DNA of 48,908 nt, taken from positions 1 through 48,908 of the IMG/VR virus record IMGVR_UViG_3300041411_000157, one strand, 5' to 3'. The stretch is from a virus. Position 1 is the first letter of the stretch. Every line of letters begins with the position of its first letter. The notes under the pieces are model-generated. The model did not search any database. It saw nothing but the letters and a program-made list of their open reading frames with translations, and was not told where the DNA came from. The position numbers were made by a program, and so were the translations under genes. Shown here piece by piece: positions 1 through 48,908 of the stretch.

Positions 1-127
1 CCGCGTTTTTGACCACAACCCAGGAGGCAACACAATGCCTGTACTTATCACCACCGATAGCGGGCGCAGCGTTGATGTTGCTGATCCTGCGAACGCCCAA
101 GTGGTCGCCGACTCGTTCGACCGACTG
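1..127. repeat. Terminal direct repeat, left copy (circular overlap)
   Basis: Bases 1-127 are identical to 48782-48908. The protein reading frame is continuous across the join, so the molecule closes into a circle or is a permuted headful genome. A length of exactly 127 equals a common maximum assembler word size, so this is more likely an assembly overlap than a physical terminal repeat of the virion. Confidence 0.95.
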
Positions 128-628
128 TTGAAGCGTGCCACTGATGCGGAAACCAAGGCTGATAAGGCCCAGGCTGCCGCTGACTCTGCCGCCGAGAAAC
201 TTGGCGAGGCGGTCAAGGCTTCGAGCGACGAGGCAATCAAGGCTCGCGTTACTGCTATCACCAGCACCCAGGCACTAGCCCGCAAGGTCGCCGGCGACGC
301 ATTCACCTGCGACAGCCTCGACGCGATCGAGATCAAGCGTGCTGCGCTGGCCGTGGCCCTGCCGAAGCGTGACTGGTCGGACAAGTCCGCCGGCTACGTT
401 GAGGCCGCCTTCGACGCCGAGTCCGACAAGGATGAGGAAGAAGACGAGAACGACAAAGGCGACAAGAAGGACAAAAAGTCCACTGGTGACACCGCCGCAC
501 TCTTCGCTCAGTTCATGCAGCTGGCCAAGGATGGCGCGACCACCACCGCTACCACCGACGCCGCGCCGACCCCATACCAGGCGCACAAGAAAAGCCTGTC
601 GTCCGCCCACAAATCGAAAGGAGCCTAA
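35..628 (+). CDS. C-terminal part of DUF2213 head protease/scaffold; possible internal-start scaffold protein
   Basis: This is the 3' part of a gene that begins at 48255 and crosses the circle join in the same frame, giving about 384 residues in all. Residues encoded here are alanine-, lysine- and glutamate-rich with coiled-coil character (about 30-70 of this part) and a very acidic then lysine-rich stretch (about 125-150), as in scaffold proteins. The ATG at 35 has a strong ribosome binding site (CAGGAGG, 7 bases upstream), so an independent 197-residue scaffold may be made from inside the protease gene, as with lambda C/Nu3. It sits just before the capsid genes. Protease assignment is from family knowledge; no catalytic residues were mapped. 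Confidence 0.75.
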   Translation: MPVLITTDSGRSVDVADPANAQVVADSFDRLLKRATDAETKADKAQAAADSAAEKLGEAVKASSDEAIKARVTAITSTQALARKVAGDAFTCDSLDAIEIKRAALAVALPKRDWSDKSAGYVEAAFDAESDKDEEEDENDKGDKKDKKSTGDTAALFAQFMQLAKDGATTTATTDAAPTPYQAHKKSLSSAHKSKGA

Positions 629-630
629 CC

Positions 631-1125
631 ATGCCAGTTCAAGGTGGTAACGCAATCAACCACGGCGTCGCATATGCGGGCATGGTCGCTGACGGCGAAG
701 TGTCCAACGGCGTATCCAAGGTCAACAAAGGCACGGTGAACATCGCCTATGGCCTGGGTGTAGTGAGCGACGGTGACGACGGCGCCAAGCTGCCCGTCGC
801 ATCCTCAACCGCCGCCCAGTTCATCGGCGTCGTGAAGCGCGAGCTGAACCGGGCCTACACCTCTACCGACGTATTCGGCGCTGTAGCCAAGCGTGACATG
901 ACCGTCGAGACCATGGCGCCTATCTGGGTTACCGCCCGCGTGGCAGTCGCCAAAGATGACCCGGTCTATCTGGTTGTCGGTGACGGCACCGGCACCAACC
1001 AGGGCCAATTCTCCAACGTGATCGGTGCTGCGGCTACCCTGGCCGTTCTGATCCCGGATGCCAAATGGGTCAGCTCTGCCGGCGCCGGCGCACTGGCAAA
1101 AATCTCTCTCAAGATCGGGGGCTAA
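631..1125 (+). CDS. Capsid cement/decoration-like protein
   Basis: A 164-residue protein preceded by AAGGAG. It resembles the DUF2190 / structural cement (gp24-like) group of small head proteins that sit on the capsid surface: short, rich in G, V and A, with a beta-type composition. Its position directly before the major capsid gene fits. It starts two bases after the stop of the scaffold gene, implying coupled translation. The family call is by general resemblance and position. Confidence 0.6.
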   Translation: MPVQGGNAINHGVAYAGMVADGEVSNGVSKVNKGTVNIAYGLGVVSDGDDGAKLPVASSTAAQFIGVVKRELNRAYTSTDVFGAVAKRDMTVETMAPIWVTARVAVAKDDPVYLVVGDGTGTNQGQFSNVIGAAATLAVLIPDAKWVSSAGAGALAKISLKIGG

Positions 1126-1130
1126 TCGAC

Positions 1131-2162
1131 ATGACTCAGCTTAAGAAAATCGTCGTGGCCATCGACGCAGCAATTGCGTACCAGATTGGCCGCGACGCTC
1201 ATCAAGTGACCTTCAACGACGGTCTGCCGACCCTCGACGATGGCCTGGCGTTCTACATCAGCCAGCTGGCGAGCCTGGAATCTCGTATCTACGAGGCCAA
1301 GTACGCCGCGATCAACTACATGGAGCTGATCCCGGTCGACACTTCTCTGCCTGAATGGGTGGATCAGTGGGACTACATCAGCTACGACGGCGTGACCATG
1401 GGCAAGTTCATCGGCGCCAGCGCTGACGACCTGCCCGATGTAACCCTGAACGCCAACAAGTCGACCGTGCCGATCGGCTACGCCGGCAACAAGTACAGCT
1501 ACAGCCTGGATGAGCTGCGCAAGTCGCAAGCGTTGCGCATTCCGCTGGACTCTACCAAGGGCCGACTGGCCTTTCGTGGTGCCCAGGAGCACACCCAGCG
1601 CGTTGCCTACTTTGGCGACGCCGCCAGGGGGATGACTGGCCTGTTCAATAACGCCAACCTGGCGCTTTCGAACTCAACGCTGAACTGGTACGACCCAGCG
1701 ACAACCGGCTTGCAGATTGCTGAAGACCTGAACAAGATTTTGGTGGACGGCTACATCAACTCTGCAACGGTCCACGTGTTCGGCATGCTCGTTCTCGATG
1801 CCCAGCGCTTCGCGCTGATTGCGTCGCGTCCGATGTCCAAGGAATTCCCTGAGAAGACCATTCTCAAGTACTTCCTGGAAAACAATCAGTACACCGCGCT
1901 GACCGGTCAGCAGCCAGTAGTGAAGAGCCGCCTGCAACTGTCGGCCGCTCAGCTTGCCGCTGCCGGCGTGTCCAATGGCAACAAGGACCGCATCGTCGCC
2001 TACGAGCTGAATGACGAGAACCTGGGCATGCAGGTGCCGATCCCGTGGCGCTCTTTGGCGCCGCAGATGCACAACCTCAAGGTCAACGTTCCCTGCGAGT
2101 ACAAGATCAGCGGCGTTGAATTCCGCTATCCGTTCTCCGGCGCGTACCGCGACCAGTTCTAA
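1131..2162 (+). CDS. Major capsid protein (DUF2184-like)
   Basis: A 343-residue protein that forms the icosahedral shell. The ATG at 1131 is chosen because upstream in-frame starts lie inside the preceding gene. Its size, its N-terminal helical region and its central and C-terminal segments (for example PIGYAGNKYSYSLDEL near residue 120 and PCEYKISGVEFRYP near the C-terminus) match the DUF2184 group of myovirus major capsid proteins. It lies downstream of scaffold and cement genes and upstream of neck genes, the standard order. A GC-rich stem-loop follows the stop codon. Confidence 0.85.
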   Translation: MTQLKKIVVAIDAAIAYQIGRDAHQVTFNDGLPTLDDGLAFYISQLASLESRIYEAKYAAINYMELIPVDTSLPEWVDQWDYISYDGVTMGKFIGASADDLPDVTLNANKSTVPIGYAGNKYSYSLDELRKSQALRIPLDSTKGRLAFRGAQEHTQRVAYFGDAARGMTGLFNNANLALSNSTLNWYDPATTGLQIAEDLNKILVDGYINSATVHVFGMLVLDAQRFALIASRPMSKEFPEKTILKYFLENNQYTALTGQQPVVKSRLQLSAAQLAAAGVSNGNKDRIVAYELNDENLGMQVPIPWRSLAPQMHNLKVNVPCEYKISGVEFRYPFSGAYRDQF

Positions 2163-2175
2163 CCAGCCGATCCAT

Positions 2176-2206
2176 GGCCGCCTCCGCTATGCCCGGGGCG
2201 GCGGCC
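2176..2206 (+). other. Stem-loop after the major capsid gene
   Basis: GGCCGCC (2176-2182) and GGCGGCC (2200-2206) are perfect inverted repeats with a 17-base loop. There is no T tract, so it is more likely an mRNA-stabilising or processing hairpin than a terminator. A second hairpin (GGGCGC, loop CTG, GCGCCC) lies at 2471-2485 after the next gene. Confidence 0.5.
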
Positions 2207-2231
2207 GAATGATTCCGGGCGAGGATTCGAC

Positions 2232-2465
2232 ATGTTCCTGAAGAACGAAGCTGCACGACTGATCACCATCAATCACCTGGTTGGCGAAACCGAGGCCAGC
2301 TACAAGATCCTGCCAGGCGAAAACCCAGCGGTCGAAGTACCGGATGAGGTCGCCAAAATCGATTTCGTGAAGGCCCTGCTACAAAACGGCGACCTGCGCC
2401 GTGTTGGCGCTGATGAGCTGCCGTCCGAGGAGGCAGAACAAGTACCCGCGAAATCCAAAAAGTAA
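2232..2465 (+). CDS. Small acidic protein between capsid and neck genes
   Basis: A 77-residue protein preceded by GAGG. It begins MFLKNEAARLITI and ends in an acidic then lysine-rich tail (PAKSKK). I do not recognise a family. Short proteins in this place, between major capsid protein and DUF4054, are common in related myophages. It could be a head-joining or head-surface protein; that is inference from position only. Confidence 0.65.
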   Translation: MFLKNEAARLITINHLVGETEASYKILPGENPAVEVPDEVAKIDFVKALLQNGDLRRVGADELPSEEAEQVPAKSKK

Positions 2466-2508
2466 CACCTGGGCGCCTGGCGCCCACTCATTCATAGCTG
2501 GAGAGCCC

Positions 2509-2928
2509 ATGATAATCACCCCTGAGATGATTGCGGCTTTCCGCAGCAATCCGTTGATGAAGGCATTCGTCGATCCAGTGAAGTGGCCGGACGAGTACAT
2601 CGTCGAGGCTTTGTGCGAGGCCGGAACCGAGACAGGCTCAAGCCGCTGGGGCGCCCTCGAGCTGACCTGCGACAACTTCAAGTGGCGTGGCATGCAGTAC
2701 TTCGCCGCGCACTGGCTGGCTACCAACTTTTCTACCCTCGGCTCAACGGCGCCACCCGGCTCTGATGCGCGCCTGAACGTTGCCCAGAAGTCGGTAGGTG
2801 ATGAATCGATCGCCTACCGTGTGCCGCAGATGATGGACGCCGGTACCGACTGGCTGACCTACACCAACTACGGCCAGCAGTTCTACCGACTCAAGAAGCG
2901 CGCCGGGATGGGTGCCAAGGCGGTTTAA
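2509..2928 (+). CDS. Neck/connector protein (DUF4054-like)
   Basis: A 139-residue protein with a GGAG site 5 bases before the ATG; longer in-frame starts overlap the preceding gene. The N-terminal start MIITPEMIAAFR, helical middle and C-terminal NYGQQFYRLKKR resemble DUF4054 head-completion/adaptor proteins, which bind the portal and prepare the head for the tail. The stop directly abuts the next ATG. Confidence 0.65.
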   Translation: MIITPEMIAAFRSNPLMKAFVDPVKWPDEYIVEALCEAGTETGSSRWGALELTCDNFKWRGMQYFAAHWLATNFSTLGSTAPPGSDARLNVAQKSVGDESIAYRVPQMMDAGTDWLTYTNYGQQFYRLKKRAGMGAKAV

Positions 2929-3528
2929 ATGATCACTCTCGACATCCAGGGCTTTCAGGAGCTGCAAGACGAGCTCATGAAGGAATTGAGCGCGCTGAAG
3001 TCCGACAAGGTGGTCACGATCGGCATTCATGAAGAGGCCGGTAACGTCGAGTCCGGCGACATCACCATGGCCGGGCTTGGCGCCACTCATGAGTTCGGCG
3101 CCGACATCAAGCATCCGGGCGGCACGTCGTATGGGTATGCCAGCAAGGCTGCGTCCGAGCGTGATGAGGTGCGCTTCTTGAAGAAGGGCGCGGGCTATAT
3201 GGAGTTGGGCGTCACCCAGGCGCACACCATCAACATACCGGCGCGGCCATGGCTTGAGCCAGGGGTTGCGAGCGCAACGCCTGAGGTTTTACTGACCATT
3301 CAGGACGGTATGGAGGCTGGGCAGTCGATGGATCAGATCCTTGAAGCCATAGGCGTAGTAGCCGCTGGGAAGGTGAAGGTCTACATGACCGAGCTCAAGA
3401 CGCCGCCCAACGCTGCCTCAACCATCCGCCAGAAGGGCAGCTCAAACCCACTGATTGATTCCGGCGCCATGCGCCAGTCGGTCACGCACAAGGTGTCTAT
3501 TGGCCCGGCCGAGGAGGGATTAGATTGA
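2929..3528 (+). CDS. Head-tail joining / tail completion protein
   Basis: A 199-residue protein with features of the HK97 gp10 / virion morphogenesis group: an early VVTIGIHEEAG strand, GATHEFGADI, then IPARPWLEPG (around residue 104) and a C-terminal NPLIDSGAMRQSVTHKV segment. These proteins sit at the head-tail interface. It begins immediately after the DUF4054-like gene and overlaps the next gene by 4 bases. Confidence 0.65.
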   Translation: MITLDIQGFQELQDELMKELSALKSDKVVTIGIHEEAGNVESGDITMAGLGATHEFGADIKHPGGTSYGYASKAASERDEVRFLKKGAGYMELGVTQAHTINIPARPWLEPGVASATPEVLLTIQDGMEAGQSMDQILEAIGVVAAGKVKVYMTELKTPPNAASTIRQKGSSNPLIDSGAMRQSVTHKVSIGPAEEGLD

Positions 3529-3896
3529 GCCTTTCAATGGAGGGTCACATTGATGACGTGTTCGTCAGCGTGGCCGCAAGTCGCACGGTGGACACTGGAG
3601 GTCAGTGGGTAGAGGGCATATGGATGCCCGGCGCGCCGGACACGAATCCCTACGTCGTAAACATCCAGGCCGCTACCGACAGGGAGGTCGATTTCATCCG
3701 TCAGGGCGGCGAGCGCATCACCGACTTGCGCCGGATCTACATCAATCAAGGTGAGATGCAGCTGATCGACCAGACCGGCACCTGGGAATTCCTAGGCCAG
3801 CAGTGGAAGGCCGTCAAGTGCGACAACAGGTACTGGCGGAACTACTGCAAGGTTCTCGTTATGCGGATTGATGATCAGTCGGGCGGCCCAGCATGA
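3525..3896 (+). CDS. Small neck/head-closure-like protein
   Basis: A 123-residue protein. The start is TTG at 3525, set 7 bases after a strong GAGGAGG site; the next ATG (3537) is too far from it. It overlaps the previous stop as TTGA, a coupled arrangement. The sequence is mixed alpha/beta with many W, Y and R residues late in the chain (WEFLGQQWKAV, RYWRNYCKV). The family is not firmly recognised; position suggests a head-closure or collar protein. Confidence 0.6.
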   Translation: MSLSMEGHIDDVFVSVAASRTVDTGGQWVEGIWMPGAPDTNPYVVNIQAATDREVDFIRQGGERITDLRRIYINQGEMQLIDQTGTWEFLGQQWKAVKCDNRYWRNYCKVLVMRIDDQSGGPA

Positions 3897-4438
3897 CCAA
3901 CGAAGAACTGTTTAAGAAGCTGCGCCCGATCGTGATGCTGGCGACCGGCGTACCTGAGTGCCTGCTGGCGGATCAAGACGGCCCCGGCAGCATGCCGTCA
4001 CCCAAGGGCGCGTACGCGACGATCACGCCACGGCAATACGTCGGCGAGCGTGGACAGGCGAACGTCATCTCACGCGACATCCCTGACAACAAAGTCGAGT
4101 TTGATGTTCGCGCGCAGATCATGTGCTCGGCCAGCATTAACTTCTACCGCGGCGAGGCCCTGATGTACGCCGAGCGGCTGAAGCAGGCCAACAAGCGGCC
4201 AGACATCAGCATCATGCTGTTCAAGGCCAAGATCGGCTGGAACAGCGCCGACGGGGTGAACAACCTCACCAGCCTGCAATCTGCCAACTTCGAGCAGCGT
4301 GCGCAGATCACCGTTCGCCTGATGTACGAGGCAATCAGCATCTCCGAAATCAACAACATCCTGAGCGTCGAAGTGGCGCTTGAGAACGAAAAAGCTCAGG
4401 TCCTCCAGACCTTCACCGTCGAAGTCGACCCCTCATAA
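3893..4438 (+). CDS. Neck terminator protein (LIC_12616/gp12-like)
   Basis: A 181-residue protein overlapping the previous gene by 4 bases (ATGA). It resembles the phage neck terminator group that caps the tail tube at the neck: N-terminal helix, a strand with YATITPRQYVGERGQ, then DVRAQIMCSASINFYRGEAL. It precedes the sheath gene, where tail terminators of this phage type are found. Confidence 0.65.
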   Translation: MTNEELFKKLRPIVMLATGVPECLLADQDGPGSMPSPKGAYATITPRQYVGERGQANVISRDIPDNKVEFDVRAQIMCSASINFYRGEALMYAERLKQANKRPDISIMLFKAKIGWNSADGVNNLTSLQSANFEQRAQITVRLMYEAISISEINNILSVEVALENEKAQVLQTFTVEVDPS

Positions 4439-4456
4439 TCCATTGGAGCTAGCACA

Positions 4457-5599
4457 GTGAGCTATCCAGCTACCAACATCATCCGGATTAATGCCCGGAT
4501 CAGCCCGGCCGGCCTGGGCAATGCGAACTTTGCAAGCGCCATGCTGTTCGCTCCTGAAACCGAACTGCCGGTTGGCTTTGCCATCGACACGTACCGGACG
4601 TATTTCACGCTGGTGGCTCTGTCGGAAGACTTCGCGGACACCACCGAGACCTACAAGGCGGCACAGCGCTGGCTTGGCGGCACTCCGGCCACCCGCGAGC
4701 TGAAGGTGTGGGGCGCCGCAACCGCAGACGCAACTCGGGCCGCAACCCTGAACAAAGCCCGGAACATGCTCTGGTGGTACTGGACCATGTGGACTGCACC
4801 TATCTTGGCGGTCAAGGCAGATGTGCTGGCGATCGCGCAATGGTGCGAAGACAACACCAGTATGTTCATCGACAACCAGACCGGCGCATCGGCGGCCGAG
4901 ATCCGCGACCCGGGTGACGTCGACGATATTGCCACTCAACTGACGACCGCCGGCTTCCGCCACGTCTACACCGCCGCGCACGCCACTGATGCGTATTCGG
5001 GTTCGGCACTGGCCAAGCACTTCGCCGCGGTGAACTACAGCGCCGACCGGTCGACCATCACTGGCGAGTTCAAGAAGTCGCCGGGTGTGCCAGCCGAATC
5101 GTTGAGCGGTACCGCCTACACCGCGATGCAGAGCGCCACGAAAAAGGCAACGTTCTACACCGTCGTGGACAACCAAGGCTCCATCGACTCCGGCCGCTGG
5201 TTGAATACCTTCACGCACAGCACATACGGCGAGTTCATCGACGATGTGATCAACCTCGACGCGTGTGTGAATTTTCTGACGACCTCACTCTACAACGCAG
5301 TAGCCAACCAGCCCACCAAACTGCAGCAGACCCCGGTCGGCCAAGCAGTATTGATCGGCGCCGCGCGGGCAACCATGCAGCAGTTCATCAGCAACGGCTA
5401 CCTGGGTCCGCGCAATTACCTCGACCCGGACGACGGCCTCGAAAAGTACACCGCTGGCTTCGAGATCCTGACCAAGCCCGAAGACATCCTCGACTTGTCG
5501 GAAGCTGACCGCAACGCCCGCAAGTCTGCGCCTCTGCGCATCCGCCTGTTCCGCGCCGGCGCCATCCACATTGTTGACGTTGATCTCGACGTTTATTGA
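4457..5599 (+). CDS. Contractile tail sheath protein (DUF3383)
   Basis: A 380-residue protein starting at GTG 4457 with GGAG upstream. It resembles the DUF3383 sheath family: an N-terminal strand MSYPATNIIRINARIS, a central alpha/beta region, and a C-terminal domain with RNYLDPDDGLEKYTAG and the closing strand GAIHIVDVDLDVY. The sheath surrounds the tube and contracts to drive it through the cell envelope. With the tube gene next to it, this identifies a myovirus-type tail. Confidence 0.88.
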   Translation: MSYPATNIIRINARISPAGLGNANFASAMLFAPETELPVGFAIDTYRTYFTLVALSEDFADTTETYKAAQRWLGGTPATRELKVWGAATADATRAATLNKARNMLWWYWTMWTAPILAVKADVLAIAQWCEDNTSMFIDNQTGASAAEIRDPGDVDDIATQLTTAGFRHVYTAAHATDAYSGSALAKHFAAVNYSADRSTITGEFKKSPGVPAESLSGTAYTAMQSATKKATFYTVVDNQGSIDSGRWLNTFTHSTYGEFIDDVINLDACVNFLTTSLYNAVANQPTKLQQTPVGQAVLIGAARATMQQFISNGYLGPRNYLDPDDGLEKYTAGFEILTKPEDILDLSEADRNARKSAPLRIRLFRAGAIHIVDVDLDVY

Positions 5600-5611
5600 T
5601 AGGTGATCTGA

Positions 5612-6019
5612 ATGAGCCTGAGTAATTTCTCGAACGACCTGACAGTCGTCACCATCAATGGCCGCCAGATCCAGGACTGGGGCGATACCGCCACCCCATT
5701 CACGGACGCGCCGATCGATGCACGGAGCCAGTTGCGCCGAGGGCAGGGCGGTAACGCTGTTCGCTTGGACCGCATCAACCCGGGCCGGGAGGTAAACATC
5801 TTCCTCAACCCTGGCTCAGCGGACTCTGCTTATGTGCAGGGCCTGTTCAACTCGAACGCCAATGTCACGCTGACCTACACCCAGATCGGCACCCTGGAGA
5901 CGGCGCTGGGCTCCGAAGGCGTGATTGTGAACGACGGCCAGCGCGGCCGGGCCGGTTCGACCATTACGGACGACCAGTTCACGATGCAGTTCAACATCTG
6001 GGAAGCGACAAGGGGCTGA
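5612..6019 (+). CDS. Tail tube protein (DUF3277)
   Basis: A 135-residue protein typical of the DUF3277 tube family: it opens with SLSNFSNDLTVVTINGRQI and has the compact beta-sandwich composition of tube proteins, ending in a QFNIWEATRG strand. It polymerises into the inner tube below the head. AGGTGA lies upstream of the ATG. It follows the sheath gene by 12 bases. Confidence 0.85.
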   Translation: MSLSNFSNDLTVVTINGRQIQDWGDTATPFTDAPIDARSQLRRGQGGNAVRLDRINPGREVNIFLNPGSADSAYVQGLFNSNANVTLTYTQIGTLETALGSEGVIVNDGQRGRAGSTITDDQFTMQFNIWEATRG

Positions 6020-6022
6020 TAG

Positions 6023-6424
6023 ATGAGCGTGAAACCATTCACCATCGGTGGCGTGCAGTACAACGCCGCCATGGCAAGCGCCATCGATCAAGATCGCCTG
6101 ATGTCCCTGCTGTCTGCCGCCGTGCTGGAGCGATTCGCCACGGCGGCCCAGGCAAGCCTGGAGGTCGACGACAAGGTCCTCTCCATGATGTTCATGTCGA
6201 TGCGCCAGGACGTTAAGTCGCAAGTGGCGCAGATGGTCATGGCCAAGGTAGTAGTCAATGGAACAGATCGCCCTGTCACTGTCGCCGACTTCGGCGGCCG
6301 GATGGTGCAGTACAACCAACTCCTGGCCGAGTTGCTGCGCTGGAACCTCTCCGATTTTTTCGACTGGCTGCCCGGCGCCGTAAAAGACGCTCGGCAGGAC
6401 GGACCGGAAGGCGCAGCGCAGTAA
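6023..6424 (+). CDS. Tail assembly chaperone, short (G-like) form
   Basis: A 133-residue mostly helical protein between tube and tape measure, the place of the lambda G/T-type tail chaperones that coat the tape measure during assembly. Codons 111-113 (GAT TTT TTC) contain a slippery heptamer, T TTT TTC. A -1 slip there enters an open frame that continues through the small downstream reading frame to 6588. So the gene probably makes two products: this 133-residue form and a fusion of about 188 residues. Confidence 0.75.
   Translation: MSVKPFTIGGVQYNAAMASAIDQDRLMSLLSAAVLERFATAAQASLEVDDKVLSMMFMSMRQDVKSQVAQMVMAKVVVNGTDRPVTVADFGGRMVQYNQLLAELLRWNLSDFFDWLPGAVKDARQDGPEGAAQ
6355..6361 (+). other. Probable programmed -1 ribosomal frameshift site
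   Basis: The heptamer T TTT TTC (6355-6361) is in register with the upstream chaperone frame (GAT TTT TTC). After a -1 slip the frame stays open from 6361 to 6585, adding 75 residues after 113. The downstream frame has no good ribosome binding site of its own, which supports expression by frameshifting. Confidence 0.75.
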
Positions 6425-6435
6425 ATTGGTTCCTG

Positions 6436-6588
6436 ATGCGCCCATGCGTCGGCATCACCGGCGTCTGTCCGCCGCTGTGCACATGGGTACAACTGGCTGA
6501 TGGTTCCCTGTCCATCGCAGATGTGGAGCGATTCAACCAGGCCATGGACGAGATGTGGGATCAATACGAGGCTGCGAAGAATGGCTAG
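6436..6588 (+). CDS. Tail assembly chaperone C-terminal extension (T-like)
   Basis: A 50-codon frame, MRPCVGITGVCPPLC onward, ending AAKNG. It resembles the small DUF6889-type proteins found between tail chaperone and tape measure in myophages. Its ATG lacks a usable ribosome binding site. The -1 frame is open without interruption from the slippery site at 6355, so it is most likely translated only as the C-terminal part of a frameshift fusion. It overlaps the tape measure start at 6581. Confidence 0.65.
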   Translation: MRPCVGITGVCPPLCTWVQLADGSLSIADVERFNQAMDEMWDQYEAAKNG

Positions 6589-8074
6589 CAAAGTTCTGAA
6601 GTCGTTCCTGATCGGCATCGGCTATGACACCAAGACCCTGGAAGCGGGCGACAAGAAGATCAACGCCAGCCTGAACGGCATTAAGTCGAGTGCTCTTGGC
6701 ATCTCGGCGGCATTAGTCGGGGCCTTCGGTGCCGGCGCCAGTGCAATCGTGGGCGTCGCCGATCGCGTAGACAAGCTGGCCATGTCCACGCAGAACCTGC
6801 GCACGTCACAGGCTGCTGTGTACAACTACGGGAACGCGATAAAGCTGATGGGGGGTGACGCCGCCGATGCGGTCGATACCCTGCAGCGCTTCGAAGAGAT
6901 CCAGAACAACCTACGCCTTAAGGGGGATGCCGGCCCGATCGGCGACCTCGCAACCGCTGGCATTGATGTGAGCTCGCTCTACGCCACGAAGACCGGCGAA
7001 GAGTTCATGCGAGCCCTTGCGGAGATGATCCCGCGGCTGGATGAAGGACAGCGGGCTCAGGTTCAAAGCTCTCTCGGCCTGTCTGACGGCGTGTTCCGCT
7101 CGCTGTCTGGCGGGGTTGAGAAGCTCGACGAGACCATGAAGCGTGCCAGCGGGCTCACGGGCAGCGTCGATCAGCTGACTGACAATGCAAGGAAGCTCGC
7201 AGAAAACTCCGCTGAGTTCAGCCTGATCCTCGAGGGCGTCAGCAACGAGCTCTCTGAGAAGTTCATAAAGAGCCTGGTAGGGGCTGGTAGCGCGCTGAAT
7301 AACTTCCTCAAGGACCATCGCGAGAGCATCAGCGGTGCAATCGACTACGCCTCGGATAACCCGGCCGCTACTGCGACCCTAGGTACGTCAGCAGTTGCGT
7401 CGGTTGTTGGTGCAACGCTTGCGAAGCTTGGCCTGACATCGATTGGCGGACTGATCAGCAAATCTGGCACTGCCGGCGTTGCCATCACGGGAGGCGCAAT
7501 AGGGTCAAACCTGATCAACAGGTCGCTGAATGAAACCGTACCTGGCTACGGGGACGCCTCCCGTGGATTCGACGAGCTGCTCAAGGATGTAACTGGACTG
7601 GATCGAATCCAAGGTCCGATGGAGCTCCTTTTCGGCGGTGATGGAAACTCAACCCAAAGCAACAGAGACATCAGGTACGAGAAGCCGCTGGAATACACAG
7701 GACAGGTAATCCGGTCACAGGAGGACGTCGACTATCTGGATCAGCGCGACGGTCCAGCCACCGACGTGCAGATAGGCACTGAGCAGCGAGAAGCTGTTCC
7801 TGTGCCGGTGCAGCGGCCAGTTGAGATCATTTATGGCGATAGGTCGGCAGCCGACATCATGCCGCCCGCCGAAACCACCAGTCGCGAAGATGAGCGGGCC
7901 GCCAATGCCGATGCAATCGCAGACGCGTTCAGCCGGACACCAATAAAGCTCGAAAACCAGCTGGGGTTGACCGTGCAGCTCGACGGCCAGGCGCTTGAAG
8001 CAAAAATAACGCAGGTCAATGAGCGGCAAAACTACGAAACCCTGGGTGACCTGAAGACCACGACGGAGCGATAA
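6581..8074 (+). CDS. Tape measure protein
   Basis: A 497-residue protein that sets tail length and is chaperoned by the two preceding products. The start ATG 6581 (MASKVLKSF) is chosen over upstream in-frame codons because those lie inside the chaperone. An N-terminal helical part is followed by glycine/alanine-rich hydrophobic stretches (about 40-65 and 265-320) and a charged C-terminal helix region. It is short for a tape measure, which predicts a short tail of roughly 70-80 nm if the usual 0.15 nm per residue holds. Confidence 0.8.
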   Translation: MASKVLKSFLIGIGYDTKTLEAGDKKINASLNGIKSSALGISAALVGAFGAGASAIVGVADRVDKLAMSTQNLRTSQAAVYNYGNAIKLMGGDAADAVDTLQRFEEIQNNLRLKGDAGPIGDLATAGIDVSSLYATKTGEEFMRALAEMIPRLDEGQRAQVQSSLGLSDGVFRSLSGGVEKLDETMKRASGLTGSVDQLTDNARKLAENSAEFSLILEGVSNELSEKFIKSLVGAGSALNNFLKDHRESISGAIDYASDNPAATATLGTSAVASVVGATLAKLGLTSIGGLISKSGTAGVAITGGAIGSNLINRSLNETVPGYGDASRGFDELLKDVTGLDRIQGPMELLFGGDGNSTQSNRDIRYEKPLEYTGQVIRSQEDVDYLDQRDGPATDVQIGTEQREAVPVPVQRPVEIIYGDRSAADIMPPAETTSREDERAANADAIADAFSRTPIKLENQLGLTVQLDGQALEAKITQVNERQNYETLGDLKTTTER

Positions 8075-8076
8075 CC

Positions 8077-8733
8077 GTGAGCATCATCAACATCTTCACG
8101 CGCCAGGCGCCGACCATTGCCGGTTACTCGTTCGACGCGGTGCTGGAGGATACGTTCGAGGCTACCGTTACGCTCACCTCAATCCCGATTGAATCAGGCG
8201 TGCGGATTTCTGATCACCGAATCCTGAACCCGCTCAAGTGGACAATGACTGGCGCAATCAGCAACAACCCGGTCAAGGTCCAGCTGACTGACTTCCTCGG
8301 CGGCGCGCTCTCGAACCTCACTGACAACCCCATCGTCTCCACCGTGGCGGGCCTTTCGGCTGGCTTCTTGGCTGGGAGCGACGAAACCCGGGCGAGCACC
8401 ACGCTCGGCTTCTTGATCTGGTTGATGCAGGCCGCCGACCCGTTCGATATCGACGCGGGCGACATCCTGCTGAAGAACATGGCGATCACTCGCCTATCCA
8501 GGACCAAGGAGCCTCGGAACGAGGGCGGATTGGAATTTGTGGTCGAGCTCCAGGAGGTCATCAGTCTTGACCGTATTGCTCAGGACACACAGTGCTCGGT
8601 TCCGCAGCTGCGCGACGGTGACCCATCACAAAGCGCGCTGGCCCGCGCAATCAAGCGTGGACAGGCGATCGCCAAGGAAGCAAACGACGCCGTGTCGAGT
8701 GCGGTTAACAACATTCTCGATGGAGTCGTCTGA
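8077..8733 (+). CDS. Baseplate/Dit-like tail protein
   Basis: A 218-residue protein with GTG start at 8077. The N-terminal half (about 15-150) is beta-rich with TVTLTSIPIESGVRISDHR, which resembles the Dit-like N-terminal domain found in myophage baseplate proteins just after the tape measure. The C-terminal end is helical. It probably joins tube to hub. It overlaps the next start (8733). Confidence 0.65.
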   Translation: MSIINIFTRQAPTIAGYSFDAVLEDTFEATVTLTSIPIESGVRISDHRILNPLKWTMTGAISNNPVKVQLTDFLGGALSNLTDNPIVSTVAGLSAGFLAGSDETRASTTLGFLIWLMQAADPFDIDAGDILLKNMAITRLSRTKEPRNEGGLEFVVELQEVISLDRIAQDTQCSVPQLRDGDPSQSALARAIKRGQAIAKEANDAVSSAVNNILDGVV

Positions 8734-9041
8734 TGTTCGTGATCCCACTACGCCCCGGCGCTGAAAATGCGCACCAGCGTTTCGCCGTGCAACTCGGGGA
8801 GAGCCTGATCGAGTTCGAGGTCGACTTCATTTCCTATCTGGATTCGCCGGCTTGGTCGATGAACCTGGTGCGCGATGGCAGTCGCCTTGTGTCCGGGGCA
8901 ATGCTCGAGCCTGGCAGTGACGTGATCCAAAGCTACCGCACAGGTATTGGCCAGTTGGTGTTCGCCGGTGCCAACGTGACGCTGGCCAACCTTGGCGTCG
9001 ACAACTTCCTTGTCTGGATACCCCCACTGGTGGAAACATGA
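8733..9041 (+). CDS. Baseplate plug-like protein
   Basis: A 102-residue beta-rich protein matching the baseplate plug (DUF6983-like) group: early IPLRPGAENAHQRFAVQLG, then EFEVDFISYLDSPAWSMNLVRDG, and a closing LGVDNFLVWIPP. These small proteins pack in the hub between tube and spike. It overlaps both neighbours by 1-4 bases, implying tight coupling. Confidence 0.65.
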   Translation: MFVIPLRPGAENAHQRFAVQLGESLIEFEVDFISYLDSPAWSMNLVRDGSRLVSGAMLEPGSDVIQSYRTGIGQLVFAGANVTLANLGVDNFLVWIPPLVET

Positions 9042-10453
9042 GAGAGCGAGTTTGGTCACTGGATGTGAACGGCCAGCCGTACATCAGTCCTCAGTACGGG
9101 AGACGCCAGTTTCGTGTTCAGTTCAATATCGACATCTCGCCAGGTGATGCAATTTCGTTTGCTGATCTTCGGCTGTACAACATGAACAAGGGGTCGAGCA
9201 TCGCTCAGGGTTCGAGCATCGTCTTTCGCGCCGGCTTCGACGACAACATCGACGCGGTGTTCACCGGGTTTGTAACCAACACGCTGCGCGAGCGCGAGCC
9301 AGGTCAGCCTGAAATTATCACTCGGCTGATCTGCCGCTCTGGCCAGCCTGCGGTGGACCGGGCATCTGCCCAACTATCGTTCGGCATCGGCACCCGAATT
9401 GAGGAGGTTCTGCGCGCCCTGGCTGCCGCGTGGCCGCTGCCGATTGACATCGACAACGCTCAATTCGCGGACGCGAAGCCGTTGTCTTCCGGGCTGGTGG
9501 TTGACGGTGATATCCCTGCCGCCATGACTGATCTGGCGTACGCCTACAAGTTCGAATGGATGCAGGACCGCGGGCGCATCGTTGTGACGAAGCCCAACAT
9601 GCCGCGCACCGCAGCGGCGGTGAAGGTCGATCAATTTAGCGGCATGATAGGGATTCCAGAGGTGTCGCGCGGGCCCGATGGCCTGGGCGTTTTCGTTTCT
9701 GTCCAGCTCAATCCGTCGCTGCGCATCAACGGTAAAATCGACGTCGAGAGCGAGTTCGCGACCTTTAACACTGGCAACCTGTTCGTATCCGAATTGAGTG
9801 GTGATGCCAGCGCGAACGGTGAGTACAACGTCTTCGCGATGAAGCACGCCGGCGACTCGCACAGCGACGTTTGGCGCACTGAAATTGACGGCCTGCGCGC
9901 ACAAACAGCTCCGCCGGCGACTCAGGTGTCCACGCCAGAGAATGGAAAGCTGATCTGGGGCGCCAGGGTTGACCAGGATTTCCGCGTCAAGGTGCGCGAC
10001 ATCGCCGGCAGGCTCTCAACCGATTCCAACTGGCTGATGGCTGTGATGGGGTTCGAGACCGGTTACACGTTCAGTCCTGCGGCGCGCAATCCAGGCAGCA
10101 CGGCGACCGGGCTTATCCAGTTCATTGAGTCGACAGCCAGGGGGCTTGGAACCTCCACTGCACAGCTGGCACGCATGACCGCAGTGCGTCAGTTGGATTA
10201 TGTGGAGGATTACTACCGTCCCTATAACGGCCGCATCAGGAATCTGGGTGATGCCTATCTCGCCGTCCTGTGGCCAGCAGCAGTGGGGCGCCCCGACTCA
10301 TACGTGATGTGGGAGCGTGACACCGGGCCGTACCAGCGCGAGTACGCCGCCAACTCCGGTCTCGATGTGAACCACGACGGTGTCATTACCCGTGGCGAGG
10401 CGGTCGCATCGGTCAACACGTCCTACATGCGCGGGCAACAGTTCGTGCGATAG
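9038..10453 (+). CDS. Baseplate hub with lytic transglycosylase-like domain and EF-hand
   Basis: A 471-residue fusion. Residues about 1-290 are hub-like (gp27/gpD type). Residues about 325-425 look like an SLT-type lytic transglycosylase: MGFETGYTF with candidate catalytic Glu340, then TATGLIQFIEST (about 355-366), typical of goose-lysozyme-like folds. Near the C-terminus DVNHDGVITRGE (443-454) is a canonical 12-residue EF-hand loop (D443, N445, D447, E454), so calcium binding is likely. It would cut peptidoglycan as the tube crosses the periplasm. It overlaps the plug gene by 4 bases. Confidence 0.8.
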   Translation: MRERVWSLDVNGQPYISPQYGRRQFRVQFNIDISPGDAISFADLRLYNMNKGSSIAQGSSIVFRAGFDDNIDAVFTGFVTNTLREREPGQPEIITRLICRSGQPAVDRASAQLSFGIGTRIEEVLRALAAAWPLPIDIDNAQFADAKPLSSGLVVDGDIPAAMTDLAYAYKFEWMQDRGRIVVTKPNMPRTAAAVKVDQFSGMIGIPEVSRGPDGLGVFVSVQLNPSLRINGKIDVESEFATFNTGNLFVSELSGDASANGEYNVFAMKHAGDSHSDVWRTEIDGLRAQTAPPATQVSTPENGKLIWGARVDQDFRVKVRDIAGRLSTDSNWLMAVMGFETGYTFSPAARNPGSTATGLIQFIESTARGLGTSTAQLARMTAVRQLDYVEDYYRPYNGRIRNLGDAYLAVLWPAAVGRPDSYVMWERDTGPYQREYAANSGLDVNHDGVITRGEAVASVNTSYMRGQQFVR

Positions 10454-10520
10454 GCCCTCGGATTGGCTCAAGCCTGCTGATACATTGCAGGGTATCCCTA
10501 AAGCAATTCTGGAAAGGATG

Positions 10521-10946
10521 ATGCCCAAGAAGAGCTTGATCATGTTTGTAGCGGCTGTTCTGTTCCCTGCTATCGCATCCGCAGATGAAACCGCGTCGGT
10601 AGCTGAGCCCGGGCAGTGCGGCGGGCGCCAGATGTACAACTATGTCGATGTTGCGCTCAAGGCTGGTGGCGGGGTGATCAATGTTGCCAAAGATCCCGCA
10701 TACGGCGGCGGATCGGTTTCGCTGGCGCTCAAGTCGCAAAACATGCGCATCTACAGCGCCATGATTGCCGATATCAGAGAGCACGACCTGGCCCTGGCCA
10801 GAAGCGGATGTAAGTCTCTGAGCAACGGGCCAACGAAGGGCATGATGTCGAGCCTGCGGCAGGTCGATTCCAAGATCAGGGCGCTGGTAAACAGCCAGTA
10901 CAGCGAAAAGGGAATCCTTACCGAAGGTTTCGGCGAACTCAGATAG
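10521..10946 (+). CDS. Secreted protein of unknown function, possible moron
   Basis: A 141-residue protein with a clear signal peptide: MPKKSLIMFVAAVLF then PAIASA, with likely cleavage before DE (about residue 23). The mature part has two cysteines and no domain I recognise. ATG 10521 is taken with weak GGA upstream; ATG 10518 is equally possible. A rho-independent terminator follows at 10975. A secreted protein with its own terminator between hub and spike genes looks like an inserted moron, perhaps acting in the periplasm in superinfection exclusion; that role is a guess. Confidence 0.65.
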   Translation: MPKKSLIMFVAAVLFPAIASADETASVAEPGQCGGRQMYNYVDVALKAGGGVINVAKDPAYGGGSVSLALKSQNMRIYSAMIADIREHDLALARSGCKSLSNGPTKGMMSSLRQVDSKIRALVNSQYSEKGILTEGFGELR

Positions 10947-10974
10947 GCGCCAGTCACAATTGAACAATCGAACT

Positions 10975-10996
10975 AACCCGCTCCGGCGGGTTTTTT
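10975..10996 (+). terminator. Rho-independent terminator
   Basis: AACCCGC (10975-10981), loop TCCG, GCGGGTT (10986-10992), followed by Ts to 10996. It lies 28 bases after the secreted protein gene and before the spike gene. As a strong terminator inside the late operon it suggests that late transcription is antiterminated or that the secreted-protein gene has its own transcription. Confidence 0.85.
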
Positions 10997-11023
10997 AATG
11001 CCCGCAATAAATGGAGAGCCTGA

Positions 11024-11731
11024 ATGCTTGAGTCAGAAGGTCGCGCCAAACAGGCAAAGCTGATCCGCGATGCGTTCCGCGAGGTCATGAAGGGTGTGAG
11101 CACGTCGATCCCTGGGCACGTCCTTACTTTCAATCCGCTGACCCAGCTTGCCCAGGTGCAGCCAGGCGTTGCTCGGGTGGACATCAACGGCGCTGAGTTC
11201 AAGGTGCCCCCGATCATTGAGGTACCGGTCTACTTCCCGGGTGGTGACTTCTGCGTCGAGTACCAGATTGACCCTGAGTGCGAGGGCGACATTCTGTTTT
11301 CTCAGCGCTGCATCGACGGGTGGATCCAGAGCGGCGGCATCGCTACCAACCCGATCGGGCGCTTCCACAACATGCAGGACGCCATGTTCCTGCCTGGCTT
11401 CCGATCTCAGCCGAACGTGCTGCCGGAGTTCCAAAACAACGGCGTGCGCATGCGAAACCGGGCGGGAACGCAATTCGTCTGGCTGAAAAACGACAACAGC
11501 ATCTCGATGGATAACGGGGTCGCGAAGTTTGACGTGCTGGCGGACGGCACGACCCTCATGCAGAACGGCGCCGGTATGTTCCAGCTGATGGCTGACGGGT
11601 CGTTCGTGATCAACGGCCTGACCATCACCCCGGATGGTGACGTGGTTACTGCGGATGGGATATCGCTAAACACACACAGGACCCTCGGCGTCACGCGTGG
11701 CGGCCAGATTTCGGATGGACCAACCATATGA
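11024..11731 (+). CDS. Membrane-puncturing spike protein (gp138-like)
   Basis: A 235-residue protein resembling the Gp138 family spike (phage phi92 type): an N-terminal OB-like domain with VSTSIPGHVLTFNPLTQLAQVQPG (about 24-47), then a repetitive beta-helix region from about residue 155 (AGTQFVWLKNDNSISMDNG and following). It ends in an apex containing NTHRTLG. Only one histidine is present where many such spikes have HxH for metal binding. It forms the tip that pierces the outer membrane. Confidence 0.8.
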   Translation: MLESEGRAKQAKLIRDAFREVMKGVSTSIPGHVLTFNPLTQLAQVQPGVARVDINGAEFKVPPIIEVPVYFPGGDFCVEYQIDPECEGDILFSQRCIDGWIQSGGIATNPIGRFHNMQDAMFLPGFRSQPNVLPEFQNNGVRMRNRAGTQFVWLKNDNSISMDNGVAKFDVLADGTTLMQNGAGMFQLMADGSFVINGLTITPDGDVVTADGISLNTHRTLGVTRGGQISDGPTI

Positions 11732-12075
11732 CCGTACGCAGATTGGACGACAACGGCGACATCGTGACGCGCGGGCAGCAGTTCATCACTGGGCAGTCCG
11801 AGGTGGCGCAGACCGTTCTGACCAGGCTTCGCCTGTTCCTGGGCGAGTACTTCCGCGACATCACCGACGGCACGCCGTGGTACGAGCAGATTCTTGGAAA
11901 GTTCACCAGCCTGTCGACGGCCGAGGCCGCGCTCAGGGCCAGGATCGCGAACACGCCAGGCGTGATCCGGCTCACGAGTTTCTCCGCAAACTTCGACATT
12001 AATACCCGCCGCTACAGCGTGACCGCTGGGATTCTCACCGAGTTCGGCCTGGAAGAGGTAACACTGAATGGCTAG
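11728..12075 (+). CDS. Baseplate wedge protein (gp25/gpW-like)
   Basis: A 115-residue protein whose sequence (FITGQSEVAQTVLTRLRLFLGEYFRD near residues 20-45, then a beta C-terminal part TRRYSVTAGI) fits the T4 gp25/lysozyme-like wedge family, which nucleates the sheath on the baseplate. It overlaps the spike gene by 4 bases and the gpJ-like gene by 8. Confidence 0.8.
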   Translation: MTVRRLDDNGDIVTRGQQFITGQSEVAQTVLTRLRLFLGEYFRDITDGTPWYEQILGKFTSLSTAEAALRARIANTPGVIRLTSFSANFDINTRRYSVTAGILTEFGLEEVTLNG

Positions 12076-13282
12076 CCTGACCGCGACCGGTTACTCGCTA
12101 CAGACGCAAAACGACTGGTTCGCCCAGGAGCGTCAGTTCTACATCGACATAGACCCGCTGTGGAACTTGGACCCTTCTACGCCAGACGGCCTGAAGATGG
12201 CGCATGACTCCGAGATCTTCTACGCCCTGGACGAGACCCTGCAGCAGGCCTACAACTCGAAAGACCCGAACAAGGCCAAGGGCAATGACCTTGATATCGT
12301 CTGCTCGCTCACGGGCACCATCCGCTCTAGCGGTTCTCGCTCAAACACATCCCTTACATTAACGGCCACGCCCGGAACCGTCATTCTGGCCGGCAACCGC
12401 TTTGAGTCGATCACAACTGGTAGCCGATGGGCTACTGATCAGACCGTTACGGCGGATTCCTTGGGTGTGGCGACGGTCAATGCGACGTGCACGGTCGTGG
12501 GTCCGACCCAGGCCGACGAGGACACCATCACCCGCATCGTTGATGTCGTAGCTGGTCTTGCCTCGGTCACAAACCCAGATCCTGCAACACCAGGTGCTGA
12601 TGCGCAGCGAGACGAGCAGTTGCGTGTAACTCGCGCTACAGCTGTTGGCCGACCAGGCAACAACCAGATTGATTCGATGGAAGGCGAGCTATTCAGCGTC
12701 TCAGGCGTGCGCAGGGTGAAGGTCTACGAGAACGATACGGGCAGCGCAGCAGTTTCAGCTGACAACCCATACGGCCTCCCGGCTAACTCGATCGCGCCAG
12801 TCATTGATGGCGGTACCGATGGCGATGTGGCGATGGCCATTTATGTAAAAAAGAATCCTGGTGCAAGGCTATACCAGGCCGGCACGCCTTTCGAGGTAGA
12901 GGTCACGTCACCGAAGTACCCGACCAACAAGAAGGTGATCCGGGCCAGCCGCCCCATCTATGTGGACATGATCATGGTTATTCACGTCGCCAACGATGGA
13001 ACTCTGCCGTCAAACGCTGACCAGCTTATTAAAGAAGCAGTAATGGAATATGGCGCCGGCGACCTGATCCCGGCAGACGTCGGTTTCAAAATCAGCGGCT
13101 TCGATATTGGTGAGAGCGTCCCGTACAGCACGATGTTCACCCCGGTAAACCAAGTGATTGGCGCCTACGGGAACAGCTACGTCACGCTACTGCAACTCAA
13201 CGGCGCCTCGGCCAACGTTGCAATCGCCTACAACCAGATGTCCCGGTGGGCGGATAGCAACATCACCGTAGTGATCACGTGA
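12068..13282 (+). CDS. Baseplate J-like protein (gp47/gpJ family)
   Basis: A 404-residue protein with baseplate J features: TATPGTVILAGNRFES near residue 97 (the typical pre-strand motif), DAQRDEQLRVTRATAVGRPG (about 178-197), then GVRRVKVYEND. It forms the wedge with the gp25- and DUF2612-like proteins and triggers contraction. It overlaps the next gene at TGATG. Confidence 0.85.
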   Translation: MASLTATGYSLQTQNDWFAQERQFYIDIDPLWNLDPSTPDGLKMAHDSEIFYALDETLQQAYNSKDPNKAKGNDLDIVCSLTGTIRSSGSRSNTSLTLTATPGTVILAGNRFESITTGSRWATDQTVTADSLGVATVNATCTVVGPTQADEDTITRIVDVVAGLASVTNPDPATPGADAQRDEQLRVTRATAVGRPGNNQIDSMEGELFSVSGVRRVKVYENDTGSAAVSADNPYGLPANSIAPVIDGGTDGDVAMAIYVKKNPGARLYQAGTPFEVEVTSPKYPTNKKVIRASRPIYVDMIMVIHVANDGTLPSNADQLIKEAVMEYGAGDLIPADVGFKISGFDIGESVPYSTMFTPVNQVIGAYGNSYVTLLQLNGASANVAIAYNQMSRWADSNITVVIT

Positions 13283-13923
13283 TGAACATCCCAGACCGGA
13301 TTTACGCGCAGTACAGCGACAAGCCGAAGGCCGTCGACTGGTACGCGGTCGCCAGAAAACTGGGGGGAAGCATCGAAGCGGCCGCGCAGGCTGTCCGAAA
13401 GAGTTACGACATCGACAATTCTTTCGGCGAGCAGCTGAACGTGATCGGCCGAATCGTCGTGGCCCCGCGCAGCTTTGTCGGATCCATCCCGATGAATCCT
13501 GGGCTCTTCGATTTGACCGACGGGGATGAGTTCGGCGACGACGAGGCCATGTTCAGCGCGTTGACCATCGATCAGGACGGCCAGCTATCCGACGATCTCT
13601 ATCGCCTGGTCATCAAGGCCAAGATCATCAAAAACAACGGCGACGCCGCAATAGAAAATATTCTCGACGGAATGAATTTCTTGCTCCCGCATGCGGAAAT
13701 TCTGCGTGTGACCGACGGCGAGGACATGTCGTTCAGCATTGAATTCTACGGGCAGATCACCAATCTTGAGCGGTTCGCACTTTTGAATGCCAGCCTGGTG
13801 CCCAAGCCGCAAGCAGTGAGATTTAACGGATTCCTTGAGGGATTCGAAATGTTCGAATTCGGCGATATGGATGCCGAGTTCGGTGATGAAGACGCAGAAT
13901 TTGTGGGATATATAGGGGCGTAA
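13282..13923 (+). CDS. Baseplate wedge protein (DUF2612)
   Basis: A 213-residue protein resembling DUF2612, the third wedge protein (P2 gpI / T4 gp53 counterpart) always found after gpJ. Recognisable are FGEQLNVIGRIVVAPRS (about 48-64), LTDGDEFGDDEAMFSAL, and YRLVIKAKIIKNNGDAAIE. The acidic C-terminus repeats FEFGDMDAEFGDEDAEF. ATG 13282 is preferred; GTG 13279 in frame is directly upstream. Confidence 0.8.
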   Translation: MNIPDRIYAQYSDKPKAVDWYAVARKLGGSIEAAAQAVRKSYDIDNSFGEQLNVIGRIVVAPRSFVGSIPMNPGLFDLTDGDEFGDDEAMFSALTIDQDGQLSDDLYRLVIKAKIIKNNGDAAIENILDGMNFLLPHAEILRVTDGEDMSFSIEFYGQITNLERFALLNASLVPKPQAVRFNGFLEGFEMFEFGDMDAEFGDEDAEFVGYIGA

Positions 13924-13924
13924 A

Positions 13925-14878
13925 ATGGCACTAAAATTAAACGAGCGTTACCCGGGGCGGTTCGATAATCCTTCTTCCGATTATCCTCAGGGGGCTTTTA
14001 AGAATAGAACTACGCCTACTGCAAAGGACGGATCCTATCTTGAAAAAGACTGGGCGAATGACAAGGAAGGGTTTTTCCAGTCGCTTCTTTCAGAGGCTGG
14101 AGTTATCGCAAATGGTGATGTCGATAAGGTTGGCGGCTCTCAATACTATGATGCTCTTCATAGCTTGATGCGTGGCCGACTGCTAAGAACTAGCGTCTAC
14201 ACCCTGATTGCTGGCGTTCAGAATGTTTCCATCGATGGCGGCGCACCAACTCCGACAGGGGCAGGCACATTCACGCCGCTAGCGTCAGCCGTCCGGATAG
14301 TGGCGGAAGGTGTTGGCGGGGGCGGAGGGTCAGGCGCTACCACTGCCACCGGGGGCAGTCAGTTTGCAATAAGCGGCGGCGCATCTGGCGCGTGCTATGG
14401 CCTTGGGACCTACCCAGCCCCGGCGGCGGCCATTGCGGTTTCTATAGGACTTGCCGGGGTGGCTGGGGCAGCCCCCGGCGGGAGTGGCGGCAATGGAGGA
14501 ACCACATCTCTTGGCGCATTGCTTTCAGTCGGCGGCGGATCGGGCAGCACTGGATCGGCGGCGCAAACCGGCAACCTTGTTCAGGGCGGAGCCGCAACCG
14601 CAAAAACCGTAACAGGTGCGAATATTTATTCGGCTAACGGAGGCTATGGGCATTACGGGATTTCACTGACATCGTTCATTGGTGGCGTTGGCGGGTCCAC
14701 TGTTTTTGGTCCTGGTGGTTCGCCTGGTCTTGCCAATACGGCAGGGACAGCCTCTACGGGCAACCCAGCAACGTCGCCAGGCGCTGGCGGCGGCGGGTCA
14801 GCTACTGCTCCAAGTGCCGCTGCACAGCCAGGGGCAAAGGGCGCGGACGGCTTGCTAATCATTCGGGAATACGCATAA
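13925..14878 (+). CDS. Tail fibre/adhesin with glycine-rich tip
   Basis: A 317-residue protein. Residues 1-90 look like a baseplate-attachment part. From about residue 110 it becomes very rich in Gly, Ala, Ser and Thr with blocks such as EGVGGGGGSGATTATGG, GGSGGNGGTTSLGAL and GAGGGGSATAPS, ending LLIIREYA. This is the pattern of polyglycine-rich receptor-binding adhesins (as in phage S16 gp38). It probably binds the host surface. Codon use becomes more AT-rich than in the upstream baseplate genes. A chaperone-like gene follows directly. Confidence 0.75.
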   Translation: MALKLNERYPGRFDNPSSDYPQGAFKNRTTPTAKDGSYLEKDWANDKEGFFQSLLSEAGVIANGDVDKVGGSQYYDALHSLMRGRLLRTSVYTLIAGVQNVSIDGGAPTPTGAGTFTPLASAVRIVAEGVGGGGGSGATTATGGSQFAISGGASGACYGLGTYPAPAAAIAVSIGLAGVAGAAPGGSGGNGGTTSLGALLSVGGGSGSTGSAAQTGNLVQGGAATAKTVTGANIYSANGGYGHYGISLTSFIGGVGGSTVFGPGGSPGLANTAGTASTGNPATSPGAGGGGSATAPSAAAQPGAKGADGLLIIREYA

Positions 14879-15457
14879 ATGAAAACCTACGCAAGCATCG
14901 AAAACGGCGCAGTTAGAGAGATTGTGTTCCCGAAAAGCTGGGGGATAGACGACCCTAACGATCCACCAGCTTTTCGGGCTGATGATGAACAGCCTATAGA
15001 AATTCGGTTCCCTGCCGAGTTCGTGGCCACTCTGGTGGATATCACTGAGATAGTTCCGCAGCCTGATCAGCGCTGGACGTACAGCGGCGAGTCATTCAGT
15101 CCGCCGCCTATATATCAACCAACTCCTGCTGAGGTTCTCGCGTCTCAAAGCACAAAACTTGTTAGATTGAAGCAGCTAGCAGAAGCCCAAAAGCTGGCAC
15201 TTACCAATCGGATCGCCACGCTTCAGGACGCTATCGACAACGTGGGCGTTGAGGGGATGGAAGAGTTCGCGGCCACGCCGGAAGAACAGCTTGAATTTCC
15301 AAAGCGGAAAACTCAGCTCACCAAATGGAAGAACTACGCCATCTTGCTGGGCCGGGTTACCAGCCAAACAGGATGGCCCCCCGAGGTAACCTGGCCGCCA
15401 GTTCCAGAGGAAGGCATGGACCTTTCTGTTTCCTCGATGGCGCCGACAATGCTCTAG
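14879..15457 (+). CDS. Tail fibre assembly/chaperone-like protein
   Basis: A 192-residue protein starting one base after the fibre stop. The N-terminal part (KTYASIENGAVREIVFPKSW, then VATLVDITEIVPQPDQRW) is typical of proteins encoded after Pseudomonas tail fibres; the middle is a helical coiled segment (about 90-125) and the C-terminus has GWPPEVTWPPVPEEGM. It likely aids fibre folding or caps the fibre. Confidence 0.65.
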   Translation: MKTYASIENGAVREIVFPKSWGIDDPNDPPAFRADDEQPIEIRFPAEFVATLVDITEIVPQPDQRWTYSGESFSPPPIYQPTPAEVLASQSTKLVRLKQLAEAQKLALTNRIATLQDAIDNVGVEGMEEFAATPEEQLEFPKRKTQLTKWKNYAILLGRVTSQTGWPPEVTWPPVPEEGMDLSVSSMAPTML

Positions 15458-15464
15458 CAGGTCC

Positions 15465-15492
15465 TGAGTCTCAAGCCTTGGCGAGAGACTCA
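15465..15492. other. Stem-loop between convergent genes
   Basis: TGAGTCTC (15465-15472) and GAGACTCA (15485-15492) are perfect 8-base inverted repeats with a 12-base loop. It lies between the rightward tail operon and the leftward glycosyltransferase-like gene and overlaps the latter's stop codon. There is no T tract, so termination would be weak or factor-dependent. Confidence 0.5.
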
Positions 15493-17520
15493 TGAGCGAC
15501 TCGGATCGGGTGGTGAGAGTGCCTTTTGAACGGAATCAATGTGCAAATCATCTAGGGTTACGAAACCTCGACCCGTTGACCACCCTCCCAAACCAAAGGA
15601 AATTCTGAATGGGGTACCGTCCGAGACATAATAAGTTACAACACTCTCGTTTGAGCCTTGAGGAGTCATTATTGGAAACAGAACTCTCTTCGAATGTATA
15701 GAAATATGGCCCGAGTTGGCTTGATCCTTTCCAGGTTCTGATTTCCAGCTAAGAGTAGCCGCAATCCGATATAATCCACTGGGCAAATTTATCTCTTGAG
15801 ATGCTAGCCCCGAATCGGTGAAGGATTCAGAATGAACACTGCGCCTTTCAGTATCAATATTTCCTTCACCATAACGATCAAACTTAAAGTCTGATGCAGC
15901 ATATACATTTCTAATAGTATAAAGCGCTTTGTTCCCGTAGTCGGTTACTTCTACTTCCAGCCCATTAGCGCCAGCGCCAAATGAGATCCGACAATCAGAA
16001 ATCGAAGTAGGGACTCGCCAACCGAATACAATTGCCCATTGCGCTGGATTTATACCAAATTTCAAGCCGTCCCGATAAAGTACGGACAGCGCTCCAACAA
16101 TAGGTAGCCAATCGTTTTCCCCCATAAGGATTGTTGCAGGGCCTTCGCACTTATGTATTGCGGATGAAATCTCTTTAGAGAGTTTCAGTACAGCAGAATT
16201 AGGGGTCTTATAAGTTAATAGAGTATGGCCGATATCATGTGAGCTGCCATGGATGAAAAATAGAATTGCCATTGTTGCGAACGTACTAATGGCCAGTAAT
16301 CGAAGTTTTGAATCGAGCGCCCCTTGAATCAACAATGTCCATGCCAGCAGAATAAACACACTGATTATTGGTATGAATGTAATGCTATGAGGCAATATCG
16401 GTCCGACGACTTTAGTTAGTGCGTACAGGTAGGTAATAAGCTGGAGGCAAACTATAAAGCTTAGAATTAAGGCGAATTTATATTTTTTTAGGTAAGCTAG
16501 CCACAAGCCCAAGAACGCAAGAAAAATTAAAACTCCACCCGCTATCATAGAATAATTCTCTGACGGCAAGTTTTCATAAAACAGTTTATTGCCTAATACT
16601 GGCTCCCCCATCAAAACCGCCAATGCACGAACCGCTTCTATCAATGTATGCTCGCCAGGCCCTCTTGACAGAAAAAAAGAGATTATCCGCTGGAGGTTTT
16701 CGAATTCCAATAGAGGTGGTAGCCAAAGCACTATACAAAAAACAATGCCAGCCGCAGCATATATATAATCACTATGCGATGGTTTTCTCTCTATACAAGA
16801 TAGCACGAAAGCACTTAGCCCTAAACTAACCACGGGCAGCCAAAAAGCAACATGCATTTGCGCCACGTAGGTCAGTACAAGGCCAAGTAATAGAAAATAC
16901 TTAATTCCGTTCAATGCAACAAAACAGGCAAGACTAATCGCAAGTATCCACGGAAAGATCGTCGCCAAGGGCAGCAAGACATCATAAAACACACCCGCTC
17001 CCAGTGCGGAATACGAATAAATTACTGCTACCGAAATGAAAATACCGGCCGTCTGACTATTCGAAAGTCGCGTAATCACAAACACTGTAGCGGTTAAAAA
17101 AAACACATTATAGGCAAGAGTTGCCGCCATTAAAATCTGTTCACCTCCTCCAGATAAGTAATACCATGGTAGTAAGAGATAATAGTTTATCGGCCCCGGA
17201 TGAGCCCATCCAAAACGAGACGATATCCCGACGGTCTGTTCAAGCTTTGAGGCGTGATACATGTCAACTAAAAAAATACCATAATCGCTAGCCCAGTACA
17301 TCTTAAGGCCATATCCATCCAATAGCGTTAAAAAAATAATTATTGCTCCCGCTCCTAGTAGCAGAAAAGGAATACAGCTCAGTACTCTCCGAATAAATTG
17401 GAGGTCTACATTTTTGCTAGTGTTCGATATGGTGTTCAAGTTTGTATGGCTTCCCAGTTGCCCAGTATCACATCTATTTTTAGTTTGGCGGAAGTATACA
17501 CAGACGTGGTGATTTTTCAC
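15490..17520 (-). CDS. Polytopic membrane glycosyltransferase-like protein, probable lysogenic conversion gene
   Basis: A 676-residue protein with an N-terminal cytosolic part, about ten or more hydrophobic segments (from about residue 48 to 435), and a soluble C-terminal beta-rich domain (about 440-660) ending in a jelly-roll-like FGLGGWSTGRGFVTLDDLHI. The first loop has SDYGIFLVD and GWAHPGPINYYLLLPWYYL, resembling the acidic loop of GT-C sugar transferases. The gene stands alone on the opposite strand next to the tail fibre genes and is much richer in A+T (16441-16500 has 19 G/C of 60), so it was probably acquired. It may alter O-antigen. GTG 17520 is the first in-frame start; the ribosome site is weak. 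Confidence 0.65.
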   Translation of the reverse strand: MKNHHVCVYFRQTKNRCDTGQLGSHTNLNTISNTSKNVDLQFIRRVLSCIPFLLLGAGAIIIFLTLLDGYGLKMYWASDYGIFLVDMYHASKLEQTVGISSRFGWAHPGPINYYLLLPWYYLSGGGEQILMAATLAYNVFFLTATVFVITRLSNSQTAGIFISVAVIYSYSALGAGVFYDVLLPLATIFPWILAISLACFVALNGIKYFLLLGLVLTYVAQMHVAFWLPVVSLGLSAFVLSCIERKPSHSDYIYAAAGIVFCIVLWLPPLLEFENLQRIISFFLSRGPGEHTLIEAVRALAVLMGEPVLGNKLFYENLPSENYSMIAGGVLIFLAFLGLWLAYLKKYKFALILSFIVCLQLITYLYALTKVVGPILPHSITFIPIISVFILLAWTLLIQGALDSKLRLLAISTFATMAILFFIHGSSHDIGHTLLTYKTPNSAVLKLSKEISSAIHKCEGPATILMGENDWLPIVGALSVLYRDGLKFGINPAQWAIVFGWRVPTSISDCRISFGAGANGLEVEVTDYGNKALYTIRNVYAASDFKFDRYGEGNIDTERRSVHSESFTDSGLASQEINLPSGLYRIAATLSWKSEPGKDQANSGHISIHSKRVLFPIMTPQGSNESVVTYYVSDGTPFRISFGLGGWSTGRGFVTLDDLHIDSVQKALSPPDPSRS

Positions 17521-17591
17521 TGCTGCAAATGTCCCTCACCATCGGTTTCTATCCCACCATCGAGCGGATAATTTTTTGCCAGGAGAATCCC

Positions 17592-18149
17592 ATGCCCATC
17601 ACCACGCAGCAGTTGCTGCAGATCCTCCCGAACGCCGGCAAGCAAGCCGGCGTTTTTGCGTCTGCTCTGAGCTTGGCCATGGATCGGTTCCAGATCAACA
17701 CCCGGCTGCGGATGGCGGCGTTCATCGCCCAGGTGGGGCATGAGTCGGGCCAGTTCCGCTATGTGCGTGAGTTGGGCGGCGACCAGTACCTGAGCAAGTA
17801 CGATACCGGGCCGCTGGCCAAGCGACTTGGGAACACGCCCGAAGCCGACGGTGATGGGCAAAAGTACCGCGGGCGCGGCCTGATTCAGATCACCGGGCGC
17901 GACAACTACTTGGCGTGCAGCAAGGCGCTGTTCTCAGATGATCGGTTACTCCGAACACCCGAGCTGCTCGAGCAAGCCGAGTGGGCTGCGAAGTCGGCGG
18001 CATGGTTCTGGAATTCGCGGAATCTGAATGCGCTGGCTGATGCTGGGGCTGGCGAATTCAATGACATTACCCGGCGCATCAATGGCGGCCTAAATGGTCT
18101 CGCTGAGCGGCTGGCCTTCTACAGAACCGCGCTTAAGGTTCTGGCATGA
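17592..18149 (+). CDS. Endolysin, GH19 chitinase-like muramidase
   Basis: A 185-residue enzyme of glycoside hydrolase family 19, which cuts the glycan chain of peptidoglycan at lysis. Visible motifs are FIAQVGHESGQF with candidate catalytic Glu51, Glu60 in VRELGG, and YRGRGLIQITGRDNY (about 92-106). ATG 17592 is chosen because it follows CCAGGAG; upstream in-frame starts lack a site. There is no signal peptide, so it needs a holin; the holin-like genes lie far away at 43426-44072. It overlaps the Rz-like gene by 4 bases. Confidence 0.9.
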   Translation: MPITTQQLLQILPNAGKQAGVFASALSLAMDRFQINTRLRMAAFIAQVGHESGQFRYVRELGGDQYLSKYDTGPLAKRLGNTPEADGDGQKYRGRGLIQITGRDNYLACSKALFSDDRLLRTPELLEQAEWAAKSAAWFWNSRNLNALADAGAGEFNDITRRINGGLNGLAERLAFYRTALKVLA

Positions 18150-18661
18150 ATCAGCTCCTGCTCCGGCTCCTTCCTTATATGGCTACGGTGTTTTTGGTGT
18201 ACGGCGCGCTGTTCGGTGCCTATCACCACGGAGTGACGGTCACGGATGCCGAGTGGCAGTCGGCCTGGAACGAGCGCAATACCTGGGATGCGCGAGCCAA
18301 GGCAGACAACGAGGCGTCCGCCCGGGCAAAGGAGCAGGCCTATCAACAGTCAATCAACAAGGCGATTCAGAATGGACAACAGATCATCGACCAAGCGACT
18401 GCTGACGCTGCTGCCGCTCGCGCTTCTGCTGATGGCCTGCGCGGGGCGGCCGACGCCCTTGCCGCTCGACTCGCAGCCAGTGAGGCCAGCAGCAATTCCT
18501 GCGCTACCGCCGCAAGCAAGGCAGCTGCCCGCGCCGCAATGGTGCTTGCCGACGTGCTCAAGCGCGCTGATCAGCGAGCGGGAGATCTGGCGGTCTATGC
18601 TGATCAAAGCCACGGACGCGGAGTGACTTGCGAGCAGGCGTTCGATGGGCTTGGCAAGTAG
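18146..18661 (+). CDS. Inner-membrane spanin (Rz-like, DUF2514)
   Basis: A 171-residue protein with one N-terminal membrane helix (about 10-27, YMATVFLVYGALFGAY) and a long alanine-rich coiled-coil periplasmic part (about 45-140), as in DUF2514 i-spanins. With the outer-membrane spanin encoded inside it, it fuses inner and outer membranes at the last step of lysis. It overlaps the endolysin stop as ATGA. Confidence 0.85.
   Translation: MNQLLLRLLPYMATVFLVYGALFGAYHHGVTVTDAEWQSAWNERNTWDARAKADNEASARAKEQAYQQSINKAIQNGQQIIDQATADAAAARASADGLRGAADALAARLAASEASSNSCATAASKAAARAAMVLADVLKRADQRAGDLAVYADQSHGRGVTCEQAFDGLGK
18372..18626 (+). CDS. Outer-membrane spanin (Rz1-like lipoprotein), nested in Rz gene
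   Basis: An 84-residue protein in the +1 frame, entirely inside the Rz-like gene. It starts MDNRSSTKRLL and has a lipobox LLMAC (Cys about 22), then a proline-rich segment (RPTPLPLDSQPVRPAA), as in Rz1 lipoproteins. The mature lipoprotein would sit in the outer membrane and bind the Rz coiled coil. Confidence 0.85.
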   Translation: MDNRSSTKRLLTLLPLALLLMACAGRPTPLPLDSQPVRPAAIPALPPQARQLPAPQWCLPTCSSALISEREIWRSMLIKATDAE

Positions 18662-18679
18662 CTACTCGTCAGCAATTCA

Positions 18680-18726
18680 TTGAAGGGCGTACGACCGCTT
18701 ACGATACTGTTTATTTATCCAGTATC
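18680..18726 (+). promoter_or_regulatory. LexA-controlled promoter (SOS box)
   Basis: The box CTG-N10-CAG lies at 18707-18722 within a perfect inverted repeat CGATACTG/CAGTATCG (18702-18709, 18720-18727). A candidate promoter overlaps it: TTGAAG (18680-18685), 17 bases, GATACT (18703-18708). The box covers the -10 region, so host LexA should repress the gene that starts at 18736 until DNA damage. Confidence 0.8.
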
Positions 18727-18735
18727 GAGTAGGTC

Positions 18736-19035
18736 ATGTACTTCCTTATAACGCGCATGAGAGAGAAGGGTGTCGCCCGGGATTGGAAGGCGATCCGGCA
18801 AACGGCCGGCATCCGAGGCGACATCAACATCAGAAACCAGATGTGCGTGCAGCTCAACCGGACGAGCGACATCGCCGAGATTCGTCCGGCTGGCATGCCG
18901 CTGGATGCGGTACCGCTTCCGCCGTTGCTGGATGCCAGGTTGTCAGGGATGGCGACCAACGCTTTCACGCTGAGCGGCTTGGAGGAAATAGACGGCTGCC
19001 TGTATGCGCAGTCGTGGTGGTGCAGGGAGGTTTGA
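18736..19035 (+). CDS. SOS-regulated small protein next to attP, function unknown
   Basis: A 99-residue protein beginning MYFLITRMREKGVARDWKAI and ending SWWCREV; no domain recognised. It is preceded by a LexA box and AGTAGG. It lies between the lysis genes and attP, so in the prophage it sits at an end next to host DNA. Similar small genes near Pseudomonas prophage ends come to mind, but I cannot name a function. The opposite-strand frame over the same bases is judged a shadow. Confidence 0.65.
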   Translation: MYFLITRMREKGVARDWKAIRQTAGIRGDINIRNQMCVQLNRTSDIAEIRPAGMPLDAVPLPPLLDARLSGMATNAFTLSGLEEIDGCLYAQSWWCREV

Positions 19036-19145
19036 TTTTCGGCAGAACGCCGGAGAGGGATGTTGCTGAAAAGCTGCTGAAGCTGGCGCGAATCGACATC
19101 AATCCACAACAACCCTCAGCAACATTCCAAGGCCCAGATGCAGCG

Positions 19146-19166
19146 AAACCCGCACTGGGCGGGCTT
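19146..19166 (-). terminator. Possible ssrA terminator carried on attP
   Basis: On the minus strand AAGCCCGC, loop CCAGT, GCGGGTTT forms a stem (one A-C mismatch) shortly after the tRNA-like CCA end at 19182. The T tract is short. It may replace the host terminator of the target gene after integration. Confidence 0.45.
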
Positions 19167-19181
19167 CATTGGTGTCTCAAA

Positions 19182-19209
19182 TGGTGGAGCCGGGGGGATT
19201 TGAACCCCC
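19182..19209 (-). ncRNA. 3' end of a tmRNA-like gene (ssrA fragment)
   Basis: On the minus strand a T-arm (GGGGG TTCAAAT CCCCC) is followed by CGGCTCC, A and CCA. The acceptor strand CGGCTCC would pair with GGGGCCG, the 5' end of tmRNA, and ending in GGCTCCACCA is typical of tmRNA. Only the 3' part is present, as expected for a phage that integrates into ssrA and restores its end. A tRNA gene as target is less likely but not excluded. Confidence 0.7.
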
Positions 19210-19300
19210 GTTCTCTATGCGTATTTGCTGGTCTAGACAGCAAATGCTGCTGAAATGCTGCTGAAGGTAGACATTTTAGCGGTCTTGTAGACATCCGCTC

Positions 19301-20473
19301 TCATGCTGACTCCTCCTTAGGGAGTTGAACCGGCGTCCCGAACATTTCCACGGCGCGATTGCCGGAAGTGTCGTTCTCGCTGGGTATCCATCGGCCGTAG
19401 ACTCGGGCGATCATAGTCCAGTCCTTGTGACCCATTTGTTTGGCGACCCACATTGGGTGCTCTCCGGCCGAAAGCATCATCGATGCGTATGTGTGCCGGG
19501 TCTGGTAGGGGTTCCGATACCGAACCTTCGCCTTCCTGAGCGTCGGTATCCAGAAGCTTTTGCGAATAGCCTGATCGCCGTCGAACGGCTTGCCGTATCG
19601 CGAGTCATGGAAAATCACGTCACCTTCTATATAGGTGTGCACCTTCTGAGCCGTCAGCGCCTCCAGCGCCATTGGCAAAAGCTTCACGCTCCGAATCCCC
19701 GCTGCCGTCTTCGGCAACTCTGCTTCCTTGGCCGCTCTGGTCAGTCCTCGCGATATCCGTATCTCCCCACGCAACCAATCCACATCCCCCCATTCAACTG
19801 CAATGAGTTCGCTTGTGCGCAGCCCGGTCCATATGGCGAACTGCAACAGGTTCCGGTATTGGCCGTCGGTGCCGGCCAGAATCAGCCGCTGTTCCTCAGG
19901 CGAGAACGGGTCGATCTCGTCCTCCGTCTTCGGCTTCTCCCTGACCGAGTACGTCCAGCCCGCCATAGGGTTGATCTCGATCAGTTCGTCATGCACCGCA
20001 TCGTTCAGCGCCGACCGTAGGCAGCTCTGTACGTTGGACAGTCGCTTGTTCGAAGCGTCCATGCTCGCCATAGCCTCCTTGACCATCTTGCGACTGAGCA
20101 GCACCAGGGGGTGGTCGCCCAGCTTCGGCACCAGAACCCCGTCGATGATTTTCCGATAGCCATCGATCGTACTGGCCTTCAGACCCTTCTCTTTCTTCTC
20201 CAGCCAGCTTGCGAGGTATTTCGACAGCGGGACTTGCCCTGTCTGATATCCAAGCCGATTGGCTCGCTTGGACTTGGGGAAGGTGGCCAGATAGTCGAAC
20301 GTGCCGTTGTAGATCGCCAGTTCGATAGCCGCCTTGTGCTGCTCGGCGCGCTTCAGATTAGCGGGGCTGGGCTCAATTGGGAGCCGCTCGCGGCACTGGG
20401 CGCCCTCGAGCATGAAGGTGATCTCAATGCTGCTCTTGGACGCCGCTCGAACGCCGCTGCGCTTTCCACCCAT
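19301..20473 (-). CDS. int: Tyrosine integrase
   Basis: A 390-residue site-specific recombinase. The N-terminal arm-binding part (GVRAASKSSIEITFM, DUF3596-like) is followed by a SAM-like core-binding domain (about 80-180) and the catalytic domain with Arg219 (TGLRTSEL), Arg326/His327 (YQTRHTYAS), His349 (MGHKD) and Tyr359 (ARVYGRW). The excisionase reads into its 5' end by 121 bases. It inserts the phage at attP just downstream. Confidence 0.92.
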   Translation of the reverse strand: MGGKRSGVRAASKSSIEITFMLEGAQCRERLPIEPSPANLKRAEQHKAAIELAIYNGTFDYLATFPKSKRANRLGYQTGQVPLSKYLASWLEKKEKGLKASTIDGYRKIIDGVLVPKLGDHPLVLLSRKMVKEAMASMDASNKRLSNVQSCLRSALNDAVHDELIEINPMAGWTYSVREKPKTEDEIDPFSPEEQRLILAGTDGQYRNLLQFAIWTGLRTSELIAVEWGDVDWLRGEIRISRGLTRAAKEAELPKTAAGIRSVKLLPMALEALTAQKVHTYIEGDVIFHDSRYGKPFDGDQAIRKSFWIPTLRKAKVRYRNPYQTRHTYASMMLSAGEHPMWVAKQMGHKDWTMIARVYGRWIPSENDTSGNRAVEMFGTPVQLPKEESA

Positions 20474-20631
20474 TCCGCATACCCATCCACACTTATTAGA
20501 GGTTTATTGTCCGGCGCATGCCTCCACACCAGCCCCTTGGGCCATGTGCCGTCCGCGATCTTCGCTCGAATCGCGGCCTCAGTGTAGCCACTTTCGGTGG
20601 CGAACTGGCTGATCGTCTTGTATTTGACCAT
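20353..20631 (-). CDS. xis: Excisionase-like DNA-binding protein
   Basis: A 92-residue protein. The start at 20631 has GGAGGG upstream. Residues 1-55 (MVKYKTISQFATESGYTEAA then KIADGTWPKGLVW) fit a winged-helix excisionase of the kind paired with DUF3596 integrases. The C-terminal part is arginine- and serine-rich and overlaps the integrase gene in another frame. It would bend attachment-site DNA and favour excision. Confidence 0.75.
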   Translation of the reverse strand: MVKYKTISQFATESGYTEAAIRAKIADGTWPKGLVWRHAPDNKPLISVDGYAEWVESAAAFERRPRAALRSPSCSRAPSAASGSQLSPAPLI

Positions 20632-20632
20632 C

Positions 20633-21010
20633 TCAACCCTCCTTGCCCATGGCGGCATCAGCCAACGCATCGGCTGCACACTCGCACGCACCGATGTCAC
20701 TCGATTCTTCGCGAATCGTCTTGAGTGCGTGGCGCAGAGCCTCGTTCTCGGCTTTGGCACTCGCCGCCCCATCCCTGAACCCGTCAGCCGCAGCGGTGGT
20801 CATGTCTACGGCGGTGTATGCGGCAGGCAGTGATTCACGGGAGGTCTTCCACGCCCATAGCGCCAAGCGCAGCGCTGGATCTTGGAATTCGCCGTTCTGC
20901 ATGAGGAACTTGGTGTTGTCGAAAGCTCGCTTGCGGATGCCCTCGCCCATGATTCGGACCATGTCCTCGACATAAGCCGCCTCGAACTCTTCGCGCATTT
21001 GTTCGCTCAT
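20633..21010 (-). CDS. Hypothetical early protein
   Basis: A 125-residue acidic, helical protein. ATG 21010 (MSEQMREEFEAAY) is chosen for its GGAG site; ATG 21025 is in frame upstream. The mid-part DPALRLALWAWKTSRESL and the alanine-rich end resemble hypothetical proteins common in Pseudomonas prophages. No function is known to me. It overlaps the preceding gene by 4 bases. Confidence 0.6.
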   Translation of the reverse strand: MSEQMREEFEAAYVEDMVRIMGEGIRKRAFDNTKFLMQNGEFQDPALRLALWAWKTSRESLPAAYTAVDMTTAAADGFRDGAASAKAENEALRHALKTIREESSDIGACECAADALADAAMGKEG

Positions 21011-21264
21011 GATTTCGCACTCCATTGGTTGACAGGAAGGCCTGTAGCAATTCGTAAGTTCGAATAGGCGCGCTGCGACTTCACGAAGCAGCTTTTGCAG
21101 CGCTGGATAACAGCAGGGTTCGTAAGCGTATCCCGGCTTTTCTCAATCTCTTCGCCGCATTCGCATCGGCAAATCCAGCGCGGGCCTCGACCTTTCTCGC
21201 CTTCAACTCTCCGAACAAGGATGACTTTTCCAATTTGTAAGCCGGAGTAGAGCTTGTATTTCAT
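21007..21264 (-). CDS. Small zinc-ribbon-like protein
   Basis: An 85-residue protein starting MKYKLYSGL at 21264 with GGAGAAAAGC upstream. It has WICRCECGEE and, about 20 residues later, RCKSCF, a four-or-more cysteine pattern typical of a treble-clef or zinc ribbon. Similar cores occur in phage HNH-related and regulatory proteins. It overlaps both neighbours by 4 bases. Confidence 0.6.
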   Translation of the reverse strand: MKYKLYSGLQIGKVILVRRVEGEKGRGPRWICRCECGEEIEKSRDTLTNPAVIQRCKSCFVKSQRAYSNLRIATGLPVNQWSAKS

Positions 21265-21473
21265 GCTTTTCTCCATGTAGCGGCCGACACCCGCGCCCAG
21301 CGCTCGGTCGTGACGATGATGAAGTTGCGGATGCCGGTCAGGACCTTGTGCATCTCGCCGTCGAATTCGACGAACTGGCCGGTCTTGCGGATCTCTGGCA
21401 CGCGGTCGATGACGTCGAGCAGCTTGCCGACGGCGCCGTCTGGGCGTCTTTCGTGGATATCAAACGTTGCCAT
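21261..21473 (-). CDS. Hypothetical early protein
   Basis: A 70-residue protein starting MATFDIHERRPDG at 21473 with GAGG upstream. A mixed composition ending RVSAATWRKA; no family recognised. It is part of a ladder of overlapping small genes leading to xis and int. Confidence 0.55.
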   Translation of the reverse strand: MATFDIHERRPDGAVGKLLDVIDRVPEIRKTGQFVEFDGEMHKVLTGIRNFIIVTTERWARVSAATWRKA

Positions 21474-21654
21474 GGCGTTCCACCTCAATGCGTTTCTGGA
21501 TGCCTGCCCGGTAGCCTTCTGGCCGGAGCGCGGCGGTCTGCTGCATATTCGCGATGACCCGCTCGACGCCGCCGAATATCGGGTCTACTTGTCGCCCGGC
21601 TGCGATCAACTGATCAGCCAGGTTCCAGCCTTCTCTTTCTTCAATGCGAGACAT
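21460..21654 (-). CDS. Hypothetical early protein
   Basis: A 64-residue protein, MSRIEEREGWNLADQL onward, with GGAG before the ATG. Helical and charged; no family recognised. It overlaps the next gene by 14 bases. Confidence 0.5.
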   Translation of the reverse strand: MSRIEEREGWNLADQLIAAGRQVDPIFGGVERVIANMQQTAALRPEGYRAGIQKRIEVERHGNV

Positions 21655-21723
21655 ATGAGCTCCGAGCCGTTTGGCGGCAGAGTTGAGTTGTCAATTAGGG
21701 GTTTACAACTGGATGGATGAATC

Positions 21724-21765
21724 TCAGCGGACGTAGACGTAGTAGAACCAGGCGAGGGCGATCAT
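21724..21765 (-). CDS. Possible 13-residue hydrophobic peptide
   Basis: MIALAWFYYVYVR, starting in an ATGA overlap with the stop of the upstream 232-residue gene. The aromatic, hydrophobic composition and coupled start make translation possible, but so short a frame may be chance. Confidence 0.25.
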   Translation of the reverse strand: MIALAWFYYVYVR

Positions 21766-22460
21766 TGTTTCATCTCCTTGACCTTGTCGAGGCAGTCGTA
21801 CATATCGTGCATTGCCTTTCGTTCATGCTCCCAAAAACCTTTGTCGTCAGAGTCTGGCTCATGGCTTATAGGCTCTAGTTCGACCAAACGATCCATGGCA
21901 TCTAGCCATGAGCTTCGGTGAGACAGAAGGTTGTCAGGGAGCACCGATACCGGCGCGGGCTGCGAGGTGTAGAGCGGTTTTCGGCCTTCAAGCATCGGCG
22001 GGTTCCTTTTTCCCCACAGCGTTCCTGACCAAAGCGCGCCGTGCTTGATTGCCGCCAGGTCCGAATTCGCCGCCCACGCCACCGGCTCACCCTGCCTACC
22101 CTTCAGCGCAGCAACCTCTGCCCGCGCTTCGTCTCCTGCGTCCGCCTCGGCTTTAGATCCCTGCTTCCAGTCTTCAATCTCCGCCGTAAGCCGTGCGATG
22201 GTGGCTTGCAGTTCGGCGAGTTCGGGCGGTGCGGTGTAGAGAATGTCCCCTCTACGCAAAGGATTTCCGTCTTCTCCATAAACGAAGTCAATGAATAATC
22301 CATCATCACCTTCGTCAACGATGGCCACCGGCTGGCGCTCGACGACAGGGGCGAGTAGCAGAGCAAACAACGGTTCTGACAAATGGCTTTGACCGATATC
22401 GCTCAATCGGTGCGCCACTGTTTCGAGCTGCTTACGGTCAATTTCGATTTTACTGCTCAT
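21762..22460 (-). CDS. Hypothetical early protein with coiled coil
   Basis: A 232-residue protein preceded by GGAG. A central segment (about 78-115, ELAELQATIARLTAEIEDW) is coiled coil. The flanking sequences contain two tags of the PVAxx ... LYTxP type (QPVAIVDEG / ILYTAPP and EPVAWAANS / PLYTSQP), a repeat seen in many phage proteins of unknown role. No enzyme motif is visible. Confidence 0.6.
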   Translation of the reverse strand: MSSKIEIDRKQLETVAHRLSDIGQSHLSEPLFALLLAPVVERQPVAIVDEGDDGLFIDFVYGEDGNPLRRGDILYTAPPELAELQATIARLTAEIEDWKQGSKAEADAGDEARAEVAALKGRQGEPVAWAANSDLAAIKHGALWSGTLWGKRNPPMLEGRKPLYTSQPAPVSVLPDNLLSHRSSWLDAMDRLVELEPISHEPDSDDKGFWEHERKAMHDMYDCLDKVKEMKQ

Positions 22461-22698
22461 TCGCTTGCTCCTTCGGTGTTATGCGCTCGCCAGTTGTTAC
22501 GTTTTGAACAGAATGAAGCTTGTAGCCCTTCGGTATGGATTCCGGGTATTGGGCAGCCGTAACGATATCGTTGATATCATCGGTGCCAATATCTTCAGAC
22601 TTCACGGTAAAACCCTTTTTCCCCCATTTTGGATCAGGGCGCATGCCGTCTGAAAGTGCGTAGCCGATCACGCGATATTCAATGCTGAACACGGTCAT
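22450..22698 (-). CDS. Hypothetical early protein
   Basis: An 82-residue protein, MTVFSIEYRVIGYALSDG onward, with GGGAG upstream. Mixed alpha/beta; no family recognised. It overlaps both neighbours (4 and 11 bases). Confidence 0.55.
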   Translation of the reverse strand: MTVFSIEYRVIGYALSDGMRPDPKWGKKGFTVKSEDIGTDDINDIVTAAQYPESIPKGYKLHSVQNVTTGERITPKEQANEQ

Positions 22699-23057
22699 TC
22701 GCTTGCTCCCGATTCGGTGGGGTTGAGGGCGGCGTTAATGTCCGTCACGATTGCGTGAAGGTCTTCCCACCGCCGAGCATTGTCGCGTTCTGGGAAGATG
22801 CTCAGTTTGTCAATGCTGATCACTGCGCGCTTCATAAGTCGTTCAAGCCCCGCATTCCGCTGCTCGGCGGCTGTCAGGCACTTATCCATTTCCGCAGAAG
22901 ACCTTTCCCATAGAGAGCGCAAGTCACTAACATGCGACAGCTCTTCCCGCAGCGCAGCCAGTTCGGATTGGGCGGCGTCAAGGTGCGCCGCTTCAACCAT
23001 GTCAACTTTCTTGTTTGGCCCGTGGATAAACACGGAAATACGCTTCACTTCACTCAT
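22695..23057 (-). CDS. Hypothetical early protein with coiled coil
   Basis: A 120-residue protein with GGAGG upstream. Residues about 25-75 are helical coiled coil (LDAAQSELAALREEL). The N-terminal VKRISVFIHGPNKKVDMV looks like a short beta part. No family recognised. Confidence 0.55.
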   Translation of the reverse strand: MSEVKRISVFIHGPNKKVDMVEAAHLDAAQSELAALREELSHVSDLRSLWERSSAEMDKCLTAAEQRNAGLERLMKRAVISIDKLSIFPERDNARRWEDLHAIVTDINAALNPTESGASE

Positions 23058-23060
23058 TTG

Positions 23061-23237
23061 TCAAACCTCCGATAGTTCGTTCGGCCCGAGAGCATCAGTG
23101 ATGGCTTCGTCGATGGTTAAGCCATGACCGGTGTACTGGATTATTTCTTGGTCGTCGTAAACCTCGGCACACCAGCCGGCGTCGTATTCAGGGGTAAGCG
23201 CGATGCGGCGCGACTGGATCAATTCAATCAGGTTCAT
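23061..23237 (-). CDS. Small hypothetical protein
   Basis: A 58-residue frame, MNLIELIQSRRIALTP onward to GPNELSEV, with GGAG 8 bases before the ATG. It fills the gap between two small genes and shares their strand, spacing and codon use. Composition is acidic; the central part (AGWCAEVYDDQEIIQYTGHG) suggests a small two-stranded fold followed by a helix. Confidence 0.55.
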   Translation of the reverse strand: MNLIELIQSRRIALTPEYDAGWCAEVYDDQEIIQYTGHGLTIDEAITDALGPNELSEV

Positions 23238-23239
23238 GC

Positions 23240-23332
23240 TTATTTCTCCGATAGTCCGTTATGAAACAGGCAGCAGGCGACTACTCCCGTGAGGATCGAC
23301 AGCAGCGGCCAGTAAGCGATGAACGTCAGCAT
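23240..23332 (-). CDS. Small membrane peptide
   Basis: A 30-residue frame with a single hydrophobic helix (LTFIAYWPLLSILTGVVACC). GAGG lies upstream and it overlaps the end of the HTH gene by 7 bases. A small phage membrane protein is plausible; function unknown. Confidence 0.45.
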   Translation of the reverse strand: MLTFIAYWPLLSILTGVVACCLFHNGLSEK

Positions 23333-23631
23333 GATTGAGCCCTCGTTGCCCTGATCCACGTTTGGAAGGTCTGCCGACAAAAGCCGATATGCGCCTCGAT
23401 GTCGTCCCACTTCGTACCCTTGGCGCGCATATCCAGCGCCATGTTCAGGTACTCGTCGGTGAGTTCGCGTTTGCGGCCCTTGTTGCCGAGCACGATCCCG
23501 GCATGGTTCAGGTAGCGCACGACGGTTGGGTATGAACACCCTGCGGCCTTGGCAATGGCGCCGATTTCATGCCCCGCTGCGTGCATCGTGAAAATCAGCC
23601 CGACCGAGTCAGGCGATAACTTGGCTGTCAT
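23326..23631 (-). CDS. Helix-turn-helix DNA-binding protein
   Basis: A 101-residue protein. ATG 23631 (MTAKLSPDSVG) is chosen because GGAGGA is correctly spaced for it and too close to ATG 23637. It has two helix-turn-helix segments: EIGAIAKAAGCSYPTVVRYL (about 23-42) and, near the end, WDDIEAHIGFCRQTFQTW. The first resembles resolvase/transposase-type HTHs. It is probably a small regulator of the early operon. Confidence 0.6.
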   Translation of the reverse strand: MTAKLSPDSVGLIFTMHAAGHEIGAIAKAAGCSYPTVVRYLNHAGIVLGNKGRKRELTDEYLNMALDMRAKGTKWDDIEAHIGFCRQTFQTWIRATRAQSC

Positions 23632-23647
23632 GCTCATTCCTCCGCGA

Positions 23648-23887
23648 TTACTGGACAGATGCCCTTGGGGCCGGAAGTTCTTTTGTTGACTCAATGAACC
23701 CGGTTGTTTCGACGTCGCCATCCATTGCATTGATGAACAGCACCTCGACTTTTGCCGAGTCGACAAGCACCTTCGCGACCTCTGCAATTGCCTTGGCGCG
23801 TTCGATCTCCATTGGCTTATCCGGGTCTTGAAGCGCTTCGAGGGTGGCGAACAGATGGTTCCTGAGGTCAGTCATCTTGTTTTTCAT
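23648..23887 (-). CDS. Hypothetical phage protein
   Basis: A 79-residue helical protein starting with GAGG 6 bases upstream. The motif LRNHLFATLEAL then IERAKAIAEVAKVLVDSAKVEV is shared by many small phage proteins often next to HNH or HTH genes. I know no function. It overlaps the HNH gene by 20 bases. Confidence 0.6.
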   Translation of the reverse strand: MKNKMTDLRNHLFATLEALQDPDKPMEIERAKAIAEVAKVLVDSAKVEVLFINAMDGDVETTGFIESTKELPAPRASVQ

Positions 23888-24599
23888 CGGATGCCTCGGT
23901 GATCGCTTTCTTGAGTTTGCTGAGTTGGCGAATGGTGGATTTGAGTTCTGGCGGGTAGCGGTGGATGGTGTTGCGACGCATGTTTTCGGCCCGAGTGATC
24001 AGATCAAGATTGTCGATCTCGATGTTCGCGTTGTTCTTGTCGCGGAAAACGACGATGTGCCCGGGCGGCACCGCGCCGTTCGATTCTTCCCAAAGGATCA
24101 TGTGCACAGACTTCCACCGGCGCTGCGGCGGTCCGTCATCACGAATCTTGCGTTGGCGGATGCCGTCCTTGGTGACGCGCTCGGTGCCTATAGGTTGGAG
24201 CAGAAGGGCGGCTTTGCCGCTCAGTGATCCTGGCTTGAATCGGGTTTCTGCCGACCGTCCTCCAGCGGTATAACTCACGCCCTTGTTCCAAGATGTCTGC
24301 CCCTTCTGAAACCGTGTGCCGGTGCCGGGGTTGTTTTCTCGGTGCAGCCTGCATGCATGCTCGCTCGCCAGATAAGCTTCACTACGCTTTAGCCCGAGCA
24401 AATATGCCTTGTTGTAGATTGACCAATACGGGCGTTGGAAAGCCTTTATCAGTTCAGGCATTGGTGTATCCGGATAAAGCGCGCAAAGACGGCCTTCGTC
24501 TTCTGTGGTCCACGGCTTGCGATCTTTGGCGCGCTGTACAGGCATGCCTTCAAGGCGAGCCATTGCGCTGTCAAACGCCTGTTGGGCAATCTGATTCAT
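23868..24599 (-). CDS. HNH endonuclease with SANT/Myb-like N-terminus
   Basis: A 243-residue protein. The N-terminal part (PWTTEDEGRLCALYP, about 29-43) looks like a SANT/Myb-type DNA-binding helix set. The C-terminal part has the HNH core: SVHMILWEESNG, PPGHIVVFRDKN, IEIDNLDLITRAENMRRN (about 165-210). It follows GAGG. Free-standing HNH nucleases of this type can be homing enzymes or assist packaging; its place away from the terminase favours a selfish or accessory role. Confidence 0.75.
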   Translation of the reverse strand: MNQIAQQAFDSAMARLEGMPVQRAKDRKPWTTEDEGRLCALYPDTPMPELIKAFQRPYWSIYNKAYLLGLKRSEAYLASEHACRLHRENNPGTGTRFQKGQTSWNKGVSYTAGGRSAETRFKPGSLSGKAALLLQPIGTERVTKDGIRQRKIRDDGPPQRRWKSVHMILWEESNGAVPPGHIVVFRDKNNANIEIDNLDLITRAENMRRNTIHRYPPELKSTIRQLSKLKKAITEASDEKQDD

Positions 24600-24639
24600 G
24601 GCTTTACCTCGCCTGCTTGGGTGATATGCCGATGGGGGT

Positions 24640-25563
24640 TTAGGCAGCAGCCTGCATCGCTTCGATAATGCGTTGCCCGGCCAGTGGTGGAACCGCGTTG
24701 CCAGCCATGTGCATGGTCAGTCGATGATTGTCCGGGCGCTTCGTGTCGGCAGGAAACGACATGGCGGCAAGCGCTTCGCTCGCCGAGAGCATTCGCATCT
24801 CGTCGCCGCGCACCAGGGCCCACCGATCAAGCGTGGTAATGGTCCCTATCGGGCGCTCCAGGCTTCGGCCAGTAAGCCCAGAACCTGATCCGTAGTAAGG
24901 CATGATGAATCGGTCACCGAATCGCTCTCGACCATTCTTCACGCGCAGCAAAGTCGACTCGGCGCGCCCTGGCTTCACAACCTTGCTCCACTTGCCCGCA
25001 TCAAAGTCGATGAACGAGGAGGCTGGGACATGCTTGCGCTGGTGCAGCTGAAGATTCAGTGGGGCCTTGCTTCTGGTGCAGACCAGAAACAGGCGCACGC
25101 GGTGTTGCGGTACGCCGAGATCGGCGCAATCAACGACATGCGGGGCGATCATGTAGCCGAGTGCTGCCATTGCCTGCGACCAAGCGGGATACAAAGCCCA
25201 GGCTGTGAACTCCTCGACATTCTCCACCAGCACCACTTCGGGCCGGTGAAACTCGGCAGCAGACACAACCGCCCATGCGGTGGATCGAGATGCATCATGC
25301 TGAGCATTTCCAGACTTCTTGCCGCGCGCCTTCGAATGCCCCTGACAGCACGGCGAGGCGAGCATGATGTCGTGCGCGGGGACCTGCGACCAATCTGCCT
25401 GATGTAGATCCTGGCAAATGTGAATCGCATCAGGATGGTTGGCGCTGTGCCACTCAACGGCGACCGGCCAGTGATTGGCGGCCCAGAGAACGTCGATACC
25501 GGCGTTTCGGGCACCGGTGGACCATCCGCCAAGACCGGCGAACAAATCAATTGCAGTTGACAT
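24640..25563 (-). CDS. DNA (cytosine-5) methyltransferase, orphan
   Basis: A 307-residue C5 methyltransferase of the Dcm type, modifying host or phage DNA. Motif I DLFAGLGGWSTGA (6-18), motif IV ASPCCQGHS with catalytic Cys72, motif VI ENVEEF (114-119), motif VIII QHRVRLFLV (153-161), and a C-terminal GNAVPP are visible in the right order. ATG 25563 has GGAG. No restriction endonuclease is next to it, so it probably protects phage DNA from host enzymes. The recognition sequence cannot be read from the gene. Confidence 0.88.
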   Translation of the reverse strand: MSTAIDLFAGLGGWSTGARNAGIDVLWAANHWPVAVEWHSANHPDAIHICQDLHQADWSQVPAHDIMLASPCCQGHSKARGKKSGNAQHDASRSTAWAVVSAAEFHRPEVVLVENVEEFTAWALYPAWSQAMAALGYMIAPHVVDCADLGVPQHRVRLFLVCTRSKAPLNLQLHQRKHVPASSFIDFDAGKWSKVVKPGRAESTLLRVKNGRERFGDRFIMPYYGSGSGLTGRSLERPIGTITTLDRWALVRGDEMRMLSASEALAAMSFPADTKRPDNHRLTMHMAGNAVPPLAGQRIIEAMQAAA

Positions 25564-25613
25564 TTTGTGCTCCAAAATCAGGTGCGGGGAGAGCGGTTTT
25601 CTGGTCGGCCCTG

Positions 25614-26483
25614 TCAGAGCGCTCCGCTAACCCGCTCATACTCGGAGTCAAGCAGCGAGTCGTCTTGATCTTCATCGGTGGCCGCCGACAAAAAGGCCGT
25701 GACGATCGGAGCGACGGCCTTGGCCTGAGTGATCAGGAACAAATGCCCGTCGTCGATGACGTGCAGTTCGGAGTTCGGAATCAGGTTGGCCAGGATGCGC
25801 ATGTTGACCAGCGGGATCAGTGGGTCATCGTTGCCGGCCAGGACCAGGGTCGGCTGCTTGATTCGGTGCAGCCAGTGGATTGAAGTCCACCAGTAAACAG
25901 CCGCCATCTGGTAGTAATAACCTCGGCCGCCTGCCGACTTCATCTTGCTGGCGTGAGCGGTGGCCAGCGTTTTGTCGTATCTGAACGATCCGCCGTAGAT
26001 GTCCGGCGCGATCTCCGCCCCGTGCTCGGGGTTGGTGTAGCGCAGCGGACTGGCCATCAGCGCCAGGACTTTCGGGGATGGCGGGACGCTGAGCACGCCG
26101 GCCGAAGTCGCAGCCAGGATCAGCTTGCCGCAGCGCTTCGGGTGATCGTGAGCGAACTGCTGGGCGAGAAAGCCGCCCCATGAAACGCCGATCACATTGA
26201 CCTGATCGTATTCGAGCGCATCCAGCATCTTGGCGACGGTCCTAGATAGGCCCTTGAAGCTGTATGGCAGGAGCGGAGCAGGAGAGCCGCCAACGCCCGG
26301 AGCATCGAAAGCAATCACCTCCTGATCCGGGTCGAGCTCCTGCACGAAGGGGAGAACCAACTCAAGACTCGCGCCGATACCATTGAAGACCATCAACGGA
26401 GTCAGGTGAGGCGTGCCGGGGCGTACCGCAGTGCGGATGGATTGGCCGTCGATGTTCAGTGTGCGGAAAACAAACGCCTTCAT
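25614..26483 (-). CDS. phaZ: Alpha/beta hydrolase resembling PHA depolymerase PhaZ
   Basis: A 289-residue protein that matches, as I recall it, the Pseudomonas intracellular medium-chain polyhydroxyalkanoate depolymerase along its length: FRTLNIDGQSIRTAVRPGTP, FNGIGASLELVLPFVQ, TSIHWLHRIKQPTLVLAG. The nucleophile is Ser101 in GVSWGG, with Asp220 and His247 (DDGHLF) as partners, almost the same numbering as the known triad. The enzyme would cleave stored PHA granules to hydroxyacids in the cytoplasm; there is no signal peptide. It has its own GGAG site and shares the direction of the retroelement and methyltransferase genes. Substrate not proven. Confidence 0.82.
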   Translation of the reverse strand: MKAFVFRTLNIDGQSIRTAVRPGTPHLTPLMVFNGIGASLELVLPFVQELDPDQEVIAFDAPGVGGSPAPLLPYSFKGLSRTVAKMLDALEYDQVNVIGVSWGGFLAQQFAHDHPKRCGKLILAATSAGVLSVPPSPKVLALMASPLRYTNPEHGAEIAPDIYGGSFRYDKTLATAHASKMKSAGGRGYYYQMAAVYWWTSIHWLHRIKQPTLVLAGNDDPLIPLVNMRILANLIPNSELHVIDDGHLFLITQAKAVAPIVTAFLSAATDEDQDDSLLDSEYERVSGAL

Positions 26484-26543
26484 TCGATTGCTCCGTGCAG
26501 CCGAAATCCCGCCAGGGCGTTCAGCGCATTAAAAGGGGAAGAG

Positions 26544-27704
26544 TTATTTCTTTGGGTATGTCTTTGTCAGTGCGCCATTGACGCTGTGACCGCGTTTCAG
26601 AACGACACGAGCCAATTTCTCCCGGTCTTTTTCACTGTGGCTGGCCTGGCTGAGCAGGCCGAAATAGCTGTTGGCGGTTTCGCGAAGATCCTCGGCCGGT
26701 GCCGCAGCGGTCCGTTTGAGGGCCTGAGCCAGCGAACGCTTTCGGGTTGATCGCCGCCACGGCTTGATGACGTGGCCAACGAAGTCGACGCCGCGATCTA
26801 CCGGCTGAAGGATGGTCTTCGATGGGTTTAACTTGGCGCCGAGGCTTGGCAGGAATGCTTCGACCTCTGCCAGCCAGGCGTTGAGTTGTTGCGGCGACTC
26901 ATGCAGGAACACGAAGTCATCTACGTAGCGGACGTAATGCTTGGCGCCGAGCTTGTGCTTGGCGAACTGGTCCAGCGCGTCGAGGTAGACGTTGGCGAAG
27001 AACTGCGACGACAAGTTGCCGATCGGCAGTCCGAGGTGCGCAGGTTGCGCGGTCAGGCGTTTGTGCTGCGGCACCCGGTTGAACAGATGGGCCGGACTGC
27101 GTACCTCGTAGTCTTCGCGAGGGTCGTGCATCAGGATCTGTTCAGCGAGTGCCAGCCACCACGGCTCAGTGATCTTGGCGGCGAGCTGCTTGCGCAGAAC
27201 CTCTTTGTCGATCGCGACGAAGAAGTTGGCCAGGTCGCACTTGAGGTAGAAGAGCGGCTTCGACCAGTTCTGGCTGGCGCTGCGGATCTTAGCCTCAAGC
27301 CGGGTGGCGGCGTACAACGTGCCGCGCCCAGGAATGCATGCGCAACTGTCCGCTATGAAGCTGGCGTAGAAGCGCGGTGCCACTCGGTTGTACAGAAGGT
27401 GGTGGACGACGCGATCCCGGAACGCTGCAGCCCAAACCTCGCGGGCTTTCGGTCGGGTGACCACGAAGCATATCGAGCGGCCTGGCCGGTAAGTGCCGGT
27501 GATCAGGTCGTCGTGAAGTTTGATCAAGTTGCGCTCCAAGTCCATTTCGAAAGCCAGCGCACTGGCGCTGTTGCGCTTCGTGCGGCGGCAGTCGTAGTAG
27601 GCCTGGACAAGATCGCTGAACGGGTAGGGACCAACAGTCGAATCTGCGGACGGGGCGGACACGGAGCTCGTTGTTCTTGTCGTTGTTGTTCTGATTGCCA
27701 TCAT
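26544..27704 (-). CDS. Reverse transcriptase of a diversity-generating retroelement
   Basis: A 386-residue reverse transcriptase. DGR-type motifs are clear: RRTKRNSASALAFEMDLE, RDRVVHHLLYNRVAPRFY, FYLKCDLANFF (catalytic Asp), GLPIGNLSSQFFANVYLD and YVRYVDDFVF (catalytic DD, about 248-257). It copies the template repeat RNA with errors at adenines. The conserved N-terminal domain leaves no start downstream of the template repeat, so the start (ATG 27704 or 27701) lies inside the template repeat. The first 20 or so residues (rich in Thr and Ser) are template-encoded. Confidence 0.92.
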   Translation of the reverse strand: MMAIRTTTTRTTSSVSAPSADSTVGPYPFSDLVQAYYDCRRTKRNSASALAFEMDLERNLIKLHDDLITGTYRPGRSICFVVTRPKAREVWAAAFRDRVVHHLLYNRVAPRFYASFIADSCACIPGRGTLYAATRLEAKIRSASQNWSKPLFYLKCDLANFFVAIDKEVLRKQLAAKITEPWWLALAEQILMHDPREDYEVRSPAHLFNRVPQHKRLTAQPAHLGLPIGNLSSQFFANVYLDALDQFAKHKLGAKHYVRYVDDFVFLHESPQQLNAWLAEVEAFLPSLGAKLNPSKTILQPVDRGVDFVGHVIKPWRRSTRKRSLAQALKRTAAAPAEDLRETANSYFGLLSQASHSEKDREKLARVVLKRGHSVNGALTKTYPKK

Positions 27705-27744
27705 CGAAGTTCATGTTGAATGCGTTGTTGGCGGAGCGCTGCGA
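27644..27744 (-). repeat. DGR template repeat (TR)
   Basis: 101 bases sharing fixed ends with the two variable repeats. On the coding (minus) strand it is rich in AAC codons; reading it in the target frame gives SANNAFNMNFDDGNQ then NNNDKNNELRVRPVR. The template differs from the variable repeats only at adenines (12 and 17 sites). The final 27 bases, CGAGCTCC through CCGTCCGCAG, are identical in all three copies and act as the homing-initiation (IMH-like) part. The repeat overlaps the 5' end of the reverse transcriptase frame. Confidence 0.93.
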
Positions 27745-27915
27745 CCTATCGTGCTATCTACGTCGCCAAGCCGAAGGCAGAGCCGATCAGCGAGGAAACT
27801 GCGCGAGACCTGCACGGACGCTTTAGACCGTCGGTATCTCTGATGCGCATGGCGGTGACCCAGAGGTCAGCGGCACGACCAGATTCAATTCGCACAGACC
27901 TGAAAGCCGTAACTC
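27745..27915. other. Noncoding gap between Avd-like gene and TR
   Basis: 171 bases with no convincing gene on either strand. It probably forms the leader of the template RNA, transcribed leftward from upstream. No clear promoter or terminator was seen. Confidence 0.5.
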
Positions 27916-28272
27916 TCAGGTGGCGGGCGCGGTTGGGGTGGAGCGTTTCCAGGCGTTTGCCTGTTTGCCAATCGAGGTGGTGACCTCTATTGCATTGGCA
28001 TGCTGCGGAACGCTGATGAATCGGCTCTCTTTGAAAAGCCGCATCAGGAACTCGATCACCTGGACCTTCTCGACCAGCAAGGTCAGGTGTGGGCGTTTGT
28101 CAGGCGTCGCGTTGGCCCGAGCGATCAACATCAGCACGTCGATGCACTCATCGATGACGCGCTTCCCGAGCGACTGCTTCAGGTCTCGGGGAATGTTGCG
28201 AGTGAGGTTCGTGGCCATCTGGAGCAGGCCGAGTGAAACCTTGTAGATCTGCAAGTCCGTGTGCATCGCCAT
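27916..28272 (-). CDS. avd: DGR accessory variability determinant (Avd-like)
   Basis: A 118-residue all-helical protein of the Avd / four-helix-bundle type: HTDLQIYKVSLGLLQMATN, IPRDLKQSLGKRVIDECID, RPHLTLLVEKVQVIEFLMRL. Avd forms a pentameric barrel that binds the reverse transcriptase and template RNA. The start at 28272 has GGAG 9 bases upstream. It lies between the variable gene and the template repeat, the standard DGR order. Confidence 0.85.
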   Translation of the reverse strand: MAMHTDLQIYKVSLGLLQMATNLTRNIPRDLKQSLGKRVIDECIDVLMLIARANATPDKRPHLTLLVEKVQVIEFLMRLFKESRFISVPQHANAIEVTTSIGKQANAWKRSTPTAPAT

Positions 28273-28293
28273 GGGCGCGCTCTCCAAGAGCAA

Positions 28294-28311
28294 CCGGCCG
28301 CAAGCGGCCGG
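28294..28311. other. GC-rich stem-loop after variable repeat 1
   Basis: CCGGCCGC and GCGGCCGG (8-base stem, loop AA) lie 30 bases beyond the 3' end of variable repeat 1 on the coding strand. Known DGR targets have a short hairpin or cruciform just after the variable repeat; this could serve that role. With no T tract it is a poor terminator. Confidence 0.5.
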
Positions 28312-28325
28312 ATTAAATGAGCGAA

Positions 28326-28946
28326 TTAATCAATCAATTGACTGCGGACGGGGCGGACACGGAGCTCGCTGCCCTTGCCGTAGAGGTCCTGATAGCCATC
28401 ATCGAAGTACATGAGGAATGCGTTGTTGGCGGAGCGCTGCGAAGATGACCAGTACCAGGTGTCTTTGAAGGCTTCGGCGCCACCTTCTTGGAAGGCTGCC
28501 AGCATGGTCTGAGCCGGTGATTCTTCGGTGTACAGCAGACCGACAGGCTCGCTGTTCGGGTTGTCGCCGCTGCGCCCGTACTGCCAGTTCGTTTCGGTGG
28601 TCGGTTTGAAGTGGCGATACTGCAGCTCTTGCACGTCGCGCGCCGGGATCGCCCAGTCGTTGAAGCCGCCGATATCCAGAGCCAGCACCTGCTGTGCCAG
28701 TTCGCTGCTAGCCGCTGCCATCGCCTCGGTGTTAGCGCGGCTGTTGGTGAAGCTGTCAGCACCTTCGATCTTCTCGCCATACTCGCCCCAAGCACCGCTC
28801 AGTTCGTGCGCGGCGCCGGCGGTGATGTTCAGGTAGCGCTTGCCGGTGTCCGGGTCACGGTTAATGCCGGAGAAGAACCCGCCGCCGAAGGGCTGGCCGA
28901 TTTCCGGGATGGTCACTGCTGGTGCTACTTGAGCTGCTGCGGACAT
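28326..28946 (-). CDS. DGR target protein 1 (DUF1566/C-type-lectin-like)
   Basis: A 206-residue protein whose last 40 residues contain variable repeat 1. The body has DUF1566-like, formylglycine-enzyme/lectin-fold features: GGFFSGINRDPDTGKRY, LALDIGGFNDWAIPARDVQEL (about 95-115), DTWYWSSSQRSANNAF, and the end ELRVRPVRS. Variable residues in the repeat fall at template Asn codons. ATG 28946 has AGAGG. There is no signal peptide or fibre-like stalk, so how it reaches its ligand is open; it may be a virion surface protein. Confidence 0.85.
   Translation of the reverse strand: MSAAAQVAPAVTIPEIGQPFGGGFFSGINRDPDTGKRYLNITAGAAHELSGAWGEYGEKIEGADSFTNSRANTEAMAAASSELAQQVLALDIGGFNDWAIPARDVQELQYRHFKPTTETNWQYGRSGDNPNSEPVGLLYTEESPAQTMLAAFQEGGAEAFKDTWYWSSSQRSANNAFLMYFDDGYQDLYGKGSELRVRPVRSQLID
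28342..28442 (-). repeat. DGR variable repeat 1 (VR1)
   Basis: 101 bases aligned without gaps to the template repeat. There are 12 differences, all at positions where the template coding strand has A. They change Asn codons to Leu, Tyr, Asp, Gly, Ser and others within the 3' end of target gene 1. Confidence 0.93.
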
Positions 28947-28971
28947 GATCTTTCCTCTTTTCGAAGGCAAC

Positions 28972-28991
28972 AAAAAAGGCGCTGCTGCGCC
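28972..28991 (-). terminator. Rho-independent terminator after target gene 2
   Basis: On the minus strand GGCGC, loop AGCA, GCGCC is followed by six Ts (28977-28972). It lies 32 bases after target gene 2 and 45 bases beyond variable repeat 2. It could also be the hairpin needed for target recognition at VR2. Confidence 0.75.
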
Positions 28992-29022
28992 CGGTGCCGA
29001 TCAAGAACGAATGATTGAAGGA

Positions 29023-29634
29023 TTAAATAAAGAATCTGCGGACGGGGCGGACACGGAGCTCGACGCCCTCGACGCCGTAGTGCTGAAAGCCAACAACGAA
29101 GTGCATGTAGAATGCGTAGTTGGCGGAGCGCTGCGATGAGGACCAGTAGTAGCAGTCCTGAGCGAAGACCTCAGGACAGCTCAACCAGCCCTGATACAGC
29201 TCGGCGGCGGCCGGCAGGTAGAAATCATGATGACCATCGGCCTGGTACTCGGCGCAAGCATCGGCTGCTGGATACTTCCTCTCGTCGTCGTTGCCAATCA
29301 GAACCTGGGTGTTGGTGTAGCCGTCGGTTTTGCTGAGGCCTTTCACCTCAACTCCACGGCCGCCCCACTCAAGACTGCCGACATCCCTGGCGGCGATGAT
29401 CAGGTAGTGCGCAGGAACATCGCCGCGAGCCGCAACCAGTCCGCCATTGAAGCCGCCTTGGCCGGGCCACTCAGCGCCGAGCGCTGGGATGTTGGTTGGT
29501 GCGATTGGCTGGACATTCGCCGCCGGCGGCAGCACCAGGGCAAACGTGCTGGCCAGCGCCAGCTTTGCCAGTTGTGACGCTGGCATCTTGATCGTGGTGT
29601 CACCGTGTTTGAGTGTGATCATTTCGGGTTTCAT
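29023..29634 (-). CDS. DGR target protein 2 (DUF1566/C-type-lectin-like)
   Basis: A 203-residue protein with variable repeat 2 at its C-terminus. The N-terminal 30 residues (MKPEMITLKHGDTTIKMPAS) include a predicted strand and hydrophobic helix but no clear signal peptide. The body has GGFNGGLVAARGDVPAHYLI, HHDFYLPAAAELYQG, and YYWSSSQRSANYAFYM, ending ELRVRPVRRFFI. It shares the fold signature and repeat with target 1 but differs in the N-terminal half. GAGG precedes the ATG. A terminator separates it from target gene 1. Confidence 0.85.
   Translation of the reverse strand: MKPEMITLKHGDTTIKMPASQLAKLALASTFALVLPPAANVQPIAPTNIPALGAEWPGQGGFNGGLVAARGDVPAHYLIIAARDVGSLEWGGRGVEVKGLSKTDGYTNTQVLIGNDDERKYPAADACAEYQADGHHDFYLPAAAELYQGWLSCPEVFAQDCYYWSSSQRSANYAFYMHFVVGFQHYGVEGVELRVRPVRRFFI
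29036..29136 (-). repeat. DGR variable repeat 2 (VR2)
   Basis: 101 bases, gap-free with the template. There are 17 differences, all at template adenines (coding strand). The match to the template continues 4 bases further at the 3' side (GAAT before CTGCGG on the plus strand). Confidence 0.93.
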
Positions 29635-29751
29635 GTGATACCTCGTTGGTTCCAGTCAGGCGCCGCCCTCCGTGACCGGTGGTGGCAATTTGGTTTGGGT
29701 TGGGGTATTTGTGTTCGGCCCGGCATGGAGCCGGAACCGAAGGGGTGTTGA

Positions 29752-30066
29752 ATGTCAGTTTGGAGCGAGTTGTTTTCAGGCGTGGCTGGCGGGCTGCTGG
29801 TTTTAGGGGTTCAGAAAGCTGGAGCCACTTGGTCAAATCGTCGCGATTCTGATGCTATCTATCGATGGCTGCAGAGCGAGGCCAGAGTTGAAGGCTCCCA
29901 GGACTTCAGGTCAACCCGGGCAATTGCCAGCCATACAAACCTTACCGAGGAGCGTGCTCGCTTGCTCTGCAGCACTCATCCACTTATTTATCTGTCGACT
30001 GGAACCCAGCCAGACTTGTGGACGATAAAAGAGGGCAGCCGTAATCCAAGGCACCAGATGCTGTGA
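29752..30066 (+). CDS. Small membrane-anchored winged-helix-like protein, reverse-oriented
   Basis: A 104-residue protein on the plus strand inside the leftward region. The N-terminal segment (SELFSGVAGGLLVLGV) is a likely membrane helix; residues about 35-95 (AIYRWLQSEARVE, RSTRAIASHTNLTEERARLL) resemble a winged helix with the ending TGTQPDLWTIKEG. I have seen similar short prophage proteins of unknown role. Being alone and reversed, it looks like a moron expressed separately. Confidence 0.6.
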   Translation: MSVWSELFSGVAGGLLVLGVQKAGATWSNRRDSDAIYRWLQSEARVEGSQDFRSTRAIASHTNLTEERARLLCSTHPLIYLSTGTQPDLWTIKEGSRNPRHQML

Positions 30067-30378
30067 CTATTCGTCGTTACAGACGCGCAGCGCTTCGCGG
30101 TTGTAAGCGAGCTGCAATTTTGCCGACACGTTTTCGGGGATCTCGTATTCGTGGCGCGGTGGAGTCAGAAGCGGCGCGGACTTTTGAGGCCCCATTGCAT
30201 GAAGGTGGTGAATCATCAGCGTGATGGCCTCGCCCTGCTCCTCGATGCCGCTCCAGGCCATCAACTCAGCGAGCGCTTGGCGGGTGCCGGCCATGCAATG
30301 CAGCCTGATTTCTTCCTCGCCGCGAGTCTTTCGCCTCGCCGCTGTCTTTGCCGATCGGTCTTTCTGTTCGGCTGCCAT
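30067..30378 (-). CDS. Hypothetical early protein, possible DNA-binding
   Basis: A 103-residue protein with GGAG before ATG 30378. A basic N-terminus (KDRSAKTAARRKTRG) is followed by a strand (EIRLHCMAG) and two helices, a pattern compatible with a ribbon-helix-helix protein. No named family. Confidence 0.55.
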   Translation of the reverse strand: MAAEQKDRSAKTAARRKTRGEEEIRLHCMAGTRQALAELMAWSGIEEQGEAITLMIHHLHAMGPQKSAPLLTPPRHEYEIPENVSAKLQLAYNREALRVCNDE

Positions 30379-30387
30379 GATCCACTC

Positions 30388-31038
30388 CTACTGCTTTGGC
30401 TCTTTCGCGAAGAAGGCCGGCTGAGGCCCTGAAATACGCTTCGGGTAATCGATGTCGAACTTTGCAAGGATGCGGGCAAAGGTTTTGAATGTGACACCGA
30501 GCTGCCCCATAGCCTGGTTGCGCGAAAGGCCGATCTCTATGAAGGCCTTGATACGCTCGGCGCGCTTCTCGTCTTCTGCATCAGTGATGCGGCGGGGTCG
30601 CATATTGTTGTGGCCGTTATTTGTCGCTGGCAGGAATTTGAAGCCGCCTTCCACAGCGATTCGTTGGAGAGATCGTCGAGGCATGCCGGTCTGTTCGACG
30701 GCCTGTGCGTAGGTCGTGGTTTCGGCCAGCTTTCGGATTCGCTCAATCTGATCGACTTTGTCCTTTTCCCGTTGCGCATTGCGCGCTTCGCGATCGATGT
30801 CTCGCTGCGTGAGCTTGTCGATGTAGGTCGTGCTGGGCTCGGCCCGGTTCGCCGACTTGATCACCTTTACGCTCGGCGGCGGCTCATGCCTCACGGGTGG
30901 CGGTACGAAGCTCGGCCCCTGCAACACCTCAATAGCCCCTCCTTTGTTCAAGAAGACCTCCTGAAGCAGGGCCAGTTCGTGGCGTTGAGGGTCGAGCATT
31001 TGGATCATGGAAAGCTCGGTGCTGACGTATGCGTTCAT
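30388..31038 (-). CDS. Helix-turn-helix early protein
   Basis: A 216-residue protein. The central segment (about 100-135, KLAETTTYAQAVEQTGMPRR) is a HTH, and a second HTH-like segment near the end is FIEIGLSRNQAMGQLGVTFK. A long charged helix separates N-terminal and HTH parts. It overlaps the stop of the exonuclease gene (ATGA). Role in regulation or recombination is inferred from position. Confidence 0.6.
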   Translation of the reverse strand: MNAYVSTELSMIQMLDPQRHELALLQEVFLNKGGAIEVLQGPSFVPPPVRHEPPPSVKVIKSANRAEPSTTYIDKLTQRDIDREARNAQREKDKVDQIERIRKLAETTTYAQAVEQTGMPRRSLQRIAVEGGFKFLPATNNGHNNMRPRRITDAEDEKRAERIKAFIEIGLSRNQAMGQLGVTFKTFARILAKFDIDYPKRISGPQPAFFAKEPKQ

Positions 31039-32657
31039 GCTGCCACCTGCTCCAGGGTTACCCCCGGCACGTTGAATTCAGAACCTTGGGCATCGACAAG
31101 ATCATCGAGGCCTTTCCAGTTAACGGTCAGCACGCTGATTGGCACTTGACCGGCCGCCACAGCCTTCACCAGCGCATCGAGATCGGTCACCCGCGCTTCG
31201 AGCTTCATCGGCTTTGGCTGAACCTTGGCGGATGGGGCCACTGCCGAAACGCGCGATGCAGGCTGTTCAACTCTTACTGGCACAGGAGTCACTACCGGCT
31301 CGACTTGTTTCGCCTTTTCAGCATCGGCGATCTTCTGCAGCTCTTCTTCGCGAATCCGCTTACGAGTGGCTTCGGCTTTCTCTTCCTCGGCTTTCTCATG
31401 TTCCGAGATCCGAAATTTGATCAGCGTCACCAGATCGTCATTGGCCTTCGTTACCAACTGCTGAATGTCACTGAACAGGAAGGAGTGGTCGGTGGCGAGC
31501 TCGGCCAAGCTGGTCAGGTTCAGACGAATACAGTCAGCCGCCTGGCTGGCGTCGATCTTCGCTCGGGCCAGTTCGGTATCCACGGCATCCTGCAAGCTGG
31601 CGATGGTTCGCTTGTTTTTCATGGCGCCAAGGAAGTCAGCGGCGACTGCCGGCAGCGCCACTTTGCCCAGCGTCTTGTTGATTGCCGCGATGTGGTCAGC
31701 CAGCGCCTGCTCGGCCTTCTGCTTGATGTTCGACTTGACCAACAGCTCTTGCGCCTTCACCAGCTTGTCGACCTTCAGGCGAGTTTCGCGGGCGTGCGCC
31801 GAGACGCGATCCAGCGAGGAAAACAGTTCGTCGATGGTTGCGGTCTGGGATAACGCCTGCTTCTTCGCTGCCGCGACGGCTTCCTCGACATCGCCGCACC
31901 ACTTCACAGCCTTCTTCGCGTCGGCGAAGTCTTGATCGGTGGTCAGTTCGGTTTTCACCGAGTCGATGACCGCCAAGGCCGATCGCTCGAACACTTTCAG
32001 GTTGCTGGCGGTAACCATGCCGGTAAGTTCAATGCGCAGCGCTGGAAGCTCGTCAGGCGCCTTGCCGACGACAATCGACGGTGCGTCGGCCATCTCGAAG
32101 TTTGCCAGATCGGCCTCGAACTGCTTCCAGCCTTCGACCAGCTGTTCGGCACGGCCGGCGACCGGGCGATATTCCATGCTGACGAAGTTTTCGGCGGTGC
32201 CGTCCGAGCAAACGAAGATCACTTTCTCAGCACCACTCACCAGCAGTTGCTGTTCGAGCTGCCAGTAGTAATGCGGGGCTAGATCTCCAGCCCTCACCTG
32301 GGCGACCAGCGATTCGTTCCAGAGCTTGTGCTCGAACAATGTCTCTCCGAGCATCGTCGCGCCGTCCATCGACGCCAGCAGGTTGCCCAGCGTGCCAACT
32401 ACCGGATACAGCTCTTCCCCGATCAGCGCTTCGACCAGCGGACGGGCCGATGCTTCAGTGGCGTGACCCTTGTCGAAGATGTACTGCTGCGGCGGGGTAA
32501 CGTCGGCGACGATGCCGGTCTTCTTCATCGCGAGCAGTTCGGTGCGGGTCTGGTACTTCGACGCGCCTTGCATTGCCGGCGCTTCGGATGCGGTGAAGTG
32601 CTTGGCGCGCAATGCATGCCACTCGGCGGAGCCTTGGGCTACGTTATGAATAATCAT
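31035..32657 (-). CDS. YqaJ/lambda-exonuclease-like recombination nuclease
   Basis: A 540-residue protein. The N-terminal 220 residues fit the YqaJ viral recombinase domain: GSAEWHALRAKHFTASEAPAM, FDKGHATEASARPLVEAL, SMDGATMLGETLFEHK with acidic metal ligands, and HYYWQLEQQLLVSGAEK. The C-terminal 300 residues are mostly helical coiled coil. It would digest 5' ends of double-stranded DNA and hand single strands to Bet. It overlaps the Bet gene by 4 bases and has GGAG upstream. Confidence 0.82.
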   Translation of the reverse strand: MIIHNVAQGSAEWHALRAKHFTASEAPAMQGASKYQTRTELLAMKKTGIVADVTPPQQYIFDKGHATEASARPLVEALIGEELYPVVGTLGNLLASMDGATMLGETLFEHKLWNESLVAQVRAGDLAPHYYWQLEQQLLVSGAEKVIFVCSDGTAENFVSMEYRPVAGRAEQLVEGWKQFEADLANFEMADAPSIVVGKAPDELPALRIELTGMVTASNLKVFERSALAVIDSVKTELTTDQDFADAKKAVKWCGDVEEAVAAAKKQALSQTATIDELFSSLDRVSAHARETRLKVDKLVKAQELLVKSNIKQKAEQALADHIAAINKTLGKVALPAVAADFLGAMKNKRTIASLQDAVDTELARAKIDASQAADCIRLNLTSLAELATDHSFLFSDIQQLVTKANDDLVTLIKFRISEHEKAEEEKAEATRKRIREEELQKIADAEKAKQVEPVVTPVPVRVEQPASRVSAVAPSAKVQPKPMKLEARVTDLDALVKAVAAGQVPISVLTVNWKGLDDLVDAQGSEFNVPGVTLEQVAA

Positions 32658-33472
32658 GCTGCATCTCCATCGAGGGCTTTGAGATTGGTGATGGTTTCGA
32701 TCTGCTCCGCGCTCAGCGTGTATTTGCTGCGGATTGTCGCGATCAGGTGCTCAGGGCTGGTTCGGCCCGAGTCGATCAAGGGTTGCCACTTGACGACGTT
32801 TTCTTTCAGCAGTTCGTCCGGGTAGCCAGGTAGCGCTTCCGGCTCGGGCTGCGCCTGCTGAATTGGCGTTACATCGCGCACGGCTTCTTCGAATGCCTTG
32901 CCTTCCATCTCGTCAGCCGTCGGGGCCGATCCAACTTCGGGGAATGCCTTGCGCAAGGCTTGTGCCTCGGCGCACTTGGCGAGCTGGGCAAAGGCCCGGC
33001 GCTTCCACATCGCGTTCGGCGCGGCGCTGTCCTTGCTGGCGGTGGCGTAGTTTTCAAGCCAGCGCTCGTTGGCAGTGAATTCAGCGACAAGCCCGTTGGC
33101 CATCTGGCGCTTGACGGTCACTCGGCACCATTCCGGATAGGTGACATCGACGCCCGACAGCTTCGCGGTGATCGGCGGTCCGTATTCTGGGTCGCTGATC
33201 CCGGCGTATTGCCCGGTACGCGCCGCCTGAATTCGGTACAGGCCAATGCCCGGCATGACCGTGTCCTGCATCTTTTTCGTGTCTTTGTTCCAGATCGGTA
33301 CGATGTGCACCGGCTTCAGCATTGGGTCCAGGTGGGCGGCCTGGCAGTAGGCCAACACCATCACGACTGAATTGTGCGCAGCGCCCGGGTACAAGCTGCT
33401 GCTCAAAACCTCGACGAGTGCCGACTCCGACAACGCTGGCAAGTTTTCGGCCTGCTTCATTACTGCTGACAT
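32654..33472 (-). CDS. bet: Single-strand annealing protein (Bet/RecT-like)
   Basis: A 272-residue recombinase like lambda Bet: the core has YCQAAHLDPMLKPVHIVPIW, MPGIGLYRIQAARTGQYAG, and WKRRAFAQLAKCAEAQALRKAFPE (about 155-180). It anneals single strands after YqaJ-type digestion. ATG 33472 is chosen for GGAAGGA spacing; an earlier in-frame codon at 33490 is poorer. Confidence 0.88.
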   Translation of the reverse strand: MSAVMKQAENLPALSESALVEVLSSSLYPGAAHNSVVMVLAYCQAAHLDPMLKPVHIVPIWNKDTKKMQDTVMPGIGLYRIQAARTGQYAGISDPEYGPPITAKLSGVDVTYPEWCRVTVKRQMANGLVAEFTANERWLENYATASKDSAAPNAMWKRRAFAQLAKCAEAQALRKAFPEVGSAPTADEMEGKAFEEAVRDVTPIQQAQPEPEALPGYPDELLKENVVKWQPLIDSGRTSPEHLIATIRSKYTLSAEQIETITNLKALDGDAA

Positions 33473-33512
33473 GGGGATTCCTTCCGCCATGCAGGCGGCG
33501 TATGAGTTCGAA

Positions 33513-33629
33513 TTATTGAGTGAGCTGACCGACGTAGGCGCTGGCCAGCATGACGAAGGTGGCGCCGAGGAGGACGATGGCTGAGCCTCGGAGCATGTAG
33601 ATTCGCTTGGCGCGCTGGTAGGAGGTCAT
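33513..33629 (-). CDS. Small membrane protein
   Basis: A 38-residue protein, MTSYQRAKRIYMLRG then a hydrophobic helix AIVLLGATFVMLASAYVG. The ATG overlaps the upstream stop (ATGA). Basic start with one membrane helix; function unknown. Confidence 0.55.
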   Translation of the reverse strand: MTSYQRAKRIYMLRGSAIVLLGATFVMLASAYVGQLTQ

Positions 33630-33868
33630 GGCGAGCACATCGACAGGGCGCTGTAGCAGTAGTAGCGGCGCTCTGTCCCGTCGTCGTAGTTCACTTCGCC
33701 AGTCGCGCCGCAGCCGCATTGGGCAATTTCCGGCTCGTCTTCTTCTGGCTGATCTGCCAGCTGGCAATTCTGTCCGCCGCAGTGCGGGCACTCCGTATGG
33801 GTCAAATTTGAAAACTGGCCCATCCATCGAATGCCTGTCTGGTTGCAGCTGCCGCAAATCATGCTCAT
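33626..33868 (-). CDS. Zinc-ribbon-like small protein
   Basis: An 80-residue protein. CGSCNQTG and CPHCGGQNC form a typical zinc ribbon, followed by CGCG and a YYCYSALSMC end, so up to two metal sites. It starts at 33868 (or ATG 33862) next to GGCGAG and overlaps both neighbours. Perhaps a small DNA- or RNA-binding modulator. Confidence 0.6.
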   Translation of the reverse strand: MSMICGSCNQTGIRWMGQFSNLTHTECPHCGGQNCQLADQPEEDEPEIAQCGCGATGEVNYDDGTERRYYCYSALSMCSP

Positions 33869-33981
33869 CTCGCCACCGCCACAGGAAGGCTGATCTGCTC
33901 GCGCTGAACCTCGCGAACCTGGTCGTACATGCCCCAGCAGAAGACTGTGAGGACGGTGAGAATCCAGAATGTGAGCTTCAT
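33865..33981 (-). CDS. Small membrane protein
   Basis: A 38-residue frame, MKLTFWILTVLTVFCW then MYDQVREVQREQI. It has a very strong site GGAGGTGAT before the ATG and a single N-terminal membrane helix. It overlaps the zinc-ribbon gene as ATGA. Confidence 0.6.
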   Translation of the reverse strand: MKLTFWILTVLTVFCWGMYDQVREVQREQISLPVAVAR

Positions 33982-34115
33982 CAATCACCTCCCCAGTATT
34001 GGAGTGGAATGAACGTGTACTGCTCCCGGCCGTGATGGCGAACCCGCCAGTATTCAAGGTCGATCCGGTTGAGCAGCTCTTGAAAGGTGTAGGAGCGAGT
34101 AGCGAGGCTTTTCAT
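33981..34115 (-). CDS. Small hypothetical protein
   Basis: A 44-residue protein starting MKSLATRSYTFQELLN with AAGGTGG upstream and ending FIPLQYWGGD. No family recognised. It is part of a chain of small genes that overlap by a few bases. Confidence 0.55.
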   Translation of the reverse strand: MKSLATRSYTFQELLNRIDLEYWRVRHHGREQYTFIPLQYWGGD

Positions 34116-34249
34116 GGCGCCACCTTGCAGGTCCACCGGCCCGCGCACTTGCATGGCTGGTCGATCCACTTCACATCGACCAGAAACAAGAAGCCCCGAT
34201 TTCTCAGGGCTTCGACAATTCCTTCAAATGAACCGGAGATGATGGTCAT
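34112..34249 (-). CDS. Small hypothetical protein
   Basis: A 45-residue frame, MTIISGSFEGIVEALRNRGF then CKCAGRWTCKVAP, with GGAG upstream. Three cysteines near the end may bind metal. It overlaps both neighbours by 4 bases (ATGA), which supports translation. Confidence 0.55.
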   Translation of the reverse strand: MTIISGSFEGIVEALRNRGFLFLVDVKWIDQPCKCAGRWTCKVAP

Positions 34250-34440
34250 GCCGCACTCCTTGGCCGATTCGCAATGGCGACATTCAGCCTTTTGCAGTAG
34301 TGGTGGAACTCTTCGATGGTGATCTTGCTGGCCTGCATGAAGGCGGCGATGTTGCGTTGCACTAGCACTTCGTACAGGGGAGGGCAGTCTTCACTCGCGA
34401 GTTCGTCGAGGTCTTGGTCGATCAGGATGTGCGGGCTCAT
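34246..34440 (-). CDS. Small hypothetical protein
   Basis: A 64-residue protein, MSPHILIDQDLDELASEDCP onward; helical, ending RLNVAIANRPRSAA. It overlaps both neighbours by 4 bases. No family recognised. Confidence 0.55.
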   Translation of the reverse strand: MSPHILIDQDLDELASEDCPPLYEVLVQRNIAAFMQASKITIEEFHHYCKRLNVAIANRPRSAA

Positions 34441-34859
34441 AACTCGTCGTCCTCTGCCTTGGCTATCAGCGCGTCATCTGCGATAGGCTCAAGCAGCGCC
34501 TCGGCGATCTCACCAAGCTTGCCGAGCGGGTGGTCGCTGTTGCCCAGCAGTTCTGCGACATCGGTCTTATCGACGGTGCCGCGTGACGCTGAAATCAGCA
34601 GCCGCCCAAGTGCGGGCGTTTGAACCTCGCAATCAGCAAGGCGGTTGTTCACATACTCATCAACCGCCAGGGCGAGTTGATCGACAGTCACGCCTTGCGG
34701 TGGGCGCATGCGGCGCTGGAAAGACACGCTGGTTGATCTCAAGAGGTCTTCGGCGGCGTTGTACAGCCATTCAGCGCGAGCTGTGTCGTGTGGGCTGTCG
34801 CTCGCTGGAGGCGGCTTTCGGCTTGGGCGTTTGTGGTGCGGAATGTGTGTCGTGCGCAT
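34437..34859 (-). CDS. Hypothetical early protein
   Basis: A 140-residue protein with GGAGG upstream. The N-terminus is basic and proline-rich, the rest helical (AEWLYNAAEDLLRSTSVSFQ, TVDQLALAVDEYVNNRLAD), and the C-terminus acidic. No family recognised. It heads the chain of overlapping small genes before Bet. Confidence 0.6.
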   Translation of the reverse strand: MRTTHIPHHKRPSRKPPPASDSPHDTARAEWLYNAAEDLLRSTSVSFQRRMRPPQGVTVDQLALAVDEYVNNRLADCEVQTPALGRLLISASRGTVDKTDVAELLGNSDHPLGKLGEIAEALLEPIADDALIAKAEDDEL

Positions 34860-34959
34860 GATCGCCTCCAGATCGGCGAGTTAGATCCGGGCGAGGGCCG
34901 CCCTGCATCCTTTTTAAACATATCGACCGCGGGGTTTTGGCCGAAATCCATTTGCCTGA

Positions 34960-35085
34960 TCAGGCGATATACCCGCCTGGCATAGTGACAACGACCTTCT
35001 TGGCTACAGGGTCATGCATGCGGCCTTTGGCGCAGTCGTGGACGTCGGGGCGGGGCTTGCGGGGTGAGGGGGGTGTGCGTTTCAT
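34960..35085 (-). CDS. Possible small basic protein
   Basis: A 41-residue frame, MKRTPPSPRKPRPDVHDCAK onward to VVTMPGGYIA. The ribosome site is weak. Possible promoter elements lie just upstream (TTGCAG, 16 bases, AATAAG on the minus strand). Real but short, or chance. Confidence 0.4.
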   Translation of the reverse strand: MKRTPPSPRKPRPDVHDCAKGRMHDPVAKKVVVTMPGGYIA

Positions 35086-35200
35086 GGCTGCTATACCTGT
35101 GGGAGCGGGGCGGCGATCAAATCGCTTATTTTCGGCAGAATTCCGCCTGCAACTACCGGAATAGAGCCTTCGTATGGTGGCGATCACTGTGGGAGCGGAG

Positions 35201-35231
35201 GAAATAAAAAGCCGACTCGAAAGCCGGCTTT
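35201..35231 (-). terminator. Rho-independent terminator
   Basis: On the minus strand AAAGCCG pairs with CGGCTTT around a 10-base loop, followed by a T-rich run (TTTTATTT). It lies downstream of the gene at 35599-36420 and of the hairpin-rich stretch, within the leftward early transcript. Confidence 0.75.
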
Positions 35232-35315
35232 ACCTTCCCTACGTCACGACCGGGCGCATGAGGCGTCGGATCGTTGTTGTCTGTTACATGGCTGCAAATC
35301 CTCCGTGTTGAGTTG

Positions 35316-35557
35316 AACTACCGAGCATTCCTCGGTAGTTGGAATGGTGTGCAGATGGCCGGCGCTGATCTCCGGCTTAAGGTGCCAAGCCTTACCTTTA
35401 ACCGGCAATGCCCGGTGGATTCCTTGGCATTTTCTTCGCTCACGCTTCTCGCATCAGCCTGCGCATTCATCTGCATCGGTAGAGCACCTCACCTGTAACG
35501 ACATTGGATCAGGACGATTCAAGGTGCTCTCCGATGCACTCTCCATCACCATGGAGA
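35316..35557. ncRNA. Hairpin-dense noncoding region, candidate structured RNA
   Basis: No gene is seen from 35232 to 35598. The stretch holds a series of strong inverted repeats. AACTACCGAG/CTCGGTAGTT (35316-35340) has a 10-bp stem. GCCGG/CCGGC lies at 35358-35376. TGCCAAG/CTTGGCA (35383-35429) encloses ACCGG/CCGGT. A 16-bp stem with one bulged T is formed by 35473-35489 and 35522-35537. TCTCCAT/ATGGAGA (35540-35557) closes the series. In the leftward transcript they precede a terminator, so an antitermination or regulatory RNA is possible. The strand is not known. Confidence 0.5.
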
Positions 35558-35598
35558 TATCGGGCCATTTTCGTCTGGCAAGACGTGTACGGAGAGGG

Positions 35599-36420
35599 TT
35601 AGGAAGATGGCTTTGCGGTTTCCGCTTCAAGTTTCGCAATCTCGGCCCGAAGGATTTGCAGTCGGTCGATCTTATGTTTGTTCTGCGCTGCCGCATGCTT
35701 ATCGATAACGGCCTGCGGGATGACGGCTCCTTCGATCTTCTTCCAGTCATCCAGGTAGAAGTGGCTGGAATCTCCAGACAGGTACTTCTCGCACTGACCA
35801 TTGAGTTCTGCTTGAGCCATAGCCAGTGCGCTTTCATAGCTAGTCGTCGGGTAAATTGCTTTGCTGCTACCGCTGTCATCCCGGTATTGATGCAGGCGAT
35901 AACTCAAGCTCCCATCAGTCTTGCCATACAGAGACACAAGCTTCATACCGTCAATATTGAATCTGCCATGCCAAGAGTCGATGTCGTAGGCAGCATTGAT
36001 GTCATTCCAACTGATGATTTCCGGCGAATATCCAGATACGAAGAGGTGGGTTATCTGACCGGACATAAACAACCGCAGGGTTTCAAGCTGGCTTTCGTCA
36101 GAGGCGTTAACGAAGCGAAGCAGGGTGTCGGCTTGGATCTTCGCCTTCTCCCTCACTATCCCGAGTCGTTTGCTTTGTTCCTCGATATTCCGGTTCAGCG
36201 TTGCCCGGTCTTTTTCATAGCGCGCTTCAAGCTCGCGCAGGCTCTTCTCCTTCCACGATTCGGCCGGCGCATCGTGCAGACTCTTGACGACGAAGTTCTC
36301 GCCGCTCGGGATTTCTTGCCCGGCGCTGACGAAGATCTCTTGGACGATGGTTTCTTGGGAATTCAGCTTGCCAACGATTAGGACTTTCTTTCCGTCGTTG
36401 GTGTATTTGATATCGGTCAT
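35599..36420 (-). CDS. Hypothetical early protein with coiled coil
   Basis: A 273-residue protein. The N-terminal part (KYTNDGKKVLIVGKLNSQET) looks beta-rich; residues about 58-95 are coiled coil (SLRELEARYEKDRATLNRNI), and a helical C-terminus ends ILRAEIAKLEAETAKPSS. I do not recognise a family. It is the third gene after PL and has a long hairpin-bearing leader (36421-36647). Confidence 0.65.
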   Translation of the reverse strand: MTDIKYTNDGKKVLIVGKLNSQETIVQEIFVSAGQEIPSGENFVVKSLHDAPAESWKEKSLRELEARYEKDRATLNRNIEEQSKRLGIVREKAKIQADTLLRFVNASDESQLETLRLFMSGQITHLFVSGYSPEIISWNDINAAYDIDSWHGRFNIDGMKLVSLYGKTDGSLSYRLHQYRDDSGSSKAIYPTTSYESALAMAQAELNGQCEKYLSGDSSHFYLDDWKKIEGAVIPQAVIDKHAAAQNKHKIDRLQILRAEIAKLEAETAKPSS

Positions 36421-36445
36421 GAGTCGATCCTTTCATTGGCTTTCG

Positions 36446-36515
36446 AATGCCTCCCGGGGTGTGAGAGGCATTTGTAAAGCCAGATGGCCAGCCTGAAACA
36501 GCAGGAAGCCATCTG
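36446..36515 (-). other. Two stem-loops in a gene leader
   Basis: AATGCCTC/GAGGCATT (36446-36472) and CAGATGGC/GCCATCTG (36481-36515) are perfect 8-base inverted repeats in the gap between two early genes. They could control translation or stability of the downstream 273-residue gene. Confidence 0.45.
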
Positions 36516-36647
36516 ATATCCGGTCGCTCTCTACTGGAGGCAGCGACTGGGTGTTCCTTCAGTGGTAGGTGATGCAGGGGGCCGCATTGCGCGGTGTGGA
36601 CTCTTCCGCATCCCGCTGCACACTCTGTGAATGCGCAGGAGGATGGT

Positions 36648-36908
36648 TCAGATTTCCTGAACCTCTCCTGACTCGATACGCGCCGTGCACAGGGCGTCAC
36701 CGCGCGCTTGGTCTTCGTCGTCTGCGCCGAGGAACATGTAGCCTTCCTCTGGAACCTCGTGGAACTGGCAGTACAGCCCCGGGCCGCTGTGTGCGCTGTT
36801 GTCCTCGACAAAAACCAGGGTCATGTCGTCGTAAGCTTCTGGATCACCGCTGGACTCCGACAGCTCCAGCAACTCCTTGATCTGACGATGCGTCATATTG
36901 ATTTTCAT
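36648..36908 (-). CDS. Small acidic early protein
   Basis: An 86-residue acidic protein. ATG 36908 follows GGAGGTGA; a GTG at 36917 is in frame. It starts MKINMTHRQIKELLEL and ends RIESGEVQEI. No family recognised. Small acidic early proteins often inhibit host enzymes, but there is no direct evidence here. Confidence 0.6.
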   Translation of the reverse strand: MKINMTHRQIKELLELSESSGDPEAYDDMTLVFVEDNSAHSGPGLYCQFHEVPEEGYMFLGADDEDQARGDALCTARIESGEVQEI

Positions 36909-36913
36909 GCTCT

Positions 36914-37105
36914 TCACCTCCGGTTGATTTTCCGGATGACCCTGTTGCCAAGGTCATCGAGGAAATCTGTTGTCTCCACCACGCGCATCGCCCGATTCAT
37001 ATCTCTGGCCAAGTCACACATTTCGTGTCCGGTGTTCTTCCTGGCTGGCTTGCGTGGTTTCGCGTACTCACATGTGGGAGCACGGCAGCTATCCAGAGGC
37101 TGCAT
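36914..37105 (-). CDS. First gene of the PL transcript, function unknown
   Basis: A 63-residue basic protein (CRAPTCEYAKPRKPARKN, ending GNRVIRKINRR). The ribosome site is weak. It is the first frame after promoter PL, where lambda-type phages carry an N-like antiterminator. Its arginine/lysine content would allow RNA binding, but no arginine-rich motif is clear. Confidence 0.5.
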   Translation of the reverse strand: MQPLDSCRAPTCEYAKPRKPARKNTGHEMCDLARDMNRAMRVVETTDFLDDLGNRVIRKINRR

Positions 37106-37128
37106 GGGCGGCGATTTAGCTTCTTCCG

Positions 37129-37149
37129 ACCCAGGTAATTGCCTGGGTA
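37129..37149. other. Inverted repeat in the PL leader
   Basis: ACCCAGG and CCTGGGT form a 7-bp stem with a 6-base loop about 85 bases downstream of PL. It could be a leader hairpin or a protein site. Confidence 0.45.
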
Positions 37150-37232
37150 CGTCGCGGTGGTCACGTCAGACTGTTAAAGAGCGGCGGGTCTGTTGAGGCC
37201 CTGGCGCCGTCTTGTTCGTTGGCGTTGAACAG

Positions 37233-37261
37233 AATATAAGCCTGCTTATCGCATCGGTCAA
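37233..37261 (-). promoter_or_regulatory. Early leftward promoter PL
   Basis: On the minus strand TTGACC (37261-37256), a 17-base spacer, then TATATT (37238-37233). This is a near-consensus sigma-70 promoter. Repressor operators overlap it at 37236-37249 and 37261-37274, so CI should shut it off. Confidence 0.85.
37236..37249. promoter_or_regulatory. CI/Cro operator at PL (site 1)
   Basis: ATAAGCCTGCTTAT, arms ATAAGC/GCTTAT, overlapping the -10 and spacer of PL. The same palindrome occurs between the repressor and Cro-like genes. Confidence 0.82.
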
Positions 37262-37274
37262 TAAGATTGCTTAT
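37261..37274. promoter_or_regulatory. CI/Cro operator at PL (site 2)
   Basis: ATAAGATTGCTTAT, matching the operator consensus with one arm mismatch, at the -35 end of PL. Confidence 0.75.
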
Positions 37275-37290
37275 ATATTTTCAGGAGGCG

Positions 37291-37316
37291 AAAAAAAATC
37301 CCGCGAAAGGCGGGAT
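37291..37316 (-). terminator. Terminator of the repressor gene
   Basis: On the minus strand ATCCCGC, loop CTTTC, GCGGGAT, followed by eight Ts. It lies 20 bases after the CI stop and upstream of PL, separating the two transcripts. Confidence 0.9.
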
Positions 37317-37335
37317 CTATGAAATCAGGGGTGTG

Positions 37336-38064
37336 TTATTTACGGCGCGGAGAACGCCTGACGGTCGACCACCAGAAAACTCGGCCAAGCATTCTTACGT
37401 CGTCGGTGAATTGCTCAGCTGTCATGACTTCGTCGGGGAAGTCTTCAGAATTCTCGCTGCGAATTCTCACGCTACCACCAGGTAGTCGGTGGAGGTATTT
37501 CACCCTGAGCATACCCAATTGGTTGAAGGCGTAGATCTCGCCGTCAATGATTGAGGTGTCATCCAGATCGAAGCCAATCGCTGCGCCATCCAAAATAAGA
37601 CGCTCCATGCTACGGCCTTTAATCCTGGCACAAGCAGCGCTCTTGGCCTCAACGCCCGCTGCCTTTAATGTGGCACCGCTGAATCTGAGCTTCCTATCGG
37701 CAATTTCAACGACTTCAGACATACCCTGTCCACCGGCAAATTCGACTTCAGCAAAGTACGGTATTTCATACTCGTCGTCATCTAAGGATTCGCCTTCCTC
37801 CCACGCGTCCATATCCCCCAGCAGCTCAGCGTTCGCCTCGATGTGAGTCAGCCGCCCCTTCATCTCGCCGATACCATCAGAGAGCCATATGGCGCTCACG
37901 GAGCAGGCGTGGGCGATCTTCGCGATATGAGCGCTCTGTAGGTTCTTCCCTGTCTCAAGCTGGGAGATAACTGGCTGCTCAACGCCCACAAGCTCGGCGA
38001 GCTTTTTTTGCGTCAGGCGAGCGCCTTGGCGAGCCATTTTGATGCGGTTGGCAAGAGTATTCAT
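37336..38064 (-). CDS. cI: CI-like repressor with LexA-type (S24) autocleavage domain
   Basis: A 242-residue lysogeny repressor. The N-terminal HTH (about 5-60) contains RLTQKKLAELVGVEQPVISQ. The C-terminal S24 domain has the cleavage site EFAGG (Ala110-Gly111), nucleophile Ser152 (GRSMERL) and Lys189 (LRVKYL), so RecA-stimulated self-cleavage and SOS induction are expected. The ATG at 38064 is only about 9 bases from the -10 box of PRM, so the message may be nearly leaderless as in lambda. It probably binds the ATAAGC-type palindromes on both sides. Confidence 0.9.
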   Translation of the reverse strand: MNTLANRIKMARQGARLTQKKLAELVGVEQPVISQLETGKNLQSAHIAKIAHACSVSAIWLSDGIGEMKGRLTHIEANAELLGDMDAWEEGESLDDDEYEIPYFAEVEFAGGQGMSEVVEIADRKLRFSGATLKAAGVEAKSAACARIKGRSMERLILDGAAIGFDLDDTSIIDGEIYAFNQLGMLRVKYLHRLPGGSVRIRSENSEDFPDEVMTAEQFTDDVRMLGRVFWWSTVRRSPRRK

Positions 38065-38073
38065 CTTCACAAC

Positions 38074-38101
38074 GTTATAAGCCCTCTTATCTTCTTGCAA
38101 A
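38074..38101 (-). promoter_or_regulatory. Repressor maintenance promoter PRM
   Basis: On the minus strand TTTGCA (38101-38096), 16 bases, TATAAC (38079-38074), with the repressor ATG 9 bases further. It shares sequence with the divergent PR promoter, and an operator covers its -10. Confidence 0.65.
38077..38090. promoter_or_regulatory. CI/Cro operator between cI and cro (site at PRM)
   Basis: ATAAGCCCTCTTAT, matching the operator palindrome with one mismatch. A further half-site ATAAGC lies at 38101-38106. Confidence 0.7.
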
Positions 38102-38123
38102 TAAGCCTCCGCATCCCTAGGAT
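38095..38123 (+). promoter_or_regulatory. Early rightward promoter PR
   Basis: TTGCAA (38095-38100), 17 bases, TAGGAT (38118-38123). It is followed at once by the operator at 38124-38137 and the AGGAGG site of the Cro-like gene. Confidence 0.7.
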
Positions 38124-38137
38124 ATAAGCAGGCTTAT
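38124..38137. promoter_or_regulatory. CI/Cro operator at PR
   Basis: ATAAGCAGGCTTAT, perfect ATAAGC/GCTTAT arms and the exact reverse complement of the PL operator at 37236. It covers the PR transcription start. Confidence 0.82.
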
Positions 38138-38152
38138 CAGGAGGGCTCTCGA

Positions 38153-38362
38153 ATGACCCCCATCGAACGACTTGTCGAGCACTTCGGCAGCCAGACCAAA
38201 ACAGCAGCAGCGCTCGGCGTCTCCCAGGCATCGGTCTCGTACTGGGCTAGTGGCATGACCCGTATGAGCGCCGCGAAGGCATTTCTTGCTGAAGAGCTGA
38301 CTGGCGGAACGGTCACCGCAAGAGAGTTGTGCTCAACACCAGGCCAATCCACTGCCGCATAA
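38153..38362 (+). CDS. cro: Cro-like repressor (YdaS type)
   Basis: A 69-residue HTH protein, MTPIERLVEHFGSQTKTAAA then LGVSQASVSYWASGM, the YdaS/Cro-like form. Divergent from the CI-like gene and just after PR, with AGGAGG 8 bases before the ATG. It should bind the same operators and favour lytic growth. Confidence 0.85.
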   Translation: MTPIERLVEHFGSQTKTAAALGVSQASVSYWASGMTRMSAAKAFLAEELTGGTVTARELCSTPGQSTAA

Positions 38363-38392
38363 CCAATTTCTAACCACGAAAGGAAACGACCT

Positions 38393-38581
38393 ATGTACGA
38401 AGACCCCAAGCACCTTAATCACAATGAAACAAAGGTGCGCCTAAGCGACGAGTACGACGAATACCTGCGCTCCCTGGCAAAGATCCATGGAACCCAGAAA
38501 GCCGTGCTCGCGCGGGAAATTCTAAAAGCTGCAATCCAACAGATGAGGGATGAGCTTACCCGGATTCAAGAGAAGGCCTGA
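38393..38581 (+). CDS. Ribbon-helix-helix small regulator
   Basis: A 62-residue protein. ETKVRLSDEYDEYLRSLAKI then QKAVLAREILKAAIQQM is a typical strand-helix-helix of the Arc/CopG family. It sits in the cII position of a lambda-like layout, so it may be an early transcription factor. Confidence 0.65.
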   Translation: MYEDPKHLNHNETKVRLSDEYDEYLRSLAKIHGTQKAVLAREILKAAIQQMRDELTRIQEKA

Positions 38582-38601
38582 AGGCCCTAAACGGAGGCTA
38601 C

Positions 38602-38877
38602 ATGCCTGAGAACCAAGACGATCTGTCATTGCGACAGCTCGCGGACGACGAGGATATCGAGCTACTGCGGCAGGCAGCCAAAGAACTCGGGATTACGCCG
38701 GAGCAACTAGCAAAGGAACTGATTGAGAAGCACATCGTTGCAAGGACAAGACCCAAGACGATGTCAGGGACGATTCAGCCATTCCGACGACCGTACTCGC
38801 CAGCGAGAGCCAAGCCTGATGAGGGCCTGAAAAGTGAAGTTACTCAAATCGCACCCACAAAAAAACCGACGGACTAG
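38602..38877 (+). CDS. Small regulator-like protein
   Basis: A 91-residue protein. Residues 8-45 (LSLRQLADDEDIELLRQAAK then GITPEQLAKELIEKH) resemble two helices of a RHH or HTH protein; the tail is basic and disordered. A terminator overlaps its stop codon. Confidence 0.55.
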   Translation: MPENQDDLSLRQLADDEDIELLRQAAKELGITPEQLAKELIEKHIVARTRPKTMSGTIQPFRRPYSPARAKPDEGLKSEVTQIAPTKKPTD

Positions 38878-38888
38878 GTCGGCTTTTT
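38866..38888 (+). terminator. Rho-independent terminator (tR-like)
   Basis: CCGAC (38866-38870), loop GGACTAG, GTCGG (38878-38882), then a C and five Ts. It lies between the first PR genes and the Rha/replication genes, so full expression of replication genes needs read-through or another promoter. Confidence 0.85.
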
Positions 38889-38924
38889 GTGTTGCGTACT
38901 ACGAATTACTCTGTGAGGCCGATT

Positions 38925-39722
38925 ATGCATACCTCTGACATTGATGTACAGGGCCTTAAAAAGTCTTCGACACAATTTCTCCAACCGAAAAACGTGTCGC
39001 GACACACGATGTCGTCTCGCGAGATTGCCGATTTGGTGGAGGCGCGCCACAACGACGTTATCGCCACCATAGAGCGGCTTTTCACCAAAGGACTTTTACG
39101 ATCAGCTCGTAAAACCCGGAAGGAGGCTACAGGCGGCCGACCGACCGATGTTTACGACCTCGTCGAGCGTGACACGCACCTGGTGATCGCCGGGTATAGC
39201 GACGAACACCGCGCCCGCGTCATAGACCGCTGGCAGGAGCTGGAAACGCTAGTCGCTCGATCTGTTGCCATGCCTTCCTACGCGGAAGCGCTGAGGCTCT
39301 ACGCCGACCAGATTGAACAGACAGCAGTTCTTCTGATCGAGAACCGCGAGCAAGCCACAAAAATTCACTCCATGGAAAACCTCTTCAAAGAAGGGATGAC
39401 CCATACCCAGTTCTGCAAGGGGCTGAATGGGGTCAACGTCATGCAGGTGGGGAAGTTCCTAGAAGGCCGCAACTGGCTGTTCAACGAGAGCAAATCCGGC
39501 CTGCGCTTCCGCGTGGCGTCTTACGCCCGCGACAAGTACATGACCGAGCATCAGCACGAAGTCACTCCCCACGGCAAAGAGCCATTTGTTTCCTTCACGC
39601 CAGTCCTGCTCAAGAAGGGCGCCGGGCGCCTTTACGACCTGTACCTGGCCGGCGAGCTGCCAATGAAGAAGACCTGGGACGGAATGTTCACCCATGACAA
39701 AGCTTTGAGAGGTGCCGAGTGA
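38925..39722 (+). CDS. Rha-family phage regulatory/antirepressor protein
   Basis: A 265-residue protein. The N-terminal part has the Rha signature SSREIADLVEARHNDVIATI (about 31-50), then GRPTDVYDLVERDTHLVIAG, with a C-terminal ANT/KilAC-like region ending GRLYDLYLAGELPM. ATG 38925 has GTGAGG upstream. The gene contains the palindrome GTGTCGCGACAC (38994-39005), also found before the small terminase gene. It may act in the lytic switch. Confidence 0.75.
   Translation: MHTSDIDVQGLKKSSTQFLQPKNVSRHTMSSREIADLVEARHNDVIATIERLFTKGLLRSARKTRKEATGGRPTDVYDLVERDTHLVIAGYSDEHRARVIDRWQELETLVARSVAMPSYAEALRLYADQIEQTAVLLIENREQATKIHSMENLFKEGMTHTQFCKGLNGVNVMQVGKFLEGRNWLFNESKSGLRFRVASYARDKYMTEHQHEVTPHGKEPFVSFTPVLLKKGAGRLYDLYLAGELPMKKTWDGMFTHDKALRGAE
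38994..39005. promoter_or_regulatory. 12-bp palindrome, possible operator (copy 1)
   Basis: GTGTCGCGACAC inside the 5' part of the Rha-type gene. A second perfect copy is at 44103-44114. Two copies of a 12-base perfect palindrome at regulatory positions suggest a protein-binding site. Confidence 0.45.
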
Positions 39723-40507
39723 GCGTTCAATCAATGAGTTGGGCGCTCGAGCAGAACGACATTGTCGACGCTACGGCGCGCCATGTCCTGCTGTGCCTCG
39801 CAAATTACGCCGACAAGAACGGGAAGGGTGCCTTTCCTTCTGCGAACAGCCTCAGCGCGGACACAGGTCTGTCTCTGCGCACTGTTCGTTACAAGCTTGA
39901 TTACCTGCTGGAGATTGGTGCGATTCGCCTCGGCAACCAGATCATTGCAGCGGCCTACATCGATCGTCACGACCGTCGACCTGTCGTCTATGACCTGTGC
40001 ATCGAACGGGGTGCATCTCCTGCACCCGGTTCTCGACGGGGTGCAAATGAAGACACTGCGGGGTGCAGCTCACAACGCAACGGGGTGCAAATGACGACCG
40101 AACGGGGTGCACCAGCTGCACCCAATCCATCATATAACCATCAATTAACCACCAATGAACCGAGACGGCCTGTCGCTGGCGCTTCGAAGTCGAAAAAATT
40201 CGACCCGCTGACCGCCAAGCCCGACAACGTGTCCGACAAGGCCTGGGCCGACTGGTGCCAGCACCGCAAGGAAATCCGCAAGCCCCTGACCGCGAAGAGC
40301 TGCGAGCAGCAGGCTAAGGCGCTGGAGGGTCATGCCGCCCCGGACCATGTTCTTGGCACCTCGATCGCCAACGGCTGGACGGGGATCTTCCCGGAGAAAG
40401 CCACGGGCAACGTGCACCAATTCCCAGCATCTCGTCACACAGGCTTCGCTGACCGCGACTACACCGCCGGCTTGATCCCGCGGGAGGATGGAACCTATGC
40501 GTTCTGA
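39719..40507 (+). CDS. Replication initiation protein (lambda O-like)
   Basis: A 262-residue protein with GTG start overlapping the Rha stop. The N-terminal winged helix is typical of O-type initiators: DATARHVLLCLANYADKNGK, AFPSANSLSADTGLSLRTVR. The middle carries GC-rich iterons in the DNA (40006-40111). The C-terminal part (about 150-200, DKAWADWCQHRKEIRKPL) is the kind that contacts a helicase loader, and a DnaC-like gene follows. It binds the iterons to open the origin. Confidence 0.8.
   Translation: MSVQSMSWALEQNDIVDATARHVLLCLANYADKNGKGAFPSANSLSADTGLSLRTVRYKLDYLLEIGAIRLGNQIIAAAYIDRHDRRPVVYDLCIERGASPAPGSRRGANEDTAGCSSQRNGVQMTTERGAPAAPNPSYNHQLTTNEPRRPVAGASKSKKFDPLTAKPDNVSDKAWADWCQHRKEIRKPLTAKSCEQQAKALEGHAAPDHVLGTSIANGWTGIFPEKATGNVHQFPASRHTGFADRDYTAGLIPREDGTYAF
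40006..40111 (+). repeat. Iterons: likely replication origin within the initiator gene
   Basis: Five direct copies of a 10-mer, ACGGGGTGCA, at 40006, 40036, 40058 (one base variant), 40080 and 40102. The last four are spaced exactly 22 bases apart, two helical turns. Inverted partners TGCACCC lie at 40021 and 40117. An AT-rich stretch follows at about 40129-40160. This is the lambda-ori pattern, iterons inside the O gene then a melting region. Confidence 0.82.
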
Positions 40508-41303
40508 AAAAGTAATCACCATGCCAAGCGCTCAGGCTGATCCACAAAAGATCACCGGTGTTTGCGAGGACCATGGTCAGTTCCCTCAGACGGTCAACGT
40601 GATCTTCGGCAAGGAGTTCAAGACCGCTTGCCCTGAGTGCCAGCGCATTCGCTTCGAGGAAGAGGCGGCCCGCAAGCAGGCCAACGACTCCCAGATCATT
40701 CGCATGCGGATGGCTGAGAAGCTTGGCTCGGCGCTGATCCCTAAGCGCTTCGCCGGCAAAACCTTCGAAGGCTACGTGGCCGCCACCGCCGAGCAGCACA
40801 AAGCGCTCAACACTTGCCGCCGGTACGCCGCTGAGTTCTCGCAGATCGCTGAGTCGGGCCGCTGCCTGTTGCTACTGGGCAAGCCTGGCACTGGCAAAAC
40901 GCACCTGTCCGTGGCGATCGCCAACGAGATCATGGCCCGGTCGAGCGCTACGGCCGTGTACCGCACTGTCGGCTCCGTACTGCAAGCGATCCGCGCCACC
41001 TACGACCGGACCAGCGAACAGAGCGAAAGCCAGATCCTGTCGAGTCTCGTCAGCCCATCACTGCTGATCCTCGACGAGATCGGCGTCAGCAAGGAAAAGC
41101 CCAGCGACTTCGAGCTGACCACGCTGTTCGCAATCATCAACGGCCGCTACGAGGAGCAGCGCCCGACGGTGATCGTTTCCAACCTGGACGCCAAGGCACT
41201 GCCGGCCGCGATCGGCGAGCGGTGTGCGGATCGTCTGCGGGAGGGTGGAGTGATCGTCATTCCGTTCGAGTGGGAATCTCAGCGCGGCAAGGAGGGTTTT
41301 TGA
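40497..41303 (+). CDS. DnaC-like helicase loader
   Basis: A 268-residue AAA+ ATPase. An N-terminal cysteine/histidine pair region (CEDHGQFPQ ... CPECQRIRF) is followed by Walker A GKPGTGKTH (about 124-132), Walker B LLILDEIG, and sensor-type SNLDAKALPAAIGERCADRL. ATG 40497 is preferred to 40488 because of GGAGG spacing. It delivers the replicative helicase to the origin. Confidence 0.87.
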   Translation: MRSEKVITMPSAQADPQKITGVCEDHGQFPQTVNVIFGKEFKTACPECQRIRFEEEAARKQANDSQIIRMRMAEKLGSALIPKRFAGKTFEGYVAATAEQHKALNTCRRYAAEFSQIAESGRCLLLLGKPGTGKTHLSVAIANEIMARSSATAVYRTVGSVLQAIRATYDRTSEQSESQILSSLVSPSLLILDEIGVSKEKPSDFELTTLFAIINGRYEEQRPTVIVSNLDAKALPAAIGERCADRLREGGVIVIPFEWESQRGKEGF

Positions 41304-41398
41304 TGATCCCTAAATCTGCAATGACACTGGCCTGCACCTTTGCCGGCTTTGCCATCGGTATTTTCTGCGTACTGATCACAATGGCGGTGACGGCATGA
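41303..41398 (+). CDS. Small membrane peptide
   Basis: A 31-residue frame, MIPKSAMTLACTFAGFAIG then IFCVLITMAVTA: one membrane helix. GGAGGG lies 8 bases upstream and it overlaps both neighbours as ATGA-type junctions, which supports expression. Confidence 0.5.
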   Translation: MIPKSAMTLACTFAGFAIGIFCVLITMAVTA

Positions 41399-41865
41399 GC
41401 GACAAGATCAGCGTCAACTGCCAGGCCAAACTCACCGAAGCCATCACCAGCCTGACCACAATGTATCGCGACAAGAAGTTCGTCGTTGTCTCCCTGCGCC
41501 CGGGCAAGGACCGCACGCTCGATCAGAACTCGCTGTGGTTCGCGATGTACAAGCGCATCGCTGAGATGACCCAGATCGGCGACGCGGCCGATGCTCGGCG
41601 CTACTGCAAGCTGCACTTCGGCGTGCAGATCCTGCTGAACGAGGACTCAGGGTTCCAGGCTGCTTGGTACCGGGTCATGCGCCATCTGCCCTATGAGGAA
41701 AAGCTGGCCATGATGGGCGAATGCAAGCTGTTCGGCCCTGACGGCTTCCCAGTGACCAGCCTGTTCAATCGCGCCCAGGGCATCCAGTACACCGACCGCA
41801 TTGCCGCGTTCTTCACCGGCCAAGGTGTGGTGTTCGCCGATCTGCTCGGCAAGGAGGCTGCATGA
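41395..41865 (+). CDS. NinB-like recombination protein
   Basis: A 156-residue protein. The motif RTLDQNSLWFAMYKRIAEM (about 40-58) recalls the LDQN core of NinB/Orf family proteins, and the neighbour is NinG-like. Such proteins bind single-stranded DNA and modulate recombination. The call is moderate; overall similarity to NinB is limited. Confidence 0.55.
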   Translation: MSDKISVNCQAKLTEAITSLTTMYRDKKFVVVSLRPGKDRTLDQNSLWFAMYKRIAEMTQIGDAADARRYCKLHFGVQILLNEDSGFQAAWYRVMRHLPYEEKLAMMGECKLFGPDGFPVTSLFNRAQGIQYTDRIAAFFTGQGVVFADLLGKEAA

Positions 41866-42461
41866 TCGCCAAGCAACCCAAGCCGAAAACCTGCAAGAAC
41901 CCGGCGTGCGGCATCACCTTCCCGCCGCAGCGCCTGGGTCAGGCCGTGTGCAGCCCGAAGTGCGGCCTGGCCATCAAGGATGTGAACAAGGAGAAGGCGC
42001 GCAAGTCTTTGGCTCAGGTCGAGCGCAGGGAGATCAAGGTCCGCAAGGAGAGGCTGAAGAGCAGGGCGGATCATCTGCGCGAAGCCCAGACCGCAGTGAA
42101 CGAGTACGTGCGCATGCGTGACGCTCACCTGCCGTGCATCAGCTGCGACTCGACGCCGAACGACAACGATCTCATGACCGGTAGCCGTTGGGACGCAGGG
42201 CACTATCGATCTGTAGGCGCCTGCCCGGAGCTGCGCTTCGAGCCGATGAACATCCACCGCCAGTGTGTGAAATGCAACCGCAACCTATCCGGCAATGCCG
42301 TGGAGTACCGGATTCGCTTGGTGCAGCGCATCGGCGCAGAGAAAGTGGCATTTCTCGAAGGGCCTCATGAGCCTCGCAAGTACACCGTGGAAGAGATAAA
42401 GGCCATCAAGGCCGAATACCGGGCCAAGACCCGCGAACTGAAAAAGGGGCAGGCAGCATGA
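41862..42461 (+). CDS. ninG: NinG/Rap-like recombination protein
   Basis: A 199-residue protein. It has a zinc-binding N-terminus (CKNPACGITF ... CSPKC), a long charged helix, and the NinG core: LPCISCDS, WDAGHYRSVGACPELRFEPM, NIHRQCVKCNRNLSGN. It resembles the Rap nuclease that cuts recombination joints. It overlaps both neighbours by 4 bases. Confidence 0.88.
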   Translation: MIAKQPKPKTCKNPACGITFPPQRLGQAVCSPKCGLAIKDVNKEKARKSLAQVERREIKVRKERLKSRADHLREAQTAVNEYVRMRDAHLPCISCDSTPNDNDLMTGSRWDAGHYRSVGACPELRFEPMNIHRQCVKCNRNLSGNAVEYRIRLVQRIGAEKVAFLEGPHEPRKYTVEEIKAIKAEYRAKTRELKKGQAA

Positions 42462-43135
42462 AATTGATCAACGCACGTCAAGCGTGGACAGACGCACAGC
42501 ATGAGTCGAACGCCTCAATCAGTGCTGCTGCGGCTGACCGGGCGAAATCCGCGACCGTCGTCCGAAAGGAGAAGGCCGCGCTCCGAGAGATCATCTTCGC
42601 CGCCCAGGGCGAGGACAAAGAAGAGCGTATCAATGCCGTGCGACAGAAGATTCACATTGCCGAGACGCGCCGCACGCCAATTGGTCGGTCGACCCATCGA
42701 GCAGCCCATCTGGTGACCATGGGGAAGGTCCAGAAGGCGATCGATTCGTTGCCGTTCCAGGTGCAGCAGCTGGGGCACTACCTTTACCACCCCTGCATGA
42801 CGGTCGTTCACTTGCTCAACGCCGAGAAGTTGATCTGGTCGGATACTGACTTTGGTGCGCTCACCGACGCGAAGGCGGCGAAGGTACATTGCCTGATCAC
42901 CTGCGCGCTGCAGTCCTACAAGGCCGAGGCGAGCGGGGGTGACGCATGGGGTCCAGCTCGAGTGTCTGACGCCATGATGAAGCTGTACGGGATCGCTATC
43001 CAGCCCAAGCACTGGGATCGCGACTGGCTCGACATCTGGAATTTCCTGCGAAAGGCCATCGAGGAAGTGGATATTCAGGCACAAGAGCCTGTGTGGCAGG
43101 TTATTCACGCAGAAAATGCAGAGGATGCGGCATAA
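42458..43135 (+). CDS. Possible late-gene regulator (Q position)
   Basis: A 225-residue protein with a helical N-terminus and a second part with LGHYLYHPCMTVVHLLNAEK (about 104-123) and DIWNFLRKAIEEVDIQ near the end. No named family from sequence. It occupies the place of the lambda-type antiterminator Q, and a promoter-like sequence and two terminators follow. The antiterminator role is inferred from that context. Confidence 0.45.
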   Translation: MKLINARQAWTDAQHESNASISAAAADRAKSATVVRKEKAALREIIFAAQGEDKEERINAVRQKIHIAETRRTPIGRSTHRAAHLVTMGKVQKAIDSLPFQVQQLGHYLYHPCMTVVHLLNAEKLIWSDTDFGALTDAKAAKVHCLITCALQSYKAEASGGDAWGPARVSDAMMKLYGIAIQPKHWDRDWLDIWNFLRKAIEEVDIQAQEPVWQVIHAENAEDAA

Positions 43136-43140
43136 AGGTG

Positions 43141-43169
43141 TTGCTATGGTGGGGTATTTGATGTACTTT
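43141..43169 (+). promoter_or_regulatory. Candidate late promoter
   Basis: TTGCTA, 17 bases, TACTTT, just after the possible Q gene and about 40 bases before the first of two terminators, as with lambda PR' and tR'. The -10 is poor. Confidence 0.4.
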
Positions 43170-43209
43170 TCCCACACTGCGCAACTTACCTCCAGCGCAC
43201 GACCACTTC

Positions 43210-43240
43210 AAAGCCTCGCCAACGTGCGGGGCTTTTTGTT
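43210..43240 (+). terminator. Rho-independent terminator (tR'-like 1)
   Basis: AAAGCCTCGC, loop CAACGT, GCGGGGCTTT with one G-U pair, then T-rich sequence. The first of two terminators before the late genes. Confidence 0.85.
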
Positions 43241-43280
43241 TATGCGCTGCCGGGGTTCGGTTGCAGCGCGCCTATTCAGG

Positions 43281-43310
43281 GCCTCTGCACATGCAGGGGC
43301 TTTTCTTTTT
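43281..43310 (+). terminator. Rho-independent terminator (tR'-like 2)
   Basis: GCCTCTGC, loop ACAT, GCAGGGGC with one G-U pair, then TTTTCTTTTT. It repeats the arrangement of the previous one 70 bases downstream. Confidence 0.85.
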
Positions 43311-43425
43311 CGGCTCCACCACACCCATCGCTCTGAGCTGGGAGTGCTGCTGGGGCTGACCTATTCGCCGCTGCTCCCCAGCGTTTGGCCGTTCACACCG
43401 GCCCTTTTATTCCTGGAGTCACGCC

Positions 43426-43740
43426 ATGGCTGAACCCGCGAGCACTACTGCCGCCGGCGTCCTGCTTGCCAAGTACGGAATAGTCATTGCCGGATTCGCG
43501 GGCGCAATCCTATCGCTGACATTCCTTCAGGGCCTCACGCGCAAACAAGCATTTTGGGCGTTCTTCACTGGATTCGCCTCTGCGATATTTTGCACGCCGC
43601 TTGCCATAAGCTTTTTCAAGCTTGAGCCCGGCGGTGAAACCCAATACGGCGTTGCCTTCCTGATCGGCCTGCTGGCCATGAACATCATCCCAGGCTTGAA
43701 AGCCCTGGCAGGGAAGTTCGGCGCCACAGGAGCCGCCTGA
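43426..43740 (+). CDS. Holin-like membrane protein
   Basis: A 104-residue protein with three hydrophobic segments (about 10-33, 41-60, 74-92) and small basic loops, the class I holin pattern. GGAG precedes ATG. It would release the GH19 endolysin, which has no signal peptide. It stands far from the endolysin on the linear map but in the same late transcript. Confidence 0.7.
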   Translation: MAEPASTTAAGVLLAKYGIVIAGFAGAILSLTFLQGLTRKQAFWAFFTGFASAIFCTPLAISFFKLEPGGETQYGVAFLIGLLAMNIIPGLKALAGKFGATGAA

Positions 43741-44072
43741 TGAACAGCATCCTTGTTTCTGTCCTGACAGCTACTGATGCCTTCCTATGCGTATTGGTGG
43801 TGATAGCGGCGTGTGACTACCTGCGCCGCATTCGCCCCATCGACCATCCATTACTGAGCGTTTCGTTCTACCTGGTGGCGATCGGTGCATTCGGTGCATT
43901 CGTCACAGCCATCCAAGGTCACTGGGTAAACCCGTTCGGCGTGATGCTTCATGCCGGAGTGGTGGTGTACGCACTGGCTCGCCGCAACCATTTGTTCGAA
44001 GCCAACCCAGTTGATGGCTACCAACCAATAGGGCGTAGCGGTCCAGTGGCGCCACCCCCCAAGAATCCATAA
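43740..44072 (+). CDS. Second small membrane protein, holin-associated
   Basis: A 110-residue protein with three likely membrane segments (about 6-25, 40-59, 65-82) and a hydrophilic proline-rich tail. It overlaps the holin-like stop by one base. It may be an antiholin or accessory holin; that is inferred from pairing. Confidence 0.6.
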   Translation: MNSILVSVLTATDAFLCVLVVIAACDYLRRIRPIDHPLLSVSFYLVAIGAFGAFVTAIQGHWVNPFGVMLHAGVVVYALARRNHLFEANPVDGYQPIGRSGPVAPPPKNP

Positions 44073-44074
44073 CA

Positions 44075-44114
44075 CGCGACACGTTTCGTGAGTGTGCAAA
44101 TCGTGTCGCGACAC
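44075..44114. promoter_or_regulatory. Inverted repeats and palindrome before terminase, possible operator (copy 2)
   Basis: CGCGACACG (44075-44083) and CGTGTCGCG (44102-44110) are inverted repeats; the second arm lies in the perfect palindrome GTGTCGCGACAC (44103-44114) shared with 38994-39005. It lies 12 bases before the small terminase ATG. It could be an operator or a packaging-related site. Confidence 0.45.
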
Positions 44115-44126
44115 TGGAGATATCAA

Positions 44127-44687
44127 ATGGCACTGACCCCAAAGCAGGAGGCCTTCTGCTTGGCCTACCTGAAGACGGGTAACGCCAGCGAGGCCTACAG
44201 GCAGGTATACGCTGCCAAGAACATGAAGCCAGCCACCATCAACGTGAAGGCGAGCGAATTGCTCTCTAACGGTAAGGTGACGGTAAGGCTTGCAGAGCTC
44301 AACCAATCGGCCGTGACCGACTCTGTGATGACCCGTCAGAGAGCCCTGGAGCGCCTCAGCCTGATTGCCGAGACATCCATCACCGACATCCTTGAGTTCG
44401 ACCAGCATGAGGTTGGCGGGCCTGACGGGCCTATCAGCGAAACCATCTGGCGCATGAAGGATAGCGACGAGATCCACGACATGGCATCGGCCACCATCAA
44501 GTCGGTGACCATGACCAAGTTTGGTCCAAAGATCGAGATGTATGACCGCCTGAGCGCGATTCAGCAGCTCGCCAGAATGCAAGGCTGGGAGTCTGCACAG
44601 AAGCATGACCATACCAGCAGCGACGGCAGCATGAGCCCCAAAGGGAAGTCTCTGGACGACTTCTACACCGGCGATGTACCAGCTTAA
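44127..44687 (+). CDS. terS: Terminase small subunit
   Basis: A 186-residue protein. LTPKQEAFCLAYLKTGNASE (about 3-22) then KPATINVKASELLSNGKV is the typical terminase small-subunit HTH region, which recognises the packaging start. ATG 44127 has GGAG 7 bases upstream. It overlaps the large subunit by 14 bases. Confidence 0.88.
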   Translation: MALTPKQEAFCLAYLKTGNASEAYRQVYAAKNMKPATINVKASELLSNGKVTVRLAELNQSAVTDSVMTRQRALERLSLIAETSITDILEFDQHEVGGPDGPISETIWRMKDSDEIHDMASATIKSVTMTKFGPKIEMYDRLSAIQQLARMQGWESAQKHDHTSSDGSMSPKGKSLDDFYTGDVPA

Positions 44688-46017
44688 CCCGAACCTTCGT
44701 GAGTTCTGGCGGATCAGGAAGCCGTACAAGCTTCTGAAGGGTGGGCGGTTCTCATCAAAGACCCAAGACGCGGGCGGCATGGCTGCCTTCCTGGCTCGCA
44801 ACTACACGGTGAAGTTTCTCTGCATTCGCCAGTTCCAGAACCGTATCGCCGATTCGGTGTATACGGTCATCAAGGAAAAGATCGAGCAAGCAGGTTGGTC
44901 GGACGAGTTTGATATCGGCGTGTCGTCGATCAAGCACCGCAAGACCGGCTCGGAGTTTCTGTTCTACGGCATCGCCCGCAACCTGAACGACATCAAGGGC
45001 ACTGAAGGCGTCGACATCTGCTGGATCGAGGAAGGCGAAGGCCTTACCGAAGATCAGTGGAAAGTCATCGACCCCACCATTCGAAAGCAGGGGTCGGAGA
45101 TTTGGATTCTGTGGAACCCGGATCTGATGACCGACTTTGTCCAGGCCAAGCTTCCAAAGCTGCTGGGCGACGACTGCGTCATAAAGCACATCAACTATGC
45201 CGATAACCCGTTCCTCTCCGACACAGCACGCGCCAAGGCTGAGCGGCTTAAGGAGGCAGATGAGGAGTCGTACAACCACATCTATCTCGGCCAGCCGCGC
45301 ACCAACGATGACGCCGCGGTTATCAAGTTCTCATGGGTGGAGGCATGCGTTAACGCGCATCTGAAGCTTGGTATGAGCTTGGCCGGCGCCAAGGCTGTCG
45401 GGTATGACGTGGCGGACAGCGGCGACGACAGTAATGCCTGCGCCATGTTCGACGGGGCTATCTGCTTTGAGATGGACGATTGGAAGGCTGGTGAGGACGA
45501 GCTGAACGAGTCGGCAATGCGTGCCTGGTCTCACGTTCGCGGTGGGCGCCTGATCTACGACAGCATCGGCAACGGCGCTCACGTGGGTTCCACGCTGAAG
45601 GCTGCACGCATTCATGGCGGGTACTTCAAGTTCAACGCCGCCGGCGCCATCGTCAATCCTGAGAAGGAATACGCGCCGAAGATCAAGAACAAGGACAAGT
45701 TCGAGAACCTGAAGGCTCAGGCCTGGCAGGACGTGGCCGACCGTATGCGCAATACGTTCAACGCGATCACCAAGGGGCACAAGTTCAAAGCCTCCGACCT
45801 GATCAGCATCTCAGGCGACCTGAGAAAGATCGAGCAACTCAAGCTCGAACTGTCTACACCTCGCAAGCGCTACAGCAAGCGAGGGCTGGATATGGTCGAG
45901 ACAAAGGATGAACTGGCCCGGCGCAGTGTTGCGTCCCCCAACCTGGCTGACGCATTCGTGATGGGCGCATGCCCGCACCTGGTGGCAAACGGAAGGCCTA
46001 TTCGAGACCTCCTCTGA
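44674..46017 (+). CDS. terL: Terminase large subunit
   Basis: A 447-residue ATPase-nuclease of the PBSX type. The ATPase part has KLLKGGRFSSKTQDAGGM (Walker A region, about 19-36), VDICWIEEGEGL (Walker B) and WILWNPD (coupling). The nuclease part has VGYDVADSGDDSNA and ends with PNLADAFVMG. It pumps DNA into the prohead. Confidence 0.9.
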   Translation: MYQLNPNLREFWRIRKPYKLLKGGRFSSKTQDAGGMAAFLARNYTVKFLCIRQFQNRIADSVYTVIKEKIEQAGWSDEFDIGVSSIKHRKTGSEFLFYGIARNLNDIKGTEGVDICWIEEGEGLTEDQWKVIDPTIRKQGSEIWILWNPDLMTDFVQAKLPKLLGDDCVIKHINYADNPFLSDTARAKAERLKEADEESYNHIYLGQPRTNDDAAVIKFSWVEACVNAHLKLGMSLAGAKAVGYDVADSGDDSNACAMFDGAICFEMDDWKAGEDELNESAMRAWSHVRGGRLIYDSIGNGAHVGSTLKAARIHGGYFKFNAAGAIVNPEKEYAPKIKNKDKFENLKAQAWQDVADRMRNTFNAITKGHKFKASDLISISGDLRKIEQLKLELSTPRKRYSKRGLDMVETKDELARRSVASPNLADAFVMGACPHLVANGRPIRDLL

Positions 46018-46033
46018 ATCAATTGGTGAACAC

Positions 46034-47410
46034 ATGAGCAAGAAGGGCTTAGTGCCAGCAAACAAAAAGCTGGGCAAGGCCCTCAATCGGGCCTTGGTTG
46101 AGTATCAGGCCGGCACGAAGCACACCGCCGATGGATTGGTGAACGTCGTGTCCGGTCTGGGCACCCAGAAGGCCAAGCGCTCGCACAACCAGTTCCAGTA
46201 TGGGTTTCTGAACGACTTCCAGCAGTTGGACGCGGCATACCAGACCAGCTGGCTTGCCCGGGCGATCGTGGATTACCCCGCCGAGGACATGACCCGCGAG
46301 TGGCGCACCCTCAAGTGCGATGACGCCGACGTGATCCGGGCCGAGGAAGATCGGCTCAATCTGCCGGCCATGGTCAGCGAGGCAACCAGTTGGGCACGCC
46401 TATACGGTGGCGCTGGCATCCTCATGCTGACCAATCAGGACCTAACCAAACCGCTCAAGCCGGAGAAGATCAAGAAGGGCGACCTGTACCGCCTATTGGT
46501 CATTGATCGCTTCGACATGACAGCGATGGACCTGAATCAAACCAATATCCTGGCCGCGAACTACTTGCAGCCGGAGTTCTACACCGTCGCCGCCGGCGCC
46601 CAGATGATCCACTGGACACACTTCGCTCGATTCGCCGGTGCCAAGCTGCCACGCCGCCAGCGCGCACAGACACAAGGCTGGGGCGACTCGGAGCTGCGCA
46701 AGTGTCTCGACGACGTGATGGACATCGTTGCCAGTAAGGACGGCATCGCCGAGCTGATGCAGGAAGCGAACGTCGACATCATCAAGCGCGAAGGCCTCTC
46801 GGATGAGTTGGCAAGCGATCAGGACGACGCCATCACGGCGCGTTACGCCCTGTTCAGCATGATGAAGTCCTCGATCAACCTGGCGCTGCTGGATGGCGAA
46901 GAGACGTACGACCGCAAGACTCTGGACCTGTCCGGGGTTGCGCCGGTGCTTGACCTACTGATGACGTGGATTGCTGGCGCTGCCGATATCCCGCTCACCC
47001 GTTTGTTCGGCACGTCCGCCAAAGGCCTCAACGCCACCGGCGAAGGGGATATGGACAACTACTTCAACTCGCTTTCATCGAAGCGCCTTACCCAAATTGA
47101 CCCAGGCCTTCGTCAACTCGACGAGGTGCTGGTGCGCTCAGCTACAGGCCAGTGGCTGGAAGACTTCAACTACGTCTGGAACCCGTTCCAGCAGCCTGAC
47201 GTGGTGCAGATCGCCACGGCCAACAAGGCCAAGGCCGAGACCGACATCCTCTACAAGGACGCCGCCATCGTCACCACCAGCCAGATTCAGCGACGCCTAC
47301 AGGCCGAAGAGCTCTACCAGTTCGACGACGAGAAGATCGAAGCGCTGGAGGCTGATGAGGATTTGACCATGTTCAATGACCCAGTGGATGACGACGACAA
47401 AGGCGAATAG
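46034..47410 (+). CDS. Portal protein (DUF1073-like)
   Basis: A 458-residue protein with the DUF1073 portal pattern: FLNDFQQLDAAYQTSWLARAIVDYPAEDMTREWRTL, then RLYGGAGILML, and IAGAADIPLTRLFGTSAKGLNATGEGD (about 310-340), the conserved crown helix and loop. The C-terminus is very acidic. It forms the ring through which DNA passes. (Motifs longer than 20 residues are cited by position only: about 56-91 and 315-341.). Confidence 0.85.
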   Translation: MSKKGLVPANKKLGKALNRALVEYQAGTKHTADGLVNVVSGLGTQKAKRSHNQFQYGFLNDFQQLDAAYQTSWLARAIVDYPAEDMTREWRTLKCDDADVIRAEEDRLNLPAMVSEATSWARLYGGAGILMLTNQDLTKPLKPEKIKKGDLYRLLVIDRFDMTAMDLNQTNILAANYLQPEFYTVAAGAQMIHWTHFARFAGAKLPRRQRAQTQGWGDSELRKCLDDVMDIVASKDGIAELMQEANVDIIKREGLSDELASDQDDAITARYALFSMMKSSINLALLDGEETYDRKTLDLSGVAPVLDLLMTWIAGAADIPLTRLFGTSAKGLNATGEGDMDNYFNSLSSKRLTQIDPGLRQLDEVLVRSATGQWLEDFNYVWNPFQQPDVVQIATANKAKAETDILYKDAAIVTTSQIQRRLQAEELYQFDDEKIEALEADEDLTMFNDPVDDDDKGE

Positions 47411-47413
47411 CGT

Positions 47414-48229
47414 ATGGACATGATCGGCATCCAGTACAACGCCAAGCTGCAGCGGCTGGTGAAGCAGGTCAAGGAGTCGATCAGCAAGGAGCTCATGCCG
47501 CTGGTTCGCCAGTTGGCCCCGGAGTACACCCAGGACGCGGTGGTCACGACTGATGCCTGGTCTGACCTGATCCTCCACGCCATGTCTGTTCTGGTGAGCC
47601 GCTGGCAGTCGCCGACGGTTCAGGCAGCTGGCGCACGCATCGCAGGCGAGTTCGTCCAGTCGTCGCTCAAGAAGTCCGAGCGCGACCTGAAGAAGTCGGC
47701 CGGTATCGACGTATACAGCGGCTCCAGCACGCTGCAGGACTATCTGAAGGCCTCGGCCCAGCAGAACGCCCAGCTGATCAAGTCAATCCCCGCAAAGTAC
47801 CTGGAAGAGGTGCAGACGCTGGTGATGGCGAACATGCGTTCCGGTATGCGTCCCGGCTTCATTGAGAAGGCGTTGCAGGAGCAGTTCGGCGTGACGCAGC
47901 GCCGCGCCAAGATGATTGCCCGCGACCAGACATCGAAGATCAACGGTGAGCTGGCCGAGAAGCAGCAGAAGGGCGCCGGCTTCGAGTACTTCCAGTGGAT
48001 CGACTCCGACGACAGCCGGGTACGTCATCGCCATTCGCAGATCGCCAACAAGGTCACCGCATACGGCAAAGGCATCTACCGCTGGGACGACCTGCCGCTG
48101 AGTGCTGACGGTAAGCCGATCAAACCTGGCTCCGACTATCAGTGTCGATGCATCGCGCGCCCAGTGAGCGCCCGCGAGGTCAAGGCTAACCAAGACGCGG
48201 GCCGTACAGCGCCGGGCGTCCTCAAGTAA
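47414..48229 (+). CDS. Minor head protein (Mu gpF-like)
   Basis: A 271-residue protein. The C-terminal domain (about 125-255) has the gpF-like core: RRAKMIARDQTSKINGELAE, WIDSDDSRVRHRHSQIAN and PGSDYQCRCIARPV. It binds inside the portal area and aids head assembly. It begins three bases after the portal stop. Confidence 0.87.
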   Translation: MDMIGIQYNAKLQRLVKQVKESISKELMPLVRQLAPEYTQDAVVTTDAWSDLILHAMSVLVSRWQSPTVQAAGARIAGEFVQSSLKKSERDLKKSAGIDVYSGSSTLQDYLKASAQQNAQLIKSIPAKYLEEVQTLVMANMRSGMRPGFIEKALQEQFGVTQRRAKMIARDQTSKINGELAEKQQKGAGFEYFQWIDSDDSRVRHRHSQIANKVTAYGKGIYRWDDLPLSADGKPIKPGSDYQCRCIARPVSAREVKANQDAGRTAPGVLK

Positions 48230-48254
48230 TTCATCCAATCCGCGAGGCCGCAAC

Positions 48255-48908
48255 ATGAAGTGCACGGTTTTCGACCGGGTAGGGCACCGCATCACCCATC
48301 GAGAGTACACCGACGAGGGGTTCCTCAAGGTTCCGGCCAGGGTGGCCCGTACTGGGATTCAGGAGTACCTGGCTCGCGAACTTGGGCTCGACGGTGACCC
48401 GAACCGCATTGTTCGCGTTTATCGGCCACCCGAAGAGGTTTTCGCGCCTGACTCGCTGAGCACCTACGACGCCAGTGATATCACTAACGACCACCCGAAA
48501 GAGCTTGTCACTGCGCTGACCTACAAGGGCGTGGCAGTCGGTGTGGTGCGCGGGCCGGGGCGACCAGATGGCGACTTTGTGGCTGCCGACCTGATCGTCA
48601 AGGACCAGAAGACCATCACCGACATCAATGCCGGTAAGTGCGAAGTCTCTGCCGGCTACACCGCAATTTACGACCACGCGCCGGGTGTCACCGAAGACGG
48701 CCAGGCCTACGAATACGTCCAGCGTGAAATCCGAATCAACCACGTTGCAATCGTTGACAGAGCAAGGGCGGGCGCCAATGCCCGCGTTTTTGACCACAAC
48801 CCAGGAGGCAACACAATGCCTGTACTTATCACCACCGATAGCGGGCGCAGCGTTGATGTTGCTGATCCTGCGAACGCCCAAGTGGTCGCCGACTCGTTCG
48901 ACCGACTG
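48255..48908 (+). CDS. DUF2213 head protein (protease/scaffold), 5' part
   Basis: The reading frame opens at 48255 (GAGG upstream) with MKCTVFDRVGHRITHREYTD and runs off the window end; it continues in frame at base 1 through 628. DUF2213 features include NDHPKELVTALTYKGVAVG (about 77-95) and EIRINHVAIVDRARAG (about 156-171), typical of head-maturation protease-like proteins. The gene would make about 384 residues. Confidence 0.85.
   Translation, partial: MKCTVFDRVGHRITHREYTDEGFLKVPARVARTGIQEYLARELGLDGDPNRIVRVYRPPEEVFAPDSLSTYDASDITNDHPKELVTALTYKGVAVGVVRGPGRPDGDFVAADLIVKDQKTITDINAGKCEVSAGYTAIYDHAPGVTEDGQAYEYVQREIRINHVAIVDRARAGANARVFDHNPGGNTMPVLITTDSGRSVDVADPANAQVVADSFDRL
48782..48908. repeat. 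Terminal direct repeat, right copy (circular overlap)
   Basis: Identical to bases 1-127. See the left copy. Confidence 0.95.

Follow-up and report, generated by a model that had tools for sequence, protein, structure and literature searches.

Does a phage genome carry an enzyme of its own for opening the PHA store of the host cell, and if so, where does the gene belong among its relatives and what would it serve for? The question is raised by a phaZ-like gene of a virus whose product had been predicted to be a PHA depolymerase. The window analysed here is the entire IMG/VR virus record with a length of 48,908 bases.

The phaZ gene and its position in the phage genome

4457-5599: tail sheath, virion module
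9038-10453: baseplate hub, virion module
19301-20473, minus strand: integrase at the distal end of the leftward gene run (phrog_1, 1.4e-57)
24640-25575, minus strand: C5 cytosine DNA methyltransferase, downstream neighbour of phaZ with a 38-bp gap (PF00145 4e-39, phrog_116)
25614-26483, minus strand: phaZ, intracellular mcl-PHA depolymerase-type alpha/beta hydrolase of 289 aa (TIGR02240, alignments, AlphaFold)
26484-26530, minus strand: conserved leader immediately upstream of phaZ, containing GGAG (comparison with contigs L002 and L096)
26544-27704, minus strand: DGR reverse transcriptase (RT), upstream neighbour of phaZ with a 60-bp gap (phrog_1423, 2.3e-118)
31035-32657, minus strand: RecE-like exonuclease in the leftward gene run of phaZ
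32654-33490, minus strand: RecT annealing protein in the leftward gene run of phaZ
37336-38100, minus strand: CI-like repressor, marker of a lambda-like control region (phrog_4, 1.2e-45)
44674-46017, plus strand: terminase large subunit, virion module
46034-47410: portal, virion module

The phaZ reading frame starts with ATG, encodes 289 aa without internal stops and has the ribosome-binding site GGAG immediately 5' of the start codon. A sigma-70-like promoter was not found at the gene, and the promoter and terminator scans around it remained at the chance level. The leftward run from CI comprises RecT, RecE, the DGR, phaZ, the methylase, HNH and, as the last gene, the integrase. The original prediction had placed phaZ between the methyltransferase and the DGR in the phage direction, and all of these genes were located on the minus strand as described. 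An antirepressor and an O-like protein are encoded rightward from the CI region. The virion module runs from the terminase and portal via head genes to the tail sheath and baseplate. The integrase and the CI-like repressor indicate that the phage is temperate and, judging by CI, integrase and tail sheath, the record is a lambda-like temperate myovirus. Among the DNA relatives of the window in the annotated phage collection, every one naming a bacterium was a Pseudomonas phage; on the basis of these relatives, Pseudomonas is the predicted host.

Family assignment and catalytic residues

The PhaZ of the window scored 434.5 bits with the NCBIfam model TIGR02240, "poly(3-hydroxyalkanoate) depolymerase", over residues 4-267 of 289. 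TIGR02240 is an equivalog model with a curated cut-off of 250.6 bits. The other hydrolase families of NCBIfam were more than 300 bits below this score, each under its own cut-off, and Pfam gave only general alpha/beta-hydrolase families. All 28 proteins scanned, from phages, chromosomes and plasmids, matched the model as well. The call of a PHA depolymerase, for which an HMM search had been proposed as a check, was thus borne out by the match far above all other hydrolase families.

The catalytic triad consists of Ser101 (GVSWGG), Asp220 (NDDP) and His247 (DGHLF), and its numbering equals that of P. putida PhaZ, S102/D221/H248, minus one residue. The same three residues had been predicted originally and were upheld by the alignment with P. 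putida PhaZ. The residue alignment included the window protein and 22 further phage proteins, along with three PhaZs from chromosomes and two from megaplasmids; a second alignment had 27 rows. The triad, the NGIG loop and the Asn35 position were invariant across the 27-28 aligned PhaZs, those of jumbo and temperate phages included. In the window protein the FNGIG loop is present, with the essential Asn at position 34.

The P. putida enzyme (PhaZKT, triad S102/D221/H248) is highly specific and acts almost only on mcl-PHA; its activity is abolished by the loss of the FNGIG loop (34-38), Asn35 or the hinge 190-195, and altering the lid costs activity (PMC12504323). A single change near the lid can uncouple the activities, so that the esterase activity is kept with little depolymerase activity (PMC12504323). 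The lid hinge segment is present in the window protein, but it reads YYYQMA instead of the YYWQLF of chromosomal copies (190-195 in PhaZKT), and the other phage PhaZs have further differing sequences. The nucleophile is followed by SWGGF in most phage PhaZs versus SWGGA in the chromosomal ones. As the hinge is changed and single changes near the lid uncouple the activities, the substrate could have shifted, and the altered hinge is the main reason for caution on the substrate of the window PhaZ.

An AlphaFold model built from the 27-row alignment (mean pLDDT 89, pTM 0.87) resulted in an alpha/beta-hydrolase with a helical lid. The lid, approximately residues 130-200, is modelled as a helical insert between the strands 118-124 and 212-217, and the C-terminal tail from about residue 268 was of low confidence. 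The closest structures of the model in Foldseek were Est1-type esterases with a TM of about 0.8, while B. thuringiensis PhaZ was lower (TM about 0.75, 19-20% identity). Est1 and an N-acyl-homoserine-lactone-degrading esterase are among the nearest relatives with a solved structure; a solved relative close by sequence was not found for the mcl-PhaZ family, and the BFVD structure search with the model gave only distant hydrolases. The N-terminus, MKAFVFRTLNIDG, runs directly into a strand. A secreted (extracellular) PHA depolymerase was excluded by the absence of a signal-peptide-like stretch and the presence of a lid in the model. By family, triad and lid, the product of the window gene was confirmed to be an intact PhaZ, the hydrolysis of mcl-PHA itself being inferred; the original prediction had likewise called the substrate inferred.

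The phaZ cassette and the adjacent DGR

27641-27744, minus strand: DGR template repeat (adenine-specific mismatches to both variable repeats)
27916-28293, minus strand: DGR accessory protein Avd (phrog_3206, PF22296)
28326-28973, minus strand: DGR target protein 1, variable repeat approximately 28339-28442 (phrog_4245)
29023-29634, minus strand: DGR target protein 2, variable repeat approximately 29033-29136 (phrog_4245)

The leader of phaZ is about 45 bases long; it has the same sequence in L002 and L096 and almost the same in L003, and the genes preceding it can differ. The phaZ of L096 shares only 79% of its DNA sequence with the window despite the identical leader. The core of the leader is carried by only three other IMG/VR contigs. 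The leader is probably a cassette border. The DGR block of the window has 80-84% identity to its counterparts in SC_8_H2H8_2017 and Cruim01, and the match ends at the RT stop codon; in Cruim01, small unknown genes occupy the slot between the RT and the methyltransferase. The end of the match and the different content of the slot imply that phaZ was inserted as a cassette. The PhaZs of phage relatives with the gene in the same slot were 92-94% identical to that of the window.

A second conserved leader (TTGCCACCACCGG..CACGGAGGGCGGCGC) is located at 29650-29735 (minus strand) in the window, 7853-7936 in L096, 6768-6816 in L003 and 5958-5999 in L166. It precedes different genes in different Pseudomonas phages and resembles a boundary sequence for cassette exchange; the window phage, which has this leader, encodes RecE/RecT.

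The mismatches of the DGR template to the variable repeats fall on template adenines in 13 of 15 and 17 of 17 cases, which indicates that the DGR of the window is real and has been active. The near relatives L002 (5246-5908) and L003 (6280-7890) have kept the DGR target genes and phaZ without an intact RT: the RT is reduced to its last 43 codons in L002, and HNH-like and DNA methyltransferase-like genes are in its place in L003. The targets of these two phages may be frozen or served in trans.

Occurrence of phaZ in other phages

The scan of IMG/VR with the phage PhaZ alignment yielded 47 loci, and 57 were obtained with a wider alignment. PhaZs with at least 53% identity to that of the window are encoded by at least 54 IMG/VR contigs (54 of the 57 loci); the contigs with phaZ range from 5 to 307 kb. 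When the first 47 loci and the window were grouped by shared neighbouring genes, 12-14 gene contexts were distinguished. These include the window type, a 90-kb phage, an rIIA-bearing contig, a siphovirus-like context in which phaZ is oriented against the capsid genes and a terminator-like hairpin comes after it, and jumbo-size contigs (228-307 kb) with proteins similar to those of jumbo phages of Erwinia and Pseudomonas. The gene had been regarded as a single unusual case; its residence in a phage was corroborated, its uniqueness was not. PhaZ was absent from the cultured phages (50,697 GenBank phage records), where the best matches were unrelated hydrolases with 23-32% identity.

PHA synthase (PhaC) was found in none of the 48 viral records, the window included, whereas phaC flanks phaZ on both sides in the control genome L013. 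The window phaZ is located outside any phaC1-phaZ-phaC2 locus, which is a feature of the genome context and not of the enzyme. Neither phasin nor AMP-forming acyl-CoA synthetase was detected in the 24 larger phaZ phage records, and hence the phages add a single enzyme to the host pathway. A phage-borne PHA pathway was ruled out by the absence of all three from the records scanned.

In the 307-kb phage L107, the thymidylate synthase (1804-3144) has 446 aa compared with a profile of 335 positions and aligns lengthwise to regions of Pseudomonas jumbo phages which are split into two features in their annotation. This suggests that the gene is interrupted by an insert, for instance an intein or intron.

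Selection and relationships of phage PhaZs

The pairwise dN/dS values between the phage phaZ copies were 0.02-0.21, by which purifying selection on the gene was shown at the level of codon comparison. The GC content of phaZ, from 0.41 to 0.62, follows that of its own phage. PhaZ is encoded by 363 of 399 Pseudomonas genomes, and the closest copy reaches about 71% identity with the window protein. In an evenly drawn sample of Gammaproteobacteria, TIGR02240 was detected in only one of 229.

In the IQ-TREE tree of 66 rows, the 18 chromosomal PhaZs formed one group (93/97), and all 42 viral PhaZs together with two megaplasmid copies were on the other side (90/82). In a wider quick tree of 81 rows, the 30 chromosomal operon PhaZs were one clade (SH-aLRT 100) without any viral member, positioned inside the viral diversity with weak branches. 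One clade made up of viruses only had been suggested by the 66-row tree, with two plasmid copies beside the viruses, and was lost in the 81-row tree, although the AU test did not reject the viruses alone as one clade (p 0.235). The window PhaZ grouped with the Pseudomonas-type mcl PhaZs and viral relatives and not among unrelated esterases, the placement that would have refuted the original prediction. Because the operon PhaZs form one clade that includes no phage PhaZ, the safe reading of the trees is that the phage PhaZs have long circulated among phages and are not recent captures from the sampled hosts, the direction of transfer being open. A recent capture from a sampled Pseudomonas chromosome was ruled out by the best identity of about 71% and the separate 30-row operon clade.

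Orphan phaZ genes without phaC were observed on two Pseudomonas megaplasmids and one chromosome (L019/L225; L137, NZ_CP143488.1, 433105-433896; L224). These cellular PhaZs group with phage PhaZ and not with operon PhaZ, which leaves the direction of the ancient transfer all the more open. In the phage group L116, L118, L122 and L125, the L116 PhaZ keeps the chromosomal-type SWGGA, and the placement of the group differs between the 66-row and 81-row trees; a separate acquisition of phaZ by this group is possible.

As a tentative idea, which we hold to be rather doubtful, the phage PhaZs could be an old phage-circulating pool that predates the radiation of the Pseudomonas operon PhaZ, has been exchanged among temperate, siphoviral and jumbo phages, and gave rise to the orphan copies on megaplasmids or even to the operon gene. 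If this were true, the mobilisation of PHA granules would be a takeover strategy of Pseudomonas phages in general, hidden by cultivation in rich medium.

Proposed role and alternative explanations

The window gene probably encodes a functional phage intracellular mcl-PHA depolymerase which mobilises host PHA for phage replication; its activity, substrate, timing and benefit are inferred from sequence. The enzyme would be expressed together with the leftward recET...int operon, either at an early stage of infection or upon induction, and would bind to the PHA granules of the host. Its serine triad would cleave the polyester to (R)-3-hydroxy fatty acids, from which acetyl-CoA and reducing power for phage replication would be obtained by the host acyl-CoA synthetase and beta-oxidation. 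Polymer synthesis would meanwhile be outrun. The phage would contribute only the mobilising step, and the remainder would be host-encoded. The mobilisation of mcl-PHA has been described as a Pseudomonas trait (PMC12504323), and together with the near absence of TIGR02240 from the evenly drawn Gammaproteobacteria, the host range fits the proposed role. Since the host cells already have PhaZ, the gain from a second copy is not obvious. The occurrence of PhaZ in dozens of very different phages, outside the main clade of their hosts, suggests that raiding of the host carbon store is a recurring viral strategy.

The main doubt concerns the substrate. PhaZ might have drifted to another ester (a host or membrane lipid, a quorum signal or a defence-related compound), with PHA no longer the main substrate, as the identity to chromosomal PhaZ of at most about 71%, the changed lid hinge and tail, and the esterases among the nearest solved relatives would allow. 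Such a drift is unlikely, considering that the score is 184 bits over the equivalog cut-off and that the essential loop and triad have not varied from jumbo to temperate phages; moreover, the cellular relatives are almost restricted to Pseudomonas within Gammaproteobacteria, like mcl-PHA mobilisation itself. It is also conceivable, with slightly less credence, that PHA is degraded but the gain is physical or regulatory: granules can take up a large part of the cell, and their clearance would make room for replication compartments and virions or remove granule-bound proteins. The presence of phaZ in jumbo-size phages, which need much intracellular room, and the lack of downstream pathway enzymes beside the depolymerase agree with this, but small temperate phages of 40-50 kb have phaZ too, and PHA-poor cells are in no need of clearing.

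Expression of phaZ from the prophage, aiding the starvation survival of the host via faster PHA turnover, would make it a lysogenic-conversion gene. The window phage is temperate, and in the L112 group phaZ is solitary and oriented against the virion genes, with a bidirectional terminator-like hairpin behind it, which is a moron layout. This explanation is nevertheless very unlikely: the window phaZ lies inside the recE/recT leftward run, where CI repression is expected in the lysogen, the jumbo-size contigs are similar to phages from lytic groups, and the host has a PhaZ already. Practically nothing speaks for host DNA misjoined to or packaged in the phage contig except that PhaZ is a normal chromosomal gene of Pseudomonas. 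No chromosomal PhaZ above 71% identity exists among the 363 Pseudomonas genomes, PhaC is missing from the 48 viral records, and the gene is conserved between same-slot phage relatives; host-flank contamination was ruled out by the first two of these. The earlier statement that phaZ is not a stray host flank is in agreement with its phage neighbours, the Pseudomonas-phage DNA relatives and the absence of PhaC. The mobilisation of stored PHA for phage replication remains the preferred reading.

Novelty, significance and comparison with known systems

A phage-encoded PhaZ was not found in the open-access papers searched, which did not include most subscription papers or any bioRxiv preprints. The distinct and widespread set of phage PhaZs and the mobilisation of a storage polymer as a phage function appear to be new, while the enzyme family is known. 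Of the features of a phage auxiliary metabolic gene, a viral location between phage genes, a homologue in host metabolism and an intact frame under selection were observed, while a change of host metabolism to the advantage of the phage is inferred. The finding opens a direct test of whether phages live on stored polymer and could account for the source of carbon when starved cells of the soil or rhizosphere are infected. It is of relevance for PHA production strains and for the fate of PHA carbon after lysis, and it provides a divergent natural set of PhaZs with altered lid hinges for bioplastic recycling.

The chromosomal PhaZ of Pseudomonas (PhaZKT, phaC1-phaZ-phaC2) shares with the window protein the fold, the triad, the position of the lid, the NGIG loop, the length, the flexible C-terminal tail and the membership in TIGR02240. 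In contrast, the window PhaZ is at most about 71% identical and outside the sampled operon clade, its hinge and, in most phage copies, the residue after SWGG are different, and phage phaZ is solitary, without PhaC, phasin and acyl-CoA synthetase. The orphan PhaZs (L019 of P. serbica, NZ_CP143488 of P. silesiensis and L224) resemble the phage PhaZ as solo genes without adjacent phaC, but they are on cellular replicons with no phage genes evident nearby, and such a second copy is present in two of 399 Pseudomonas genomes.

Phage auxiliary genes for PHA synthesis (phaC, phbB, fadJ etc.) have been described in PHA-producing mixed cultures; some of them are very similar to the host copies, and a depolymerase or phaZ is not mentioned (PMC12013262). 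The storage polymer is shared with these genes, whereas the window phaZ represents the degradation side and is divergent from the host operon copies. The phage enzymes called tail-spike or EPS "depolymerases" act from the virion and degrade capsule or exopolysaccharide; only the name is common with the window PhaZ, a serine hydrolase that lacks the features of a virion or exported protein. The well-known phage auxiliary genes concern photosynthesis, nucleotide supply, and sulfur and phosphate metabolism. An enzyme by which a virus opens the carbon store of the host would be a different route, freeing the phage from dependence on whatever nutrients are present when infection occurs.

Follow-up and report, generated by a model that had tools for sequence, protein, structure and literature searches.

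The window, the whole 48,908-nucleotide stretch of DNA analysed here, derives from a temperate, contractile-tailed, Pseudomonas-type phage (myovirus) and carries on its minus strand a unit in the order VP2-VP1-avd-RT-15 RNA-TR-RT, which, judging from its sequence, is almost certainly a complete diversity-generating retroelement (DGR) and probably a working one. The first cassette gene encodes VP2 (203 aa; 29023..29634, on the minus strand like all features below), followed by VP1 (206 aa; 28326..28946), and the C-terminal parts of the two proteins contain the variable repeats VR2 and VR1, respectively. The accessory protein Avd (27916..28272) is matched by Pfam bAvd with 44.2 bits (cut-off 40), by phrog_3206, labelled 'Avd protein of DGR', with an E-value of 3.5e-30, and by the NCBIfam Avd model at 2e-12, below the cut-off of that model. 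As listed, the avd ORF opens at TTG 28293; by eye, ATG 28272 is the likelier start. The structured RNA RT-15 (RF03018; 27742..27932) was detected at full length with 182 bits, against a gathering threshold of 82, and extends into the end of avd on one side and, by three bases, into the start of the template repeat (TR; 27644..27744) on the other. The unit closes with a DGR-type reverse transcriptase (RT) of 386 aa (26544..27704), matched by phrog_1423 (E = 2.3e-118) and RVT_1, with RT matches in the NCBIfam search lying below threshold only. Its nearest sequence among solved structures is the reverse transcriptase 8ub7 (E = 2.5e-35), which we take to be the RT of Bordetella phage BPP-1, and its IGNLSSQ motif fits [IVL]GxxxSQ, presumably the signature of DGR RTs. 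The sequence-only reading of this DNA had described the same RT and Avd ORFs, and the YVDD motif is in place, which speaks against a disabled RT active site. The RT reading frame opens within TR, its ATG at 27704 being TR position 41; this start, the RT-15 RNA, the early-region position of the targets and the RT-less relatives discussed below had escaped that reading.

TR contains 31 A in 101 nt and includes the RT start codon(s). The sequence-only reading had aligned it without gaps to VR1 (28342..28442) and VR2 (29036..29136); we found these coordinates to be exact over all 101 nt, with 12 differences in VR1 and 17 in VR2, all 29 of them where the coding (minus) strand of TR has an A. A-only differences would arise by chance with a hypergeometric probability of 1.2e-7 for VR1 and 3.3e-11 for VR2. 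Over both repeats, the substitutions comprise 14 A>T, 11 A>G and 4 A>C, and among the A-bearing TR codons AAG alone can become a stop by mutation. The first 18 bases and the GC-rich 27-base 3' segment (positions 75-101) are identical in all three copies, again as described previously. With zero non-A mismatches in VR1 and VR2, drift since the last homing is not visible. A search of the TR region against the whole 48,908-base record (E<=0.01) recovered only TR, VR1 and VR2, with no fourth copy.

Activity signature in related phages

An RT of the same family is present in 31 of 398 Pseudomonas genomes. After de-duplication (78 loci, 152 VRs), the VRs were found to differ from their templates at 2107 of 4494 TR-A sites (46.9%) and at 28 of 10,402 non-A sites (0.27%), a 174-fold higher rate at A sites. 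The relatives' VRs are not invariant, 151 of the 152 being distinct, and non-A substitutions among them are rare, both of which agree with the activity proposed from the sequence alone. At least one non-A difference occurs in 48 of 167 VRs, and an in-frame stop in 1 of 167. The signature is also visible in pairs of closely related loci: between 2746 and 6703, L076 and L077 differ in nothing but 32 VR sites, 31 of them at TR-A; L025 and L027, two prophages in one genome according to the contig name, differ in their VRs at 32 sites, all at TR-A, and at 9 sites outside the repeats; and all 25 VR differences between phages Haboob and phPA-G fall at TR-A, with 72 differences outside. The sole differences between L032 and L033 are two non-A positions of VR1. 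A further VR-like site of phage Cruim01 proved to be a VR, with 0 non-A mismatches over 68 sites. Per site, TR changes about four times more slowly than RT (150 changes over 101 sites versus 6073 over 1000, in 99 sequences). In close relatives TR is constant, the VRs vary at TR-A and the flanks are identical or nearly so. With RT, Avd, TR and two VR targets with open frames all present, and the predicted signature displayed by its relatives, the cassette is upheld as an intact, probably active DGR; for the copy in the window itself, activity is suggested by these relatives.

It is very unlikely that the cassette, intact in sequence, is no longer active here and that its VRs are frozen products of the past. 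The relatives include a damaged DGR with persisting targets (the overwritten TR of L071) as well as several RT-less phages that retain clean VRs, but in the window all parts are present, TR has the common 31-A form, found in exactly the same state in 11 of 85 loci, and both VRs are devoid of non-A mismatches. Still less credible is an origin of the likeness between VRs and TR in ordinary duplication followed by drift or recombination, without reverse transcription. Repeats can recombine, and loci L264-L266 resemble the outcome of a crossover between VRs; however, the A-specific spectrum, with 29 of 29 differences in the window and the 174-fold A-site excess in 152 VRs, refutes this explanation.

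RNA elements and comparison with known systems

The cassette is a well-formed case of a known system, and the following scheme, in its RNA binding, cDNA synthesis, homing and hairpin role alike, is modelled on BPP-1. RT and Avd would bind the transcript around TR, with its structured RT-15 leader, and reverse transcription would insert bases at random wherever the template has A. With its start in the conserved GC-rich segment of 27 nt, the cDNA would then take the place of the 3' end of each VP gene, possibly guided by signals such as a hairpin that lie 3' of each VR and are absent from TR. A single round would resample at most 19 codons that contain A, of which ten are AAC or AAT, and leave TR unchanged.

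Like the BPP-1 DGR (brt, avd, mtd), whose RT is 31.9% identical to that of the window, the cassette combines Avd, A-specific differences, a C-terminal VR and a candidate hairpin 3' of the VR. In contrast to BPP-1, it has two targets, which lie outside the tail module, an RT-15 RNA leader and an RT frame that opens in TR and so leaves no separate spacer; moreover, its 27-nt 3' end is identical in TR and VR, such that the direction-setting mismatch of the BPP-1 type is absent within the repeat. Overlap of TR with the 5' end of the RT ORF was described in 2012 for the DiGReF group 3 DGRs, and DGRs with several VRs are known, for example that of Pseudomonas fluorescens WH6 with 2 VRs (PMC3521204), which probably belongs to the same family as the window; in both respects these systems resemble the one described here. 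The covered sections of the DiGReF account contain neither an RNA leader nor an exchange of the core for HNH genes, and they mention, for another bacterium, a mutated RT accompanied by distal targets (PMC3521204). Much closer RTs (67-92% identical) are encoded by Burkholderia phage Magia (PMC7883833) and Pseudomonas phages SC_8_H2H8_2017, Cruim01, Haboob and phPA-G. The four Pseudomonas phages share the order VR, VR, avd, TR, RT with the window, and avd was confirmed in four named phages. RT-15 is present, as in the window, in Cruim01, Haboob and Magia, the three that were scanned. For Magia, the annotation of the target is that of a lectin-fold protein, and the one repeat scan applied to this phage found no TR or VRs.

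Across the loci scanned, RT-15 accompanies the RT in 7 of 7 RT-bearing cases and occurs in 1 of 7 RT-less ones. Since RT begins inside TR, we asked whether a spacer RNA is embedded in its first codons. Over the first 150 nt downstream of TR, relative synonymous change in RT is 0.65, against 1.05 beyond 240 nt (p = 4e-4), with a still lower value of 0.43 in the 240-300 interval. The consensus-fold z-score reaches its lowest value among 15 intervals, -2.98 (25 shuffles), at +30 to +200 and is +1.33 at -30 to +140, and few base pairs in the folded intervals around the TR/RT start change on both sides. These data are suggestive only of a structured RNA hidden in the coding sequence. The RT-15 leader together with the RT start in TR makes for a compact system in which one RNA would act as messenger and template.

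On the 3' side of the repeats, we noted by eye a GC-rich hairpin with an 8-bp stem and a 2-nt loop (28294..28311, minus strand), 30 nt from VR1, as a candidate target-recognition hairpin, and another GC-rich, terminator-like one of 5 bp followed by a T run (28978..28991, minus strand), 44 nt from VR2, which falls short of the 6-bp criterion used in our flank survey. Hairpins of at least 6 bp occur in 72 of 82 distinct VR1-class 3' flanks, 20 of 68 VR2-class flanks and 1 of 9 flanks of extra VRs, compared with 8.4% of random 80-mers; none was found 3' of TR in 85 flanks. The hairpin loops, as judged by eye, differ from the GRNA type of PMC3240598.

Target proteins outside the tail module

VP1 and VP2 both belong to phrog_4245, for which no function has been assigned, and match Lcl_C below the Pfam cut-off, with E-values of 1.1e-7 (32.6 bits, cut-off 34.9) and 1.4e-5, respectively. 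The predicted structure of VP1 reaches a pLDDT of 65.7, a middling confidence, and that of VP2 a poor 50.9. For the VP1 model, Foldseek ranked first the C-terminal domain of Legionella Lcl (8q4e), a weak match (E = 0.11) to part of a bacterial protein that shares the Lcl_C profile with VP1; the two align with a Z-score of 7.0 over 115 residues and 16% identity over the aligned part. Given sub-cut-off matches and a weak fold match, the targets are putative C-type-lectin-like (Lcl_C-like) small binding proteins. Ligand binding is typical of the Lcl_C-like fold, and VP1 and VP2 probably bind variable ligands.

Whether these proteins are receptor-binding tail components, through which the DGR would switch host tropism as in BPP-1, is doubtful. 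The ligand-binding nature of the fold favours such a role. Tail structural proteins do figure among the targets of virus-borne DGRs (PMC8144416). However, the DGR sits in the early region (recombination/integrase) rather than in the tail module: the targets have the recombination genes for RecT and YqaJ on one side and methyltransferase/integrase genes on the other, and the identified structural genes occupy 1-15.5 kb and 44-47.5 kb. When the TR region was searched against the whole record, no VR-like repeats came up in tail-fibre genes, and VP homologues are shared with other phage groups, including the 286-kb PA5oct-like phages. The location of the targets makes a BPP-1-like role at the tail tip less likely.

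RT-less relatives and altered templates

Some related phages carry HNH endonuclease genes in place of the TR-RT core, and often of avd as well, and have kept the targets. None of 15 RT-less named phage records yielded an RVT_1 match at E<=10, yet the VRs of such phages, including the 286-kb PA5oct, match the TR of another phage except mainly at A. Several VRs of Aurca01, Medea1, FBPa42, PA5oct and U7 have 0 to 3 non-A mismatches against a foreign TR, and a third VR of Aurca01, ~8.5 kb off, shows 14 A differences and 0 of 68 non-A mismatches. In 10 pairs of loci with a common HNH junction, between 11 and 17 of the 30 A sites differ in the adjoining VR and the 600 nt on its 3' side contain 0-14 differences, and the clean VR of PA5oct lies in a gene whose body has private substitutions.

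All these observations speak for diversification in trans, by the DGR of a co-resident phage, of the VRs of Aurca01, Medea1, L267, L268, PA5oct, FBPa42 and U7, a reading that we nonetheless consider rather unlikely. In L264-L266, an HNH gene follows VR2 and VP1 is missing, and the VP1 body of the RT-bearing L058/L271 is identical over 500 nt to that of RT-less Aurca01. Together, these loci indicate that crossovers at the 3' end of VRs can put pre-existing VR alleles beside an HNH gene, and, with the same target body present in a phage that has RT, the VRs of RT-less phages need not be diversified in trans; we downgraded that reading for these reasons. Furthermore, the eight remaining PA5oct-like VRs show decay, with 5-13 non-A mismatches, and 7 of 398 genomes carry the target but lack an intact RT of this family. 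Even more speculative is the notion of the DGR core of Pseudomonas phages as a shared good, in which HNH homing endonucleases would repeatedly displace TR-RT (often with avd), and RT-less phages, even lytic 286-kb ones that acquired a target, would continue to have their VRs changed in trans through the RT and template RNA of a co-resident phage. No paper on HNH replacement of DGR cores or on RT-less targets in Pseudomonas phages was found, as judged by titles and abstract openings, which is not proof of absence.

The DGR family in Pseudomonas is large and tractable and offers natural experiments, namely loci that differ in nothing except the VRs, phages without RT and one overwritten template, which render testable both the action of a DGR on the genes of other phages and the role of DGR targets outside the tail. 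The overwritten template is that of L071, where a VR-like sequence has replaced TR, with 19 A left and VRs almost equal to it. General self-homing of TR is not claimed, because A sites are not special over the whole tree (changes per site: A 1.87, T 1.90, C 1.28, G 1.01). On their own branches, the TRs of L072, L040, L041, L073, L024, L083 and L088 have each changed at two or three A sites.

Organization of the retroelement and its reverse transcriptase start

The diversity-generating retroelement (DGR) runs along the minus strand in the order VP2, VP1, avd, RT-15 RNA, template repeat (TR) and reverse transcriptase (RT). Its neighbours are RecT/YqaJ (31-33.5 kb) on one side and a methyltransferase/HNH/integrase block on the other, at a distance from the tail genes. 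The virus record that carries it (48,908 bases) encodes structural proteins of myovirus type (sheath, baseplate, portal, terminase), together with an integrase (19301-20473) and a CI-like repressor (37336-38100). The DGR-type RT and Avd-like gene proposed by the sequence-only reading are recognizable as such: the RT (27704-26544) matches RVT_1 and phrog_1423 and contains YVDD and IGNLSSQ motifs, and avd (28272-27916) matches bAvd over the cut-off and phrog_3206. The target proteins VP2 (29634-29023) and VP1 (28946-28326) both match Lcl_C below the cut-off and phrog_4245, to which PHROGs assigns no function. The RT-15 RNA (RF03018; 27932-27742, 182 bits against a threshold of 82) shares the first three bases of TR; among 14 other loci scanned, it was present in 7/7 RT-bearing loci, including phage Magia, and in 1/7 RT-less loci (L140).

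TR (27744-27644) aligns without gaps over 101 nt with the variable repeats VR1 (28442-28342) and VR2 (29136-29036), exactly at the positions first proposed, and a record-wide search returned three TR-like copies at E<=0.01. Our recount agreed with the earlier one: VR1 differs from TR at 12 positions and VR2 at 17, all 29 falling on one of the 31 template A of the minus strand (hypergeometric test, 1.2e-7 and 3.3e-11, respectively), and the 3' 27 nt are the same in TR and VRs.

Across 85 RT-bearing loci (the window, L004-L007 and L012-L091), TR and the first conserved RT motif are always the same distance apart (85/85), an in-frame ATG lies inside TR in 83, and all in-frame ATG, GTG and TTG codons are confined to TR in 49, so that, assuming ordinary start codons, RT translation would have to begin inside the template in at least 49 loci. 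The available text of a 2012 survey already describes TR/RT overlap as a DGR class, as well as two-VR DGRs, with Pseudomonas fluorescens WH6 among the entries (PMC3521204). At the start of the RT coding sequence, over ~150-200 nt (27439-27623, minus strand), synonymous change is reduced and the consensus-fold z of -2.98 is the lowest of 15 windows; an RNA element may be embedded there.

Adjoining RT, an alpha/beta hydrolase gene (25614-26483, minus strand), possibly a phage-borne metabolic gene, scores 434.5 bits against the NCBIfam poly(3-hydroxyalkanoate) depolymerase (cut-off 250.6); as judged by eye, an ORF resembling it stands next to the RT relic of the related locus L097. A 676-aa ORF (15490-17520, minus strand), with a tail-fibre assembly gene on one side and a chitinase-like, perhaps lysis, gene on the other, went unmatched at E<=0.001 in PHROGs, Pfam and NCBIfam.

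Variable repeat turnover, target fold and candidate homing signals

The main interest lies in the family around this DGR rather than in this copy. The RT query yielded 214 IMG/VR stretches, of which the best 80 were used, plus 52 genome loci (28 with Pseudomonas titles). The raw VR set combines the IMG/VR set with the window and four named phages (85 loci, 167 TR-VR pairs); with duplicates and L071 still in, it contains 2362 TR-VR differences, 2288 of them at A positions of TR (TR-A). Once duplicates, L071, a divergent third VR in L089, the first column and the last two columns are excluded, 2107/4494 TR-A sites differ versus 28/10,402 other sites, and 151/152 VRs are distinct. The claim of an intact, probably active DGR is thus upheld: its parts are present, the RT active site retains its motif, and the VRs of relatives vary, with substitutions concentrated at TR-A and rare elsewhere. 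Activity in the relatives is supported, at the level of sequence comparison, by this variation.

L076 and L077, by name contigs of two metagenomes, have identical TRs and 32 differences in VR1 plus VR2, 31 of them at TR-A; outside the repeats they differ at 31 positions, 30 at 2565-2745, one at 6704 and none between. L025 and L027, which their names assign as prophages to a single IMG genome, show 32/32 repeat differences at TR-A and 9 differences elsewhere, and phages Haboob and phPA-G 25/25 and 72. A counter-case is L032/L033, where the sole differences are two adjacent non-A changes in VR1; the L032 VR1 is the one VR among 167 with an in-frame stop. VRs are identical in several other close pairs, as expected if the same phage was sampled twice. 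TR evolves far more slowly than RT (150 changes over 101 sites versus 6073 over 1000). In L071, TR (4961-5061) is overwritten by VR-like sequence, with 19 A left and both VRs nearly equal to it, which seems to reflect a burned-out DGR or an assembly fault.

For the VP1 model (pLDDT 65.7, pTM 0.70), Foldseek ranked the C-terminal domain of Legionella Lcl first (E 0.11); this domain reached Z 7.0 over 115 residues, below the Z 7.5 of a fimbrial protein, and values <8 can reflect a widespread arrangement. Searching solved structures by profile also gave the Lcl domain (8q4e) as top match (E 0.0098); the VP2 model was poor. A lectin-like fold of the targets is likely.

According to the available text, homing in Bordetella phage BPP-1 requires a GC-rich hairpin 3' of VR (PMC3240598). 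Hairpins of >=6 bp within 80 nt 3' of the repeat occur at 72/82 distinct VR1-class flanks, 20/68 VR2-class flanks, 1/9 extra VRs and 0/85 TR flanks, against 8.4% of random 80-mers and 2.1% of shuffled flanks; the hairpin at VR2 of the window has 5 bp. Because TR and VR end in the same 27 nt at their 3' sides, we infer that the signal setting homing direction must lie outside the repeat.

HNH genes and variable repeats without a reverse transcriptase

Phages Aurca01 and Medea1 keep VP2 and VP1, with avd, TR and RT absent: RVT_1 had no match in their whole records, avd was not found in the stretches examined, where only RT residues 358-386 or 358-381 remain, and all TR-like sites in the records are VRs. 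Both have a NUMOD4-HNH gene after VR1. The available text of the Cruim01/Aurca01 paper makes no mention of reverse transcriptase, retroelement, diversity-generating or RNA-directed DNA polymerase (PMC11256456), and no mention of the DGR-related terms sought was found in that of the Medea1 paper (PMC10175458); a potential DGR is reported in the accessible text on Magia (PMC7883833).

Several HNH types occupy the TR-RT place, often that of avd too, mostly with a C-terminal RT relic (L009:4933-5424, L094, L097, L122, L138, L140, L161, L264-L268, L272, L273, L276). The proteins of L009, L094, L138, L161, L140 and L122 are HNH endonucleases by Pfam or PHROGs, and that of L097, with no Pfam match, resembles that of L140. 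L140 retains avd and RT-15 intact, and its TR stops after ~23 nt, followed by the HNH ORF; phage U7 has a plain deletion from VR end to RT end. Five HNH proteins were used as search queries. The IMG/VR loci hold 96 distinct RT-bearing VR sets and, among RT-less sets with >=600 nt past the last VR, 12 with an HNH gene within 1.6 kb and three without (L136, with 612 nt past VR only, L285 and L331; four more sets were too short), counts that are not frequencies because the RT-bearing set was found partly via RT, and L264-L268 via an HNH protein.

The VR variation of RT-less phages might arise in trans. Where NUMOD4-HNH junctions are shared, the adjoining VRs differ at 11-17/30 A sites and 0-1/68 others (10 pairs, five VR alleles), the same pairs differ at 0-14/600 nt 3' of VR, and in four sharers the VP1 body is common to within 2-7/300 nt; VR divergence beside near-identical junctions fits rewriting after RT loss. 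However, VP1 of the RT-bearing L058/L271 is identical to that of Aurca01 over 500 nt, and in L264-L266 VR2 is followed by the HNH gene, with VP1 gone. From these loci, the HNH gene and the DGR core appear to occupy the same slot as alternatives, exchanged through crossover at the 3' end of VR; the pattern in the junction-sharing loci can be accounted for by VR alleles that already existed. We consider diversification in trans rather unlikely.

Scored against the closest of 32 TRs (67-70 sites), orphan VRs have 0 and 1 non-A mismatches in Aurca01, 0 and 2 in Medea1, 0/0 in L097, L094 and L140, 1/0 in L138, 2/2 in L161 and L122, 2 in L136, 0 in FBPa42, 1 in PA5oct, 2 and 3 in U7, 4 in PMG1, 5-13 in eight other PA5oct-like phages, 14 in D3, 1 in L262, 6 in L257 and L263, and 16 in L261, each with 11-21 A-site differences; no VR site was found in L249 by this comparison. 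An extra VR, the third of Aurca01, lies ~8 kb away in that phage and another in Cruim01 (L336, L337), with 0/68 non-A mismatches in both and 14 and 10 A differences, respectively. In 12 loci (L017, L028, L078, L128, L148, L151, L155, L163, L174, L180, L189, L194), a different small gene of Lcl-like type, 1.6-6.1 kb upstream of VR2, holds a further VR.

Among 17 named records, RVT_1 matched Haboob and Cruim01 and had no match at E<=10 in the 15 RT-less ones. The RT-less L220-L232 (nine 286-kb PA5oct-like phages, D3, PMG1, U7 and FBPa42) carry orphan targets with VRs matching the Haboob TR, some near-perfectly outside A sites; the copy in D3 diverges in the 5' part of VR. In 398 genomes of the genus Pseudomonas, RT matched 38 at 1e-8 (31 better than 1e-150) and VP2 matched 37, seven of which are without an intact family RT (G041, G108, G154, G283, G333, G361, G394); G283 retains a 54-residue RT relic.

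Follow-up and report, generated by a model that had tools for sequence, protein, structure and literature searches.

A diversity-generating retroelement in the early region of a temperate Pseudomonas phage, with two lectin-fold targets as candidate intracellular binders

A complete diversity-generating retroelement (DGR) was identified in a lambda-like temperate Pseudomonas phage (IMGVR_UViG_3300041411_000157; "the window" denotes the whole stretch of 48,908 nt that was analysed). We propose, with a probability of about one half, that this DGR, located in an early pL-like operon, diversifies two small soluble binders, T1 and T2, which act in the cytoplasm. Their expression, location and ligand are inferred from the analysis presented below. 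DGRs of phages are mostly interpreted as switches of tropism; if the proposal is true, hypermutation in phages extends beyond the host-gripping parts to proteins with an intracellular action. This wider meaning is based on a widespread lineage, targets in early operons, purifying selection and frozen variants in lytic phages devoid of reverse transcriptase (RT). The early location, the wide conservation, a third target and the frozen orphan variants were not found in any earlier account in the open-licence PMC literature.

Early block and retroelement

The leftward block of the phage extends from a cI-like repressor to a tyrosine integrase. It contains RecT, a RecE-type exonuclease, an HTH gene, a C5 methyltransferase and the DGR cassette, with recT and recE upstream of the cassette. 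The genes to the left of the integrase are oriented rightward and comprise baseplate, fibre and lysis genes, while the large terminase is encoded at 44674-46017. The following features were considered:

37336..38100, minus strand: cI-like repressor (HTH and S24 peptidase), bounding the leftward block on its proximal side
32654..33490, minus strand: RecT single-strand annealing protein (phrog_2449, E 5e-107; Pfam RecT)
31035..32657, minus strand: RecE/YqaJ-type exonuclease (phrog_7655, E 3e-224)
30388..31038, minus strand: HTH-type early gene (phrog_9129)
30067..30378, minus strand: small early gene that precedes the cassette in many relatives (phrog_5439)
29023..29634, minus strand: T2, 203 aa, with N-terminal beta-hairpin and helix, linker and C-type-lectin domain with variable repeat (VR) (ORF; phrog_4245, E 4e-28)
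29036..29136, minus strand: VR2, in T2
28977..28992, minus strand: hairpin GGGCGC-AGCA-GCGCCT after VR2, with a subsequent T run; DGR hairpin, intrinsic terminator or both
28326..28946, minus strand: T1, 206 aa, lectin-fold protein with C-terminal VR (phrog_4245, E 1e-31; start corrected)
28342..28442, minus strand: VR1, in T1
28294..28311, minus strand: hairpin CCGGCCG-CTTG-CGGCCGG downstream of VR1, conserved in most relatives
27916..28293, minus strand: Avd, 125 aa (phrog_3206, E 3.5e-30)
27742..27932, minus strand: RT-15 structured RNA forming the template RNA leader (Rfam RF03018, 182 bits, E 5e-45)
27644..27744, minus strand: core of the template repeat (TR), 101 nt with 31 adenines (repeat alignment)
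26544..27704, minus strand: DGR reverse transcriptase (phrog_1423, E 2e-118; motifs)
19301..20473, minus strand: tyrosine integrase, bounding the leftward block on its distal side
13925..14878, plus strand: the phage's own tail-fibre protein, without VR (PHROG tail families)

Since the gene arrangement is that of lambda, early lytic expression of the cassette would be expected. Upstream of T2, a gap of 430 nt is present in the window, compared to approximately 30-60 nt in several relatives. It harbours an opposing 104-aa ORF (29752-30066, plus strand) for which no family match was obtained. Because of this gap and the opposing ORF, co-transcription of T2 with the upstream early gene is not certain in the window. 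A sigma-70 scan, which says little on phage promoters, gave no promoter before T2.

The machinery is that of an ordinary DGR, with RT-15 template RNA, TR, Avd and RT. The RT displays the DGR-type motifs GxxxSQ (as IGNLSSQ) and YxDD (as YVDD). Avd exceeded the cut-off of the Pfam bAvd model (44.2 bits against 40) and stayed below that of the NCBIfam Avd model. The RT-15 RNA continues directly into the TR, and the ATG codons listed as in-frame starts of the RT fall inside the TR, so that template and RT coding sequence may overlap. The TR core could be aligned to both VRs without any gap, and all 29 mismatches were located at TR adenines: 12 of 12 in VR1 (P about 1e-7) and 17 of 17 in VR2 (P about 3e-11), the null being mismatches placed at random. 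Besides VR1 and VR2, no further full VR copy and no third target were detected in the window, which indicates that the tail-fibre protein is not a DGR target.

Both VRs are followed by a hairpin. The one on the T1 side is conserved 15-19 nt past the T1 stop in most relatives, and its stem reaches at least 6 bp in 97 of the 116 loci versus 3% of shuffles. The loops are CTTG and AGCA, rather than the GRNA consensus that has been published from other phage DGRs. The VR2 hairpin, conserved after T2, precedes six T; as it resembles an intrinsic terminator, expression of T1, Avd and RT may depend on read-through or antitermination.

The system of Bordetella phage BPP-1 (mtd-avd-brt) is similar in many respects: the phage is temperate, TR and VR differ specifically at adenines, Avd and RT are present, and the target has a lectin fold with a hairpin after the VR, although with loops of the GRNA type. 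In contrast to BPP-1, where a single target, a tail protein, is diversified, two or three short targets are found here in the early block.

Lectin-fold target proteins

T1 and T2 are encoded by adjacent ORFs on the minus strand, both ending in VRs. Translation of T1 very probably starts at the ATG at position 28946 (MSA..., conserved in relatives) and not at the TTG at 28973. Both proteins matched the C-terminal 170 of the 583 positions of phrog_4245, a family without annotated function, and showed a weak match to Pfam Lcl_C, under the curated cut-off. Profiles built from 60 relatives each matched the C-terminal domain of Legionella Lcl in the PDB with E values of 0.0085 (T1) and 0.0004 (T2). 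Structure prediction, which had been proposed in the preliminary description, gave models with pLDDT of 74.6 for T1 and 78.8 for T2. Both superposed on the Lcl C-terminal domain 8q4e (Z 7.8 and 9.7, respectively), and T2 also on 4eps (Z 10.0), in a VIA-align comparison limited to 68-87 chains where the absence of other families is uninformative. Confidence was low in the VR loops. Profiles and models thus suggest that the bodies of T1 and T2 adopt a C-type-lectin fold of the DUF1566/Lcl type, as had been described from the sequence.

Legionella Lcl is a collagen-like adhesin. In contrast to it, T1 and T2 seem to lack both a collagen part and a secretion signal: no collagen or stalk segment was seen in either protein, and neither a signal peptide nor a lipobox or membrane anchor could be recognised by inspection and hydropathy in the families of T1, T2 and the third target (best 19-residue values of 0.81 for T1 and 1.35 for T2). 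This agrees with the preliminary description, according to which neither a fibre stalk nor a signal peptide is present and the N-terminal halves differ. Indeed, the N-terminal beta-hairpin and helix of T2, for which relatives show two or more clearly distinct sequence versions, are absent from T1. A DNA-binding role of this element was considered and dropped, as the VapB-like matches in Foldseek were at chance level; no Foldseek match of T2 in the PDB was significant by E-value. The PADLOC models of known anti-phage defence did not match T1, T2 or Avd.

Multi-target DGRs of bacteria also diversify several DUF1566 proteins, but in those cellular cases a link to membrane or adhesin domains is frequent (PMC6642488); T1 and T2 have no such domains. 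Closer in predicted location are the putative antigen sensors of multicellular bacteria, predicted cytoplasmic lectin-fold proteins with remote targets for which diversification in trans was considered (PMC10907252). Those sensors occur as fusions or in association with NACHT/STAND or further conflict domains, whereas T1 and T2 consist of little more than a lectin domain.

Conservation, third targets and frozen variants

Phages and prophages from across Pseudomonas repeatedly show the gene order T2-T1-Avd-TR-RT. Summed over 98 distinct loci, the mismatches between TR and VR amounted to 1421 at adenines versus 78 at other positions for T2, and to 1363 versus 101 for T1, the non-adenine counts being inflated by probably misaligned or degenerate rows (L061, L080, L158, L188, L079 and, for the third target, L026 and L179). 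A third lectin-fold target with an adenine-specific VR was found in 26 of the 98 loci, a lower bound given the limited flanks. It is located 2-7 kb upstream on the same strand, remote from the cassette (for example L008:717-1538, L015:634-1461, L161:3443-4063 and L061:3943-4479), and its VR has at most two non-adenine mismatches. The frameworks of T1 and T2 are under purifying selection, with median dN/dS of 0.17 and 0.11. In the same pairs, approximately 16-18 non-synonymous and 1-3 synonymous changes separate the VRs. Active retrohoming is suggested by this diversity of VRs between relatives.

The setting of the cassette is conserved as well. In nine relatives, the upstream genes include Erf, RecE or RecT, and the downstream genes gave seven integrase matches. 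The same cI-led block is present in Medea1 and Haboob, the tail operon of Medea1 being fully annotated on the other strand. An early or integration-side setting was also found in P. aeruginosa phages Haboob and LPPA56, in Burkholderia phage Magia and in Shewanella phage QDWS, and in the latter two the DGR adjoins the integrase. Magia shows the same order of RecT, lectin-fold target, Avd, RT and integrase, with 67% identity in the RT. Its authors assigned the DGR targets to two short ORFs (genes 47 and 57) in one sentence and suggested adaptation or a change of host range; they did not comment on the position outside the tail genes or on how far it is conserved (PMC7883833).

These data bear on the main rival explanation, which we consider rather unlikely: T1 and T2 would be accessory virion adhesins, as stand-alone receptor-binding tips or head decorations, and the DGR would switch tropism as in BPP-1. 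Besides the suggestion made for Magia, it is favoured by a large survey in which phage DGR targets were mostly tail proteins or "unknown", the known phage DGRs of three clades mostly targeting tail proteins (PMC8144416). Two further observations also count against an intracellular role. Homologous lectin domains terminate S74- and collagen-containing tail fibres in other phages, and in PMBT3 a stand-alone T1-like gene directly follows, and overlaps, a fibre-like gene matching virion and tail-fibre families. The N-terminal hairpin and helix of T2 could dock to the virion. On the other hand, the cassette sits with recombination and integration genes here and in the inspected temperate relatives, apart from the tail operons, which have fibres of their own; the T1 and T2 genes are approximately 13 kb away from the tail-fibre gene. 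Moreover, the same cassette is common to different tail types (myo and sipho), and neither a trimerisation stalk nor a fibre-assembly partner was seen nearby. The initial statement that neither target is a tail fibre and that both lie in the early block far from the tail genes holds for this phage, whose tail genes carry no VR, and for most of the relatives inspected.

Homologues of the targets without RT were identified in D3, PMG1, U9, FBPa42 and PAN70 and in the jumbo phages PA5oct and Paride, whereas an RT stump is retained in Aurca01, Medea1 and D14O. These orphan targets, from P. aeruginosa phages without RT and among them lytic jumbo phages, correspond to loci L152-L154, L204, L205, L207 and L212-L220. 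Several orphan VRs were close to the Haboob TR, compared to which they showed 17 adenine and no other mismatches in FBPa42, 14 and none in D14O, and 15 and one in PA5oct. As the differences are (nearly) restricted to adenines, these VRs were most likely made by the DGR lineage described here, either before loss of the RT, before transfer by recombination, or in trans. The tree of the orphan frameworks is weakly resolved and does not separate trans diversification from recombination. In the D3 reference (AF165214), a 2-base difference within the VR shifts the frame of orf68, while phi_D3 (PP944329) is intact there (L152:6016-6576 versus L213:2827-3504); faulty sequencing of the older entry may account for the frameshift.

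Among nine PA5oct-like phages, approximately four VR alleles occur. The members of the Paride group (Paride, Deifobo, 30-2 and MIJ3) share one VR peptide sequence and differ there by 0-6 synonymous changes, and non-synonymous changes outnumber synonymous ones in the rest of the gene. In two of the three allele groups of jumbo phages, all within-allele VR changes are synonymous (0 non-synonymous and up to 6 synonymous); the Cassandra/Ettore pair is less clean, with 5 synonymous and 3 non-synonymous changes. Outside the VR, non-synonymous changes mostly equal or exceed synonymous ones. A fixed binding face seems therefore to be preserved in lytic jumbo phages, as far as these small counts tell. 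The alternative that the cassette is decaying or selfish, and the diversified proteins without current role, is very improbable: the RT remnants and the D3 frameshift show that RT and targets can be lost, yet the framework dN/dS values (0.11-0.17) and the purifying selection on frozen VRs argue against it.

Candidate roles of the targets

Of the roles offered in the preliminary description, that of an intracellular binder fits best, virion decoration keeps some plausibility through PMBT3, and an exported binder lacks a recognised signal peptide. Use by the lysogen is weakened, because the operon is one that, by analogy with lambda, would normally be silenced by a cI-type repressor. It is quite improbable that T1 and T2 are surface or periplasmic binders expressed by the lysogen for superinfection exclusion or adhesion. 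Such a role would suit the RT-less homologue found in the leftward block close downstream of cI in several prophages and in D3, PMG1 and PAN70, approximately at the position of lambda rexAB, with a similar location in FBPa42, and the promoter predicted by the PMG1 annotators shortly before the homologue. Most DGR targets, however, are several genes into the early operon, and no anchor or export signal was recognised. Moreover, the homologue is conserved in PA5oct-like jumbo phages, with a variable face apparently under purifying selection; since these phages are lytic, the function is not confined to lysogens. In the portions of the open-licence PMC literature consulted, no statement was found on expression class or virion status of the PA5oct and Paride homologues.

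For the preferred intracellular binders, the following sequence of events is proposed. T1 and T2 would be transcribed early together with recT and recE. The RT-15/TR transcript would be converted to cDNA, which would home into T1 and T2 during phage genome replication, perhaps with the help of the phage annealing protein. Both proteins would be made in the cytoplasm and bind a variable partner there, the likeliest class being a host defence or regulatory protein, or a protein of a competing phage. Diversification of the binding face would let the phage population keep pace with a changing partner, and useful variants would be frozen upon loss of the RT. A role in counter-defence or host takeover would fit the position of the genes, the absence of recognised export signals, the diversification and the fact that lytic phages retain the homologue. 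As an unlikely extension, Pseudomonas phages might share a pool of hypervariable intracellular binders directed against defences or rivals, the DGR acting in trans on orphan targets of co-infecting phages, including lytic jumbo phages that freeze useful variants. The four frozen alleles of the jumbo phages represent ready-made baits for a partner search.

Two further genes of the window were noted. A 676-aa protein with many hydrophobic spans is encoded at 15490-17520 (minus strand), opposite to the tail-fibre assembly and endolysin genes between which it lies; it gave no match in PHROG, Pfam or NCBIfam and looks like a moron, perhaps a membrane glycosyltransferase. Adjoining the DGR, the gene at 25614-26483 (minus strand) codes for an alpha/beta hydrolase assigned by NCBIfam to poly(3-hydroxyalkanoate) depolymerase (TIGR02240, 434 bits, cut-off 251). 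It has counterparts in loci L004 and L007 at 92-93% identity and is possibly an accessory gene by which the phage mobilises a carbon store.
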